From Gymnopus androsaceus JB14 (Eukaryota; Basidiomycota; Agaricomycetes; Agaricales; Omphalotaceae): a stretch of 64,000 bases of DNA. The translations under genes were made by a program, and so were the position numbers. Of the stretch, positions 1 to 64,000 are shown one piece after another (positions within the stretch are counted from its first letter, which is position 1; the number at the start of each line of letters is the position of its first letter). Under the pieces are notes generated by a model. That model was not told where the DNA came from and searched no databases. It was given only the letters and a program-made list of their open reading frames with translations. The stretch covers positions 1 to 64,000 of the forward strand of contig ML769458.1 of assembly GCA_009733575.1 (NCBI GenBank), in the 5' to 3' direction.

Positions 1-1074
1 CGTATAAAGCTGGGCTGCAAGGTACGGCTTATAGGGAATTCCTTCAGCATCACATATGGTCTTTGCAAAGGGCTGCATTCCAAGACGGGGGCAACGGGTA
101 AAGAGTCGGTGATACAAAGCAATAGTCCGTATACTAATGCCTGAGCTATGGCTGAGAGGGCTTGTAGGTATTATTCCAGCGCGAACAATGCTAGCAGATT
201 CCCATTTATCCCCTGTAAGAGGAATGGATCTCTCAGATGAGCCTAATAAATAATATTGAGCAGGAGCAAGATAAGGGCGCTAAAATAACGCACCAAAGAT
301 ATCAACAACTGTAAGAAGCAGCTGTGGGCAATCGTCATCTCTCAATATTTCTTCACGCCTCTCCCTCAAGCACCAATCCATATAAGCTTGGGCCATTCCG
401 TCAAGCTGTGGCTCCCAATTGCTCCATTCAACATGAGTGCGCTCCCGGCGGGTCCGAAAGTCTCAATACTTGGTTTGGACTTCCTTGCATGCAGCATGGA
501 CTTCATCTTCATCAGTCAAGTGTTCAGAGGAGCGGCCTTCTTTGGCAGAGGATGCAGAAAAATCCCCAGGCATATCAAAGTCATCGTATTGCTGGTAGGA
601 TTGTTCTTCAATGATACTGGGCAGATCTATTGCGATCTCCTGAGCCTCAGCTGCCTCTCCTTGCTCCCTCAGCTGCTGAATTTCTGAATGACAGAATGAT
701 CGAGTAGAAGAGGAGGATGCCGTTGGTCGTTGAGAATGGGCATCTCCAATGAGGCCGTGAGAGGGACCTCACATTTTGAGACGAGCTGCCGAGTCTTTCG
801 CTTTCTGCATGCGGTTATTGAAGGAGTGAGTGTTCATTGAAAAGTAAAAGCGGTAAGTTGGCATTGAGCTCGAACGTTCAGTAAGTTGGCGTTGAACTTG
901 AAAGACGGCTGATTGCTCATGTTCACGAGTCACATCTCCCGTGATTGATGAACGGAATATTTCCGGCCCGGCGTCACCGTTTCTGTTTATTACCTTCAAC
1001 GTTATGGGCAGCAAGCGCAAGCGAGAGGAGGTTCCAAACAGCTGTAAGTCTTTCAATTTTTTTGTTCTTTTCAT
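1..1074 (-). pseudogene. KDZ-family transposase, N-terminal part, decayed, runs off left edge
   Basis: Read on the minus strand, one frame runs from about 1074 to position 1. Its beginning is basic (MKRTKKLKDL), then comes an acidic stretch, then a block containing FRTRRERTHVEW, then VVDIF, then IVRAGIIPTSPLSHSSGISI and a segment with RLFTRCPRL and YKPYLAAQ. This order matches the N-terminal region of basidiomycete Kyakuja-Dileera-Zisupton transposases as I remember the family. The frame is broken by stops at 769-771, 463-465 and 280-282; the first two could each be CGA changed to TGA, the third could be CAG to TAG or an unrecognised splice. The catalytic RNase H-like domain would lie beyond the left edge and cannot be judged. 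It is head-to-head with the TET/JBP-like gene, an arrangement known for these transposons. The exact start is uncertain; another frame offers an upstream ATG at 1207. Confidence 0.72.
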
Positions 1075-1247
1075 TTGCTAGCTCTTTCCACCCCGGCTTT
1101 GGAGGAGGACTGAGCAGCGGCGGCGCCATGCCGCTCGTTTGTTTCCATGTTGAAAAAGCTGCTTGCTGACTTCTTGCTTCAGACGGCTTTCGCATTCTCC
1201 GGAGCAAGAAGGCCTATAGCCCTCACGCCCAGTTTGGCCCCGACCTA

Positions 1248-3863
1248 GTGCTCTCTGGCATTTCTGCTAGAGCACTGCTGTCTGAGGGCTCGGCACGCCA
1301 AATACCTGCAATAGAAGCCTCTGAGACGGACGAGCGCGTCCCTCCCTTGCCTCCTACTTTTTCCCGGCTCTTCCAACGCCTTCCTCCCGACCCTATCTCC
1401 CTCAGGATGCTTCTGATACGAGCCACCCCCAAGCCGTTTGCTATTTCTTCTCAAAATTCTCAGGCCTATCCTCCCAGTAAATCAAAAGCCAGCTACTGTG
1501 CCAAACGCAGAAATACGCGCCTCGAAACTCAGCTGGCCTCCGACAGCCCTCAGAAAGCTTACGTTCAACGCCACCTTGATCAAGCTGAGAACCTGGCTGT
1601 AGTCGTAGATGCCGAGAGCGTCTTTTCTCAGCGCAGCGGATGGACTGGGCTTCGGACTGAATGCAGCCTAAAGGTCTACTCCAGCACCGAGGTGCTGCAC
1701 GCCTCTGGGCTGAAGTTTATTGAATGGGACGGAAGGTGCATCTGCTTACTTTGTTTATCTTTATTTCAGCCTTTGACCCTCCATCTGGAAAACTACCTAA
1801 AGCCCAGGCAAGTCCAGGTGTGCCTGGTCACTCTCAGGGATGCCCAGGAATTTGGCCAATTCCTAGGCAACACTAGGCAACCCAAGCACCCCAGGTAGCC
1901 CAGGATTTTGGCCAAATTCTAGGGATCCTTGAGTATCTCTGAAGTTAATCATGAATTAGCCTCAAGCAAACCCAAAGATCTTCAGGATTTGGCTAAAATC
2001 CTAGGCTGCCCAGGTTGCTTGGGCTGCCTAGGAAATGGGAAAATTCCTGGGGATCCTGGGAAGCTCTGGGAAGCCCTGGGACAGCTGTGGGAAGCCCTGG
2101 GACACCCTGGGAGAGGGATCATGTGCTCGTGCTTACGAGCACGTGATTTAAGCGCCCATCCGACGTTTTGGCCTGCATACTTTATGTCTTAATTAAAAGC
2201 TACATTATATTCACAACAAAATTAAGTTTAACCAAAAGACAAAACATTGAGTCTAGTTTTCGCATTTCAAGCCCTTTTCACCTAAGAATAATTACTGGTA
2301 ACATTGTAGATAGTCTCGGTAGACTATAATGGGAGAATGGGTTCATGAAGTGCTCATCAATTTTCTTACTTATAGGTGATGCTGACCCCACTAGTTAGTG
2401 TATATAGTGCATAAAGTTTCTAGCATATCTTACATCAAGATAGTTCAGTGGTTTTGAGCTCTCGCGTTATTGCTTACATAATACAGTTGACTGCGAGGCT
2501 GAGAGTTCAAACCTGTGAGGTGTCAATCTTTGAGTTTATCATGAGTCACTTGAATTTAAGCACTGAAACACCAAATGAATAAGACAATAATAAGCAGTGA
2601 GCAATAAGCACAACAACCATCTATAATAAGTGTATTAAGTAGCGAGACTTGAATAATGAATAATGAATAAGTAAACAAAGAAGGTAAATATGAGCATAAG
2701 AGGCTAAGATGGTAAAAAATATGCTATTTTAAATATTTTCTCTATGGATTCCCAGGGCACCCCAGGGACACCCAGGGATGATCAGGGACACCCCAGGGAT
2801 ATTCAGGGACACCCCAGGGATACTTTTCTATCCTCAGGATGCACAGGATTTGGGGGGTTTCTTTGGGGTGCCTGGGGTGCCTAGACATCCTGGGTGTCCT
2901 AGTCACCCTGTGGGTACCTCAGTGCAACCTATATGTTCCTAGGCACTAGGGAATTTTTCCAGATGTCTGTTAAACAGTACCAGCCACGTTGTCCGAACTC
3001 CAGACTACTACCAGGTTGCTGCTCTCATCGCTTGCCCTGCAGGGATGGCAGAGAACGTTCAAGCTGTAGACTCCCGCTTGCAGCAGATGAGCGCCAGCGT
3101 CGAGATTGCCGAGGAAGACATGCGCCAGCGCTGTGGGTGCTACAAGTCGCTGCCTGCTGGGATTGGCTTTGGCGGTGGCAGGCTAGCACCTGGCACATAC
3201 GCCAATACTTCTCACAATGCCGACGTTCTGGAGGCGGCTCTGGGGGACCCTGCCATGCAGCGAATGGCTCGATACGTTGACCGTGAGTGGCGCTCTTTCT
3301 TTTAAGCCTGCTCTAACCGCAGCTTCTTTGGCCTAGAGGCCCTTTTGCAGTTCTTTCCCAAGCTTCATATGCTCTACACAAGACTCATGCAGAAAATCAT
3401 CGAAGAGGACAACCCTGGCTTGAAGAGGCTGTTTGCTGGCTGCTGCTATGCAGCCTGCCACTTCAATCTTGATCGGGCAAGCACGCTAATTCACGCCGAT
3501 TACTGGAACGTCATATTTGGTATGTGCGGCGTATATAGCAGCGGGCCATACGACTACAAGCGAAGGGGGCATCTTATTATGTGGAGCCTGGGCATCGTTG
3601 TTGAGTTCCCTCCCGGATGCGCGATTTTACTTCCTTCTGCCCCAGTTGAGCACTCAAATACGCCGCTAGCTGAAGGTGAACGTCGATCATCTATTGCTTT
3701 TTTTGTTTCTGCGGGCCTTGCACGATGGTATCATAACGGCTACATGTCAGACAAGGAATACCTTGATCGCGCCAGTGAGCAACAGAAGAAGGCATGGATG
3801 GACTACCGGGATACCCTCTGGGAGTTGGGAATGGAGCTGTGGAAGCACCCGCCCAAGCAATAG
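1248..3863 (+). CDS. TET/JBP-like 2OG-Fe(II) dioxygenase, basidiomycete KDZ-associated type
   Basis: Proposed CDS join(1248..1735, 2984..3282, 3337..3863), 437 residues with phases that agree at both splices. The last exon carries the double-stranded beta-helix: HADYWN gives the HxD iron ligands, RRGHLIMWSLG and EFPPGCAILLPSA follow, then EHSN holds the distal His and GERRSS the 2-oxoglutarate Arg. Upstream FIEWDG and the glycine-rich GFGGGRLAPGTY also fit the fungal TET/JBP family, which oxidises methylpyrimidines in DNA. All predicted ligands are present, so activity is plausible but not shown. Intron 2 (3283-3336) has a CTCTAAC branch site. Intron 1 is unusually long and repeat-filled. The gene is diverged from the KDZ relic by about 170 bp or less, suggesting it arrived with that transposon. 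The first exon is poorly conserved, so the start is the least certain part. Confidence 0.8.
1736..2983 (+). repeat. Repeat-filled intron 1 of the TET/JBP-like gene (CCCAGG/CCTGGG words)
   Basis: The donor is AAG|GTGCAT at 1735/1736 and the acceptor TACCAG|CC at 2983/2984. Inside, about 1783-2115 and 2745-2940 are built from CCCAGG, CCTAGG, CCAGGGA and their reverse complements, while 2190-2740 is AT-rich. A near-perfect 30-bp hairpin (ATCATGTGCTCGT...ACGAGCACGTGAT) lies at about 2119-2148. Other introns of this gene and window are about 50-70 bp, so an element or elements probably landed here without breaking the reading frame. I could not define element ends or a target-site duplication. Confidence 0.6.
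2439..2524 (+). other. tRNA-like sequence with A-box and B-box words (possible SINE head)
   Basis: TAGTTCAGTGG resembles a tRNA A-box and GAGTTCAAACC, about 70 bp on, a B-box. The acceptor and T stems do not pair well, so this is more likely a tRNA-derived relic than a working tRNA. It sits in the long intron of the dioxygenase gene. Confidence 0.3.
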
Positions 3864-4113
3864 CGCGCTGATATACTATATACTATTTACGCTTATCAGT
3901 TTATCCTTTGCAATATATGTGTCACGTTAGTTTCTCTCAATAGCTTGGCTTGAACGGTGATTTATATTTGAAGAAAGTTGAAATTGAGCCAAGGTACATT
4001 GTGCGACGAACTCATAAAACAAGTGTTCCACAACTATTTTGTGTACCATAAGAGATATACATTGTAAAAAAACCTGGTAAAATGGCCAATACATTCCTTG
4101 AATGGTATATTAC
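3864..4113. other. Gene-free spacer, 3' flank of the dioxygenase gene
   Basis: AT-rich sequence between the dioxygenase stop codon and the edge of the large palindrome. It should hold the polyadenylation region; no open frame or repeat was recognised. Confidence 0.5.
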
Positions 4114-6869
4114 ACTTCAGTCACCCACTAAAAAGTACCTTGTTAGGCTCAACTTTTGACCCCATAGTTGGCCCTAAGAGGGGTCAAATCCCCGGGATAT
4201 CCCATCTGGGATCACCCAAGTGTCCGGGGTCCTGGCATGGGAGACCCATGGGATATCCAGCTACCTTGTTAGTACCTGGGAATCCCACATACTCAGTAGT
4301 AATTGGATGTCTCAGGTGGGTGGGACATCCAATTACTAGCCTACTGTGGATATCCCACACACCTGAGTATGTGGGATTTCCAGGTGGCAAGGTAACTGGA
4401 TATCCTATCCACCTGAGTATGTGGGATTCCCAGCTAACAGGGTAGCTGGATATCCCACCTACCTGAGTATGTGGGATTCCCATGTAACAGGTTAGCTGGA
4501 TATCCCACTCAAGTGAGTATGTGGGACTCCATTCCAGGCTACTACAATTTATATCATGTTAGATAGGCCAAAGTGTAACAATCCAGTATCTAATATGAAG
4601 TAAATCCACAGGAAATCCAGGGCCATGGATTCTAGGGTCCCAGGACCTCTGGCACCTCTGGATTCCAGATGTCCTGGATTCCATGACTCCTTAGTATTGG
4701 CTACCAAATAGCTATTGATAGTGATAGTGATGACTGCCTCATCAAGTCATCTGATAACCTATATCTACTGATCCATCAACATTCACATGACACTGTCACA
4801 TAGTATGAATTAAATCTTTGAAATAGTGATTGATAGTTATTGTAATGACTTTCTCATCTATACCCAACAACCTACCTCTGCTGATCCCATCAGCACTCAT
4901 GTGACACTGTCACACACACACCATTGATTAAACTGTTCATTACTATGAGGATGCATTCCAGAAGGAGACCCAGGGATAAGGTGTACTGGATATGTAGTGT
5001 GACAGTGTGACATGTGTTACATTTAAAAAAAAAGTCGGGCATTAGGTGCCATAATTAGTGAAAAAATCATGAAAAATCATGAAAATGATAATAGGATGGG
5101 TTTGCAGCCTGCACATCACTTTTAAAGGTATATAGTATAGTAGTCTATGGAATCCATGAACTAGTAAATGTACTAGTCCATGGATTCCATGAAATAATCA
5201 ATACACTACTCCATGGAATCCATGAACTAATGAATATGCTAGTCTATGGAATCCATGAACTAGTAAATGTACTAGTCCATGGAATCCATGAACAAACAAA
5301 TATACTAGTCCATGGATTCGGGAGAACAATGCCTAAATATTTCCATGATTTTTCATGATTTTTTCCAAATTTATCAATCCCAATTCCCAATATTTGAACA
5401 AAATAAGTGCTTATGGGCACTTATTTTGTTCAAATATTGGGAATTGGGATTGATAAATTTGGAAAAAATCATGAAAAATCATGGAAATATTTAGGCATTG
5501 TTCTCCCACCTCCCAGCACTTAGGAACTCCACAGAATAGTCTATTTTGTAGTTCATGGAATCCATGGACTAGTATATTTGTTTGTTCATGGATTCCATGG
5601 ACTAGTACATTTACTAGTTCATGGATTCCATAGACTAGCATATTCATTAGTTCATGGATTCCATGGAGTAGTGTATTGATTATTTCATGGAATCCATGGA
5701 CTAGTACATTTACTAGTTCATGGATTCCATAGACTACTATACTATATACCTTTAAAAGTGATGTGCAGGCTGCAAACCCATCCTATTATCATTTTCATGA
5801 TTTTTCATGATTTTTTCACTAATTATGGCACCTAATGCCCGACTTTTTTTTTAAATGTAACACATGTCACACTGTCACACTACATATCCAGTACACCTTA
5901 TCCCTGGTCTCCTTCTGGAATGCATCCTCATAGTAATGAACAGTTTAATCAATGGTGTGTGTGTGACAGTGTCACATGAGTGCTGATGGGATCAGCAGAG
6001 GTAGGTTGTTGGGTATAGATGAGAAAGTCATTACAATAACTATCAATCACTATTTCAAAGATTTAATTCATACTATGTGACAGTGTCATGTGAATGTTGA
6101 TGGATCAGTAGATATAGGTTATCAGATGACTTGATGAGGCAGTCATCACTATCACTATCAATAGCTATTTGGTAGCCAATACTAAGGAGTCATGAATCAG
6201 GAATCTGGAATCCAGAGGTGCCAGAGGTCCTGGGACCCTAGAATCCATGGCCCTGGATTTCCTGTGGATTTACTTCATATTAGATACTGGATTGTTACAC
6301 TTTGGCCTATCTAACATGATATAAATTGTAGTAGCCTGGAATGGAGTCCCACATACTCACTTGAGTGGGATATCCAGCTAACCTGTTACATGGGAATCCC
6401 ACATACTCAGGTAGGTGGGATATCCAGCTACCCTGTTAGCTGGGAATCCCACATACTCAGGTGAATGGGATATCCAGCTACCCTGTTATCTGGGAATCCC
6501 ACATACTCAGGTGGATAGGATATCCAGTTACCTTGCCACCTGGAAATCCCACATACTCAGGTGTGTGGGATATCCAGCTACCTTGTTAGTACCTGGGATC
6601 CCACATACTCAGTTGAGTGGATTCCATCTACCTTGTTACCTGGGAATCCACATACTCAGGTGGGTGGGACATCCAATACTAGCCTACTGTGGATATCCAT
6701 GGATATCCCATGGGTCTCCCCATGCCAGGACCCCGGACACTTGGGTGATTCCCAGATGGGATATCCCAGTTATCTCATCTGGGATATCCCGGGATTTGAC
6801 CCCTCTTAGGGCCAACTATGGGGTCAAAAGTTGAGCCTAACAAGGTACTTTTTAGTAGGTGACTGAAGT
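4114..6869. repeat. 2.75-kb palindromic element (arms about 1.3 and 1.45 kb)
   Basis: It starts ACTTCAGTCACC and ends GGTGACTGAAGT. The right arm (5417-6869) is the reverse complement of the left (4114-5410) almost base for base, around a six-base loop between AAATAAGTGC and GCACTTATTT. Each arm contains, in order, a GGTCAAA-type end, a tandem block of about 50 bp units (GGATATCCCAC...CTGAGTATGTGGGATTCCCAG), a unique block with GTGACACTGTCACA words, a CCATGGATTCCATG/ACTAGT block, and TTTCATGATTTTTTCC. The left arm lacks about 50 bp near 5320 that the right arm keeps. The flanks (GTATATTAC and GGATATCAT) match at only 6 of 9 bases, so a target duplication is uncertain. Apparent open frames here are translated repeat units, not genes. 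Confidence 0.88.
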
Positions 6870-6998
6870 GGATATCATGGTGCCTCAAAACATAAATGGA
6901 ACAGCTGTTGCTGTCATACAAGGCCTCAATGCTGGGTACTTCAAGTCGTAAATCTATGGCAGCTTTTCTCAAGTAAGTGGTTTTATACCTAAGGGACG
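6870..6998. other. 129-bp spacer between element copies
   Basis: Unique sequence separating the outward end of the palindrome from the third arm copy. On the minus strand it reads openly (AAIDLRLEVPSIEALYDSN), which looks protein-like and may be a remnant of a gene into which both elements inserted. No family recognised. Confidence 0.35.
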
Positions 6999-8452
6999 AC
7001 TTCAGTCACCTACTAAAAAGTACCTTGTTAGGCTCAACTTTTGACCCCATAGTTGGCCCTAAGAGGGGTCAAATCCCCGGATATCCCAGATGAGATAACT
7101 GGGATATCCCATCTGGGATCACCCAAGTGTCCGGGTCCTGGCATGGGAGACCCATGGGATATCCATGGGATATCCACAGTAGGCTAGTAATTGGATGTCC
7201 CACCCACCTGAGTATGTGGGATTCCCAGGTAACAAGGTAGATGGATATCCCACTCAACTGAGTATGTGGGATTCCCAGGTACTAACAAGGTAGCTGGATA
7301 TCCCACACACCTGAGTATGTGGGATTTCCAGGTGGCAAGGTAACTGGATATCCTATCCACCTGAGTATGTGGGATTCCCAGATAACAGGGTAGCTGGATA
7401 TCCCATTCACCTGAGTATGTGGGATTCCCAGCTAACAGGGTAGCTGGATATCCCACCTACCTGAGTATGTGGGATTCCCATGTAACAGGTTAGCTGGATA
7501 TCCCACTCAAGTGAATATGTGGGACTCCATTCCAGGCTACTACAATTTATATCATGTTAGATAGGCCAAAGTGTAACAATCCAGTATCTAATATGAAGTA
7601 AATCCACAGGAAATCCAGGGCCATGGATTCTAGGGTCCCAGGACCTCTGGCACCTCTGGATTCCATGACTCCTTAGTATTGGCTACCAAATAGCTATTGA
7701 TAGTGATAGTGATGACTGCCTCATCAAGTCATCTGATAACCTATATCTACTGATCCATCAACATTCACATGACACTGTCACATAGTATGAATTAAATCTT
7801 TGAAATAGTGATTGATAGTTATTGTAATGACTTTCTCATCTATACCCAACAACCTACCTCTGCTGATCCCATCAGCACTCATGTGACACTGTCACACACA
7901 CCATTGATTAAACTGTTCATTACTATGAGGATGCATTCCAGAAGGAGACCCAGGGATAAGGTGTACTGGATATGTAGTGTGACAGTGTGACATGTGTTAC
8001 ATTTTTTTAAAAAAGTCGGGCATTAGGTGCTATAATTAGTGAAAAAATCATGAAAAATCATGAAAATGATAATAGGATGGGTTTGCAGCCTGCACATCAC
8101 TTTTAAAGGTATATAGTATAGTAGTCTATGGAATCCATGAACTAGTAAATGTACTAGTCCATGGATTCCATGAAATAATCAATACACTACTCCATGGAAT
8201 CCATGAACTAATGAATATGCTAGTCTATGGAATCCATGAACTAGTAAATGTACTAGTCCATGGAATCCATGAACAAACAAATATACTAGTCCATGGATTC
8301 CATGAACTACAAAATAGACTATTCTGTGGAGTTCCTAAGTGCTGGGAGGTGGGAGAACAATGCCTAAATATTTCCATGATTTTTCATGATTTTTTCCAAA
8401 TTTATCAATCCCAATTCCCAATATTTGAACAAAATAAGCGCCCATAAGCACT
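6999..8452 (+). repeat. Third copy of the palindrome arm, same orientation as the left arm
   Basis: It begins ACTTCAGTCACC and follows the left arm block for block to AAATAAGCGCCCATAAGCAC. It keeps the roughly 50 bp missing from the first arm, so it matches the reverse complement of the right arm better than the left arm. No inverted partner follows it, so it is a half element or a separate insertion. Confidence 0.88.
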
Positions 8453-8575
8453 GGGAGGGCGGGGCAGCACTGCCTAAATATTTTCATGATTTCTCATGAT
8501 TTTTCGGAGATTTATCAAGCTCAATTCCCAAACTTTTTTGGTAAAATAAGTGCCCATAAGTGCCGGTAGATGTAG
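8330..8575 (+). repeat. Two diverged tandem units of about 110 bp
   Basis: The unit begins AAGTGCTGGGAGG or AAGCACTGGGAGG, continues through TGCCTAAATATTT, TCATGATTT and TTTATCAA, and ends AAAATAAG(T/C)GCCCAT. The first unit is the inner end of the third arm copy; the second (about 8447-8555) is more diverged. Confidence 0.6.
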
Positions 8576-8587
8576 TTAGATGTATAT

Positions 8588-9825
8588 AAGTAATGCTGTA
8601 CTTTACTAGTACTGGTATTGGTAGCAGTAACATGTAGTACTAAGTCATACTAGTAGCTATTAGTACTAGTACCAATAACTTGTGCTAGTAACTAATCTAT
8701 TGGTTATAATAGTACCAATAAGTCACACTAGTAACTGATCTAATGGTTGTACTAGTAACTCGTCCTAGTCACTAATCTAATAGTGATAATAGTACCATTA
8801 ACTCATACTAGTAACTAATCTAATGGTTGTACTAGTACCAATAACTCAGACTAGTAACTAATCTAATGGTTAAAATAGTACCAATAAGTTGCACTAGTAA
8901 CAAATCTAATGGTTGTACTAGTACCAATAAGTTGCACTAGTCACTAATCCAATGGTTGTACTAGTACCAATAACTGGTACTAGTCACTAATGTAATGGTT
9001 ATGATAGTACCCATAAGTCAGACTAGTAACTAATCTAACTGTTATACTAGTATCCAATAACTCGTACTAGTAACTAATCTAACGGTTGTACCAGTACCAA
9101 TAACTCGCACTAGTAACTAATCTAATGGTTTTGTACTATGATAACCATTAGATTAGTGACTAGTGCGACTTATTTACTATTATAACCATTAGATTAGTTA
9201 CTAGTACGCAGTTATTGGTACTAGTACAACTGTTAGATTAGTTACTAGTCCGACTTATTGGCACTATTATAACCATTAGAGTAGTTACTAGTACAAGTTA
9301 TTGGTACTAGTACAACCATTAGATTAGTTACTAGTGCAACTTATTGGTATTAGTACAACCATTAGATTAGTTACTAGTACAAGTTATTGGTACTATTATA
9401 ACATTAGATTAGTGACTAGTACGAGTTACTGGTACTAGTAACACCATTAGATTAGTTACTAGTACTGGTTTATTTGGTACGAGTAAAGTTTAGTTTACTA
9501 GTGGCAACTTATTGGTACTATTTTAACCATTAGATTAGTTACTAGTCTGAGTTATTGGTACTAGTACAACCATTAGATTAGTTACTAGTAATGATTTAAT
9601 GGTACTATTATCACTAATTAGATTAGTGATTAGGACGAGTTCTAGTACAACCATTAGATCAGTTACTAGTGTGACTTAATTGGTACTATTATCAACCAAT
9701 AGATTAGTTACTAGCACAGTTATTGGTACCTAGTACTAATAGCTACTAGTATGACTTAGTACTAACATGTTACTGCCTAACCAAATACCAGTACTAGTAA
9801 GTACGAGCATTACTTTATATAATAG
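8588..9825. repeat. Fold-back minisatellite of ACTAGT/ATCTAATGGTT units
   Basis: The left half repeats an imperfect unit of about 45-50 bp (ACTAGTAACTAATCTAATGGTT...CCAATAACT); from about 9135 the same units run in reverse complement. The outer ends also pair: TATATAAGTAATGCTGTAC on the left against TATATAAAGTAATGCTCGTAC in reverse complement on the right. The whole block could fold into a hairpin with arms of about 600 bp. No coding sequence is visible. Confidence 0.85.
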
Positions 9826-10401
9826 CATCTATGATATCCTACATGCAGCTGTCAAGTTTTATTTGGCACAACAAAGTGGAGATGTAGTATACATCAGTGT
9901 CAAGGACATAAGCCATGGAAAACCCAGTAATAGCAGTGATATTGGGAAGAATGAATCTTTCTGGTGGACGCAGTCCTAATTCCTGTTGAAATAATTGTAT
10001 AAGCTAGGAGAAAGAAATAATGAGAATAAATATAAGCACATAATTACAGACTTGGTGGAATTCCTGGCATCCTGGCTCATCTGCATGCTCAAATTCTGAC
10101 TCAAATACAGCAGTTTTGGCTTCAGAGGCATTGCCTTCATCTGGGAAAAATGTGGCAGAGGAGGACTGCAAAAGCTGGAGATTCATATGTATGATCAGTG
10201 ACAGAGGCAACAAAGGGGACCCACATCAAGAAAAATGGTCTGGGCCCAGGGCTGACTTTGGGTTGACCCACAATGACCTAAAGAGACTTAAGGGAACCTA
10301 AGGATACCTAGGTCTCCTAGGCCACCTATGTAGGTTGCCTAGACTGCCTCAGTTTCTTTGAGGTCACCTAGGTTGCCTAGGATTTAGGGATAAACCTTGG
10401 G
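9826..10401. repeat. Left flank of the Copia element: unrecognised remnant then CCTAGG-rich repeat
   Basis: 9826-10250 holds only short open frames of no recognised family. About 10255-10400 is made of CCTAGG, AACCTAAGG and similar words. The matching composition resumes right of the Copia element (22548-22680), so the retrotransposon inserted into one CCTAGG-type repeat. Confidence 0.45.
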
Positions 10402-10406
10402 AATTT

Positions 10407-10719
10407 ATTGGACGAGGAGGTCAAAGCGTAACTTTGTAAGTGATTGAGCCTCGTCCGGGGATTAACATCGCCGGACAATATACCTTTTTTCCTTGTTTCT
10501 TTAGCTACAAGATTCTTATTTCTTCATACATGTTCGGACTCCACTTCACTCCACCATACACGTTTAGTTACCATGTTTTGACGGACAAACTTTGGACTTA
10601 CTACGATCGGTAGTTAGACACTACCATATTTATACACGGACCTTTCGTTACAGCGCCCTCAGTCTTTTGACACCATACTTGTGTCCAAACTGAGGTATAA
10701 CGTACTTACACGATTAACA
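10407..10719 (+). repeat. Copia 5' LTR
   Basis: About 313 bp, from ATTGGACGAGGAGG (TGTTGG in the other LTR) to CGATTAACA. Against the 3' LTR it differs by about a dozen substitutions, all transitions and nearly all at CpG. It lacks the 55-bp intron-like block of the 3' LTR. Confidence 0.9.
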
Positions 10720-10803
10720 GGTTATAGGCCCCCGTGTTGCTTATTTCAAACCTACCTCTAGACTCAGAACCCACTCATCCTTACGTCTTGAAACCAAAAT
10801 ACC

Positions 10804-13035
10804 ATGGCTAGTAACGGCCCGATTCCGCCGCCTATACCAGAGGTTTCCGCAGACTTGAAGTTTGACGGAGGCGTCTGCGTAAGCTGGACGCCTGTTAAAT
10901 GAAGGATTATAAATTCCCTAAAGACTCAAGGTCTTGTTGGCTATACCGATGGCACTATCCCTAAACCTCCTCTTCCTATCTCCGCTCCTCCTATCACCGT
11001 AACTGCCCCTGATGGCTCTACATCGACCACCACACCTCTGGCTGCTACTGCTGCTGCTACGGCAGTCTTCTCGACGGATCCTTCTCAAGAGGAATGGGTC
11101 TTTCGAAATGACTGTGCCAAAGGCATCATTGAATCTCACGTGGACAATCTACCATTGCTCATCACTGACTCGGACTCGAAGAATGCCAAAGAGCTGTTCG
11201 ATACGCTCGAATCAGTCTACGGAGGAAAGGATGGAATGCAGAAAGTACTCACCATGCGAAAACTTCGCTCCTGCATTTTCACTTCCTCCAACTCCATTGA
11301 CGCGTTCTTCAAGCGTCTCCAAGATCTACGCAAAGAGTCAATCAAGGCTGGTAATGAGATTGATGACGCTACCTTTAGAGAAATCGTTCTGGCTGCATTC
11401 CCTAGTGCCGCGTTCGACACAATCATCCAGAATATCATGATGTCTCCATCCTACCCCACATCAGCTTCTGTGATCCAGCAGATATTGTTCCAATTCTCGA
11501 GAATCGAGAATAGGGATAATGATAACTCCGTCGTGTCTGGTGATCGTATCTCCCAGGCGCATGCCGCCGTTCTTGCCAAGATTGAAGATTTGGAAAGGCA
11601 GGTAGCGGCCAAGCAGTCCAGGGAACAGGAAATGTGCGACAATTGTGGTAGGAAGGGGCACTCGAAGCATAAGTGCTGGAGGAAAGGAGGGGGAAGTGAG
11701 GGTCAATATCCTTCTTGGTGGAGGGGTAAACGAGATCCAGCTCTTTCCACACCGTCCTCCAACGTCGCAATAGGAGACTTCCCACAGATATACGGTATGG
11801 CTGCTCTGTCAGCACCGGTTGAAGGGGGACTCTATGCGGACTCCGGTGCTAGTGACCACTTCTTCAAGGAGAGGTCTGATTTCCTGACGTACGAGCCTTG
11901 CAGTCGAAAGGGACAATCTTCAGAAAAGGGAACGAAGCTTGACGTTATTGGAATAGGAAGGGTCAAGAAAGTCCTGCTCGAAGGGGGTAAACCGGTGACG
12001 CTTATATTCAAAAATGCTCTTCACTCACCAAATATCGCTTACGACCTCGTTTCAATATCTCGTCTTGACTCTCTCGGCTACACTATCCTCTTCGGCAACG
12101 GAAGTGCCAAGTTCTACTCACCCCGAGGAACTCACTTCTTGACTGGAGTTGGTTCTGGTGATCTCTACCGACTGAACGTACACGATCCTCAGGCACTTGC
12201 GGCCAGATCTCGATCCCTACATCGGCCAGTTGACCTTCAGACTTGGCATTGTCGATTTGCGCATGCTGGGACAGACCGGATCAAACTTCTGGAGAAAGAG
12301 AAGCTGGTGGATGGACTCACCATTACGAATTCTACCCTTGACGGAAGGTGTGTAGACTGCCTTGTCGGCAAAGCTACTCGTAGGCCTTTCGATGCAAATG
12401 TGGATATAGAGAAGGAGGTTCTGGAAAGGGTTCACGCGGATTTGACCGGACCCATGAGAACCATGGCCAGGGGAGGCTACCAGTATTTGTTCCCTATGGT
12501 CGACGGTTGTTCCGCGTATGGAAAGGACTACTACATGTCCAGAAAGGAATCGGGTTCTGCATTGACATGCATGGACGCCTACAGAGTTTGGGCAGAGAGG
12601 CAGACTGGGAAGAAACTGTGTTGCATCAGGATTGACGGTGGAGGCGAATTCGAAGGAGAATGGGATGCTTGGGCTACGCGCCATGGGATTTCGCTTGAAA
12701 GAACTCCTGCATATTCTTCAGCAGCTAATGGCATGGCGGAGAGAAAGCATGCAATTACCTTTGCCAAAGTTCGAGCCATTCTGCACGACTCAGGCCTTCC
12801 TCAAAACTTATGGGCCGTGGCAGCTGCATATGTCGTATACACCGAAAACCTGCTCCCATCCACGCGAAATGGAAACCGAATCCCTGCCGAGGTCTTCTTA
12901 GGCAAATGGCAAGACGTTTCACATCTTCGCCCGTTCGGTGCGAGGGCTTGGGCGACGATTGTCAACGGGAAACCAGGGAAGACAGATCCAAGGGCGTTGG
13001 AGGGTAAGATGGTTGGTTATATGGCGAGAGGAGTC
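10804..13035 (+). pseudogene. Copia gag-pol, 5' part: gag, zinc knuckle, protease, integrase
   Basis: The frame opens at ATG 10804, meets TGA at 10900-10902, and is then open to the insertion at 13035. Visible in order: a UBN2-type gag, a zinc knuckle CDNCGRKGHSKHKC (CX2CX4HX4C), an aspartic protease with ADSGASDHF, a GAG-pre-integrase zinc site (H...H...CVDC), and the integrase core with RVHADLTGP, RIDGGGEFEG and a Glu in NGMAERKHA (D,D,E). The codon at 10900 fits CGA mutated to TGA. The frame is cut at GYMARGV by the nested element and continues at 20074. Confidence 0.9.
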
Positions 13036-13483
13036 CAGCCTTAGTTGTTATCCTGACTGCTTGAACTTGGGATACAACCACAAGTTTCAAACACATCAGC
13101 AGGGATACAACCATAGCGACCATTGCCCACAGGGATATTGCGAGGCACCCTTAACAAAGGGCAGCTACGGATAAATCCCTAGCACCAGAGTAGGTAAGCC
13201 CCGTGACTTTCCCGCCCCTTCCCAAATGGGACATATTGCGCCCAGTCTCAAATCGGAAACAGCACTCCCAGAGACGGCAGCTGGCCGGAACGGTCGAAAC
13301 AAGTGCAAAATTTAAGCCAGTTGCACTAATCGAACAGTAGACCTGTCCAATCGAGAGCAACCAGCGTTAAATCTAAGATGAATCTGTAGACCTTACCACT
13401 TTGCCACCGGGTTGATAATGTTTATGGATTTAACATCAATTTAATACGAAACCTTCACGCTCGCTGAAGCGTGTACAACAATA

Positions 13484-15560
13484 CTATACGGAACTAGGCA
13501 AAACCAAAAGATTCATACTCCTCCACCTCTTCCTCTCCCTCCTCTTCAATTCTATCCGGAATCTCCACGCTTTCATTTCAACTGCGAAGTGGTGATACAG
13601 TCCTCGATGTTGACTGCATCCCATCCGTGTCGGCTGTAAACACACCTCTTGTAAATTCTCCACGAGAATGTCCAGCTTTAGGACAATCCGATTATCCAAT
13701 TCCAGTCCGTTATCATTCGATGAGAACAGCCGCAGCTGCCCCAAGAATTTACAAAAGACCTTCCTAACATCGTCACTTCGTTCCGAGTCGTACAATGCCA
13801 GGAGGATATCCAACGCAACATTGGCGTGCGGGTTACGGTGACTATGTGCGGAAAACGTTCAATCTCATTAGACGACTCAAAGATCGAAAGCACTCACAAC
13901 CTCCTCCGACCTCCCAAGAAACTCTCTATCACACATAACCAACATATCAAACACAATCTGAAGAACCTTCAGCTTCAATTCCTCAGGTGCCATCTGCACC
14001 TGGTTGAGGAAAAGCTGGAACGAGTTTGTCGTCATGTTCCACGCAGTGAGGCAGCACAGGCCCAGAGCTACCAAGCCCTTTTCTCGAAGTGCTAGTTCTT
14101 TGCGCTTGACTGCTGGGACAATGAGGTCGGTCAAGACTCCTTCGAGCATAGAGTTATCTTCGAATGTCTACATGGATATATCAGTCGGGTCATCCGCAAG
14201 AGTGAATAGAAAGAGTCGTACCCCATTAACGCGTTCGAGCATACCAATACAAAGCACCAAGCAACGCATGTCGTTCAAATCAGCCTCATGTTGCTCTTCA
14301 GCAGTCATATCCTGATATTCCTTCGTCCGTCGTATCGATCTGTCCTTCTTGCTGCTAGCAAAGGTGACGTCGGAGCGACTGGCGTCAAAGTTCTACGCAA
14401 AAACAAAACGCATTATCAGTCAGCGGGGAACAAATACCCAGCTACACAGCTTGAATACTTACATCATCCTCAAGAGCTTGCTCGGTATCATCATCCCGTA
14501 GTTCAATGATAATCTCCACAACTATCCGAATCAACTCCCTTTTGGAAGGAAGGATCTTACACAAGACGTCTAAACAGCGCTCAATGAGGCCTGGTGGAAA
14601 ATGTGGATGCGCCAGCATATCCGCTGCACATGAAATTAGCTATAAATCCTTGCTAGCGACAGAGAGAAATGCAGACTCACTAAAAACCGAAAAAACCTTC
14701 CTTCTCCCAATCTCATCCATATAATCCAACTTTACTGCGATTCTCAACAGCTCTCCAAGTATCAGCTCCTCTTCCCGTGCCTCTCTTTCCTTGTAATCCG
14801 GTTCGCCAGCATCCAAAAAGTCAATCTCTTGCATGAGAGAGAGTAACGCGTTGTAGACTTATTGGATGTGGAAAGCAAAGGCCGTTAGGACTGGTATGGA
14901 AGCGGCCTCGAGACAAATTTCGCCTTTGGATTCAAGGCGAAGACTCGAGCGAGAACAGCGGATTCAGGCGTGAGCTCTTCCCAAAAGTCATCTGTAGGCA
15001 AAGACCTATGTTAGCGTGAAACCCAAGGGAGGAAAACAGAAACACTGACCACCAAACACAAATGCGTCCAAAAGCAGAAAACACTGAGAGCATCGCGTCA
15101 ACAGCAATGACTTCACCAGGACCAATGACATCAAAAAAGGCCAAAAAGTTTGTAAAGCCCTTCATCACACCCCCATCTTCTCCTTCCCATGACTTTGGTG
15201 CTGACGAAGGATCTGGTTCTTTGCTCATAGCGATATCCAACCATTTCATGATCATCTTGGCTGAGGCAGCCCGAACAACAGCCTCGCAATCTCCAAGTCC
15301 CGCTTTTGTGATCTCTCTCTGAGCAATGGTTAGATGCCTAGGATGACCCAGCTTCGGTTCGAGCACGGCGCTGTAAGCCAGCTTGAGCGTGAGGGTATCG
15401 GTGTCTCGTGTACGTGTTATGATAACTGGAAGTGTTTCGGGGATTACGGGCGCTGCTCGGCGTACTTCACTACAGTTTGAGTAAGGATTGAGCCATTGCA
15501 TACTCGATCTCTCCAATATTGGAGGCGGGTTCGTCTTTTCAGTAGACAAAAAGGAGATGT
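13484..15560 (-). pseudogene. Captured fragment of condensin subunit CAP-G (YCG1/CND3), C-terminal half
   Basis: Minus-strand segments in order match the HEAT-repeat and C-terminal Cnd3 region of condensin non-SMC subunit CAP-G, which works with SMC2-SMC4 in chromosome compaction. At about 15490-15220 VRRAA, TRTRDTDTLTLKLAYSAVLE and LTIAQRE appear; at 14834-14690 EEELILGELLRIAVKLDY; at 14630-14470 PPGLIERCLDVL and ELIRIVVEIIIELRDDD; at 14149-13880 LREKGLVALGLCCLTAW and LKVLQIVFDML; at 13813-13640 DILLALYDSERSDDVRKVF. GT/AG junctions between segments look like retained introns. The N-terminal half is missing and no continuous frame joins the pieces. Whether 15560-16214 belongs to the same gene is unclear. 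Confidence 0.8.
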
Positions 15561-18040
15561 GCCAATAGCAAATACACCCATTCTGCAGCTTGTCTTTGCA
15601 GCGATCCCTCGTTTCTTTCCGCGGGATGATATCTTCGGGATAAGGCTCGTCGACGTCGATAGTCGTCGGTGCTGGGATTTAAGTGAGGATGCGCGTTTGG
15701 ATGGAGGAGATGTGCCGATGATGATGAAAAATTTGGTTTCCCATATCCATTCGGAAACGGAAACCCTCCCATTGTCGCAGTCGTAGGCGTCGCACTCAGC
15801 GGAATCGCAGCAGAAGCAGCAAAAATCCGTTTTCGTTTATGCGGCGCGATCGAGCATAACATTCCTCAACAACGAGCCAAGAGCCAGAGTTGATTGACAG
15901 GATGAACGTCAAAGCAAGCGTAACGAAACGCCTTGTTATCTGCAAATTTTGTTTAGTAAATCCAAAGCGACGAATAAAGAACATAAGTTACCAGGTGTAA
16001 CTGGATCAGCTTGCTCGGTAGCTTTAGGAGGGTTAACCGGACACGGACACAAGAATCCCGAGACGAAGTCGAACGAGGAGGCGATGAAAGTGTCCAAGAA
16101 TGGGAAGTGAGGGAGATAATGTCGTGAAACGGCGGAAGATGGTAATGCGGAGAGAGATGGTTGCGCCGGGATGAGAAAGACGAGTGTGGTTGTGGCATAG
16201 GAAGAAAAGGGCAATTATTGAATCAACGGAATCCGAATACCGGAATTACGGCTGAGCTGAGTCACATGGTGCGAATGTCGTTCTAGATATGAAGAACGCT
16301 ACGAGTGTGAAGGACGCCATGCTCATGGTCCTCTCGTTCCTAGTCAGAGTCTCGTCCTTTCAAACTCTAAGACTGGATGTAAAAGACAAGATAAGTACAC
16401 GACGTAAATGTCAAAGCAGTCAAAGCGGTCAAAGCGGTCTCAATTCAAACTCTATCTACATAAACCATCTCATTCAGTTACTCCGATCGTGATTGATCAG
16501 AGGTTGCGATTTACTCAAGCGCACCTCTCCTCCTAGTAACAACCAACTTAATCTGCTCTTTTCTTCAATGAGACATTTCGTCTGTAGCAGGTATGCAACA
16601 ATGTCAATTCGTCACTCATACTAATCAATTCAGTTTATGTTGCAGTTGAGCACTGTGCCACATATCACTCCAGTCTTCCTCAGATACTCTCGATAGCACA
16701 CTTACAGTTTCAAAAGGTTTCAATCTCGCTCTCAGTTTGTGCATCCTTAGATGAATATTTAATTCACCGTTGGACTCTATGCATTCCGGAACGCATAATG
16801 AACTTCTAGACGAATTTGTTCTGCTCTTATTCAGCACCATTAACTTTACTTAGATATCCTCCATCCGAAATGACAGGCTGACTTGTCCGACAAATTCTTG
16901 AGTAAATGGACCTAAGTTTTCCCCGCGGGAGAGCAGAATTGTGTCCACCCAGAAGCAACGTTGGTAGAAGAAAAGGTAAGCATTTGACTAACGCCTACCA
17001 CTGCATCGTTTGAGGTTGATTTTCCAACAAATAAATTATCGAAATGATACCACATATTGCTCATATGGCTTTGCAAATATGCTCCAAAAAGACCTCCAAG
17101 ACTCACTAATATTTGGCTCTAGTTCATCGCTTAGAACAACGGACTCGATTCTGTAGTACAGTACTTACTCAGAATGAAATATAATTTTATCAACGTCATT
17201 GTGTTCAGTACAAAAAATATCTTGATAGCACAGACTATAAACATGTATTGAAGCGAACCCAGGACATCCGGATGATATCTGTTATCATCTCATTGCAAGA
17301 GACCGTCGTTTCAAACGACGAGCTCGAAGAAAACGCCCGTTAAGCGCCTACGGACCGCGTTTCCGAGCGTGATTCTTTTGCGATCTCACGGTTGGACTTT
17401 GCTCTTGACGTTCACTCAACATGCGGAATTACCACCCAAGACTTTGCTCAATCTCTTCAGGCCCATGGTACGTCTTTTTTCTGGTGTTGATTTGGAAATC
17501 TCTGACTCCTTCCTTTCCTATAGCTTCCCTTTCTCTTAAAATCGATCCTCTTCTCAGATAGCAGCTTGAACTGGCGATGCTACTTCTTCAACAATATTTC
17601 TGGCAATAACGGAACCTGATATCCGTGCATATGCTTCCTTTACACGCTAGCATCAATCCATGAATGCCGCGAAAAGTTGAGGACACATTGGAGGACTATA
17701 TCAAGGACATGAGGTAAGTAAATTTTCACTGCGTGCACGAGTGGCGGAGTCTGACTCGTCTTTTCAGACACTTTCTAATCTAACGAGGAGATCTTCCTTC
17801 ACGAAATCATCTCCACTGTCTCCTATGCTTTCGACAAAATCAAATACGTGTCTTTGACCGACCCATCCGTGCTCGACACTGGGGAGGACTTGATCATTCG
17901 TCTCGTCCCCAACATCTCCAAGATACCGTTCTTATCTGTCTCAGCTCTGACGACCACAACTGATACCATCTCCCGCCTCTTTCATGTTTTCTATTGGACC
18001 TCCGCATGCTGCGACTCTCTCGGCGCCCAGACTATTGCTC
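15561..18040. other. Interior of the Pack-type element, unassigned
   Basis: This stretch holds several short open frames on both strands. The plus strand at 17345-17460 (FTQHAELPPKTLLNLF) and at 17790-18000 ([16 protein letters not shown]) reads like eroded coding exons, possibly a fourth captured gene, but I do not recognise the family. The rest shows nothing I can support. Confidence 0.35.
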
Positions 18041-18045
18041 GTTTA

Positions 18046-18720
18046 TATTCTCCTTTCGACGACTCGATTGAGGGGTTGAGTGGAAATATCTCTTTTAGCC
18101 ACATTTCCTTGAAGGTATGTCTTTGTTTTCACATTGATCGATCTACGACTAATTCTTGTTCGATAATTTCCTGTTTGCAAGAGTGACACTTTCCTGCGAG
18201 GAATGCGAACTGTGGAATTCAAATCGACCTCGTCGAATTTTGTATAGTTGCACAAGACACTGTTATTCACACAGGGTCGTGTTCTAATTCTAGTTCGATT
18301 GACCCTGCTCTTCGTCGGTGTCGATTTGGTTGATTTGACCGTGAAGTCGACATTGGTATTCCTGACTCAACCGCCGTCTCGAAATTTCACGCATCCGTAC
18401 CAAGAACGTGAAGTTGGCCAATGATGTTGACCTCGAACAGGTATGGCCAGCTGTTCATTTTCCAGATTGACGCGATACTCACGGTTACGTTGGTTCCAAT
18501 GTAGCGTCTCCTTGTTCAAGGTTCCGACTACTACTTGGGACAATATCGGTGGTGTCGAGAAGGTCAAATAGGAGCCACAGGAGACTCTACAGTACCCTGT
18601 CGACCACCCGGATCCTCAAGCACACTATGCCGCCATCAATTGGTGTGTTGTGCTAGACGCTGTTGGCAGAGGCTATTGCCCATGAGTGTAATGCCAACTT
18701 TATCATTATCGAAGGCAAGT
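18046..18720 (+). pseudogene. Captured, internally deleted fragment of CDC48/p97 AAA ATPase
   Basis: Pieces read in order along CDC48, the hexameric segregase that extracts ubiquitylated proteins. N-domain: [13 protein letters not shown] (about 18052), RGMRTVEFK (18196), then EFCIVAQDTVIHT (18235). It then jumps to the end of the D1 ring: SIDPALRR, FDREVDIGIPD (18293-18370), RIRTKNVKLANDVDLEQ (18388). After an intron-like gap, VPTTTWDNIGGVEKVK and ETLQYPVDHPD (18520-18615), then LLAEAIAHECNANFII (18660) from D2. Most of D1, including its Walker motifs, is missing. In-frame stops (a TGA fitting CGA at GR|FDRE, and a TAG after EKVK) and frameshifts make it non-coding. Confidence 0.85.
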
Positions 18721-18844
18721 CCTGTTCGTTATGCTTTACAATATTTACTTACTCATATGCTCCACAAGGCCCTTATGGTTGGTCGTCAAACATAGTCTGT
18801 TGCCTTCCGGTGCTTTTATGGTACGGTTTTCTGACTTTCCTTTA

Positions 18845-19420
18845 GGTCATGCACGACACCACCCGTCCACTCGTCCCATCGCACCAAAATCGAAATACTC
18901 AAGTCTCAATTCACAATCGAAGATCTCCTATGGCTAGAAGAAATCACCGTCATCTCATTCGCTGATGGGTTACGGATGTTTTTTGATGACGGTTGGGCAA
19001 ATGATGAGGGGAATCGACCGAAAAAGGGTGAGGATTTATCCACTTGGATGGAGATTAGGTTGGGCCAGTTGATAAAGGTAAGATGCGCTCACCCGACCTC
19101 CATATCTTACTAACCTCTTGCAGGAAAAATATAAGACAGCCTATTACATCCTGGACCAATTCCCTCGTTCCACTAAACTCTTCTACACGATGGCCACCCT
19201 CTGCTTCTACTGCAGTTTCACTCGCAGCCAAACATCCCGATGGACATGCCGGCGAAATCACCAACAGCTTCGACATCATTGTGCGGGGCAAGAGATCGCG
19301 GCTGGCGGTCAGCGAAACCACGACTATGACCAACTTCTCAATACAGGTCCTCAACTGGTATGAGTATGCCCTTGGGTTCGACACCTACATTGGAGGAGTC
19401 TTGCTGGTGAGGGTAGCAAG
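18845..19420 (+). pseudogene. Captured fragment of cytosolic aspartyl-tRNA synthetase
   Basis: Two exon-like blocks joined by a GTAAGA...TGCAG intron (about 19078-19123). The first reads EDLLWLEEITVISFADGLRM...GEDLSTWMEIRLGQLIK; the second KYKTAYYILDQFP and FYTM, then, after a frame change, EITNSFDIIVRG and, in another frame, GQEIAAGGQRNHDYDQLL. This is the order around motif 2 and the active-site region of the archaeal/eukaryal-type AspRS (KYxTDYYILDKFP, NSxDxFxRGxEI, GxQRIHD). It ends before the motif 3 GLER. At least two frame changes make it a relic. Confidence 0.8.
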
Positions 19421-19689
19421 TACTGATAGTGATGTGCTTAGCGCGAATGAATTGACTGTTGGTGAGTAGCAATCAAATTGTAGGGCGAAGTGGTCAGAAG
19501 TGGAAAATGGAGCTCTGGAAACTCAACGGCGTTGGGCGAGGTCATTTACGGGTTCGGCAAGCCGATAAATATTGTAATTTTTTATTCATGAAATAAATAT
19601 GCTCAGTTTCCTTGATCATGAATGCTGGTGTGCTGGCCCGGAGTGGAGGTCACATAATCGTACTAATTTTCACTGTAACATATTCCGCC

Positions 19690-19790
19690 TGAACAAGTGG
19701 TTAGTGTGTGCCAAGGGCGTTTATTGGAATGATTAAGCGCTGGAGTAATTATCAAGTGTTGGGTTCGATTCCTCGAGACGACATTTTACT
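19690..19790 (+). other. tRNA-like sequence inside the Pack-type element
   Basis: TGAACAAGTGGTTAG resembles an A-box and GGGTTCGATTCC, about 70 bp later, is a near-consensus B-box. The T stem has mismatches and the acceptor arm is not convincing. It may be a tRNA-derived SINE or a decayed tRNA of the long-variable-arm type. Confidence 0.3.
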
Positions 19791-20073
19791 CCGGCTCCAA
19801 GTCGGTCCAGTGTATGCTTCCGGTGTCTCCGTTGCATCCATCTTTGTCATCGCGTACCTCCGCCTCAATGACTCATCATCCCGACGCCTTGGGCGCTGGC
19901 ATTACTGGTGCAATGGATAAATCCCTTGGCCATAATGGTTCCTATGGATTTATCCCATAGCCCCTTTCCAGTGGCATTGGCTATTGTGTGGTTGTATCCC
20001 TGCTGAAGCATTTGCAAAGTAGGGATTTAGCCCAGGCTCAAGCCTTCAGGATAACAGATAGAGGTGAGGAGTC

Positions 20074-22128
20074 TACTTGATATACTTGCCGACCGGTTCC
20101 ATTATTCAGAGCAGGGATGTCGTATTCGAGGAGGGTCGCCCTAATTGTACGCTGTCGGTTGAAGGGGAGGATGACGGTCAAGGAGAAGAACTTGTTGATT
20201 CAACCGACATCAACGTAAATCCCGGTATCTCCGTCACCGATCAAATCTCCCTTCCTGATGCCGATCAAATCATTCCCGGTTCCTTGACATCAGACCAGGC
20301 TCTCGATCAAATGACTCTGGATGAACCTCCTCCTCTAATGCCTCCCCCTCTCATTGAAGCACGCCGTTCTCCTCGACACCACTCTGGTCCACCGGTCCTC
20401 ATTCCACCTCATCAGCCTCGTTCCCGCAAACCTAAAGCCGCATTGGCTACCCTGGCAGATGACCTAAACGAAGCGGGTGCTGAATGTAATACCACACTTG
20501 TCGCGATTGGCATACCTCCTGTCCCGAAAACTTACAGACAGGCCATGGAAGATCCCGAACGATGAACAGCGGCAATCGAGAAGGAGAAAACCAGAATGGC
20601 GGAATTCGGTGTTTTTGGGCCGCTTCAAGATCCTCCTCCAGGCGCTACAATCCTTTTTCCATTATATGTCTTTGCCCATAAACTCAACGGAGAAGGGGAA
20701 ATCATTGAGGAGAAATGCAGGATAGTGGTGAACGGCGGTACTCAGACGGAGGGGCGTGACTACTTCGAGACTTTCGCTGCAGTCATGCATTTCGAATCAT
20801 TCCGGATACTCCTAGCTCTATGGGTCAAACTCAATTACATTATTTGGCAAATCGATTTTGCGTCCGCCTACCTGAACGCTGATCTCGAGGAGGAACTCTA
20901 CACTTGGCCACCTGAGGGATGGGAAGGATATAGGTCAGGAAAGGTGATGAGGATTAAGAAGTCGATTTACAGGATGATGCAGGCTGGACGTAACTGGTGG
21001 GAGACTTTGGACGCTTTGTACCAGGAAATGGGTTATCGAAGATCGCAAGCGGACCAATGCATCAGGAGTCGAGTAACGGAGACAGGGGAGATGATAACGG
21101 GGACATATACAGATGATACCTTAGGGGGTTCGTCAAACGTTCAGGAGATGGAAAAGGCAAAGAAGGAGATCGGGGAGAAATACCGTATTAAAGAGACGGA
21201 CAGCATTCAGTTTGCTCTTGGAATTCGTCTCGTTCATGACAAGGCTGCGGGTCGTGTCTTGCTCTCCATGGAATCCTACTTCGAACGTATGCTTGCACGG
21301 TATGACCTTGAAGGTCTCAAACCGAAATCGACTCCTCTCCCTGCAGGTCTCTCGCTCTCGATGAATCAATCTCCTCAGACTGAGGAGGAACGCCATTTCA
21401 TGCGCGACAAACCTTATCGCGAAATTGTGGGAGCGCTCCTCTTTGCCGCCGCCGCATGCAGACCCGACATTGCTCAAGCTACAAACACTCTTAGTCGATT
21501 TACTGGCAACCCTGGCCGAGCACACTGGAACGCACTCATCCATCTCCTCCGATATATCACTGGCACCAAATCCTATTCAATTGTTTATTCACGCGACGCT
21601 CCCGGAGGTATTGAACCAGTTACATATGTCGATGCCGACTATGCTGCGTGCGTAGATACTTGACAATCTACAACTGGTATCCTAACTATGATGGCAGGGG
21701 GAGCGACGTTTTGGCAGTCCAAACGACAGGACGTCGTAGCTCTATCGACAACTGAGGCAGAGTATATGGCGTTGGCAAAGGGGGCTCAGCAGGCACGATG
21801 GGTTTATAATTTCCTTGCCGAAATCGGGCACGGAGTCTCTCTCCCATCTTGTCTCAGGGCCGACAACAAGAGTGCCATCGCTATATCCGAAAATCCTAAA
21901 TTCCACTCTAGGGTCAAGCACATCGACATTCGATTCCATTATCTCCGTGATGCCGTGAAGTCAGGGGAGCTCAAAGTGGAGTATATTCCCTCGGAGGACA
22001 ACCCAGCTGATATCCTCACTAAACCCCTTGGAACTACCCTTCATCATCGCCAAGTCAGTCTTCTCCAGCTCGAGGTTGAATCCCCAGACGAAGCTAGGGG
22101 AGTGTTGGACGAGGAGGTCAAAGCGTAA
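20074..22128 (+). pseudogene. Copia pol, 3' part: reverse transcriptase and RNase H
   Basis: The frame resumes exactly after the second GAGGAGTC copy with YLIYLPTGSI. The reverse transcriptase spans about 20596-21560, with IWQIDFASAYLNA and the catalytic GTYTDDTLG (TDD in place of the common VDD, which I have seen in fungal Copia). RNase H follows, with TTEAEYMALAKGAQQARW, ADNKSAIAI and KHIDIRFHYLRD. TGA codons at 20563-20565 and 21661-21663 interrupt it; both fit CGA to TGA. The final stop lies inside the 3' LTR. Confidence 0.9.
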
Positions 22129-22471
22129 CTTTGTAAGTGATCGAGCCTTGTCTGGGGATTAACATTGCCGGATGATATACCTTTTTTCCTTGTTTCTTTA
22201 GCTACAAGATTCTTATTTCTTCATACACGTTCGGACTCCACTTCACTCCACCATACACGTTTAGTTACCATGTTTCAACAGACAAACTTTGGACTTACTA
22301 CGATCGGTAGTTAGACACTACCGTATTTATACACGGACCTTTCGTTACAGCGCCCTCAGTCTTTTGACACCATACTTGTGTCCGAACTGAGGGTGAGCTT
22401 ATTTTACTTATCCACCTGTTCATCGAGCTAATCGTACTTTATTATAGTATAACGTACTTACACGATTAACA
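22103..22471 (+). repeat. Copia 3' LTR containing a 55-bp intron-like block (22393-22447)
   Basis: TGTTGGACGAGG...CGATTAACA. It equals the 5' LTR plus one extra block beginning GTGAGC, containing GCTAATC, and ending TTATAG, exactly between CTGAGG and TATAAC. Removing the block gives the 5' LTR sequence at that point. Confidence 0.9.
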
Positions 22472-22542
22472 GGTATTTAATAGAGTCTTTTGACACCATA
22501 CTTGTGTCCGAACTGAGGTATAACGTACTTACACGATTAACA
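22472..22542 (+). repeat. Partial tandem repeat of the LTR end, intron-less form
   Basis: After GGTATTTAATAG, the last 59 bp of the LTR (AGTCTTTTGACACC...GATTAACA) are repeated without the 55-bp block. It lies inside the AATTT duplication, so it was part of the integrated DNA. Confidence 0.85.
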
Positions 22543-22547
22543 AATTT

Positions 22548-22690
22548 GAGGCAACCTGAGCTAACCTGAGTTAACCTGAGCTATCCTGAGGTAGCCTAAG
22601 GTAGCTTGGGGTATCCTGGAAGACCCAAAGTGACCAGGGTAACCAGGGTAGCCTAGGCTCCCTAGGTTATCATAGGTTTAACCCATTTTT
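22548..22690 (+). repeat. AACCTGAG/CCTAGG-rich repeat, right flank of the Copia element
   Basis: Tandem degenerate words AACCTGAG(C/T)T, then CCTGGAA, CCAGGGTA and CCTAGG. It continues the repeat seen left of the retrotransposon. Confidence 0.6.
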
Positions 22691-22732
22691 ACTGATGCAT
22701 TTGTGTCTTTAAGGGTGCAGGAAATCAATAGG

Positions 22733-22848
22733 ATGGATGAGATAAAACACAACAAGATGGGTTCCGGTGAAATAAGACACAGAAAGATGAGCTCTATTGA
22801 AATAAGATGCAACAAGATGATTTCCATTGAGATCAGACAGTACAGGGT
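22733..22848 (+). repeat. Imperfect 30-bp minisatellite
   Basis: About 3.5 units of GA(A/G)ATAAGACACAACAAGATG. Read on the plus strand it encodes a ten-residue repeat (IEIRCNKMIS type); the frame is open for 88 codons (22703-22969). Confidence 0.65.
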
Positions 22849-23039
22849 GCAGGCTGATGTTCCTGCAACCATGCCTTGCTTCTTGTTGGTTCTTTTCATT
22901 GTTTCTTATGTTGTCCAAGAGAAAAAAATGCAGTGCTTCAGTCTACTCCTACAGCGAGGCTACAGATAGAGCTTCAGCATCTGCCTCCATTTCCTCCAGA
23001 AACTCCAAAGCTTTTGGGTCTTCATCATGTTCTTGCTGA

Positions 23040-24653
23040 ATAACGACTGCTGTTTATTGTGACACAGACAATAACTATACCACTACCACCTCTGTCAATA
23101 CACCCTTGGATATCCTTCTTGGTGATCTCAAGCTGTATCCTGTTGAAAAGGCCAAACGAGATGCAGGAATTTCTATCAAGACAAAAGCAAAATGGTATCA
23201 AAACTCTGTAAGTGGTGAACAACTTTGACTTTGTTCAATGCACTCACATACCTGTAGGATGCACCTCTTTTGACCTCGGTTTTCCAGTACAGGGACTCAT
23301 TTCTTGATTATAACATACAATATGAAGGCTGCAGTCAAGTTTGGTTAGCCAGAAACAATATTTTCTCAAAATGCAATATTGCCAGAGAATTATTTTGCTG
23401 CATCAGTTGTGCTGGTGGGTATCCTTACTGCAAGCAATGTATACTTTGCATACACTTATCCCAACCATTGCATATTAATGATGGACATGAGTCCGGATCC
23501 AGAACAGGTACCTGCAGGTATTTTACCTGCGGATCCCGGTACCTGTTTCCCATGGATCCAACCCAGGTTGCAGGTCAGTCTTTGTGAAATTTTTAATGAC
23601 CTGCAGGTACCTGTGGATCAGGCACCTGCAAAATTTCTGATACTGAAGTACTCTATGTAGTAAGTACTATACTAATTTTACTCATTAACACTAGGTATAA
23701 ATATTAGTACTAGTTTAGAATAATTGATATTAAAATTTAATATATACCACTATCTTGTCCAAGAATACCAGTAATAGATTTGGGAAGGGGTAAATCCTTG
23801 GATATCAGTTTGAGTCATTCTAAGTGTGAATTGAAGTTATTGAAACTAATATTCCATGGATGAGACTTATGTCTGACCAGTGTCCTCATTCAAATAGGAC
23901 AGTATGCAGTGCATTGTAAATGGACACCTGGTGTCCCATTCCACAAAGTGTGCCATTTCAATGAGACCCTCCACTGACAGGTCAAGATATGTTGTTTTTT
24001 CATTTTCAAATGCATCATGGTTTCTGCTGATGAATGTAGTAATCCTTCAAGAGCTGTATCACATCTATTTTGAGTGATATCCTACACAGGCCATTACAGA
24101 TGAAGAGCTTGGAGATACATGGGGATTTTTGGCTGAGGCAATTGCTGATACAAGATGGTTCAAGGAGAAATTGGTCATTGAGAGGATAAAAGAGGTAGGA
24201 GTATCTCTAGGTCGGGAAGTATTATCACTGAGTCAGTATACATTGTAGGGGCTGAAGGAATGGCTGTTTACCAAGGAAGGGACCACAAACCTTGACACCA
24301 TAGCCCAAGCAATGCCAAAACTGGATGTTGTTCCTGCTCTTGACTTTGAGCTACAAGAATGGGCATTAAAGGTCACACACTTTATCCATCATCCACCCTG
24401 TTCAGCCAAGGACCCTGGCAATATGGTCTTTAAACCTCTCTTGTTGGACACATATTCAATGATGTTTTGTCATACCGTGCTTGGTGAAGATCAACATCAC
24501 AATAATCAAAAAGGAAAGGGAAAGGAGATTAGTATTGCAGCTGATCTGCAAGAGGGACATTCTAGTAGACAGTTTCATCTCAAAGCCTACCACAGAGAGC
24601 CTGAAATGTTGGAGGAACATAGGGCACGAAAGCTGGAGGAGCTTGCAAGTTGA
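23040..24653 (+). pseudogene. Unrecognised multi-exon gene, probably a transposon-associated relic
   Basis: Exon-like blocks with splice motifs on the plus strand. About 23070-23209 reads NTPLDILLGDLKLYPVEKAK and ends at GTAAGT; 24092-24195 reads DEELGDTWGFLAEAIADTRW; 24250-24653 reads GLKEWLFTKEG... and ends EEHRARKLEELAS. Between them, 23480-23640 is a CAGGTACCTG-word repeat that breaks any continuous reading. No family recognised; the style resembles proteins accompanying basidiomycete transposons, which is only an impression. Confidence 0.35.
23485..23635. repeat. CAGGTACCTG-word element
   Basis: The words CAGGTACCTG, CCTGCAGG and GGATCC recur in both orientations over 150 bp inside otherwise protein-like sequence. 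Ends were not defined. Confidence 0.5.
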
Positions 24654-25080
24654 AAGTAATAAAACTATTGTGTTGTATTCAATGCAAGGTACTGATTGGA
24701 GCAAATGCACGAGATCCAGAATGAATGTTTGCGAAGTAACAATTGATCAGTTCAAAGGACAAAGTGTTCATAAGTAGTGATCAATGATCAATCATTTCAA
24801 AGAGAACAAAGTGTTTACAAGTAGTGATCAATCAATTCCAAAGAGAGATTCTGTGATAAAGCGGAACTAATCCATGGCTAATTCAATACAATGGGCTAGC
24901 GTGGGCTAACAGTTGGTATGGGAATGTTATCATCTTCATCCCATGAATTCCAGCACCAGGTCCACCACTGACTAAAGGTCTGATTTGGGGGAATGACTGG
25001 CAGGACAGCTATCTCAGTCAACCCATCATCATGCAGTTGGCACACTTCTCTGCCAACCAGTGCCCGCATGTAGCAAATAC
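24654..25080. other. Gene-poor stretch left of the 25-kb element
   Basis: It contains short duplicated words (AGTGATCAAT...TTCAAAG near 24775-24845). On the minus strand, 24896-25141 reads openly into the element and seems to continue from 25690 on, so a minus-strand gene fragment of unknown family was probably cut by the insertion. Confidence 0.35.
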
Positions 25081-25682
25081 TAGACATGGGCATGAATGCC
25101 AAATCGTTGCAAATATTTGTGAATATATTCGCATTTGGCATTCAAATGTTGAATGTTTGATGGGTAAACATTCACATTTGCATGAATGGACATTCAAATG
25201 TGAATGTCCGGTTTCAGAATGCCGAATACTTTCAACATTTGTGATCCTATTTCATCTTATTAATTTATTTTCACATATAATACTATAATTATGATTTGTA
25301 TACCTTAAGCAAAACCAGATGGCGTACCTGTTTATTGTTCCCCTTGTGCGTGATGTGACTGAGGCCCTGATTTACACCAAAACCACCTGTCCAGTAGAGT
25401 TCAGACCTTGGCATGGTCACTTTATATCTTAGCGTTTGAACTTATATGTTTAGATAGTCAATAGATAGTAGTAGTGTTTTATTATGTATAATAATGTATG
25501 TATTTATTTATTATGACATTCGTGAAATATTCACCTAAAATATTCATATTCGCAAATGTTTTGTATAAAAACATTCGCATTCGCACGAATGTGCACTCGA
25601 ATGTGAATGTCCAGATTCGGAGCACGAATATTCACATCACGAATGTTGAATGCATTCGAATGGGCAATCGTGCCCATGTCTA
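25081..25682. mobile_element. 602-bp hAT-type MITE with CATTCG/GAATG core
   Basis: Perfect terminal inverted repeats TAGACATGGGCA...TGCCCATGTCTA, flanked by a perfect 8-bp duplication GCAAATAC (25073-25080 and 25683-25690). The core near both ends is built of CATTCGAATG, AATGTTCG, GCATTCGCA and their reverse complements, with an AT-rich middle. No transposase. Confidence 0.93.
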
Positions 25683-25690
25683 GCAAATAC

Positions 25691-26015
25691 GTGCATCATG
25701 GTAAGAATAATGCAAAGAGTATATGGCGCCAAGGACTCGAACATGTTTGGAGGCCAATGCCCTATGTTGGGTAAGTGAAACCATTCAACTGCAAACATGA
25801 GAATACTCACCATGACTTGAAGTATCCGACTACAGCAACTGCGCATTTCGCGGGACTTGGAGGCTCAGAAATGTCCTATCCAAGTATCAGGTAAAACAGC
25901 ATCCGAGACGTAAGTTCAGTAACATCAAATTCAATGACCCTGATCATAGGGTAGCCAGTTGTTTCGGAGGTTTTTCCTAGGATAAACCTTTCGGCGGGAC
26001 GGATTTCAGGCTACT
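25691..26015. other. Continuation of the interrupted minus-strand fragment; otherwise empty
   Basis: 25637-25846 on the minus strand reads WFHLPNIGHWPPNMFESLAPYTLC, plausible coding sequence whose 3' part resumes left of the MITE. Family unknown. Confidence 0.3.
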
Positions 26016-26261
26016 TCAATTAGTGAAAAAGTAGTCAGATCGTTCTGTACTAGTACTCACAACGTTCCGAGGAGATTCTTGCTGAAAGTATTCGAATTCG
26101 CGTTGGTACTTGTCATCATAGCTATTGTGTGAGTCGCTATCAGATCCGGAGTCTATGTTTTCAGAGTCAGAACCGGAGTCGTTGTCGGAGGACTTGACTA
26201 TCATGTGGTCTGAAAAGAGAACGGATGGGCTGGAGGTATTCTGCAAATACTCGCGCTTCAT
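26016..26261 (-). CDS. Small acidic Ser/Asp-rich open frame, hypothetical
   Basis: 81 codons from ATG at 26261. The middle is repetitive (SDNDSGSDSENIDSGSDSDS) and it ends in ERSDYFFTN. No domain recognised. It may be an exon of a larger gene; weakly supported as a standalone protein. Confidence 0.25.
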   Translation of the reverse strand: MKREYLQNTSSPSVLFSDHMIVKSSDNDSGSDSENIDSGSDSDSHNSYDDKYQREFEYFQQESPRNVVSTSTERSDYFFTN

Positions 26262-26275
26262 TAGATAACGGGAAA

Positions 26276-26335
26276 GGTGGAGGTTGGGATGAGGGTTGGG
26301 ATGAGGGTTGGGATGAGGGTTGGGATGAGGATGTA
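26276..26335 (+). repeat. 12-bp minisatellite GGTTGGGATGAG
   Basis: Four to five nearly exact units in tandem, just upstream (on the minus strand) of the small acidic open frame. Confidence 0.85.
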
Positions 26336-26364
26336 ATTGAGATCAGCAGTCTTGGACACAGCCC

Positions 26365-26465
26365 ATTAGAATGAAACAGCGATCGATTCCATTAGAACGG
26401 TACGAGGAACCCATTAGAACGGTACAAGGGGCCCATTAAAGTGAGATGATTGTCCCATTATAACG
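26365..26465 (+). repeat. Diverged short tandem repeat CCCATTAGAACGGTAC
   Basis: Several units of about 28 bp beginning CCCATTA (26364, 26392, 26410, 26430, 26455) with decreasing similarity. Confidence 0.5.
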
Positions 26466-26799
26466 AAATGAAGGACCCGTTTGAAAAGGGACAGGGAACA
26501 TGAAGTACGTGCAAACATGTAACAGACCACGACCGTAAAATACGAGGTTCGTTGTAATGAGTCTACATGGTCTCCTGGAATGGTGAACCTACTTGGACAG
26601 CCCGTCGCTTCCCAGACTCCTAGCTAACGCCAATAAGGTATTAACAAATAGAAACTGAACTAGTACGAATCAGCATTACACGCCTATAGGTTGAAATAGA
26701 TTAAAACTTCAGGCTGAAATTAATGCCACATTGTGCTTGCCGCCTTCGCCTCCTCTTCTGTCAATCTCGGCATACTCACACCTCTCCTTCCAACCACAT

Positions 26800-27005
26800 T
26801 TATATTGCCTGCCACATCTCGTCCTCCTAGGGGGTCGAGTACTCCGAGACGTAACACCCCTTCTGTCCAACTTTCCCTAGTTCAGTTTGGCTCCTTATAC
26901 CTCTCCTTCCTATCGCCTGCCATATCTCGTCCTCCTAGCGGGTCGAGTACTCCGAGATGTAACATCACTTCTGTCCAGCTTTCCTCTATTCAGTTTGGCT
27001 CCCGG
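26800..27005 (+). repeat. Two tandem units of about 115 bp
   Basis: Both copies contain CCTGCCA(C/T)ATCTCGTCCTCCTAG, GGGTCGAGTACTCCGAGA and TTCAGTTTGGCTCC. The second reaches the stop codon of the DUF6534 gene, so it overlaps that gene's 3' end. Confidence 0.8.
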
Positions 27006-28591
27006 AGAGGTGCTGGCGCCTTTGTCTCCACGTAACATCCTATTTCGGCCGAACTCGAAATGCTTGCGAGCGAGCTGAATTCTACTGGATTGGAAATTTC
27101 ACGTCCAACGCTACCAAATCTTTCGGGTTCAGTGCCCAACGAAGTATCGACTTGCAGTGAACCCATTTCGGGGTCATTCGACGCTCTACGGACTTGAAAT
27201 TGAATTGCAGTTGGAACACTATCATGTGTATCAGAGGTCAAAATGTATGTTCGTCCACCCAAAATCTTAATGCGAGCATTGAGGACCATGAGTACGGCGT
27301 TTGCATATAGTTTTGGTATGCTAAACTCAAGGGCACCGTAGTATACGGTCCCTGGAAAGGCAAAGAAGAGGACAAGGTTCAGGAGAGCAGCTGCGGCTTG
27401 TTTATTGATAAGTTGGATGAATGAGATTCAGGCCTCACTAGATGCATCGAATAGATACTTACCTGTTACAGACCCAGTCTCAATAGTCAGACGAATGAAC
27501 TTGGTGACTAGGGCATGCGTGTCGGCGAACCCAGAGTCTTTCTGAGATAACTAGAGTCGAAGAAATTATCAGAGCACTCAATCATTAGATGACAAGATTT
27601 GTTCCATACATAATAGGTCATGCATATGGCAATGATGATATCTCCCAGTGCTGCTCCTCCGCACCAGATCTGTCATTATTTTAGTACCGTATATGCAGTG
27701 TATTGTTCAATGCTCTACTTACACCAACCAAAATCCGTGTCTTCGGAATCAAGTCCAGAGCAACGACATTATTAGCTAGTTATATGCACATGAGCCTCAG
27801 CGTAGACAATCACAAGAGCATTAAAAGTGATTACTGACCCTGAAAACTGTACACCCCTGTCATCATTGCTGCTATTGAACTCGTGAGCGAGATCTGTTAT
27901 TAAGAAATTAGTGAGAAAGGAGGTATTAGAATCCAGCTTCTTTGCCAATTGTCTAAGAATCCATGCACCAGTACAATAAATCCAGGCACAAATGTCGATT
28001 CGGACAAAGCTAGGATACGATAGGCATAGAAAGACTGCCCAATGAAAGCTACTATGAGAAGCATCAACGGATGTTTTTCCTTGGAGGGAATGAAGACACA
28101 CTGACTGATTCCGCTCATGATTGGTACTGTAAGCCAATCAAGGTGTGCATCCATCAGACTCTTCATGTCCCCAAACCCATATCCAAAAGTCGCAAATGCA
28201 TCATGAGAGACAAGTATTGTTTGTGCAATTTCAAGGAGGTATATGGCATACACCACGCATTTAACTGCTGTGCGATCGGTGGGGAAAGCAAGGTAATAGA
28301 TGTCTAAACACGGATGAGGGACATGTTCAGAAAGAGCAGTGGACTCGAATGTATAAGGAGGAAAATTAACGTACATATCTGAACTGAAAGTGTCCCGAAG
28401 AGTGTCCAATTCAAAGTGTATGCGACAATCTGTTTAAACCCAATCAGAAATGTACAAGGACAAAGGAACGTTCATCTAACCAGAGGACCCGATCTACAAA
28501 TCAAGTAGAAGTGGAAGTTTGGCACATGGATATGCGAAGCGATCGCTTACATCTGGGAGACTTGGTATCCTGGAGGGGGGAGGATGGACAT
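26990..28591 (-). CDS. DUF6534-type multi-pass membrane protein
   Basis: Start ATG at 28591 (MSILPPPGYQVSQ), then a tiny exon near 28490, then IVAYTLNWTLFGTLSVQI (about 28425-28373), intron (GTACGT...TTTAG), and DIYYLAFPTDRTAVKCVVYAIYLLEIAQTILVSHDAF...DWLTVPIMSGIS. Further exons follow (SFYAYRILALSES, about 28040) down to a C-terminal cytoplasmic tail ending AEIGCYVETKAPAPLREPN at 26990. The PPPG start, YNW/LNW-type first helix, FPxDR loop, LET/LEI-AQTILV helix and GD...WLTVPIMSGI are hallmarks of this large basidiomycete family of predicted seven-helix membrane proteins of unknown function. At least six short introns are implied; I did not fix every boundary, and one long helix-coding block is read only by splicing. 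Confidence 0.75.
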
Positions 28592-28917
28592 GGGAGATTA
28601 AAGAGCTAAACACAACATTATAAAACTCAGCTTCCCTTTAAGCATGCCCTAAGCATATATATAATCTTACCATCGGAGGTTAGATCCAGGTAGAGATGCA
28701 GTAGAGATGTCAGTGAAGAACCGTTCTTGGGCTTGGGAGCTGTCAAGTCAAACTACTGTTTAGTTTATTGAATGCAAACTTTACGGAAAGTACGTGGCAG
28801 TCTTGGAGGCTAGAACCCAGGGGGTTGCGACATGGAATTATCCAATGATATGAAACAACCCCAACAATTCTTCCTTCAATGAGGTTGCCGGTCAGATGCG
28901 CCCCGCAACATCTCCTG
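28592..28917. promoter_or_regulatory. Upstream region of the DUF6534-type gene
   Basis: About 330 bp before the start codon; holds no supported gene. No individual promoter motif can be defended. Confidence 0.3.
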
Positions 28918-29055
28918 TAGTGATGTGCAGGGCGGGCTTGCCCTCCCAATTAACTCTAAATGGCGGGCGGAGGGCCAATAGTCTGCCCTACTAGGCAGGC
29001 TAAATTTGAGCTTGGATCGTGAAAGCCCTGATCCTGGCTTATGCCCGGCCTCGAG
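28918..29055. repeat. GGGCGGGC/GCCCTCCC-word element, probably truncated
   Basis: It begins TAGTGATGTGCAGGGCGGGC and alternates GGGCGGGC, GCCCTCC, GGGCGGAGGGCC and GCCCTACTAGGC. No matching inverted end (GCACATCACTA) was found to the right, so the element appears truncated or its other end has decayed. Confidence 0.45.
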
Positions 29056-29815
29056 AGTCAAGTTGGGGCTCAGATGTATTAAAATTTAACCTGTAAAGGG
29101 CAATTAAGGTGAGCTTTCCGAAAATACATACCTGGGACTTATATATTATGAGCATTTAAACCTGTTTTAGGTTACTTTCGGGACCCCCCGAGATCTATGT
29201 ATGGGAAAATTGGGTGTCTTGGTCACTCTTGGCGCGGGTCTTGAGCTTCGAATAAAACACTCTTAGTAGTCTAAGACTCTAAGAGATTCAGAATCAATGA
29301 ACGAGTGAGAGAAAGTCAACAGGCTCCCGAAGCCCGCGGTTGACATCTTAGAGCCTGCAACAGCACATTACTGAAATAGTATTGCCATTGGCAAGATCAA
29401 CCCTGGGAGGACTAAGCCTAGCGCTGCGCCGCTGCCTGTACAGTTGTAGGGATTTCAACTAGCGCCTTAGCAAGCGCCCATAGCTTTCCTTTAGTTTTTA
29501 TTTTCGCTTAACTCGCATCTGGAAGGATAGCACATTCAAGAACACCAGCAGCTACTGAATTCGGAAGACCACAGTGTTGAAAGCATATCTGGTGAAGTGT
29601 ATAGTGTAAGTGTGAAAGAACAGGGAGAAAGGCTGGATTTTAGAGACTTTGGCTTCAATGCCCTTGTCAAAAGTATACGAGAAGTTACTTACTGCAGTCT
29701 TCGATCCCGATTCTCGAGGGGAGAGGCGCGGCGTTTATGAATGCAGACTCCCATCGCTGTTCACCTGATACAAGATTGTATACCCACGGTCAGTCTAGAT
29801 CTTGAAGTTACATCT
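29056..29815. other. Gene-free stretch
   Basis: No coherent reading frame, repeat array or structured RNA recognised over about 760 bp. Confidence 0.5.
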
Positions 29816-29823
29816 GTTCCCAG

Positions 29824-30710
29824 TAGGGATCCCCACCGTAACCGTATAGTACGGTTTGACGGGTACGGGTATACGGGTAGCCGTAGCCGTCCCGTATAGG
29901 GATCTCGAGAATTGTTTACGGTTACGGGTGGGGCACTACAGTATACCGTATGCTTACCGTACAAATACGGCCGTATACGGGTTGTGTACGGGCCGTAAAT
30001 ACCCAAAATCAGACCACTTTCCCGCAGCTTCTCCATAGGTAGTTAAGCAGTGGCGCAGGGTGCATTGGTGGAATTGCCCGGCAATTTTTCCAATGACATC
30101 TATAGTTTCTTTCATTACTGCAATATCCTTCGGATTCTTAATGCAAAAACCTTCTATCTTCCTTTTAAGTGAGCTCGTGTATCATGATGCAAAGGTTTAT
30201 AACAACTATCTGACTGAAGTGTCAAAGGTTGACTGACCTACAGCAAGTTACTCCTGTATGTAGTACGTACTGCTTAGTGGCGAATTGAAACATGAGTCCA
30301 CCCCCTAGTAGGCAAGCCCAAAACCTACTATAAATACAGCTCAGTTCAAGTCTGCCAATAAATAAAACTCTAAAAATTTGCTTCGCATCGCAATGATGCC
30401 TTTTTCCTGAGGACACATTATCAAAAGTATGACGCTTGAAGCCAGAAACAATTCGGGTGCTGATGTTATACAAGCATCGCAAAGCGCTTAAAAATGCATT
30501 ACGAGACACTGTAGATGCGTAGGAGCAATTTTTTTAAATTTATTCCTTACTATACGGCTGTATTACCCGTACCGTACCCGCATAAATACCCGTTACCGTA
30601 CCGTATCAGCTCTTTTGGTTCCTTATACGGTTACGGTTGTGTGCTACAGTATACCGTATAATACCGTAATCTTTACGGCCGTAACGTATACGGTTACGGT
30701 GGGATCCCTA
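29824..30710. mobile_element. 887-bp hAT-type MITE with CCGTATACGG core
   Basis: Ends TAGGGATCCCCACCGTAACCG and CGGTTACGGTGGGATCCCTA, flanked by a perfect 8-bp duplication GTTCCCAG (29816-29823 and 30711-30718). The outer 190 bp on each side are made of CCGTATACGG, GTACGG and CCGTAACCG words; the middle (30040-30530) is unique and may be a captured or nested piece. The TAGGGAT start is typical of hAT ends. No transposase. Confidence 0.93.
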
Positions 30711-30803
30711 GTTCCCAGTTTGTGTTGAGTTTCTTTATTTTTTTGGTACAATCAACCCAGCACAAACGGTCGCCATCTGGAAGGAGTTTATTACAAGATA
30801 ACA

Positions 30804-32303
30804 TCATATATAAAAGGGTAAGGCGAAGTCGTTGGTATATAATGGATGGACTCCCGGAGGAGGTGAAGCATCTGGATTCAAAGCTCTAATCCTTTCAGTG
30901 CGACGAAAAAGTCTGACTTGATGGCGGAGGGAGCCTACGGCTTGGATTTGGCATTCATCAATACCCTTCACAACAAGCCATCCCTTCAGAAAATTTCTCC
31001 CCCGCCCGACGCGAAGGCCATTGATGAAGAAGCCCTCGATAGTAGGTATATGTTGTGCAATGCGGGATGTATACTGGATTATAGCAGATTCGACTTCCAC
31101 GTGGCCCGGCGGCTCAGGCAATGGGACTTGATTGCTAAAGGCCAGAAGCCTGAATGGACGCAAGAAGCCCACCACCCGTAGGGAAGAGAAAACGCGGAGC
31201 GAGTTGATAAGTTCATCCTAAGGGGCCAAGTTAATCACACCTTTCAAGAGAACAAAAAAATAGTAAATGACATACGGCAACAGTAGAGCGTGGTAGGTGC
31301 ATAGTAAAGATTTCAGTTCAAGGGAAGAAAGTATGTGCGAGATTCAAGATCCTTCCCCCCGCCCACTTCGAAATCCTTGAATACAACCCAGTGATATACC
31401 ATTCCGAGAATGGACCTTGGCTACAACTTCAGAACCTGGGCTCACCGGGTAATAGCAAAACCTTTTATTTCTCCCTCGTCACCAACTTCCTCGACAAATG
31501 GCTTGATGAAAAGGAAGTATAGCATCACGGTGCATGGCTCCACGCACATAATATCGTGAAAAGCTGATTTTCCTCAGTAGTGGATGTCCATGGGCAAAGT
31601 CAGAAAGCCAAGATACGGTGATGGGAGATGCGTCTAGGTTAATATGCAGCTCGCGAAGGCCAGTAAATTTCCGGCCTCCGAATGACCCATGCAGCAGCGC
31701 AGTTGCTTTTATATCATATAGATGATTTACGCGCACGCCAAACATAAGATATTTTTCAATCTCGCTGTAATCGTTGTCGTTGCAAACCTTTGTTGGGAAA
31801 AAGACGATCTTCGTGAATTCTGAAGGTCGTAACTCAACCTTGAGTAAAGCTGTGTCAAAATGCGCCAATGATGGAACAATAATGGTCGAGACGGGGGAGT
31901 GAATTTATAACAGTGAGCAGGGAATATTGAGTGTAACCCTCGAGCTTCCCATATTGATTTGGGAGAGATTTCGCAAACGGGGAAGGAGAAGACAGAGTGT
32001 ACCCAATGTCCTCTGGTTCAGAAGACGAACGAAGATGAAGTGATCTATATTCACTAAGTAGCGCCCGCTGACGAGGAGGAAAGCTCCTTACCTGATAGCT
32101 AACGCAAGAGCTTCGTTGGCAGTACACTGATCTATGAGTCTCTCCGAATCTTTGCCTACTTCTATCTTGACGCATGCAAACAGGAATGGCAAACATATTC
32201 GTCGGACAGAAATAAGGTCTTTGTTCGCATATCTCCAGCGATTGAGCGTGGTCATCTTGGGTTTAATGCATACTGTGTCGACATCAGATATGATGCATTT
32301 CAC
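30804..32303 (-). pseudogene. F-box-like/LRR-type protein gene A, truncated copy
   Basis: Minus-strand blocks parallel gene B (33433-34970). N-terminal part at 32303-32090 reads RRICLPFLFACVKI and LIDQCTANEALALAIR (gene B: RRLCLPFLFAYVKV, LTDQCAAGSDAFSASIR). Middle part at 31868-31480 has HGHPLLRKISFSRYY (B: RGHPLLKKISFTGSY). C-terminal part at 31175-30804 has SAIIQYTSRIAQHIPTIEGFFI (B: AAIIQYTSSIAQRIPTIEAFFI) and ends FYI. The segment between about 31470 and 31180, present in B, is absent or unreadable, and the N-terminal F-box helix is missing, so this copy is probably defective. F-box-like proteins in basidiomycetes are presumed ubiquitin-ligase adaptors; the substrate is unknown. Confidence 0.55.
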
Positions 32304-32426
32304 TACAGCTTCAATGAAGTTCCTCTGGAAAGATAGCGGTGAAGAACATGGTGGTAGGAGTATGGTAACTAATAACGCGCGCCAAATAATGAGCGCCCGT
32401 CACGATCGTTAACGTTTACGACCATC

Positions 32427-33085
32427 ATGGAATCTGCCTTCACGGTCACAGCCCATCCTTCAACGGATATATGGCGCAAGCCTCCCAAAACTAATAGGTC
32501 TGCATTATCTCGCGTTTGATCAAATTTTGATATCAGCACGAATCACCGATCCTTATTTTATTTTACAGCTTCAATGCACCCACTCATGCCCTTCTACCTA
32601 AGCCGATCGCGCTGAAATCCTTCCAAGGCGTGCAACTTACATTTAGCGGTCCTTGGACGACACGTTACGATCAGGGCGGGCTCTTGCTACACTTGACTCG
32701 CTCAGGTTCTACTGACAGGTGGCTCAAGACTGGTATCGAATTCTACCAGGGCAAGCCGTACCTTAGCACAGTATCTACCCTCACCTATTCAGACTGGAGC
32801 ATCGCTCCGCCTGTGTCTACAAACCCCAAGACAACTATTGAAGTTCGTCGGGAAGCTGACGAGCTGGGCAGCAGTTTGTGGGTGTATGAGCTTGTTCTCG
32901 GAGATGACGGAGAAGTGTCGAGCAGGCAGCCGTTGAGGGAAGTGACATGGTTCTTTGCAGAGGAAGAGGGATGGGAAATAGCTATTAGTGCTATGGCAGC
33001 GAGACCTGCAAAAGAGGAGGATGTTGAAGGCCAAAAGAATCTGACGGTCAATTTCGATGGTGTGGTTGTTAATGTCAATACTTAG
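32427..33085 (+). CDS. DUF1349 family protein (concanavalin-like fold)
   Basis: Two exons, join(32427..32497, 32569..33085), 195 residues, with phases agreeing at the 71-bp intron (GTCTGC...TTTACAG). The product starts MESAFTVTAHPSTDIWRKPP and holds SFQGVQLTFSGPWTTRYDQG, then DRWLKTGIEFYQGKPYLSTV, TIEVRREADELGSSLWVYEL, then REVTWFFAEEEGWEIAISAM and MAARPA. This is the complete DUF1349 pattern, a beta-sandwich related to concanavalin-like folds and to yeast YBL-type 'regulation of enolase' proteins; biochemical role unknown, probably cytosolic. Length is normal for the family. It lies between two F-box-like genes, 124 bp from the apparent start of gene A in divergent orientation. The intact frame suggests a working gene. 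Confidence 0.85.
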
Positions 33086-33432
33086 GAGCTTTCGGTAAGC
33101 GCAAAGTTCCTTCTACTTTCTGGAGTTACCCAACGGAGTACGAGTGTGGATCCTATCGCTGGATATTCATCTCCTGACAAGTTGACTAAAATATTATTGC
33201 AGATTATTCGGTTTGGAATTATGTACTAGTACCAACATACAAATGAATATTGATCAATTCTTTTCGAGGAATCGTTGGCGAGTCTGGTTCTCTAGACTTA
33301 TAAGCGTAACGGCAGTGGGTGAATTGCGAGCCAACGAAAAGGATGACAGTGCTCAGCACACTAGTATGGTTTTGTTCGTGTCTTTGAACATCGGAAATCG
33401 GGTACGCTAAAATCGCTTGCTTCATTGAAATG

Positions 33433-34970
33433 TTAAATATAGTAGGAAACAGATGAGTATCTCGAAAATTCATGGTTTTCTGGAGGGGATCTAGGCGGTT
33501 CAGACATGGGTGTATAATCGAGGGGTCCAACCGTGTGGGATCCTTCAATACCCCAAGAAGTCTGCACACTAAGCCAACCACGAAGCTTCCAACTTTCCTC
33601 CTCGTCAAAATTATCATAAACTAAATCGATGAAAAACGCCTCGATAGTAGGTATCCGCTGCGCAATCGAAGATGTATACTGGATGATAGCAGCTTCCATG
33701 TCGATAGGGCTAGGCGTCGCCTGATTTCCAAAATCATGAAGACGATAGGGACCAACCAGGTTGAGCACTTGGAGTGACGAAAAGCAACAGAGTGAACTAA
33801 TGAGTTCTTCCTGGACCCGAGTTAATGAGTGGAAAGTTGAGAATAGAAAGACGTACACCTGGAAAAGAAGTACTGTTCTCTTCGACTTTAATATTTAATG
33901 TCAACACGGAGATTTGGGGGAACATAGAATGCGCGAGGACTAGAAGTCGCGCCGACGACCACCACGCGTAGATCGATAAATGCAGCCCGGTTACACGCCA
34001 TGGGTTGCAAGAAGTTCCTAGGAAAGGAGCTGAACTTGCAATGCTTTGGAATCGGGTAACAGCAAACCCTTCAATGCTCATAGTCTGATCCAGCTCTTCT
34101 CTATAGACCTCATCAACGAATGTCTGGATGAAAGGAACTGTTGGATTGCATTTGAAATTAGCTGGAAGGTAAGAACCGGTAAAGCTGATTTTTTTCAACA
34201 ATGGATGTCCGCGTGTAAGCTCGGAGATCCACGGTAGGGTGGTAGGAGGGATTCTCATCCTCAATTTGAGTTCGGAAAGGCCAGGGAATCTGCAGTTTCC
34301 GAAATTATCATGCGGGTCCGAAGTTCGGTACGTAAGACACCTCACCCGCATTCTGTAGGCAAGGTGCTTTTCGAGATAAGCTATGCAGGTTTCACCGAAG
34401 ATTGTTCTTTCTTCAAGGATTATTTGTGATAGGTCCAAGTTCGATGATTTTAGCGAATTGAGTAAGATTTATGCCGGTAAGTGCCACTCGTGCCGTCGAT
34501 CCTAGGTTAACGGTTACGGCGGGATAATTGCGAATGGCACTGAGAATAGGGATGGCAGGGAAGAGGAAATCCAAATTAATCTGCGACAGATTGGTAAAGC
34601 GGTCGAAAAGATGTAGGACTTCCATTATATTCATTGAGACGGAACCGAAATCCAGTGTCCTACTTAAACAATCAGCGAATACTCTGCTCTGCAGGAATTC
34701 AGCGTACCTAATGGACGCTGAGAATGCATCACTACCGGCAGCACACTGATCTGTTAGCCTTGTCACATCTTTCACTTTGACATATGCAAAGAGAAATGGC
34801 AAGCATAATCGCCTCAATTGGCGAGTAGCCATAGACAGAGGGCGAAGGTTTATGGTCGCATATTTCGAGCGAAGGGTGGGTGATTGGCGTTCGATAAATA
34901 TTGTATCAGATGCTATGAGTTCCACTATGGTATGAAGAAGCTCTTCAGGTAGTGACATGGTAAGAAGCAA
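33433..34970 (-). CDS. F-box-like/LRR-type protein gene B
   Basis: Begins MLLTMSLPEELLHTIVELIAS, an F-box-like helix, at 34970, then RRLCLPFLFAYV and LRR-like strands (LSELKLRMRIPPTTLPWISEL, HPLLKKISF), ending SSVSYYI at 33433. An intron near 33795-33855 (GTGTACG...GTCCAG) joins the C-terminal block with QVLNLVGPYRL and AAIIQYTSSIAQRIPTIEAFFI. Around 34415-34440 the reading moves from one frame (FAKIIELG) to another (DLSQIILEERTIFGET), meaning either a frameshift or an intron I could not place. It is a predicted SCF-type adaptor of unknown substrate. Its start lies only 65 bp from the divergent REX1 start, so they may share a promoter. Confidence 0.6.
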
Positions 34971-35035
34971 GTAATATTAATTGGCGCCCGATCATCCGAA
35001 TCGGGACTTCTCTTTTTCACCGCGACGTCCATTCA
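34971..35035. promoter_or_regulatory. 65-bp divergent intergenic region between F-box-like gene B and REX1
   Basis: Start codons face away from each other across 65 bp, so 5' untranslated regions and promoter elements must overlap or extend into the coding regions. No specific motif is assigned. Confidence 0.4.
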
Positions 35036-37453
35036 ATGAAGCGATCTACGACTTCTTCGTCGTCGTCTCCGACGGCTCCAATAAGCAAGAAGGTCAAGCT
35101 CAGTCCTGATAGTAGTGAAAATGAAGTAACAATACCAACAAACGAACCAGAGGGATGGACCAAAGTCGAAAAGCGCAAGAACAAAAAGGCCAAAAAGGCA
35201 GAACTGAAGCTCGATGTATGTGTATATTGAAGGGGAACTACAAAATCTAATGACCTTCTAGTCGACGCAACCAAAATTCATGTACTCGAATGGCGACATA
35301 TTGCAGAGACAAAGGGCTATTGGCATTGAGGTTGGTATAAACTCGTTCTTTATTCGCTTATTCTAATAATTCTCGTTAGGATATCCGAGATCTGGCTTTG
35401 CATATCATCGCTGATGCACCTCCTCCCAATTGGCTTCGTCTAGAGGTATGAAATTGCATTCTAGTCTCACAATTTTACTAATAATTACTGCCAGAATACG
35501 AATCTCATACCTAAAGTTGTCGTGATCCTGGTCCCAGGGCTGACGCCAGACGTTCTCGGTATTCCGCCGCCACCAACAAGCGCGCTAAAGAATCCAAATT
35601 TGCCAATATCCATTCCTCTTCCTCCCCGTTCCGATCCTTCAAACCCAAATCCCCCCACAATCGTACCGTTTATTGCGTCGACGTTCAGCCATGCTTGCCC
35701 AACGCGCGCACCCGGTGATCAGACCAGAATGCATAGCGTTCTCAGTACATTTTTTAGTCTTCCAATTAGCGGTGCAGAGAAAAAGAGGCGAATGGAGGCT
35801 AGGGAAAAGGAGAAAATTTGTTCGTTCATCTTATATTTTCTTTAGAACTCGCTGACCAGATATACCACCTCGTCTTCAGCAGAACCTGGATCATCAGACC
35901 CTTCAGACTATGTTCTCTCAGTTGAGCAGATGATCGAAAATGACTACCCAATACCGTCTTACCTGGCCGATATTGACAACGAAAGACCCCCTGACTGGGT
36001 TGAGACGCCCGCCGAACCCAAGTCCATCGAGCAAGAAGGAAAACCGAAACCTCGGAGGAAGGTCTATGGGATTGATTGTGAAATGGTGAGTTTTTCTTTG
36101 TTTGGTCTGTAATATCGCTAATCTGCTTGGTTCTAGTGTATGACCGAGGACGGAAAAGAGCTCACGAGGGTCTGCATGATCGATTACGATACTCAAGGTG
36201 TCGTGTATGACCGCCTAGTGAAGCCAAGTAAACCCGTAATTGACTATCTTACACGGTGAGCATTCAGTATTTTCTTCTCGTATCTCGTCTCATGGCTTAT
36301 ACTATTTTCCAGATGGTCAGGTATCACAGCGGAAGCGCTTGCTACCGCCACGACTACCTTTACCGAAGCTCAAACAGACGTTCTCCGCTTACTTAGTCCC
36401 GTACTACCAGCTCCGCCAAAACCCAACCCATTCTCTACGAAGAAAGCTTCTCCCTCCTCTGAGACCCAAATGACCCCCCTCACCCCAATTCTCATTGGAC
36501 ACTCGCTCGAATCCGACCTCAAATCCTTAAAAATCGCACATCCTCTCTGCGTAGATACCGCCTTAATCTACTCTCACCCCCGTGGACGTCCACTCAAACC
36601 CGGCCTAGCCTGGTTGACGAAAAAATGGTGCGGGCGGGAGATCCAAGTTCGTGGAGAGGGTGGGCACGACCCAGAAGAAGATGCGCGCGCAGCGATGGAC
36701 CTCGTGCGGAAAAAAGTCAAGGGTGGGCGGGACTTTGGGGAGTTCAAGGCGGATATGGAAGGATTGTTTGAAAGGATGGGGAGGGCCGGGAAGAGATCAT
36801 CTTCCGGTACGGTTAACGCAGGTACTGGTGGTGAAAAGATACGAACTGCTGTGGTTGATCATGGAAATCCGGGAACGATGCATGGGAGCAAGGCGAATAC
36901 GAGTTTGGGCTGCAAGGACGACAGCGAGGTCGTAAAGAATTTTCTTGATGTAGTGGAATCGCATGACTTTGTGTTTGCGAGGTTGATGGGACTGGCGGGT
37001 GTTAAGGGATGTGAGTGCTGTTTTTTTCTTCGCGCTCCTCGCTATCTTGGGTTTTCTAATCATTCTTTTTGTTTAGGGATTGTTCCCCGCGCTAACCCGT
37101 CAGACTCAACAACAACGCCTCTTCCCGCCTCTTCTGCTCCAGTACCTCGTCCCTCGTCACCCACTCCAGAAACCCTATCCTCCGCACTACTTACAACCTC
37201 CAACCATCTTCAAACCATCCACTCCTCCCTCCCTCCCCGAACTGCCCTCCTTATCTTCACAGGCCACTCTGATCCACGACGAATGGCGGATCTGAATAAG
37301 AGGAAGACGGCGTTTGAGCAGGCTATCAGGAGGGGTGCACCTACTGATCAGTTGGCGGAGAGTGAGCGGTGGTCGGCTGCGGATATGAGGGAGCTGGAGG
37401 AGGCGGTGGAAATAGCGAAGAGGGGTTTATTGTTTTTGGGAGTGAAGGCGTAG
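35036..37453 (+). CDS. RNA exonuclease REX1/RNH70 family (DEDDh 3'-5' exonuclease)
   Basis: Multi-exon gene. Clear exons: 35036-35215 (basic NLS-like MKRSTTSSSS...KKVKLSP and KNKKAKKAELKLD), 35262-35330, 35380-35445, 35495 to about 35818, about 35845-36084, then 36137-36254, about 36313-37011 and 37078-37453. The nuclease domain has YGIDCEM (first Asp and Glu), ILIGHSLESDLKSL (second Asp) and GHDPEEDARAAMDL (His and last Asp), the DEDDh set. Before it, MIENDYPIPSYLADI is a REX1 signature. The family trims 3' ends of 5S and 5.8S rRNA and tRNA precursors in the nucleus. The C-terminal block ending GLLFLGVKA is common in basidiomycete versions. The junction near 35819-35844 did not resolve to a standard GT donor in phase, so check it. 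Otherwise intact. Confidence 0.88.
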
Positions 37454-37831
37454 GAGATCTAGAGGAGCGAAGAAGAGAGAGTATTACTTGTCAGACTTAG
37501 GCATGAATGCTCAGAGTTTGGTGTGGGTGCTTGGATACTTTATTTCGGAGGTGTTTATCTTCAATACACCGAGACATGGTTCCGGGGGACTACTTTCTGG
37601 TGCTTGGTGTATCGATGGCACCGAACTACCTGACCAACGCCTAGCGCTGTGCTCAGTGGTTATTTCAACCGCCGTGGTTCTAGTATCTGTATGATTCATC
37701 GAATTCATCAAAACCTAGCCTATGCATATACCAACAGAGTCATGTACAGTGCAAAAGTAAGGAATGAGGTTTTCACTCTTCACCGACCTCTTAGAGGGGA
37801 TTGGTCACCAAGCTAACAGCAATATACATAA
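37454..37831. other. 3' flank of REX1, partly duplicated at 49085-49190
   Basis: No gene seen. Words such as TAGCGCT, GTTCAGTGGTT-like sequence, GTATCTGTATGATTCATCGAA and AAAACCTAGCC recur in the same order near 49090-49160, marking this as part of a duplicated segment. Confidence 0.5.
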
Positions 37832-39684
37832 TTATAACATAAATGGTGAGTGAACAATGCACCTAGGAGGCTCATCCCTCCTGCGAGACCATTTTAACTC
37901 TGGCGGGAGCTTGCTGTTCTGTGCGACAACCTGTAGCTCTTCCCTGATTATGCGAGTCACTTCCTCCCATGCAAAAGCTCTAAATTTCCCCGAAACATGA
38001 GTGAGTGAAGGAAAGATGCGATCCAGGCGTACAGCGACACCATTGAGATCTATTAAATCTCCAGGCAACGTGCACTTGAAAATATGCAGTGGGTGTGCGA
38101 AAAATGTCAGATCTGGAAGAATATCAGGAAGCGGTGAATGAACTTGGACAGGGACAGCCAAATATTCCAATTTTCGGCAGTTTTGGGCAAAGTGAGAGAG
38201 AGAGTTGATAGTGGGTATGTCACGGTGTGGCCAGCCCGTGACGGTCGTGATGACCAGTCTCTTCAGGTTAGGGCCAGGCCAACGTGAAACTCTCAATCCG
38301 TTCATCCGACAAACACATAGGAAATGTATACTCAAAAACTTGCATCTCGTGCAATGGGAGGAAAGATGTGAACACCGCCCACAGGTCATCGTCACTAGCA
38401 AGTAGGATTGTCGTCCCGCAAGATAACTCTATGCAACACCTCGTAAGCAAGCTGAAAGTTGAGATCTTCAGTGCGAGGCGGTTGAAAGAAAAAAGCAATG
38501 CAGGCAAGTCGAAGAAATCGGGGTCCGTCAATGTAGTCACCTCCAATGATCGGAGCACCATGGATGGGATTTTCGACAGAAATGTATGGGCTTCATCGAT
38601 TGAAGCACCAATTGAAAAGTGTTTCAAAGATGCAAATCCACTTTTCCGAATTCCATTATAATTTAGGTGGGTCGTAGAGGGAACTCTGAGAGAGAGATCC
38701 GACAGCTTGGGCAAATTCGAGATGGTGGCGATGAAATCCTCATCATAATGATTAAGAGTGTGATAGATCCGCAAAATTCGAAGTCCTTCCAAGGTGCGCA
38801 GCGTCGAAGAGAAGGACGACAAGGGGAGTGTCCAGTATCTGCCAGATACTATAAACTCACGAGAAGGGTCCATCTGTGACAGAATAATCTCTTCCAATGT
38901 GGGGACCTTCCGGGCTACGCTGGACAACGACGGTCCCAAGTCCGGCGCATCCTCGCCATAACAGCTCGGAAATTCCACGGAAAGCAGAGAGTCTGATAGG
39001 AAGAAGGGAAGGCTTCCAGAGGATATAAGCAGTTGTGATGCACAGAGTTTACGAAGGTTAGGGAAGATACATTGTGGAGCTTCCCCAATTCTGGCGTATA
39101 TTGAGGCGCCGACGTGGTCTGGCCGATCCAACGACAAGACTCGAACACGAGATGTGTAGTAGAGCATCCTGTTCCAACGTATCCGGCCTTTCACTATAAC
39201 CTGCAGTTCAGTCAGTTAGACGGAGCGCGGAGTACTATTGGCAAGAACCTTTTGATTGTCTCCCCTGGGTTTACTAAGAAGATTTCTCATACTCTCCAAT
39301 ACCTGAATGGACGTCAGTTACTGGCACGCCGTCGAGAGAATCAACAACCCTTGCTCTTTTTCCCAGGTCTTTCGTCCTCTGTAGAAAGTAACGAAGAGCG
39401 TCCATGCTGTGAATCTCTTTCCAGAGAACGTCAAGAGCTGGTTCCAGGCAAATCTTGTTGGTGAGACCGAGCGACAACAAGGTTATCCGCGCGGTTCTAG
39501 CATCATATAATGCGCGGTCGTGTCGTTCGACTTTAGCTGGGTCAAGTTCTCTGCTAATAAGGTAGATGATATCGGCGTTCACAAGCATAGGATTTGAGAA
39601 CAGAGGAGGGTCTAGACTCGAGCCAGTAGCTTCGGTATTGACACCTTGATGACAGTCGATCAAAGGCGCCCTGTCGAGAAACAC
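37832..39684 (-). pseudogene. F-box/LRR-like gene C (second family), frameshifted
   Basis: The N-terminal block (from about MLVNADIIYLISRELDP) contains TARITLLSLGLTNKICLEPALDVLW. After an intron-like gap at 39201-39302 comes GRIRWNRMLYYTSRVRVLSL, then LRR-like text (FPNLRKLCASQLLISSGSLPFFLSD, LSDLSLRVPSTTHLNYNGI) down to LCLSDERIESFTLAWP at 38268. There an extra C in GGCCCTAACC (copy D has GGCCTAACC) shifts the frame; the remainder, NLKRLVITTVTGW...EEVTRIIREELQVV, is read in another frame to 37832. Copies D and E are 80-90% alike by eye. Function presumed to be F-box-type adaptor; I see no strongly conserved F-box, so this is inference. Confidence 0.65.
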
Positions 39685-40156
39685 ATCACGTCTCTGCAGC
39701 AGGGAGTGAGTGAGTTGGTCCGCGATAAGCTAGCAGAGCGCGCTTATCAGAGGATAAGCTAAGCACGGCTTGAGAGTCGGCAGCGCGCCGTCAAGCGCTT
39801 TCAACCTTTTGGAGTCGACTCTCATAGCCGTTCCTATATCCGTCTTTTTGAGCCTCCCACCCAACCATCCCCGGCTCTTTTCTTAATTTTTGGGAACTAG
39901 ATTTCAAAATATCTAGAAACTAATATTCTATATAATTCCAGTACCAGCGTCTTCCGACGTTCCGGCTTTGACCGCGCGTTTGTTAAAAATAAATTTGCCC
40001 ACCCGCGCGGGCCAAGCCCCAGCCAAACCCTTTAGTCTAAGATAGATGGATACTGGTATTCACCTGTACCATCTCTTCACATACTTATACGTAGCTCTCA
40101 TAAGAGTGCCCCTAGCTTATTGTCCAACCCCCCCACGGCGGGCCCCATGTGACATT
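39685..40156. other. Intergenic, short inverted words
   Basis: Contains GATAAGCTAGCAGAGCGCGCTTATC and related inverted pieces near 39723-39750; nothing else recognised. Confidence 0.4.
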
Positions 40157-41332
40157 CATCAGCAAAACCTGGGTGTGCTGCACAGAACTGGACAGTTCTG
40201 TGCAGCACTCATAGCAGCCATAGCAAGGTACCCATCTGTCCAGAACTATGGATTGCTATGGACTGCTATGGGTTGCTATGGAATGCACCGGTTTCGAGGC
40301 ATTTGATCGTGGAATGGCTCTATTCAATAAAAGATGCTCGAGTAGCAAGAAAGGCAGCCCCGTAGGGCCCCGCGTGTATTGGGATGCGCCGAGAAAGGGA
40401 GTACAAATATACCAAGCTAGGTAATGTAATATATGTCTATATGTATATGTATCTATATGAGCAGGGTGGGAGAGAAAGGGTGGGAAGTGCAAATAAGCTG
40501 GCAAGACAGAAGCAAAAGCAAGTAGGTAAGTAAAGGTACGGACAGATATTACTTGAGGGAACGTACCTGGCAAGACAGAGGGAAAAGCAAGCTGACTACC
40601 CCTGTCTTGCCAGGCTATCATAAATACTGTTCCCACCGATCTAGGAGGAATGTCAGTGCTCATGTCTTGGCTGAGACGGAAGAGTAAAACTAACCTGATA
40701 CAATGCTACCGCTTTTGAACTCTATGAGGCGGGTATAGTTGCTCATCCCACTTGGACCTTTAGGTGGGGATGACAGGTTAGCGTGCCGCTACTGCTGCTG
40801 CAGTGTGAAAGCTGGGACTTACGGATGATTAGACTCCAGTAATCAAGGATTAAATTCGATTAATCTTTTGAATTGCTTCATTGCACTTAGCAAGACGAAA
40901 AATGGATGAAAATAATCATCATATTATATTGCTGTAGTCATAGTAGGAAGAGCGAAACTAGTAGAACTACTAATATAACTACATATCTGTAATAAACTAG
41001 TATACTATATCATAGGTGGTAACGAGACATTGCTTGAATGCAACTACATACCATAGTCCGAACCAAAGTGGCTCAGGATTGACTTGGGGGGAAAGAAACA
41101 GAGCTCGTCGAAGTCCCAGTTATGACAATGCATTATATAGTGTTGGCGGGAGAAACTGACAGCTGGCAGCGACACTGATGCCGAAATGGGTTGACAGCTT
41201 TGTGATCCTGTAGAAACTCATAGCAAGCCATAGGAACCCATAGCAGTTCATAGTTCTGTGCAGGAATATGGCTGCTATAACCCGCTATGGCTTGCTATGG
41301 CTCCTATGACCATCTCCCAGGTTTTGCTGATG
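40157..41332. mobile_element. 1.18-kb TIR element with CATAGC/GCTATGG core
   Basis: Ends CATCAGCAAAACCTGGG and CCCAGGTTTTGCTGATG. Just inside each end, CATAGCAGCCATAGC, GCTATGG and CAGTTCTGTGCAG words repeat in both orientations (40175-40290 and 41210-41312). The 0.9-kb middle is unique, without a recognised gene. No clear target duplication: flanks are GTGACATT and TTTTCATC. Confidence 0.75.
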
Positions 41333-41478
41333 TTTTCATCTTAATAAGGAAAGACACTGTCATACGTGTATCTTATTTCCCTTAAGAAATTTTAGATGTG
41401 ACCTCTTATGATATTCGCTTGGGTGTGTAGCTTTGCCCACACTTTTGTAATTCATTTTCTTGTGTTCCTGAATATTTC

Positions 41479-41649
41479 ATCAGCAAAACCTGTATTTTCG
41501 CTGGAGAAAACCCATTCATTTGGGACATCTCTGGAGCAAGGTACCCTATTCCAGAGACCTCTGGAGATCTCTGGAGAAAATTGACAGTTTTTTTGACAGC
41601 GCTCCAGAGATCTCTGGAGACCTCCAGCAAAAATACAGGTTTTGCTGAT
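41479..41649. mobile_element. 171-bp TIR element with CTCTGGAGATCTCTGGAG core
   Basis: Ends ATCAGCAAAACCTGTATTTT and AAAATACAGGTTTTGCTGAT. The core repeats CTCTGGAG, CCAGAGATCTCTGG and TTTCGCTGGAG. It shares the outer ATCAGCAAAACCTG with the 40157-41332 element but not the core. No clear target duplication. Confidence 0.75.
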
Positions 41650-42058
41650 TTTGATGGCTGTATGCAACTCTCTCCGCTCTGAATGTTTCTTTTATTGTAC
41701 TCATTTGTCTCAAGTAAACCTTCTACAACTTGAAAGTATCTGGTACTGACGAATAGAAGGTAAAGATGTTGTGAAATAATCGCAAAAGCTGCCCGATTAC
41801 AAAAACTGGCTTTATCGAGCATTTTATCCTGTGTACCATAGTATCTCCGTGATCTAATAGGTCACAGTACTCCGGAGTTCCTCCATATACTCATCGAAAG
41901 ACCCATATTTGGCCTTAAAGCGAGATCCAAGATAAGCTGTCGCCCTCGAGTTCGCTCTGCAACAGATGGTCGTCAATGTGAAATGAATTTGCAAGATGAG
42001 CACATACTGCAAGCTTTCTCCTACACCTAAAGCGGCCAAGAACTCTTCGTCTGCTGGT
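41650..42058. other. 3' flank of the 42-kb gene
   Basis: On the minus strand 42072-41854 a frame reads THYEPADEEFLAALGV, which overlaps the end of the gene to its right and could be a further exon. Otherwise nothing recognised. Confidence 0.35.
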
Positions 42059-42960
42059 TCATAATGGGTCAACTACACATTCGTGCTTAACCTCACCATC
42101 TGTGAGGAGTCGAACTGCTCTAACGAGACCAGACAAAGCTCCACTCGAATATAGCATTGCCATCACATGTGTCTCCAGTGCTTGTTCTGTATCATCCACC
42201 ACCCAACTGGGCACTGTATGCATTTGGCCATCATAGGGATTGGTATATGTCCTGCGGCCGCTAATGATCTCTATAGACAAAGTGTCTATGTTCCATGTGC
42301 TGCTACTTCCTCCGCTCAAACTCGGCTGAGCTCTGTGCAGGCTCAATGGTCCATGCAGCAGAAAGTTTGCAACCAGGCTTAACAGATATCGCGGGAGCGC
42401 AGCAGGGCGGTCATCAGATTGAATGTTCCACCAGTCAAAGCTCGTCTCGGACTGAATCCTAAAAGAGATGTGCAGGTTCTTGCACGTTGGCCCGGTGGAG
42501 AAGGGGGGGGGCCTAAGGGAATTTGCAGTCGAGTCATTGGCTGAACTTTTGGAATATAACAAGTGCTAGGAAGCATCGTCCATTCCGTCCATATCCAAGT
42601 CACCTCCTTGGGATACTTAACCTTCCGACCGTCATGTTCATCCGCTGATGATTTCTTGAAAGCGATAAGATCAAGCTCAAAAGAGATACCATCGTGTCTT
42701 TCAATGGACTCAAGCATCTCAGTATAAACCTGTCGACAAGAATACATAAGGCCAAAGCAGGTGCCTCGATTAGGCGGGGGCTGCCACTCCACCAGGAGCC
42801 GGTGTTTCTCTGCCAGGTTCAAGTTTGTGAGATGATGTGGAGGGATAGACTCGGGAGGTGTTCCAATAACAGTGGTGGAATTCCAAGCATCATGGTAGAT
42901 CATGTCTCTAAGCTCGCGTGCAAGCTGAAGAAACGCAGAAGGAATCCTGACGGTGGCCAT
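42059..42960 (-). pseudogene. 2EXR/DUF7730-like protein, frameshifted at a G8-type run (or assembly error)
   Basis: Starts MATVRIPSAFLQLARELRDMIYHDAW at 42960; LARELRDMIY is the usual opening of fungal 2EXR/DUF7730-like proteins (F-box-like, function unknown). The frame continues through LMYSCRQVYTEMLESIE and EVTWIWTEWTML to about 42510, where a homopolymer of G (42499-42507 on the plus strand) precedes a change of frame. The next frame reads GPTCKNLHISFRIQSETSFDWWNIQ...WNIDTLSIEIISGRRTYTNPYDGQMHTVPSWVV and ends at 42059. Both halves look like real protein and one base added or removed in the run would join them. This is either a true disruption or a sequencing error at the homopolymer. Confidence 0.6.
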
Positions 42961-43195
42961 TGGAGGGCTTGAAGCTTAGGAAGGCCACGGCGGTGAATTG
43001 TTATCCACACACACTGCCATTTATATAATCAAGAGTTGTATTACTCATTGTCACGGTATCGAAGAGTCAATCGGAGTAATACATTCAATGAAGCGCGGGC
43101 CTGGGTGATCCAAAGAGTCAAGACATTGGCCATTGGCAAACCGTCACATTGGGGATAGTGATCAGAATGTCGGGTTCCTGGCATCTAACCGTCGA
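42961..43195. other. Intergenic
   Basis: 5' flank of the preceding gene; no feature recognised. Confidence 0.3.
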
Positions 43196-43199
43196 ATAT

Positions 43200-43700
43200 C
43201 GTGCTCTGCCCCGTTATGAGCGGTCGCGAACAGCATGTAGCTCTTCCCGGATCACTTCCTCCCGCTGTCCAGGACGTCCAAAATCCCCCAAAGCATAAAA
43301 AAGTGAAGGGAAGACTCGATCAAGGTTCACTTCAACACTAGCATCTCCTGCAAAGTTACTGGGTAGAGTGCTCAGTGCAGTGTGCACTTGAACGGATGTG
43401 CAAAGAATGTTCGAGTTGGAAGTTCAGAGAATTAACCAAGAGGAGTAGCCAAATACTCTAACTTTGTACAGCAAAGTGAGGAGTTAATAGTAGCTTCAAG
43501 AGGATCTATGTTCCAGCCATTACCGCAACTTGGGCCAAGTCAGTGCTATCCTCTCCGCCCGTTCATTCGACAAGTATACAGGAAATGTATACTCAAAAAT
43601 GTGGATGTCGGGCAATCGAAGGAAAGCCTTAAATACAGACCACAAGTCAGTATCACTGGTACATGTTTCTTCCGTGTGGATACTCCCAAGACTCTGCAAC
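43200..43700 (-). pseudogene. Fragment of the second F-box/LRR-like family
   Basis: Minus-strand sequence parallels the C-terminal third of copies C and D, for example the DNA for a segment like FLSIHFLYTCRMNGRRG near 43560 against FLSIHFLCVCRMNGLRV in C, the pieces for LSSNFAGDASVEV... near 43350, and EEVIREELHAV near 43240. Many small indels; no continuous frame. Confidence 0.6.
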
Positions 43701-44687
43701 CGTATAGAACTGTAGATATATAATTAACTTCTATATACTGCACATACGTATTGCTCAACAAATCAATCCCAAATTTGGTGTAGTTCCTTCAATAAAATCA
43801 TCCGTTGTGTTGTGTAAGTACTTAGTATACAAGGTGAACTGTTCGTCGCGATCAAGCCTGCCCTCAACTACTTTATTGTTTGAGGTGGAGGAAGTTGGTT
43901 TTGTTTTGGTGTATGCTATACTTTAGCATATCTTCAATCCGCTATTGAATCCAATACCAGTACCTAATCATGCAGCCCCACTGGAACCAATCCCGCTCCA
44001 AAGAGTGATTTCTAATTTCAGTCTTGCGGTAGAAAGATGGTCAGCCGTCCAATTAGATTTTGGACATTGTTTCAATGCTTGAAGGAACAAAATAGGCCAC
44101 GAGCCCGAGTCAGCCCAAGGATTAGGTTGAGCACAGAACGAAAACCCTCCGAATAACCCGTATGTAAATTCGTGTTTCTATATTTCTATTACCAACTATA
44201 TCTCTCGCGTACAACGCGCATAAAACCATGTAGGTAGAACAATGTAGCTTCCTACAAGACAAAAGATATACTGTATAATGTGCCTACCGGGGCTGGAGCA
44301 ATGACATACGCTGCAGGTATGACTAGATAGTAGTGAGATATAAGGAGAAGATGAGGAACAATGAACTCCGAGCAAGCTGAATCTGATCTAGTCAGTCAGT
44401 TGTTACTATGTGTTGTGGTTAGAATAGGGATAATGAGGAGAAGGACAGAGAATCAAGGATTGAGAGCAGAATCTAGAGGATATATGGAAGAGGGGATGGA
44501 GGAAGAGGAGAGCGGGAAAGAGGAGGAGGAAAGGTAAAGAAGAAGAGGGCGGAGAGGCGGTCATAGAAATACATCACATCGGCTCATCATGCAAGACGAG
44601 TTCTAAAGAATATGCGAAAGTGACAAAGCAGGTAGCAAAGAGCAAATGAATGAACTCAAACGATGAGGCCAGAAAGTCCGAAGGCTC
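43701..44687. other. Gene-free stretch, 3' of the secreted protein gene
   Basis: No coding region supported; 44400-44560 is purine-rich (GAGGAAGAGG runs). It probably includes the 3' untranslated region of the minus-strand gene. Confidence 0.4.
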
Positions 44688-45872
44688 CTAGAACGAGTCA
44701 GCCCTCAACATCCCCGCATGCTGACGACGATGGTTGTTAATTGAACGCGAGTTCGTGGATGGGTTGGTAGTGACGACGACATAGGAAGAAACGTCGTCTT
44801 CGTCATCCTCGTACCCGTATTCGTCTCTCTCGCCAATCTCATCACAGAAAGGGAGAGAGCTCTCGGTGGCACTAGCAGCTGCGGAAGCAGATGTAGATGT
44901 AGAAACAGCAGTGGTGGTGGCGACTGCAGTTGAAGTGGGTGTAGCGGTACTGCTGCTGCTAGTGGCAATACTGGAGCTGGTCGTGGTAGGCGCGACGACG
45001 ATAGTGCTTGTAGGAGAAGTCGTGATAACGCTGGAAGAATCTTCGGCCGAGCTAGAGCCACCCATACAATTGACATACTCGGTCTGACAAGTGTACTCGG
45101 AAGCCTCTGAGTCTGAGCCCGGAGTGGACACCCAAGCCTCATTACAGGCGCTCCAAGCAGCTTCGCAGCTATCGTCCCGTGCGCTGAGAGTCGAAGAGTC
45201 CTCGTCATCCTCATCTTCATCGTCAATTTCATCGCAGAAAGGCAAGGAACTCTCGCTAGCACTGGCGGCTGCGGAAGCAGCAGTGGTCGTAGTGGCGATA
45301 GTGGAAGAGGGAGAAGCGGGACCACTAACGATGCTTGAGGCTTCACTAGTAGTAGCAAGAATGTTGGAGGAGGTCGCGATGACACTGGAAGATGCGGCTA
45401 CACTGCTAGCAGCAACGATGCTGGAGGAGGTCGTTGCGACACTGGAAGAGGTGGCAGCGGTACTGGAAGAAGCAGTGGCTTCGCCAGAAGTAGCAACATC
45501 GCTGGAGGAAGTTGCGATAACGCTTGAACTAATAACCTCCACACTGCTCGAACCAGTAACCTCAACTGAAGAGGCGCTGGAAGTCGCAATGACACTCGGC
45601 GTCGCACTAGTAGCCTCGACCGCATTACCAGCCATACAGTTAACATACTCGGTCTGGCAAGTGTATGTAGCGGGAGTAGCGGTCGAGTTGCTGTTGGCAG
45701 TCAGGTAAGCCTCGTTACACGCAGTCCACGCCGCATCACAGCTGTCTGAATCGGCCGATTAGGGTCTTGATTCGCAGAGAAACAGCAAGGTGAGCTCACC
45801 TGTTCCACTAGCATCCACGAGCCCCACCAACGCCACGGCCGCAAAAGAAGCAAAGAGAGCTGACGCGTGCAT
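44688..45872 (-). CDS. Secreted Ser/Thr-rich protein with two four-cysteine modules
   Basis: join(complement) 45872..45800 and 45745..44688; the intron 45746-45799 (GTGAGC...TTCAG) keeps phase. Residues 1-22 (MHASALFASFAAVALVGLVDA) form a signal peptide. Module 1 follows directly: DSCDAAWTACNEAY...YTCQTEYVNCM. A long Ser/Thr/Val/Ala-rich linker, likely O-mannosylated, leads to LPFCDEIDDEDEDDE, then module 2: DSCEAAWSACNEAW...YTCQTEYVNCM, another Ser/Thr linker, and a second LPFCDEI plus acidic run. The modules share C-X6-C...C-X6-C spacing, so the protein is an internal duplication. The C-terminus (RRQHAGMLRADSF) is not a GPI signal. Expected outside the cell or in the wall; function unknown. 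I know no characterised family for this motif. Confidence 0.8.
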
Positions 45873-46544
45873 TGCTATTCAAGGTCGAATCGAGCTGAGC
45901 GAGTGTATGCAGAAAGAAGACTGAATCCGTTAGAAAGAATGCTCAAAAGCGAATGGAAGGGTTGTGCACGACTCGACAACGGCCTTAAAGGAGAAGGGAA
46001 AGGAAGGGAGGTGAGATGAGAAAGAAGGACTTTATTATAAGTAAGTACATATCCCAGTTTGGAAATTCCGTAATCACAGCATCCTGGACCTCCCACTATC
46101 CCCCCTGTAGCCCATGACGACGAGCGAACCTCCTCCGCACCTCGTCGTCATGTTCTGCCTCGTTCCTCGAACGTGCAATTCTGAATTTATAGTAGAGCCG
46201 AATCCTCCTCCAAAACCAACTTCATGCAAAGTGATGCGGACATCATTGAAAGAGGTTCTGTTCTAGCCGCGACGGCCGGTGATTCGTATACTTTTCTGGA
46301 GGTAAAAATAAACCCTGACACTAGAAATACATCCGAGGACACGGCACACAACGTTGGGTAAACGAGGAAACTTCAGCAATCTAGACCATCTCAAACATAT
46401 GTTTTACGCATGGCTTCATTCCATCACACAAAGAATCAAGAGAATCAATATAAGGGCTATAACAATGAATTCGTAACTAACTACTCTCTCTCGTAGTATG
46501 CAGGTGACGCTTGATGGCTGAATAAAACGTTGAGTGAATCCCTC
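45873..46544. other. Promoter side of the secreted protein gene, then 3' flank of copy D
   Basis: About 670 bp with pyrimidine-rich tracts on the minus strand upstream of the ATG, as is usual in fungal promoters. No individual element can be defended. Confidence 0.35.
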
Positions 46545-48291
46545 CTACAAGCCCAAGTCAACTCTGGCGGGAGCTCGAACAACCTGGAGCTCTTCCCTGA
46601 TTATGCGAGTCACTTCTTCCCATGCAGAAGTTCTAAAATTGCCCGAAACATGAGTGAGTGAAGGAAAGACTCGATCCAGGCGTACAGCGACACCATTGAG
46701 ATCTACTAAATCTCCAGGCAACGTGCACTTGAAGGTATGCAGTGGATGTGCAAAAAATGTCAGATCTGGAAGGTTATCAGGAAGTGGTGAATGAACCTGG
46801 ACAGGAACAGCCAAATATTCCAGTTTTCGGCAGTTTTGTGCAAAGTGAGACAGGGAGTTGATAGTAGCTTCTGTGTGTGGGTCTATTTTAAGTATATCCC
46901 AGGCCGCAGCTGGCGTAATGACCAGTCTCTCCAGGTTAGGCCAGGCCAACGTGATGCTCTCTATCCGTTCATCCGACAAACACACAGGAAACGTACACTC
47001 AAAAACTTGCATCTCGTGCAATGGGAGGAAAGACGCGAACGTCGACCACAAGTCATTGTCACTAGCAAATAGGGCTGTCTTCACGGGAGATAACTCTACG
47101 CAACACCTCGTAAGCAGGCTGAAAGTTGAGATCTTCACTGCGAGGCGGTTGAAAGAAAGAAGGAACGCAGGCATTTCGAGGAAATCGGGGTCCATCCAGG
47201 TAGTCACCTCCAATGATTGAAGCACCGTGGATGGGATTTTCGACAGAAATGCATGGGCCTCATCGATTGAAGCACCAATTGAAAAATTGTTTCAAAGATG
47301 CAAATCCACTTTTCCAAGTTCCATCATAATTTAGGTGAGTCGCAGAGGGAACTCTGAGAGAGAGATTCGACAGCTTTGGCAAATTCGAGATGGTGGCGAT
47401 GAGATCCTTCTCATAATGATTGAGAGTGCCATAGATCTGCAAAACTCGAAGTCCTTCCAAGGTGCGCAGGGTTGAGGAGAAGGATGAGAAGGGTCGACTC
47501 TCCCCATACGACAGAATAATCTCCTCCAATGTGGGCACCTTCCGAGCTACGCTGGACAAGGTCGGTCCCAAGTCCGGCGCATCCTCGCCATAAGAGCTCG
47601 GAAATTCCACGGAAAGCAGGGAGTCTGATAGGAAGAAGGGAAGGCTTCCAGAGGATATAAGCGAATGTGATGCACAAAGTTTACGAAGGTTAGGGAAGAT
47701 ACATTGTGGAGCTTCCCCGATTCTTGCGTATATTGAGGCGTCGATGTGGCCTGGCCGATACAAGGACAAGACTCGAACGCGAGATGTGTAGTAGAGCATT
47801 CTGTTCCAATACATGCGGCTTTTCACTATAGCCTGCAGTTCAGTCAGTTGAACGGAGTGCAGAGTACTAGTATTGGCAAGAACCTTTTGATTGTCTCCAC
47901 TGAGTTTACTAAGAAGATTTCTCATACTATCCAATACCTGCATGGACGTCAGCTACTGGCACGTCGTCGAGAGAAATTAACAACATTGGCTCTTGTTCCC
48001 AAGTCCTTCGTCATCTGCAGAAAGTAACAAAGAGCGTCCTATGCTATAAATCTCTCTCCAGAGAACGTCAAGAGCTGGTTCCAAGCAAATCTTGTTGGTG
48101 AGACCGAACGACACCAAGGTCATCCGCATTGTTCTAATATCAAAGGGGTGAACTCCAGCTGGATCAAGTTTCTCGCAGATAAGGTAGATGATATCGGCGT
48201 TCAACTGCATCTTGGATGTTGAATCAGGTTGAAGGTTGAGAGGCTGAAAGAGCGAATAGAGATCAAATTTGACAGAAGTTGATGGGCGCAC
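46545..48291 (-). pseudogene. F-box/LRR-like gene D, frameshifted
   Basis: The C-terminal half (47225-46545) is open: LQSLEVTTWMDPDFLEMPAFL...LPLHEMQVFECTFPVCLSDERIESITLAWPNLERLVI...EEVTRIIREELQVV. It loses phase from the part to its right near 47286, where AAAAATTGTTTC replaces the AAAAGTGTTTC of copy C. The middle (47943-47260) is open, including the segment MQVLDSMRNLL...LTELQAIVK that is closed by a stop in C and E. The N-terminal block (about 48210-48000, MQLNADIIYLICEKLDPAG) is separated by another frame change near 47985. So it is damaged at two places that differ from the damage in C. Confidence 0.65.
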
Positions 48292-48544
48292 AATGCCCGG
48301 GTTCAGCGCTCAGCGCTTAGCGTTCAAAGAGTTCAACAAGACGTTCAGCCTTGGACGATTCATTGAAGAAATGCTGCACGGCGTAGTACCCATGAGCGTC
48401 TACATCGCCTGGCTGCCGTCGCTTGGGATCCCGGGAACTTGTCAACTTTGCTTCACTAATTCGCTCAGTGATTATGCAGAACGGCGTCATCTAAGAACAG
48501 AGCTGCCTAATTTTACAAGCCGGGACTTTCTCGGACTTTCTCTG

Positions 48545-48760
48545 TGAACCGTGAGGCTTTTTTTTTTTTTTTTTGGCGTTACACATTTTCGCTGCCTATC
48601 GCGTCGTGAATTGGATATAATCTAAACTCTCTTTATATGTTCTAAGGATTCCCTGGTACGCATTCAATACACAGTCTTACTGACAAAACCCAAGTTCTAC
48701 TCGCAGCAATTTGAAGCATTGCGGAGATCATAACTTCAAGTCCGGGTCAACTCTCATGGC
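48545..48760 (+). repeat. Segment shared with 60010-60200
   Basis: Words in the same order at both sites: ATCGYGAAYTGGATAT, CTAATCCC/CTAAACTC, GAGGATCCCTAGTATGCATTC against AGGATTCCCTGGTACGCATTC, GCAATYTGAAGC, and CATAACTTCAAGTCCGGGTCAAC. It lies directly before the REX1 fragment. A T17-type homopolymer is at 48557-48574. Confidence 0.7.
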
Positions 48761-48769
48761 TCATACTAT

Positions 48770-49175
48770 TTTGCAGATGGTCACCAGACCCGTTCTCTAT
48801 GACAAAATCCTCTTCCTCCTCTGTAATTCAAATAACCCTGCTCACCCCAATTCTCCTCGGACGCTCGCTCGAATCCGACCCCAAAGCCCTAAAAATCCAT
48901 ACCCTCTCTGCGTGATTACCGCCTTGATCTACTCACCCTCGTGGACGTCCATTCAAACCCGGCCTAGCTTAGCTGACAAAACAACGGTGCGAGCGGGAGT
49001 GCCAAGTTCGTGGAGAGGGTGAACACGCAGAAGACGCGTGCGCCGCGATGGTGCTCGTGCGGGAAAAAGTCAAGGGTAGACGAGACTAGCGCTATGTTCA
49101 ATGGTTGTTCCAATCTCCCTGGTTCCAGCATCTGTATGATTCATCGAAACCTAGCCAATTGTAATACCAACAGCA
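48770..49175 (+). pseudogene. Duplicated fragment of the REX1 gene and its 3' flank
   Basis: It begins at the REX1 intron/exon edge (CATACTATTTTGCAG|ATGGTCACC; the parent has TATACTATTTTCCAG|ATGGTCAGG) and follows the nuclease domain: LTPILLGRSLESD and RGRPFKPGLA, then EDACAAMVLVREKVKGRRD, with stops and frame changes. From about 49090 it matches the REX1 3' flank (37640-37730). The 'GHS' loop is changed to 'GRS' and the frame is broken, so it makes no enzyme. Confidence 0.8.
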
Positions 49176-50773
49176 CTATAAAGCAAAGTTTCCCGAAACA
49201 AGAGTGAGTGAAGGAAAAACTCGAGCCAGGCGTTCAGCGACACCACCGAGATCTATTATATCTCCAGGCAACGTGCACTGGAAGGTATGCAGTGGATGTG
49301 CAAGAGATGTCGGATCTGGAAGTATATCAGGAAGCGGTGAATGAACCTGGACAGGGACAGCCAAATACTCTAGTTTCCGGCAGTTTTGGATAAAGTAAGA
49401 GAGGGAGTTGAGAGTAGCTATGTCACGGTGTGGGTCTATGTCCCGGACCATAACGTTCGCAGTTGGCGTGATGACCAGTCTCTCCAGGTTAGGCCACGAC
49501 AATGTGATGCTCTCAATGCGTTTATCCGACAAACACATAGGAAATGCATACTCAAAAACTTGCATCTCGTGCAATGCGAGGAAAGATGCGAACGCCGACC
49601 ACAAGTTATCATGAATAGCAAATAGGGCTGTCTTCACGGGAGATAACACTATGCAACACCTCGTAAGCAGGTGAAAAAGTTGAGATCTTCACTGCAAGGC
49701 GGTTGAAAGAAAGAAGGAATGTGGGCAAGTCGAGGAAATCGCGGTTCATCCTAGGTAGTAACCTCCAATGATTGAAGCACCGTGGATGGGACTTTCGACA
49801 GAAATGCATGGGTTTCATCGATTGAAGCACCAATTGAAAAGTGTTTCAAAGATGCAAATCCACTGTTCGGAATTCCATTATAATTTAGACGGGTCGTAGA
49901 GGGAACTTTGAGAGAGAGATCTGTTAGCTTTCGCAAATTCGAGATGGTGGCAATGAAATCCTGATCATAATGAGTAGGAATGCCATGGATTCGCAAAACT
50001 CGAAGTTCCTCCAAGGTACGCAGCGTTGAAGAGAAGGACGAGAAGGGTCTATGCTCTCCATATAACAGTGTAATCTCCTCCAAGGTGGGGGCCATCTGGG
50101 CTACGCTGGACAAGGTCGGTCCCAAGTCCGGCGCATCCTTGCCATAAGAGCTGAATTCCACGGAAAGCAGGGAGTCTGATAGGAAGAAGGGAAGGCTTCC
50201 AGAGGATATAAGCAGTTGTGATGCACAAAGTTTACGAAGATTAGGGAAGATACATTGAGGAGCTTCCCCAGAGCTGGGGTATATTGAGCCGCCGACGCAG
50301 TCTAGCCGATACAACGAAATGACTCGAACACGAGATGTGTAGTAGAGCATTCTGTTCCAACGTGACGGATCTATCTGGCATTTCATTATAACCTGCAGTT
50401 CAGTCAGTTAGATGGAGCGCAGAGTATTATCGGCAAGAACCTTTTGATTGCCTCCCCTGGGTATACGAAGAAAACTTCTCATACTATCCAATACCTGCAT
50501 GGACGGACATTTTCGAGAAAAATCATGAGTAATAACTCTGGATCTGGTTCCCAGGTCTTTCCTCGTCTGCAGAAAGTAAAGAAGAACATCCACGCTATAA
50601 ATCTTTTTCCAGAGAACGTCAAGAGCTGGTTCCAGGAAAGTCTTGTTGGTTAGACCGAGCGACAACAAGGTTTTCCGCGCAGTTCTAGCATCATAGAATG
50701 TGCTGTATCTTTCAAATTGAGCTGGGTCAAGTTCTTCGCAAATGAGATAAATGATATCAACGTTCAACTGCAT
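49176..50773 (-). pseudogene. F-box/LRR-like gene E, frameshifted and 3'-truncated
   Basis: The N-terminal block MQLNVDIIYLICEELDPAQFERY...CPSMQ (50773-50500) can splice in phase across GTATTG...CTGCAG to VIMKCQIDPSRWNRMLYYTSRVRVISL. The LRR part is open to LQSLEVTT at 49751, where ACCTAGGATGAACC (D: ACCTGGATGGACC) brings a stop and shift; another shift follows near 49650. The last block ends early at VSGNFAL (49176), exactly where the duplicated REX1 flank begins, so the C-terminal EEVTRIIREELQVV is lost. Confidence 0.65.
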
Positions 50774-51391
50774 CTTGAATGGTGGGCGATCAGGTTTGAA
50801 AGCAGAGTAGCAGCGAAATAGAGACTCAACTACTTCAATTCTGACGGAAATTACCCCGGATTCAGCGCTCAGCGTTCAACGAGTTCAGCAAGACCGTCGA
50901 TCCATGAGTTTGTCAGAGCGCCTGCAATCTACGGCGGGCGACGGCCACCGCGGGCCGTGGTAGCTGGAACTCCAACTTCTCCTGACCAACGACCAACGCC
51001 GCTAGTGGATTTGGCGCTGACTAAGCAACGGCGCTTAAAAGAAGATGGCAAATCGATTCGAAGGGATTATTTGAGGATTATAGTCAGCTAGAGCAGCAGA
51101 TTTGGGACACATTGTAGGACTTAATGATAGAGCAAGATATAGGTATATAATTCTGTTATAAAAGTGAGACGAGAAGTCTGAAAGAGCGTCGAAGGTTGGT
51201 CGAAGGATGAAATTATGCCAAAATTATGCCCTAGTCTCGACGGGCGCTTAAACGTTCGTACTGTTTTCCACGGCGATTTCGATGCACCACCTACAGCTTC
51301 AACGACTTCACATCTCGACAAATTTTGAGAGAAAAAAATGTTTAGAAATGCTTTTTGAACGTTTTGTTCAAAAAAAAATTAATATGTATGG
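50774..51391. other. Gene-free stretch left of the Gypsy element
   Basis: Resembles the sequence 5' of copy D in places (GTTCAGCGCTCAGCG, AACGAGTTCAGCAAGAC near 50865-50890 and 48300-48345), so the duplication unit includes upstream DNA. Otherwise no gene. Confidence 0.45.
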
Positions 51392-51396
51392 GTCAT

Positions 51397-52005
51397 TGTT
51401 AGGACCGTGCTACCGGAGGGGAGCCGGGCCTGAAAGAAGTCAAGCCGGGTCGGACCGAAGTATAAACCGAAGCAACCGAAGTAGTTGCCGACCGGAGACA
51501 CGAGAAGGAAGTGGACCGCGGACCGTCTATTAGGACGGGCCCTCGCTACGCCGAATGGTCCTGAAGGGAATGGAAGCAATGACACCGAAGGTCGTCGGTA
51601 AGAATGTCCGAGATGGACTTGACGACGCCGAAGGTTGTCGGTGAGTAAAGAATCAAGGCCAGAAGGCGTTGAGTCGAGTATAGGGTTAATCCAAGTCGAT
51701 ATTTAACTAAAGACTACTATACAAGATGAGTCGGCTTATATACGATAGTCCTTATTGTTAATTAAAGATAATAGCTCCCCGTACGATATAGGTCGGCTGG
51801 GAAGGAGAATAATAAGTAATTGTCTTTCGGTTAGAGTAATTGTTAAACGTGAGAATGAATGGGAAACAATAAGAAACGGACCGAAGAGGACCAAGGTGAC
51901 CGGCCCGACCGGCTCGGTCACTTAGAAGAAAATATCCGATATAAGTATAGAGGGATCTCGGTCGTCTCGGTAGGTTTACCGGCCGTAGCCGGCATGGTCG
52001 TAACA
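51397..52005 (-). repeat. Gypsy 3' LTR (left)
   Basis: 609 bp. I count about 18 substitutions against the other LTR, all but one transitions and about 14 at CpG, plus a 1-bp indel. Confidence 0.93.
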
Positions 52006-52206
52006 GTATCCCCCTCTTAGCCGGAGCCCTCGACGGCTAAGATGATGTCCGAAATCTGACTTTGAAAAAGATCAGAGTTCTGTTGATGGAATAGTGATCG
52101 GAATGAATCTTGTTAAGATCTGCCTCATGGTTTTGATCGCCGTGATGGCTATAAAATCAGAACCGTTTCGTTGGACTTGTAAAAATTTCCTTTCTTCCCT
52201 ACCACC

Positions 52207-53203
52207 ATGTCTGACTTCGATCCCTCTGCTCCCATCCCCGACGACGACATCGATATCGCAGCGATGGAGAAAGCCCTTGCCGCTGCCAAGGAGAAGAAGG
52301 AGAAGATTCGGCGTGCGAGAGAAGAAGCGGCCCGAATTGCTCACGAGGAGGCAGATTGGCTCGCCCGTGAGGAGGCCGAGAGAAAAGCTGAAGAGGAGCA
52401 TCTCGCGAAGGAAGAGGCCGAGAGGAAAGCCGAAGAAGAACGTTTGGCCAAGGAGGAAGCCGAACGCAAGGCTCGTGAAGATGAGGAGGCTAAGGCTCAG
52501 GCCGAGGAAGAGGAGTGCACAAGGCGTCGTGACTCGGCCGAGAAGACTGCCAATCAGGCAATCGCTGAGATGCGTGCAGCGGAAGAAAAAACCGTTGCGG
52601 AGCAGAAGAAGAAGGAGAAGGATGCGGCTGCCACGAGGGTGGCCGAAAGTAGTCGGTCAGGTGCGCGGGGTGGTAAAAAGAAAGTAAGTTTTTCCCGTCG
52701 GTTATCTTTTCCGAGCCGAGCTAACTTATTTTCTGAAGTCCTCGAAAACGGTGGACGGATCCGACTCGGGGATCGAGATTGTAGAAGGTCCGGCACCCAA
52801 GCCTAAGTCGGGGACGACCGAGCTAGGGAAGAGGAAACGGGTATCTACCAAGGAGGTCGGTGTCGGAGAGGCGTTCCTGACAAAGTGTGGAGAATGCAAA
52901 AAGCGGGGCCGAGACTCCTGCACTCGGTGGTCCCTCAAGGGTACCATGTGCGAAGGTTGTCACAAGGCAAAGGTAAGGTGTTCGCATACCGACCGGTCGA
53001 AGGGAGGTCCGAGGAAGAGAATGAAGAAGGACGGAGGTGAAGGGTCGGTCGCGGGTTCGTCGACTGAGTTCGAGGACGCCGTTCTCGATCGGTTGGACCG
53101 GATCAAAGCTCGGTTCGATCAGTTGGTTCGACTTTTGTCGAAGGGAAAAGGGAAGGCGAAGGAGGAGACTGAAGATGAGGAGGATGAAGAAGATGTGGAG
53201 TGA
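52207..53203 (+). CDS. Accessory protein inside the Gypsy element: coiled coil plus cysteine cluster, antisense to pol
   Basis: join(52207..52683, 52739..53203), 313 residues; the 55-bp intron (GTAAGT...CTAAC...TGAAG) keeps phase 0. Residues about 15-145 are an almost continuous charged helix rich in EEAERKAEEE repeats, so a long coiled coil. After the splice comes GSDSGIEIVEGPAPKPKSG, then a cluster CGECKKRGRDSC...MCEGCHKAKVRCSH (C-X2-C-X6-C, then C-X2-C-X6-C), followed by basic RKRMKKDG and a C-terminal acidic tail EDEEDEEDVE. The cysteine spacing resembles the Zn2Cys6-like or CxxC modules common in basidiomycete transposon-linked proteins. Unlike gag-pol, its frame is undamaged. A DNA- or RNA-binding helper role is a guess. 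Confidence 0.75.
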
Positions 53204-53545
53204 GCGATCGGTCGACCGGTTGGGTGGCCGTAAAATAAAATTTTGGACTTGTATGTAATTGAAAAATGTTTCTTCTGAGTTTAAATACGGCCGAATAGGC
53301 CGAGTAAGAAAAATTTAAGTAGTATAAAAAAATTAAAAGTCCTAAGTAGAAGGATTGCGGCCGGGCACAACCGGGCGGTAGGAGACAATCGCTCAATTTA
53401 CTATCATGGCAATTGTCCCCGAGACCGCCGGAGGTCTTGGTCTGGAAACGAAAAGAAAAAAAGAAAAAACGGAGGAAAGGAAGCGTACTAAGAATTGGCA
53501 GGACCGGGTTTGTTTGGATACCGAGTATGATAAGCCGGAAGTAAT

Positions 53546-56500
53546 TCATCTGCTGACAGCTCGTCGGCTGCTATCCATGAAAGCTCTTCGTCTGTTCCTT
53601 CGTAACCTCCGCCACCGGATGTAGTACCGAAGCAGGCATTGTTTGTATCGTCGGTCATATTTCGAGTCCAGTATCTCGGCAACTTCGAATTCGGTTTCAC
53701 CATCAACCTCTACCGGCGGCGGCGGTGGTTGAACTCGGTTTGGAATGGAGTTGGGAATACTTGGTTCAAGTTGCGAGATGTGGAAGACCGGATGGATTCG
53801 GGATAGATATTGAGGAAGCTGGAGTTTATAGGATAGGGAGCCGGGTCGGCCAATGACCTTGAATGGGCCTAGATATTTCTCGGAAAACTTCTTCGTTGGC
53901 CGGGTAGATTTGATGTGCTTCGCGAGAACGAAGACGTCGGAACCGATTCGGAAACTCGGGGTGTGGAATGCGAGACTTATCGGCTTGTTCTTTATAACAA
54001 TCCTGTGCGTTTTTGATTTTGGTACGGAGGTAGGAATGGAGCTCGTCAAGATTTACTGCGAAGTCATGGGCTCGGTCGGAACGGATATCAATTTCGGGTC
54101 GAACAGTGATGTTCGGATGATAACCCTTATTGGCGAAGAATGGAGAAATACCGGTTGAGGCGTTCGGCGCATTATTGTAGGCAAATTCGGCAAGTGGGAG
54201 GATCTCGTCCCAGTTGTCCTGTTGATAGGAAGTGTAGATTCGAATATATTGCTCTAGCGTCTGATTGACTCGTTCGGTTTGACCGTCGCCTTTGGGGTGA
54301 TAACCGGAAGTAAAATGTAACTCCATAGAGAGAGCTTGGCCGAGAGCGCGGAAAAAGGCCGAGACGAATTCGGAACCTCGATCGGAGGTTACGTGGCTCG
54401 GAACTCCGTGTTTAGAGAAGACATGTAGGACAAAAAGAACAGCAAGCTGCTCGGAGGTGATCGATGTATGACAAGGGATGAAGATACCTTGTTTTGAGGA
54501 TCGTCCACAATGACCAGTATCGAATTATAACCGTTGGAGTTCGGTAACTCTTCGACGAAGTCCATGGAAATAGAATCCCATGGCCGAAGCGGAACCGGAA
54601 GTGGTTTGAGCAGACCATATGGTCGGTGCCGGCGAGACTTATTACGACCGCAGGTTGTGCAGGAACTTACGTAGTCGCGGACAAAGTCTCGGACTTTCGG
54701 CCAGGTGTACTCTCGTCGAATAGACTCAAGTGTTCGGTTCTGACCGAAATGACCGGAGAGTGGGTGGTCATGGAAATATTGGAGGACTTGAAGTCGAAGT
54801 TCTCCGCCATTAGGTACGTAAATTCGGCTATCCAGTCGGAGTAGACCGTCAGAGCCGAGAGACCAGCGAGGTTTGGACGGATCAGCGGCAGCTTCTAAGC
54901 CGGCGGCTGCTTCCGCATCCAAAGGAAGAGAGAGTTGGATGGCATTATGAAGTGCCTCAATATCCATGACAATTGATGCTCGGAGTATCAGACCTTCGAG
55001 AAAGGTTGCTCGAAGTGATGTGGTTAGTTGTTTGTTTGTGAAGATTGGTCGGAAATTCTGTGGATTGACTTGCACGTAGCCGATATCCCCCTCTTTCGGG
55101 TAGACGTCCCATCGTCTAGTCATAGCGTCGGGTTTTTCACCGAGCTTACCGGGACGGAACCGGATCACCATGTTGAAGGTGTGGAGGTATTCGGACCATC
55201 GGACCTGTTGTCGGGTCAATATTTTTGTAGTTGAGAAATACTCAAGATTCTTGTGGTTGGTCACCACATCGATCGGTTCACCGGAGCCTTCGAGGTAATG
55301 CCGCCAGCTCCGGAATGCCTCGAAAATGGCGAGGAGCTCTTTGTCGTGAGTGTTGTAGTTGAGCTCTGCCGCTTGGAGCGTTCAGGATAAGAACGCTACC
55401 GGGTGAATTTGACCGTCATTCGAGGAGTATAGAAAGGATTGCCGCGACGGCGTAGTCGGACGCGTCGGTTTCTATGATAAGGGGTCGGTTTGGTTCCCAA
55501 TGTGCAAGGATCGGTGCGTGTGTGAAGGCAAACTTCAAGTTGTCAAACGCTGCTTGACAATCGGCCGACCATAACCAGTCGATACCTTTTCGGGTGAGAC
55601 GGTTTAGTGGAAGGACGATTTCAGAATAATTATAAATAAAACAGCGATAGAAATTAGCGAAACCGAGGAAGGATTGGATGTCCCTGACTTTCCGAGGAGT
55701 TGGCCAGTCAGTTATTGCTTGTACCTTGTCGGCGGCCATCGTCAACCCGGCCGGCGACATGATGTAACCGAGATATTCCACTGTATTGACCGACCATTCG
55801 CACTTCTTTGCATTAGCGAAGAGTTTGTTTTTCCGGAGCCGCCGGAGGACTTCCCGAACGTGTTCCTCATGTTGCTCGGGGTTATCCGAGTAGATCAGGA
55901 TATCGTCGAGATAGACAATGACGTTGACATCAATCATGTCCGCTAGGACTTCATTGATGAATCGTTGCCATGCGGCCGGAGCGTTTGTGAGACCGAAGGG
56001 CATGACGTTCCATTTGTAGGAACCCCATCGGGTGCAGAATGTTGTCTTCCACTCGTCACCTTTGTTGATTCGGACGAGATGGTAAGCATGTTTAAGGTCG
56101 ATTTTGGTGTATATCCGGGCTTTTCGTGGAGCATCCAAAAGGTCGGATATGAGTGGCAGCGGATATCTGTCTTTTTTTGTAATTCTGTTAAGACCTCGGA
56201 AATCGACACAAAGCCGAAGGGAGCTGTCTTTCTTCGGTGCGAAGAGAACCGGTGCTCCGTGAGGTGAATTCGATACAGAAATGAATCCGGTTTTGAGATG
56301 CTCATCGAGAAAATCTCGGAGAGCCTGCTGCTCACGAGGGGAGAGTGGAATGATTCGACCGAGAGGCGGGGAACTGCCTTCTTCTAGTTCAATCTTGAGA
56401 TCATAAGGTCGGTGCTCTGAAAGCACATCGGCTTGTACTTCATCGAAGACATCGGCGAAGTCCTGATATTGTGCCGGGATGTCGGTACGCGGTGGTGATG

Positions 56501-57200
56501 CAGTTGCCGCAGATCGGCCGGATACTTCAAGTGATACGGCGTGTATCAGAAACGGTTCGGAACCCGTTTCTTTGAGAATGCGGGAGAATGCAGCAGCACA
56601 TACAAAAGCGATGTCGACGTCCGGGTACTCAGTTTTGGCCGCTCGTTGATGGACCGAAGGATAGGTGTAGATGGGTTCAAAAGGAAAGCGCTCGGATAGA
56701 GGCCGAGGCTTTGAGATGCGAGCACGGTTACCGCAAGGCGTACCGTAAACGGGAGAAACCGTTGGGGTCGGAGAATCCGGAGGGATTTCGGACCGAGAGG
56801 ATTCTGAGCGGTCGACGCGACCGGTCGGAAAAGACGTCTGAGGATAGAGTCAAGCTGCTCGGTGTGTCGGAATGTTATAGTTTTTGATGCCCAGTCAATC
56901 AACGGATTGTAGCGGGTCAAGAAACTGAATCCTAAAACAGCTTTGCATGATGAGTCTAAAGGAGTAACATAAAATGTTAAGGGGAAAAGCTCGCCGGATG
57001 GAAACCGGACATCGAGAGATGCCGTTTCCGAGATTGCACTAGGTGCAAGTGAACCATCAAACAACCGAAGGTTGATCGGAGTGATTTTCGTAGTCGGTAT
57101 ATCATTCAAAGAAACGTAAGATCTATCTAAGAAATTGTCCGTAGAACCGGAATCGAGTAGAGTGGAAAAGCTAAGTACAACCGCAGTTTCAGCCGATTCG
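53546..57200 (-). pseudogene. Gypsy pol: protease, reverse transcriptase, RNase H, integrase, chromodomain
   Basis: Protease with TLLDSGSTDNFLD near 57150; reverse transcriptase 56426-55430 with [50 protein letters not shown] and catalytic VYLDDILIYS; RNase H opening with IIETDASDYAVAAIL. A frame change near 55420 follows. Integrase 55267-54390 has the zinc-finger text YVSSCTTCGRNKSRRHRPYG and WDSISMDFVEELP; another frame change near 54510, then GYHPKGDGQTERVNQTLEQY with the catalytic Glu. The C-terminus carries a chromodomain-like EVAEILDSKYDRRYKQCLLRYYIRW, also frameshifted. The order defines a chromovirus-type Ty3/Gypsy. Confidence 0.9.
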
Positions 57201-57348
57201 TTTATGGCTGGAAACTCGGTAATGAGATTGAAACGGAAGGATCGATCGAGATCGGAAAGAGCGGACGCGTTGAGAGTTACTTCCCCAGATTGAGTACGAA
57301 CGTAGTCAACGCGACTCCTGCTTCGTACCGGGGTACAGGAGCCGCGGA

Positions 57349-59105
57349 CTAATTTTCCGGAACCTCGGCTACCGCCGGAAGTTCAGGCCCCTGGGTTACA
57401 GAAGCGCGGCCGCGCGGTTGAGAACCGCTGTTCGGCTTTCGAACCGTACAATCATCCAACTTATGCTTACCACCACAAAATGTACACAGGTTAAACTTTC
57501 GGCGCCTTTCCAGTTCCTCCGGCTTGAGTTTGCCGTCAGGGCCGAGATGTTTAGCGTGGGGCTTGGGTGGTGACGAACTGGAGGTACTAGCCAAAGAACC
57601 GGAAGAATTACCGGAACCACTATTACCTTTCCAGTTTTTATTGTTCTTCTTACCGGACTTTTGTTGACCGGTGGACTGTGAAGACGAAGCCGTGTTGGTT
57701 GATGTAGAAACTGAGACCGTAGTAGAGGAGCCGGTGCTATTACCCTTCTTCCGGAGGTAGAACTCCTGTTAGAATTTCGGGCACTCTCCCGTTTCTTCTC
57801 CTCTTCACGGCGCCAGTACCGGTTATCGATCTGAAGAACTGTTTGTCGAAACGCGGTTAGATCCCGCGGTGTCGGCATGTGAACGAGTTCGTCCTTGATA
57901 CGACCGGCAAGGCCGCGATGATATGCCCATTTAAGAGCGGATACGTCCCAGTCGGTGGATGCTGCAAGGGTGTTGAACCGGATGTTATATTTCCGGACCG
58001 GTTCGTTTTCCTTCATTTGGAGAAGACCGAGTCTCTCCTCGGCGTCCCCTTGAGCGTCGTAAAGACCGAAGTTGTCTTGGAGCTCACTAATGAGGGCTGA
58101 GAACGATTGTGTCCATGCGGGCATCGCATTAAGGTCCGGGTCTAAAATGTCGGGTTCGAACCATTCCCGAGCCGCACCACCGAGATAAGAAAGTGTATAA
58201 CTGATTTTCCGTTGTTCGGTGAAATAGTTCGGTCGGTCAAGGAAAACAAGCGATAAGGAGACAAGGAACGTTTTAAGTTTCTTGGGATCGGATCCATCGA
58301 AAACATCTGGATCCTTGACCTTGTTTTTACCGGCATCGCCGGTATCTCCTCGCATGTTGCCTAGAACCTGGCCGAGAGTGTCCAAAGATCCTGTAAAATT
58401 TTGGAACAATGCAAGGAGTTGTTGTGGAGTGGGTTCCGTAGGTACCGGTCCCGCAGCTCCTCCAGCAGGAGGGCCACCAGGAGGACCACCAGGAGGGCCG
58501 CCAGGAGGACCACCAGGAGGACCGACCAGGAGGGCGGTCTCCGGACGGATTGGTTCTATCTGGATCCTCACCTCCACCGTTACCATCATTGGGGTTTGGA
58601 TTATCACCGGATTGTTCTGCAAACGGATCTTCGTCTCCTCGACCACTTGCCCTAGATGATCTACGTGTCTGGGAGCGGCCTCGGGAGACTTGGGATTGAG
58701 AGCGACTAGCATCTCTGGAATTGGTTGGGACGGCAGTAGCTCTTCGCCGAGCGCCAGCCGTCAGGAATGTTGGAGATTGTGGAACTTCTTCCGGGTCTAC
58801 TACCGTCGGTATAGCAGTTCGATCTCTGACCGGTGTACGTACCGTAAATTCGTTACCCTCATCGTCATAAAGGGTTTTAAAAACGAATTGTGTAGCTCCG
58901 CTGTCGGTATCCGTTGTTATCGCAGGAGGACCGGAGCAGCAGAACTTGGACCGAAAGCTGTAATACGTCGGCGGGCAGTACCGAGTGCTGAAATAGATTC
59001 CGCATATGGAGCGAATGCAGATGCGTTCGTTGCGAACACATTTTGGATTGGTGCCGGTGTGGGGTTTACGGCTCCTTGGCTACGAAGTGTACGTTTTGGA
59101 GCCAT
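57349..59105 (-). pseudogene. Gypsy gag, frameshifted
   Basis: Likely start MAPKRTLRSQGAVNPTP at 59105. A proline-glycine repeat (GGPPGGPP) lies near 58530-58450, then the gag core with DVFDGSDPKKLKTFLVSL, YLGGAAREWFEPDI and RLGLLQMKENEPVRKYNIRF. A frame change near 57770 separates it from the nucleocapsid block with FNLCTFCGGKHKLDDCTV, a CX2CX3HX4C knuckle, one residue shorter than the usual CX2CX4HX4C. Another break lies near 58900. Confidence 0.85.
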
Positions 59106-59151
59106 AGGAATTGGTAAAAAAATGGCGTAACGAGATTTAGTTTAAATATAC

Positions 59152-59761
59152 TGTTAGGACCGTGCTACCGGAGGGGAGCCGGGCCTGAAAGAAGTCAAGC
59201 CGGGTCGGACCGAAGTATAAACCGAAGCAACTGAAGTAGTTGCCGACCGGAGACACGAGAAGGAAGCGGACCGCGGACCGTCTATTAGGACGGGCCCTCG
59301 CTACGCCGAATGGTCCTGAAGGGAATGGAAGCGACGACACCGAAGGTCGTCAGTAAGAATGTCCGAGATGGACTTGACAACGCCGAAGGTCGTCGGTGAG
59401 TAAAGGATCAAGGCCGGAAGGCGTTGAGTCGAGTATAGGGTTAATCCAAGTCGATATTTAAACTAAAGACTACTATACAAGATGAGTCGGCTTATATACA
59501 ATAGTCCTTATTGTTAATTAAAGATAATAGCTCCCCGTACGATATAGGTCGGCCGGGAAGGAGAATAATAAGTAATTGTCTTTCGGTTAGAGTAATTGTT
59601 AAACGTGAGAATGAATGGGAAACAATAAGAAACGGACTGAAGAGGACCGAGGTGACCGGCCCGACCGGCTTGGTCACTTAGAAGAAAATATCCGATATAA
59701 GTATAGAGGAATCTCGGTTGTCTCGGTAAGTGTACCGGCCGTAGCCGGCATGGTCGTAACA
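59152..59761 (-). repeat. Gypsy 5' LTR (right)
   Basis: 610 bp, the promoter-side LTR for the minus-strand gag-pol. See the left LTR for differences. Confidence 0.93.
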
Positions 59762-59766
59762 GTCAT

Positions 59767-60260
59767 TAATACCTTTTTCTGCACCATCTAAGTACTGTTC
59801 CGAGCGGTTCCTCATAACTTTTGAGGAATTTTTTATGAACAAAACGTATAGATTGCTATTCTAATCATTTTGTTCCACTGTACCTAGCTGCTAGGCAATG
59901 TGGTTACAGCCGCAGCTGGTGCATCCACTTTTTTCGAAGGTAAAGCACTGGCGCTAACTTGATTCCCACACTTTTTCTGGCAGGCGTTGGTCACTACCAT
60001 AAACAGTAAGGCTTTTCTCTTTTTTGTCTGTTACAATACCTAAGGCATCGTGAACTGGATATACTTAATCTAATCCCTTTTTACATTTTCTGAGGATCCC
60101 TAGTATGCATTCAATACGCAGTCCTCTCAGACTTTACTCATAGCAATCTGAAGCGTTGCGGAAGTCATAACTTCAAGTCCGGGTCAACCTTCCAGTAGAA
60201 AGTCCAGTAGTCAACGCAAATTTTATACTATGGGATTCTCATTAACAAATAAACGCAGCT
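59767..60260. other. Gene-free stretch including the segment shared with 48.6 kb
   Basis: 60010-60200 parallels 48545-48760. No gene recognised. Confidence 0.5.
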
Positions 60261-60267
60261 TCAAGGA

Positions 60268-61320
60268 AGAAAACTCACGATTTCGTCCTCCGTCATCGGG
60301 TCAGTGACCAGATAGACATCAGGAAAACCCCAATCAATGATCTCAATGGAATGAACCTTGCCAACGGAAGCTGTAACAAGGATATTCTTTTTGTGATTAT
60401 CGCTGTGAAGATCTAGTCAGCCAAGGTATGAAAAGTATAAGCAAGACGATTCTACTTATGGTAAATTTTCTTGGCTACAGTGATTTGGGCCGCCTTCCTG
60501 CACATCATCTCGATTGTAGTTGTCTGCATCTTCTGTTTCGCCTCTTGATCTTTAGTGTCCTTGTATGCGGAGCCTTCATTTAGGACATCACTGAGTTTCC
60601 TCTTCATGATGATGCATCGTAACTAACCAAGTATTGATTGACTGGCTTGACCGGCTTGCCAGGTTGTCCACAAGTTGCCCACAGGTACGTTACTGTACGT
60701 ACTACAAAATGTATAGTGTTTATACAGTTTTTTATGTTAATATATAGTCTTTTACTGTATATAATGTATGTGGTAACCAGGTTGCGAAGAAAAGTGAGAT
60801 AAATTGCAGCTTGTCAATTGACCTGCTTGTTTGGGTTGAACAAGCCAAAACAAGCCAAAACAAGCCAGTCAATCAATACTTGGTTAGTTACGATATGACA
60901 GGGACAGGTTTTTCGTTGTTGTTGAACGCTTTGTGTGAGAACATGCCAGAGGCAACCAAATCCTCTATTTCATCAAGCACTTTGACTTCTGCTTTGGCCT
61001 TCTTCTCTCTGATTTCCGCTGTATCTTTAACGTCTCCTGTAACAACTTTCAAAATCAAGCTGCTGCCCTGATAGGTCTTGTCATGAGCTTTATATTGTCC
61101 ACCCAACACCCATACACCGTTGTTTTGTTGTCCTTGGATAATCTGTTTGTCAAGTGTAATACCGGACAGATGAGTTGCTGTAAAAAGCGGATTTAGATGT
61201 TGTGACCTGAGCTACTATACTGCACACTAACTGAAAGCCTGATTGTCTTTTTCAGTGAACTGCACTGATTTGTAGTATTTCTTGGAGAGGGAGGGAGGAA
61301 GCGTTGGCCTCTAAGGGACC
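60268..61320 (-). pseudogene. Protein-kinase-like relic, interrupted by a TIR element
   Basis: Exon-like blocks in order on the minus strand: LPPSLSKKYYKSVQFTEKDNQAFS (about 61310-61232), intron, THLSGITLDKQIIQG...GVWVLGGQYKAH (61180-61090), GSSLILKVVTG with the putative ATP-binding Lys, EVKVLDEIEDLVASGMFSHKAF, VPVIS (60890); then after the inserted element MKRKLSDVLNEGSAY, EMMCRKAAQITVAKKIYH; intron; DLHSDNHKKNILV and IEIIDWGFPDVY (60420-60310). DLHSDN...ILV and DWG stand for the catalytic loop and DFG-like motif of the kinase fold. This is the atypical kinase-like family seen in basidiomycetes; substrate unknown. The insertion probably ends its function unless spliced out. Confidence 0.6.
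60617..60893. mobile_element. 277-bp TIR element with CAAGCC-word core
   Basis: The ends are perfect inverted repeats of at least 32 bases (ATCGTAACTAACCAAG... and ...CTTGGTTAGTTACGAT). Inside, CAAGCCAAAACAAGCC, CTGGCTTGACC and GGCTTGCCAGG words recur, with an AT-rich middle. No clear target duplication. It lies inside the kinase-like relic. Confidence 0.8.
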
Positions 61321-61642
61321 TAGAGTTTTTCAGAATTTATTCTCCATCCAACAAGAACCTGGCACATACACGTTTGATTCTTGGCTCAAGAGGCGCAGCA
61401 TAGATAGAAAGCAGAAGGCCTAGGAACCCGAAGATGAACGCAACACAATTGAATATACTCATGAGTTCAACCGCCAGGGAATGCTTCTGACCAGCAGAAA
61501 GTGGGGAAGTGGACTAGCCTTGAGGCTTGAACGGCTGAGCTCTCTTTTGTACCCTTCTTTGCCTTCCTGCCTGCCACTTTAATTCTAGTGTTCCAATCTT
61601 CCTCCTCAGATTTTTATCCACCCAACTGAATATGGTAAGAAA
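61321..61642. other. Spacer between the kinase-like relic and the 62-kb gene
   Basis: No feature recognised. Confidence 0.35.
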
Positions 61643-63045
61643 TCACCGAATGACCGGGCTTGGTTGGAGCCAGAGCTTACAGTAACAGTCCAACATCAAT
61701 GTTGAAGTTAACGCAGGCTCGGAGAGGATATCTGCTGGTATGGCGTCGGTTTTTGACTTTGATGTTGGGGCTGAATCGTTGGGTTTGCAATGCACGGAAA
61801 TCGGGGAGGGTGGAAGATTCACGTCGTAGAGGATTGGAGGAACGACAGCAGTGGGATCTCGGACCCCTGCTGATATAATACAGTCGTAAGCGGAGGTAGT
61901 CGCGAATAGAGGGTGCATATTTAGGTGTTGGCATTGGTTTGGGTTAATAAAGGAGACTTGGTGGCGAACTCTGTGTTCCGTCGGTGGCGGTGGGACGAAT
62001 AGGGGAGGAGGAATGATGGCAAGAGTTAGACGAGGGATGGAATGAGAATGGGTATGAGAATGGGTACGAGAATAATCATGGGGTATAACCGGAGCAGGAG
62101 GATGAGGAGCAGGATTGGAATTTGAATTGCGACGATGCAGTCGCTGTGTGAACTGGTTGAAAGGTCCAAGAGGCTGCTGAGAAATAGCAGGTGCAGCAGC
62201 AGCAGGGATAGCACCAGGGCCAGGATGTATGAATTTCTCCCTCATAGACTTGCTAGACGTCTGGCCAACATTTCCCATAGCGCGAACCTCTCCCGAGTCC
62301 ATGCCAGAGCTCGTTTTATGGCTATGCAGCCTCCTAGATCCGGAATTGGTCCTTGTAACACCGTATGACGCGGGTAGGGGTCCAGGAATAACAGGAGCCG
62401 CACGCCCGTTCCCAATCCCACTGCCAGTGGTACCAGCACCAGCATCATCATTAGAAACAACTGGCGACGCTGGCGCGACTACGAATGGAAGATCCAGATT
62501 CAGATGGAGTCGACAATCTGGGAATAGGTATTAATGCGTCAAATTCTTTGGCCGCTGCTCGAGCTGCATTTTCATCGTACAGAATAGTGTTGAATGGGTG
62601 GCAGCCTTGGTTCATGTGAGAGCGAATCCCTTGCTGAGCATGAACTGAGATGGAGCGTGAATGTTGATGATGAGAAGGCCGCAATTGAGGAGGCAAAGCG
62701 GGAGTTGGTTGTGGTTGTGGTTCTTGAGATCGACTTCGGGACTGGGAAGACTGACAACGGCGACGATCTGAACAAGATGATCAACAAGAAAAAAAGTTTT
62801 CAGGATGAGAAAAGCTTACTCGGCATCCGCGCCTGGGCTTCCGCTTGTGCTCGAGCCTGAGCAGCGAGATACGCCTGCACAGTCGGTGGGAGGTTTTTTC
62901 CAGTTGCACGATAGATAGGTACGGTTAGAGGAATTTGCCTCATCTCTGTCTCTGTGCCTCCACGACCAAAGATATAAAACATTGAAAAAGATTCAAGTTT
63001 GTTTGTTTTAAGCTTTAAAATTCCGAAAGATCTCAGCAAAGTCAA
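61643..63045 (-). CDS. Unrecognised Pro/His/Ser-rich protein, multi-exon
   Basis: Blocks on the minus strand: about 62970-62815 reads YIFGRGGTETEMRQIPLTVP and TVQAYLAAQARAQAEAQARM; after an intron-like gap, 62696-62451 reads QLRPSHHQHSRSISVHAQQG, HPFNTILYDENAARAAAKEF and LSTPSESGSSIRS; 62302-61643 is open, with NQFTQRLHRRNSNSNPAP, a His/Ser repeat RTHSHTHSHSIPRL, then LYDVNLPPSPISV. No catalytic motif. Low-complexity composition suggests a disordered protein. Exon junctions and start are not fixed; I cannot name a family. Confidence 0.45.
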
Positions 63046-63874
63046 TGGATCAATTGCATACTCGCTCGTTCAGGTTTTCAAAGAGAATGCCAAATTGAGA
63101 AAAAGATTCAATAATAACACAAAATTGTCAATAGAGAAACATGCAAACCTTTTGATAAGTAGTAAACGCATCCAAAGTGTCTATCACAGTGAGAGAATGA
63201 TACAAGAGAAATACTGCAAAAGTCTGCGAAGCAATCTTCCTGATTCATTCAATGCGATGCTATTTTTTTTCCATACTTACCCAAGGACCGAAAGAGCCAT
63301 CAGAGATAGAGCTCTGTACACTCCACAGGATTGAGTAAATTGAGACTGGAATTATCTTAGGAAAATAGTCTGTATATAATAAAATATTCCGCTGCAAATT
63401 TCCATTGAAAAAGAATGAAAATCCCGCCTTAAAAATAATTTGAAAAAGACCATCTTTTCCATGGTCTTTTCCATGTGTAAAAGGTCTTGTAACCGTTGTT
63501 CTTTCCCAATTGAAATCTTTGTTTTATTCTGCGATCAACACACAGTACTCAGTTACTGCCAGTTACTGCCCTGAACTGATGGTATCAGATATTAGTCAGC
63601 AGAGCAACAGGATGAGCTTTGTCATCATTTAGAGTGCATAACTTCATCTTCTCAATGCACTCAGAAGCAGATAAATGATGTTCTCCCTTGTTTTATCTTA
63701 AAAACAGATCCCTGGTTCTCTGAGAGCCATTTTATAAGTATCACATATTGCCTGTGACAGTTGTAAGCACCAAGCCAAATTAAAGTTGTTAATGGGTTGC
63801 CAAAACTGTACCCTAGCCTCAGATATGGTACATTCAAGCTGATATGGACTGTATACTTGTTCTTCTACCTTTAG
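63046..63874. other. AT-rich stretch with short open frames
   Basis: An open frame at 62999-63334 (plus) and one at 63698-63967 (minus) have no recognisable domains. A short inverted word AAAGACCATCTTTTCCATGGTCTTTTCC lies at 63447-63474. Confidence 0.35.
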
Positions 63875-64000
63875 TGTTGGGCACGGGTTAGTTGGGTTGA
63901 GCCGGGTCTTGGGACGGGCACCTGATCCGGGTTGGGACGGGCAAGCTTTTCCCAACCTGAGGCCCACCCGGAAAACCCGAATTGGTAGTGCCCATATTTG
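63875..64000. repeat. GGGTTGGGACGGGC-word element, cut by the window edge
   Basis: It starts TAGTGTTGGGCACGGG and repeats GGGTTGGGACGGGCA, CCCAACCTGAGGCCC and CCGGGT words; GTAGTGCCCA near 63990 may begin the far end. The TAGTG start resembles the 28918 element. Confidence 0.55.

Follow-up and report, generated by a model that had tools for sequence, protein, structure and literature searches.

The analysed window is a 64,000-nt stretch of the genome of Gymnopus androsaceus JB14 (contig ML769458.1), and it contains a mobile element whose cargo consists of fragments of six host genes: condensin CAP-G, a PHD/SET gene, an S9 peptidase, HSP90, CDC48 and aspartyl-tRNA synthetase (AspRS) (Table 1). 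The element is inserted in the polyprotein of a Ty1/copia retrotransposon, with the Pfam domains Retrotran_gag_2, rve and SH3_retrovirus 5' of it and RVT_2 (1.8e-44) at 20596-21660. When the element and one copy of the target-site duplication (TSD) were removed, the copia ORF was joined in frame, giving a frame of 795 codons in which the join falls near codon 629. The boundaries proposed in an earlier note were thus exact, according to the TSD flanks and this in-frame empty site. The left terminus reads CAGCC, and the imperfect TIRs are 78% identical over 68 nt. The flanks are repeat-rich, with copia at the element and gypsy at 54-59 kb.

Table 1. Features of the element and its insertion site. 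Identities are those to the parent gene or, for the transposase relic, to related copies; C numbers are our handles for other sequences of the same genome.
Feature	Position	Strand	Remarks
Ty1/copia polyprotein, 5' part (gag, integrase), host of the insertion	11140..13027	+	split by the element; resumes at 20066
Left TSD	13028..13035		GAGGAGTC, exact 8-bp duplication
Whole element, very probably Pack-type KDZ	13036..20065	+	7030 bp; ends repeated genome-wide, TSD, in-frame empty site
Left end of family	13036..13457	+	includes TIR arm 13046-13113; matched genome-wide
KDZ transposase C-terminus relic with stop	13484..13567	-	SVEIPDRIEEEGEEEVEEYESFGFA*; about 25 codons, 79% DNA identity to C251/C410
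S9 peptidase piece (3' side)	13579..13633	-	84% to C84:138973-139027
Condensin CAP-G piece	13633..15502 (13633-13839, 13838-15502)	-	introns kept; internal deletion vs parent; 91.8% and 93.0% (gap-excluded) to C33:163914-164121 and 164704-166422
PHD/SET-domain gene piece	15521..15846	-	93.3-93.7% to C286 and C363
S9 peptidase piece (5' side)	15900..16013	-	91% to C84:137677-137785
Core common to family members	16141..17540	+	between two cargo arms
Candidate 56-nt leader intron	17468..17523	+	GTACGT...TAG, directly after ATG
HSP90 5' piece	17717..17914	+	PDB match 2e-11; 86.9% to C71:40328-40530
CDC48 pieces	17921..18773 (17921-17953, 18037-18313, 18294-18518, 18519-18773)	+	internal deletions; 86.6-91.3% to C177:11697-13252
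HSP90 3' piece	18776..18835	+	87.9% to C71:42277-42338
AspRS piece	18863..19335	+	84.1% to C12:208148-208622; PDB 5.2e-17
Right end of family	19635..20065	+	includes TIR arm 19989-20056; matched genome-wide
Right TSD	20066..20073		GAGGAGTC, exact 8-bp duplication

Host-gene pieces in the cargo

The three genes named in the earlier note were all real: the CAP-G piece encodes a Cnd3 domain (Pfam, 1.3e-27), the CDC48 pieces were matched with their parent at the DNA level, and AspRS was found by PDB search. The count was short, since the PHD/SET piece and both S9 pieces had been missed. A possible fourth fragment, suggested at 17.3-18.0 kb, turned out to be the HSP90 5' piece, which occupies only part of that span.

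Fuller parents of the six genes were seen as ORFs elsewhere in the genome (C33, C177, C12, C71, C84 and C286/C363). The S9 parent on C84 matches Peptidase_S9 (Pfam, 1.2e-39), the C286 gene matches PHD (Pfam, 1.3e-8; protein name PHD-type/SET domain-containing protein), and the CDC48 parent has a PDB match of 4e-101, with the first 33 bp of CDC48 cargo identical to it. The three plus frames of the element, translated with X at stops, matched no Pfam family, and the minus frames matched only Cnd3; the short exons were therefore named by DNA match to the parents and by PDB search.

Alignment to the parent genes, which the earlier note had advised, gave 84.1-93.7% identity for most pieces and revealed introns in them. 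The CAP-G alignment runs through introns, for example GTAAGT...TAG at 14393-14462 on the minus strand, and the earlier note had already pointed out splice motifs in the pieces. From parent to element there was a mild excess of C-to-T change at CpG (58/466 sites, 28/393 in reverse; Fisher p 0.012), while non-CpG sites showed 82/1298 and 73/1321 (p 0.41).

The S9 piece is split at 13633|15900 by the CAP-G/PHD block, and two related copies, C375 and C188, hold S9 without this block. Such nested pieces indicate sequential captures. CAP-G is also matched in copy C398 (C398:13933-14180 vs C33:164080-164324, 91% over 249 columns), and the match extends into CAP-G sequence missing from the window piece, so at least two family copies hold CAP-G.

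Related copies and superfamily

The earlier note had made much depend on whether the ends recur in the genome, and they do. The first 165 bp of the left end were found at 28 or more other places (71-98% identity, some partial), and the right end at 32 or more (40 of 57 candidates scored). The search for other copies likewise succeeded: they have the ends and core in common and carry different cargo, including P450, amylase, GH47 and P5A-ATPase. Copies C282, C92 and C290 have right arms 91-97% alike and different left cargo. A left-arm protein of C92 (149027-149581) matched nothing in Pfam, NCBIfam or PDB and has relatives in the genome. Copy C16 holds a CstF77/crooked-neck-like piece with a weak PDB match (3e-5). 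Seventeen copies have both ends, and seven of these were complete in the sequence read. In the eight for which the two flanks could be compared, the 8-bp flanks agreed at 8/8 positions in three (window, C264, C282), 7/8 in two (C92, C251), 6/8 in C290 and 1/8 in two (C188, C410). The mismatches mean that several copies, the KDZ-bearing C410 included, are rearranged or old.

C410 is a larger copy with the same ends, and it encodes a KDZ transposase (PF18758, 1.3e-31) together with a CxC cysteine cluster (PF18803 CxC2, 3.8e-20 and 5.9e-8). C129 and C320 have KDZ matches 2.2-2.7 kb inward of the left end and, like the one in C410, these lie on the opposite strand; these two were placed by distance and strand from the end. 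Among the matches listed, KDZ occurs at the expected place in 3 of 29 left ends, the window's included (C410, C129, C320). A second ORF in the KDZ copy C251 (28835-30292) had no match in Pfam or NCBIfam. In the window, the element's own transposase gene has shrunk to its last 25 or so codons, collinear with C251/C410 and at equal distance from the left end. In C290 the first 0.8 kb are collinear with C410, and about 0.4 kb of this stretch belongs to the end of the transposase gene.

The earlier note had assigned the element to hAT. The 8-bp TSD and the CAGCC terminus are in agreement with that proposal, and hAT domains are common in the genome (at least 145 matches). However, an 8-bp TSD fits hAT and KDZ alike, and none of the 145 listed matches to the hAT dimerisation domain (PF05699; 150 of 237 candidates scored) lay inside a same-ended copy, whereas C410 encodes KDZ/CxC2 and the window keeps the KDZ relic. 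The hAT assignment was dropped as extremely improbable. It might also be argued that there was no capture by a transposon, and that pseudogenes and unrelated insertions have accumulated at the locus as a nested graveyard, as the repeat-rich flanks and mutated pieces could suggest. Against this stand the exact TSD, the in-frame empty site, the single pair of repeated ends, and siblings in which the same ends and core accompany other gene pieces at corresponding positions. On these grounds we dismissed a graveyard, as well as chance TIRs, as hardly credible.

The same-ended KDZ copies, the C-terminal relic and the lack of any listed hAT match in same-ended copies lead us to assign the element, with high confidence, to a KDZ (Kyakuja-Dileera-Zisupton) family of DNA transposons, as a Pack-type member that is non-autonomous. 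Its TIRs and TSD agree with the TIRs and roughly 8-bp TSD of the KDZ superfamily. As expected of a Pack-type element, host-gene fragments lie between TIRs, the intact transposase gene is gone, and the pieces are genomic with introns. The view of a fungal multi-gene Pack-type element with repeated ends is thus upheld.

Shared core and outward orientation

With 40 of 79 candidates scored, the main core block (16980-17560) gave at least 41 other matches, spread over 39 places, and the core is present in C188, C92, C282, C290, C264, C712, C16, C387 and C398. The GT and AG of the candidate leader intron were present in 10/10 aligned core copies, judged by eye. In C410/C251 nhmmer gave no convincing match to the core (best E 0.016). 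The core thus did not come directly from the KDZ copies read here, and an origin in them is unsupported.

The cargo pieces were described earlier as differently oriented. Their strands do differ, but not at random: in the window the left arm is minus and the right arm plus, with the core between. Across copies, an outward orientation relative to the core holds for 12 of 13 distinct parent genes (p = 0.003; the C16 piece was left out because its match is too weak). The exception is a plus-strand piece in the left arm of C92, with a relative at C38. KDZ copies are likewise divergent.

A KDZ transposase made elsewhere would move the element in trans by cut and paste. The cargo was presumably taken up as genomic DNA, because introns are present, probably through template switches made while the element or its excision gap was being repaired, and the arms may be reshuffled among copies by recombination or conversion. 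Pieces antisense to core transcription might then be selected against, which is the weakest step.

It is conceivable, though we think it rather unlikely, that the family is a modular gene-shuffling platform whose core, as a putative promoter, transcribes outward both ways through swappable, sense-capturing arms. Inward captures would then be purged because the parents would be silenced. The other explanation, to which we give an even chance, is that the orientation has no function and follows from the mode of capture, such as one-directional copying from transcribed genes during repair, the core then lacking a promoter. Thirteen parents are few and one of them is an exception, yet the 12/13 count, the divergent KDZ copies and the leader-intron-like GT...AG motif at the right core edge in 10/10 copies speak against it. 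The earlier note considered antisense transcripts acting on parent genes; the layout, sense outward from the core, argues rather against antisense RNA coming from the core.

Comparison with known elements and significance

A 2014 paper reportedly named KDZ in fungi. In the accessible parts of the sources, KDZ1-3 of Cryptococcus have a CxC1 cluster, with an 8-bp TSD in KDZ1 and TSDs of 4-8 bp in KDZ2/3 (PMC12810828), Zisupton and a Dileera element have a KDZ transposase, TIRs and 8-bp TSD (PMC12730594), and in the two Kyakuja families of Laccaria the TSDs measure 7 bp and TIRs are absent (PMC12730594, PMC12810828). Known KDZ elements described there share with the G. androsaceus family a KDZ transposase with CxC cluster, TIRs and 8-bp TSD, although the cluster is CxC2 here and CxC1 in KDZ1-3 (PMC12810828). 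They encode transposase or TET/JBP, whereas the window copy has six host-gene pieces instead of a transposase. Our search, beyond whose reach most subscription journals lie, found no publication that describes pieces of host genes inside KDZ elements.

The best-known cases of cut-and-paste elements capturing several genes come from plants, where Pack-MULEs, like other Pack-TYPE elements, are non-autonomous and carry several host-gene fragments between TIRs. They differ from the window element in transposase superfamily and kingdom, and the shared core with outward cargo sets the G. androsaceus family apart from them. Helitrons have rolling-circle ends and neither TSD nor TIR, while our element has both; those of Pleurotus are rolling-circle and without TIRs, unlike it. 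Pleurotus Helitrons are, like the window element, gene-carrying DNA transposons in a mushroom (PMC4289320, as far as accessible). Fungal hAT elements transduplicated histone H3 in Pyrenophora (PMC3538342) and Pseudocercospora (PMC6710886, which also names Pack-MULEs). These too are fungal TIR transposons with a host gene, with 8-bp TSD in Pseudocercospora (PMC6710886), but in the accessible text they hold one transcript-derived, intronless gene, whereas our KDZ element holds many genes with introns kept. In the print we could consult, this single gene in hAT elements is the fungal TIR-transposon capture found.

In the present family it is another superfamily, KDZ, that has many-gene cargo across related mushroom copies, with introns, nested captures and regular outward orientation. 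Two questions can thereby be tested: by what route TIR elements take up host DNA, and whether captured pieces owe their orientation to the mechanism of capture or to selection against antisense RNA. If the core did transcribe outward through its arms, chimeric intron-containing transcripts of essential genes would arise repeatedly.

Insertion site and superfamily of the element

The Pack-type element occupies positions 13036-20065 of the window, boundaries that the earlier note had placed exactly, and it was inserted with duplication of an 8-bp target site. When the flanks are joined with one repeat copy, a Ty1/copia frame is open for 795 codons, with the junction at about codon 629; Pfam places copia gag/integrase upstream of the element and RVT_2 downstream. 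The ends form an imperfect terminal inverted repeat (TIR; 68 nt, 78%). Matches to the first 165 bp, some partial, occur at no fewer than 28 further sites across the genome (83 Mb) with 71-98% identity (30 matches, including one each to the window's own left and right ends), and the right end recurs at no fewer than 32 further sites.

The genome is rich in both KDZ and hAT transposase domains, with at least 161 KDZ matches on its own contigs (150 of 335 candidates scored). The copy on contig C410 (15.9 kb) has ends that match those of the window element, and its coding sequence includes both a KDZ transposase domain (1.3e-31) and a CxC2 cysteine cluster (3.8e-20). Among the matches listed, copies on C129 and C320 likewise have KDZ matches 2.2-2.7 kb inward of their left ends, and these run against the direction of the element, as in C410. 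The window element has lost the transposase gene and keeps a C-terminal relic of it. Collinearity between C290 and C410 extends for 0.8 kb, about half of which (0.4 kb) belongs to the transposase end. None of the at least 145 hAT matches listed (150 of 237 candidates scored) lies inside a same-ended copy. The available parts of PMC12730594 and PMC12810828 give 8-bp target-site duplications for Zisupton, a Dileera element and KDZ1, and 4-8 bp for KDZ2/3. The element therefore belongs to KDZ, and on the matches listed the hAT assignment of the earlier note is rejected.

Features of the window and cargo of family copies (C numbers, contigs of the same genome; parent, fuller host gene elsewhere; identities exclude gaps except for S9)
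Feature	Position	Strand	Detail
Direct repeat	13028-13035 and 20066-20073		GAGGAGTC, flanks element on both sides
KDZ transposase C-terminal relic	13484-13567		window SVEIPDRIEEEGEEEVEEYESFGFA* vs DMEMPDRVEEEGEEEAHEAEYFGFA* (*, stop), same distance from left end
CAP-G	left arm	-	93.0% over 1660 columns, 91.8% over 207, introns included; parent C33
CAP-G region intron	14393-14462	-	GTAAGT...TAG visible
PHD/SET gene	left arm	-	93.3-93.7%; C286, C363
S9 peptidase	left arm	-	84% and 91%; parent C84 (Peptidase_S9 1.2e-39)
HSP90	right arm	+	86.9% and 87.9%; parent C71
CDC48	right arm	+	86.6-91.3%; parent C177
AspRS	right arm	+	84.1%; parent C12
P450	C188, left arm	-	8e-15
NAD/FAD-binding	C92, left arm	-	6e-5
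Protein without family match	C92, left arm	-	
Alpha-amylase	C282, left arm	-	2e-8
GH47	C282, right arm	+	1.5e-27; corresponding stretch in C92 and C290
P5A-ATPase	C712 and C549, right arm	+	
LRR/F-box-like ORFs	47260-50386	-	weak, E 2e-4 to 6e-4, under Pfam cut-offs
Ty3/gypsy pieces	54389-58712	-	RVT_1 7e-42, Integrase_H2C2 1e-20, gag

Elsewhere in the window, the weak LRR/F-box-like ORFs are possibly a local LRR gene group.

Family copies and layers of capture

Among the matches listed, 17 copies, the window's own counted in, possess a left and a right end that are correctly ordered and oriented. The core, a stretch shared by family members that separates the two cargo arms, lies between the ends in 11 of them (C76, C188, C264, C92:148605, C712, C290, C282, C549, C723, C152, C375); the others are a second copy on C92 and those on C145, C449, C61, C410 and C251. 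End-to-end sequence was available for seven of the 17 (window, C188, C92:148605, C282, C290, C251, C410; one with N stretches). The arms are modular: C92, C282 and C290 have right arms 91-97% alike and different left arms.

C301 has three right ends (28237-28586, 66520-66869, 69403-69752), of which two share a strand and are separated by 2.9 kb; these are possible short derivatives. C375 has two left ends in the same orientation (31733-31840, 32468-33062; 1.2 kb apart), perhaps one copy inserted into another. The KDZ-bearing copy on C410 contains a direct duplication (stretch L045:7540-8083; 394-bp spacing, 84%). Dispersed AspRS, core, CDC48-side and HSP90 matches at C325:40017-53842 suggest at least one further rearranged Pack copy.

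Capture was at the DNA level and nested. The CAP-G and PHD pieces are later acquisitions than S9 in the lineage of the window element, because their block interrupts the S9 piece (13633|15900) and S9 occurs without it in C188 and in C375, which has the same left end (82%). CAP-G is not restricted to the window copy: C398 carries it on the same strand, and this piece (13933-14180, stretch L071; 91% to parent), which reaches into sequence missing from the window piece, is either a second capture or a shared ancestral one. HSP90, AspRS and S9 recur in other family copies. Since a 60-bp HSP90 3' piece comes immediately after the CDC48 pieces, these are enclosed by HSP90 sequence. AspRS and HSP90, the least parent-like pieces, may be older captures than CAP-G and PHD. 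The pieces contain indels, and all three codon positions carry substitutions (CAP-G 0.079, 0.044, 0.098), which indicates decaying, non-coding sequence.

The fungal TIR precedents in the available parts of PMC3538342 and PMC6710886 belong to hAT and carry a single histone H3 gene that lacks introns, and Pleurotus Helitrons are reportedly without host-gene capture in the part of PMC4289320 available. In a literature covered incompletely, we found no published report of host-gene pieces in KDZ elements.

Cargo orientation and proposed mechanism

Every cargo piece in the window is on the minus strand in the left arm and on the plus strand in the right arm. Over identified pieces of the window, C188, C92, C282, C290, C712 and C549 (the last from the positions of its matches), the cargo points outward from the core for 12 of 13 parent genes, each counted once (binomial p 0.0034). 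The exception, a plus-strand left-arm piece of C92 with a relative at C38, may be UspA-like. The count stands apart from C264, C16, C387, C398 and C346, which were partly read and inspected by eye, and from a weak, outward CstF77-like piece of C16. KDZ copies are divergent as well, with the transposase leftward and a second ORF rightward. The core right edge in the window reads ATG|GTACGT...TAG; GT and AG are present in 10 of 10 aligned copies, ATG not in every one. In the core of C16 (stretch L024, near 768-1016) a short tandem repeat with a unit like GAGGACGCTACGAGTGTGAAG is expanded.

The element, sharing its ends with a KDZ-coding copy, would be mobilised in trans, and host DNA may have been captured via repair-associated template switching. 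The core is a putative promoter, and the orientation of the cargo may be under selection.
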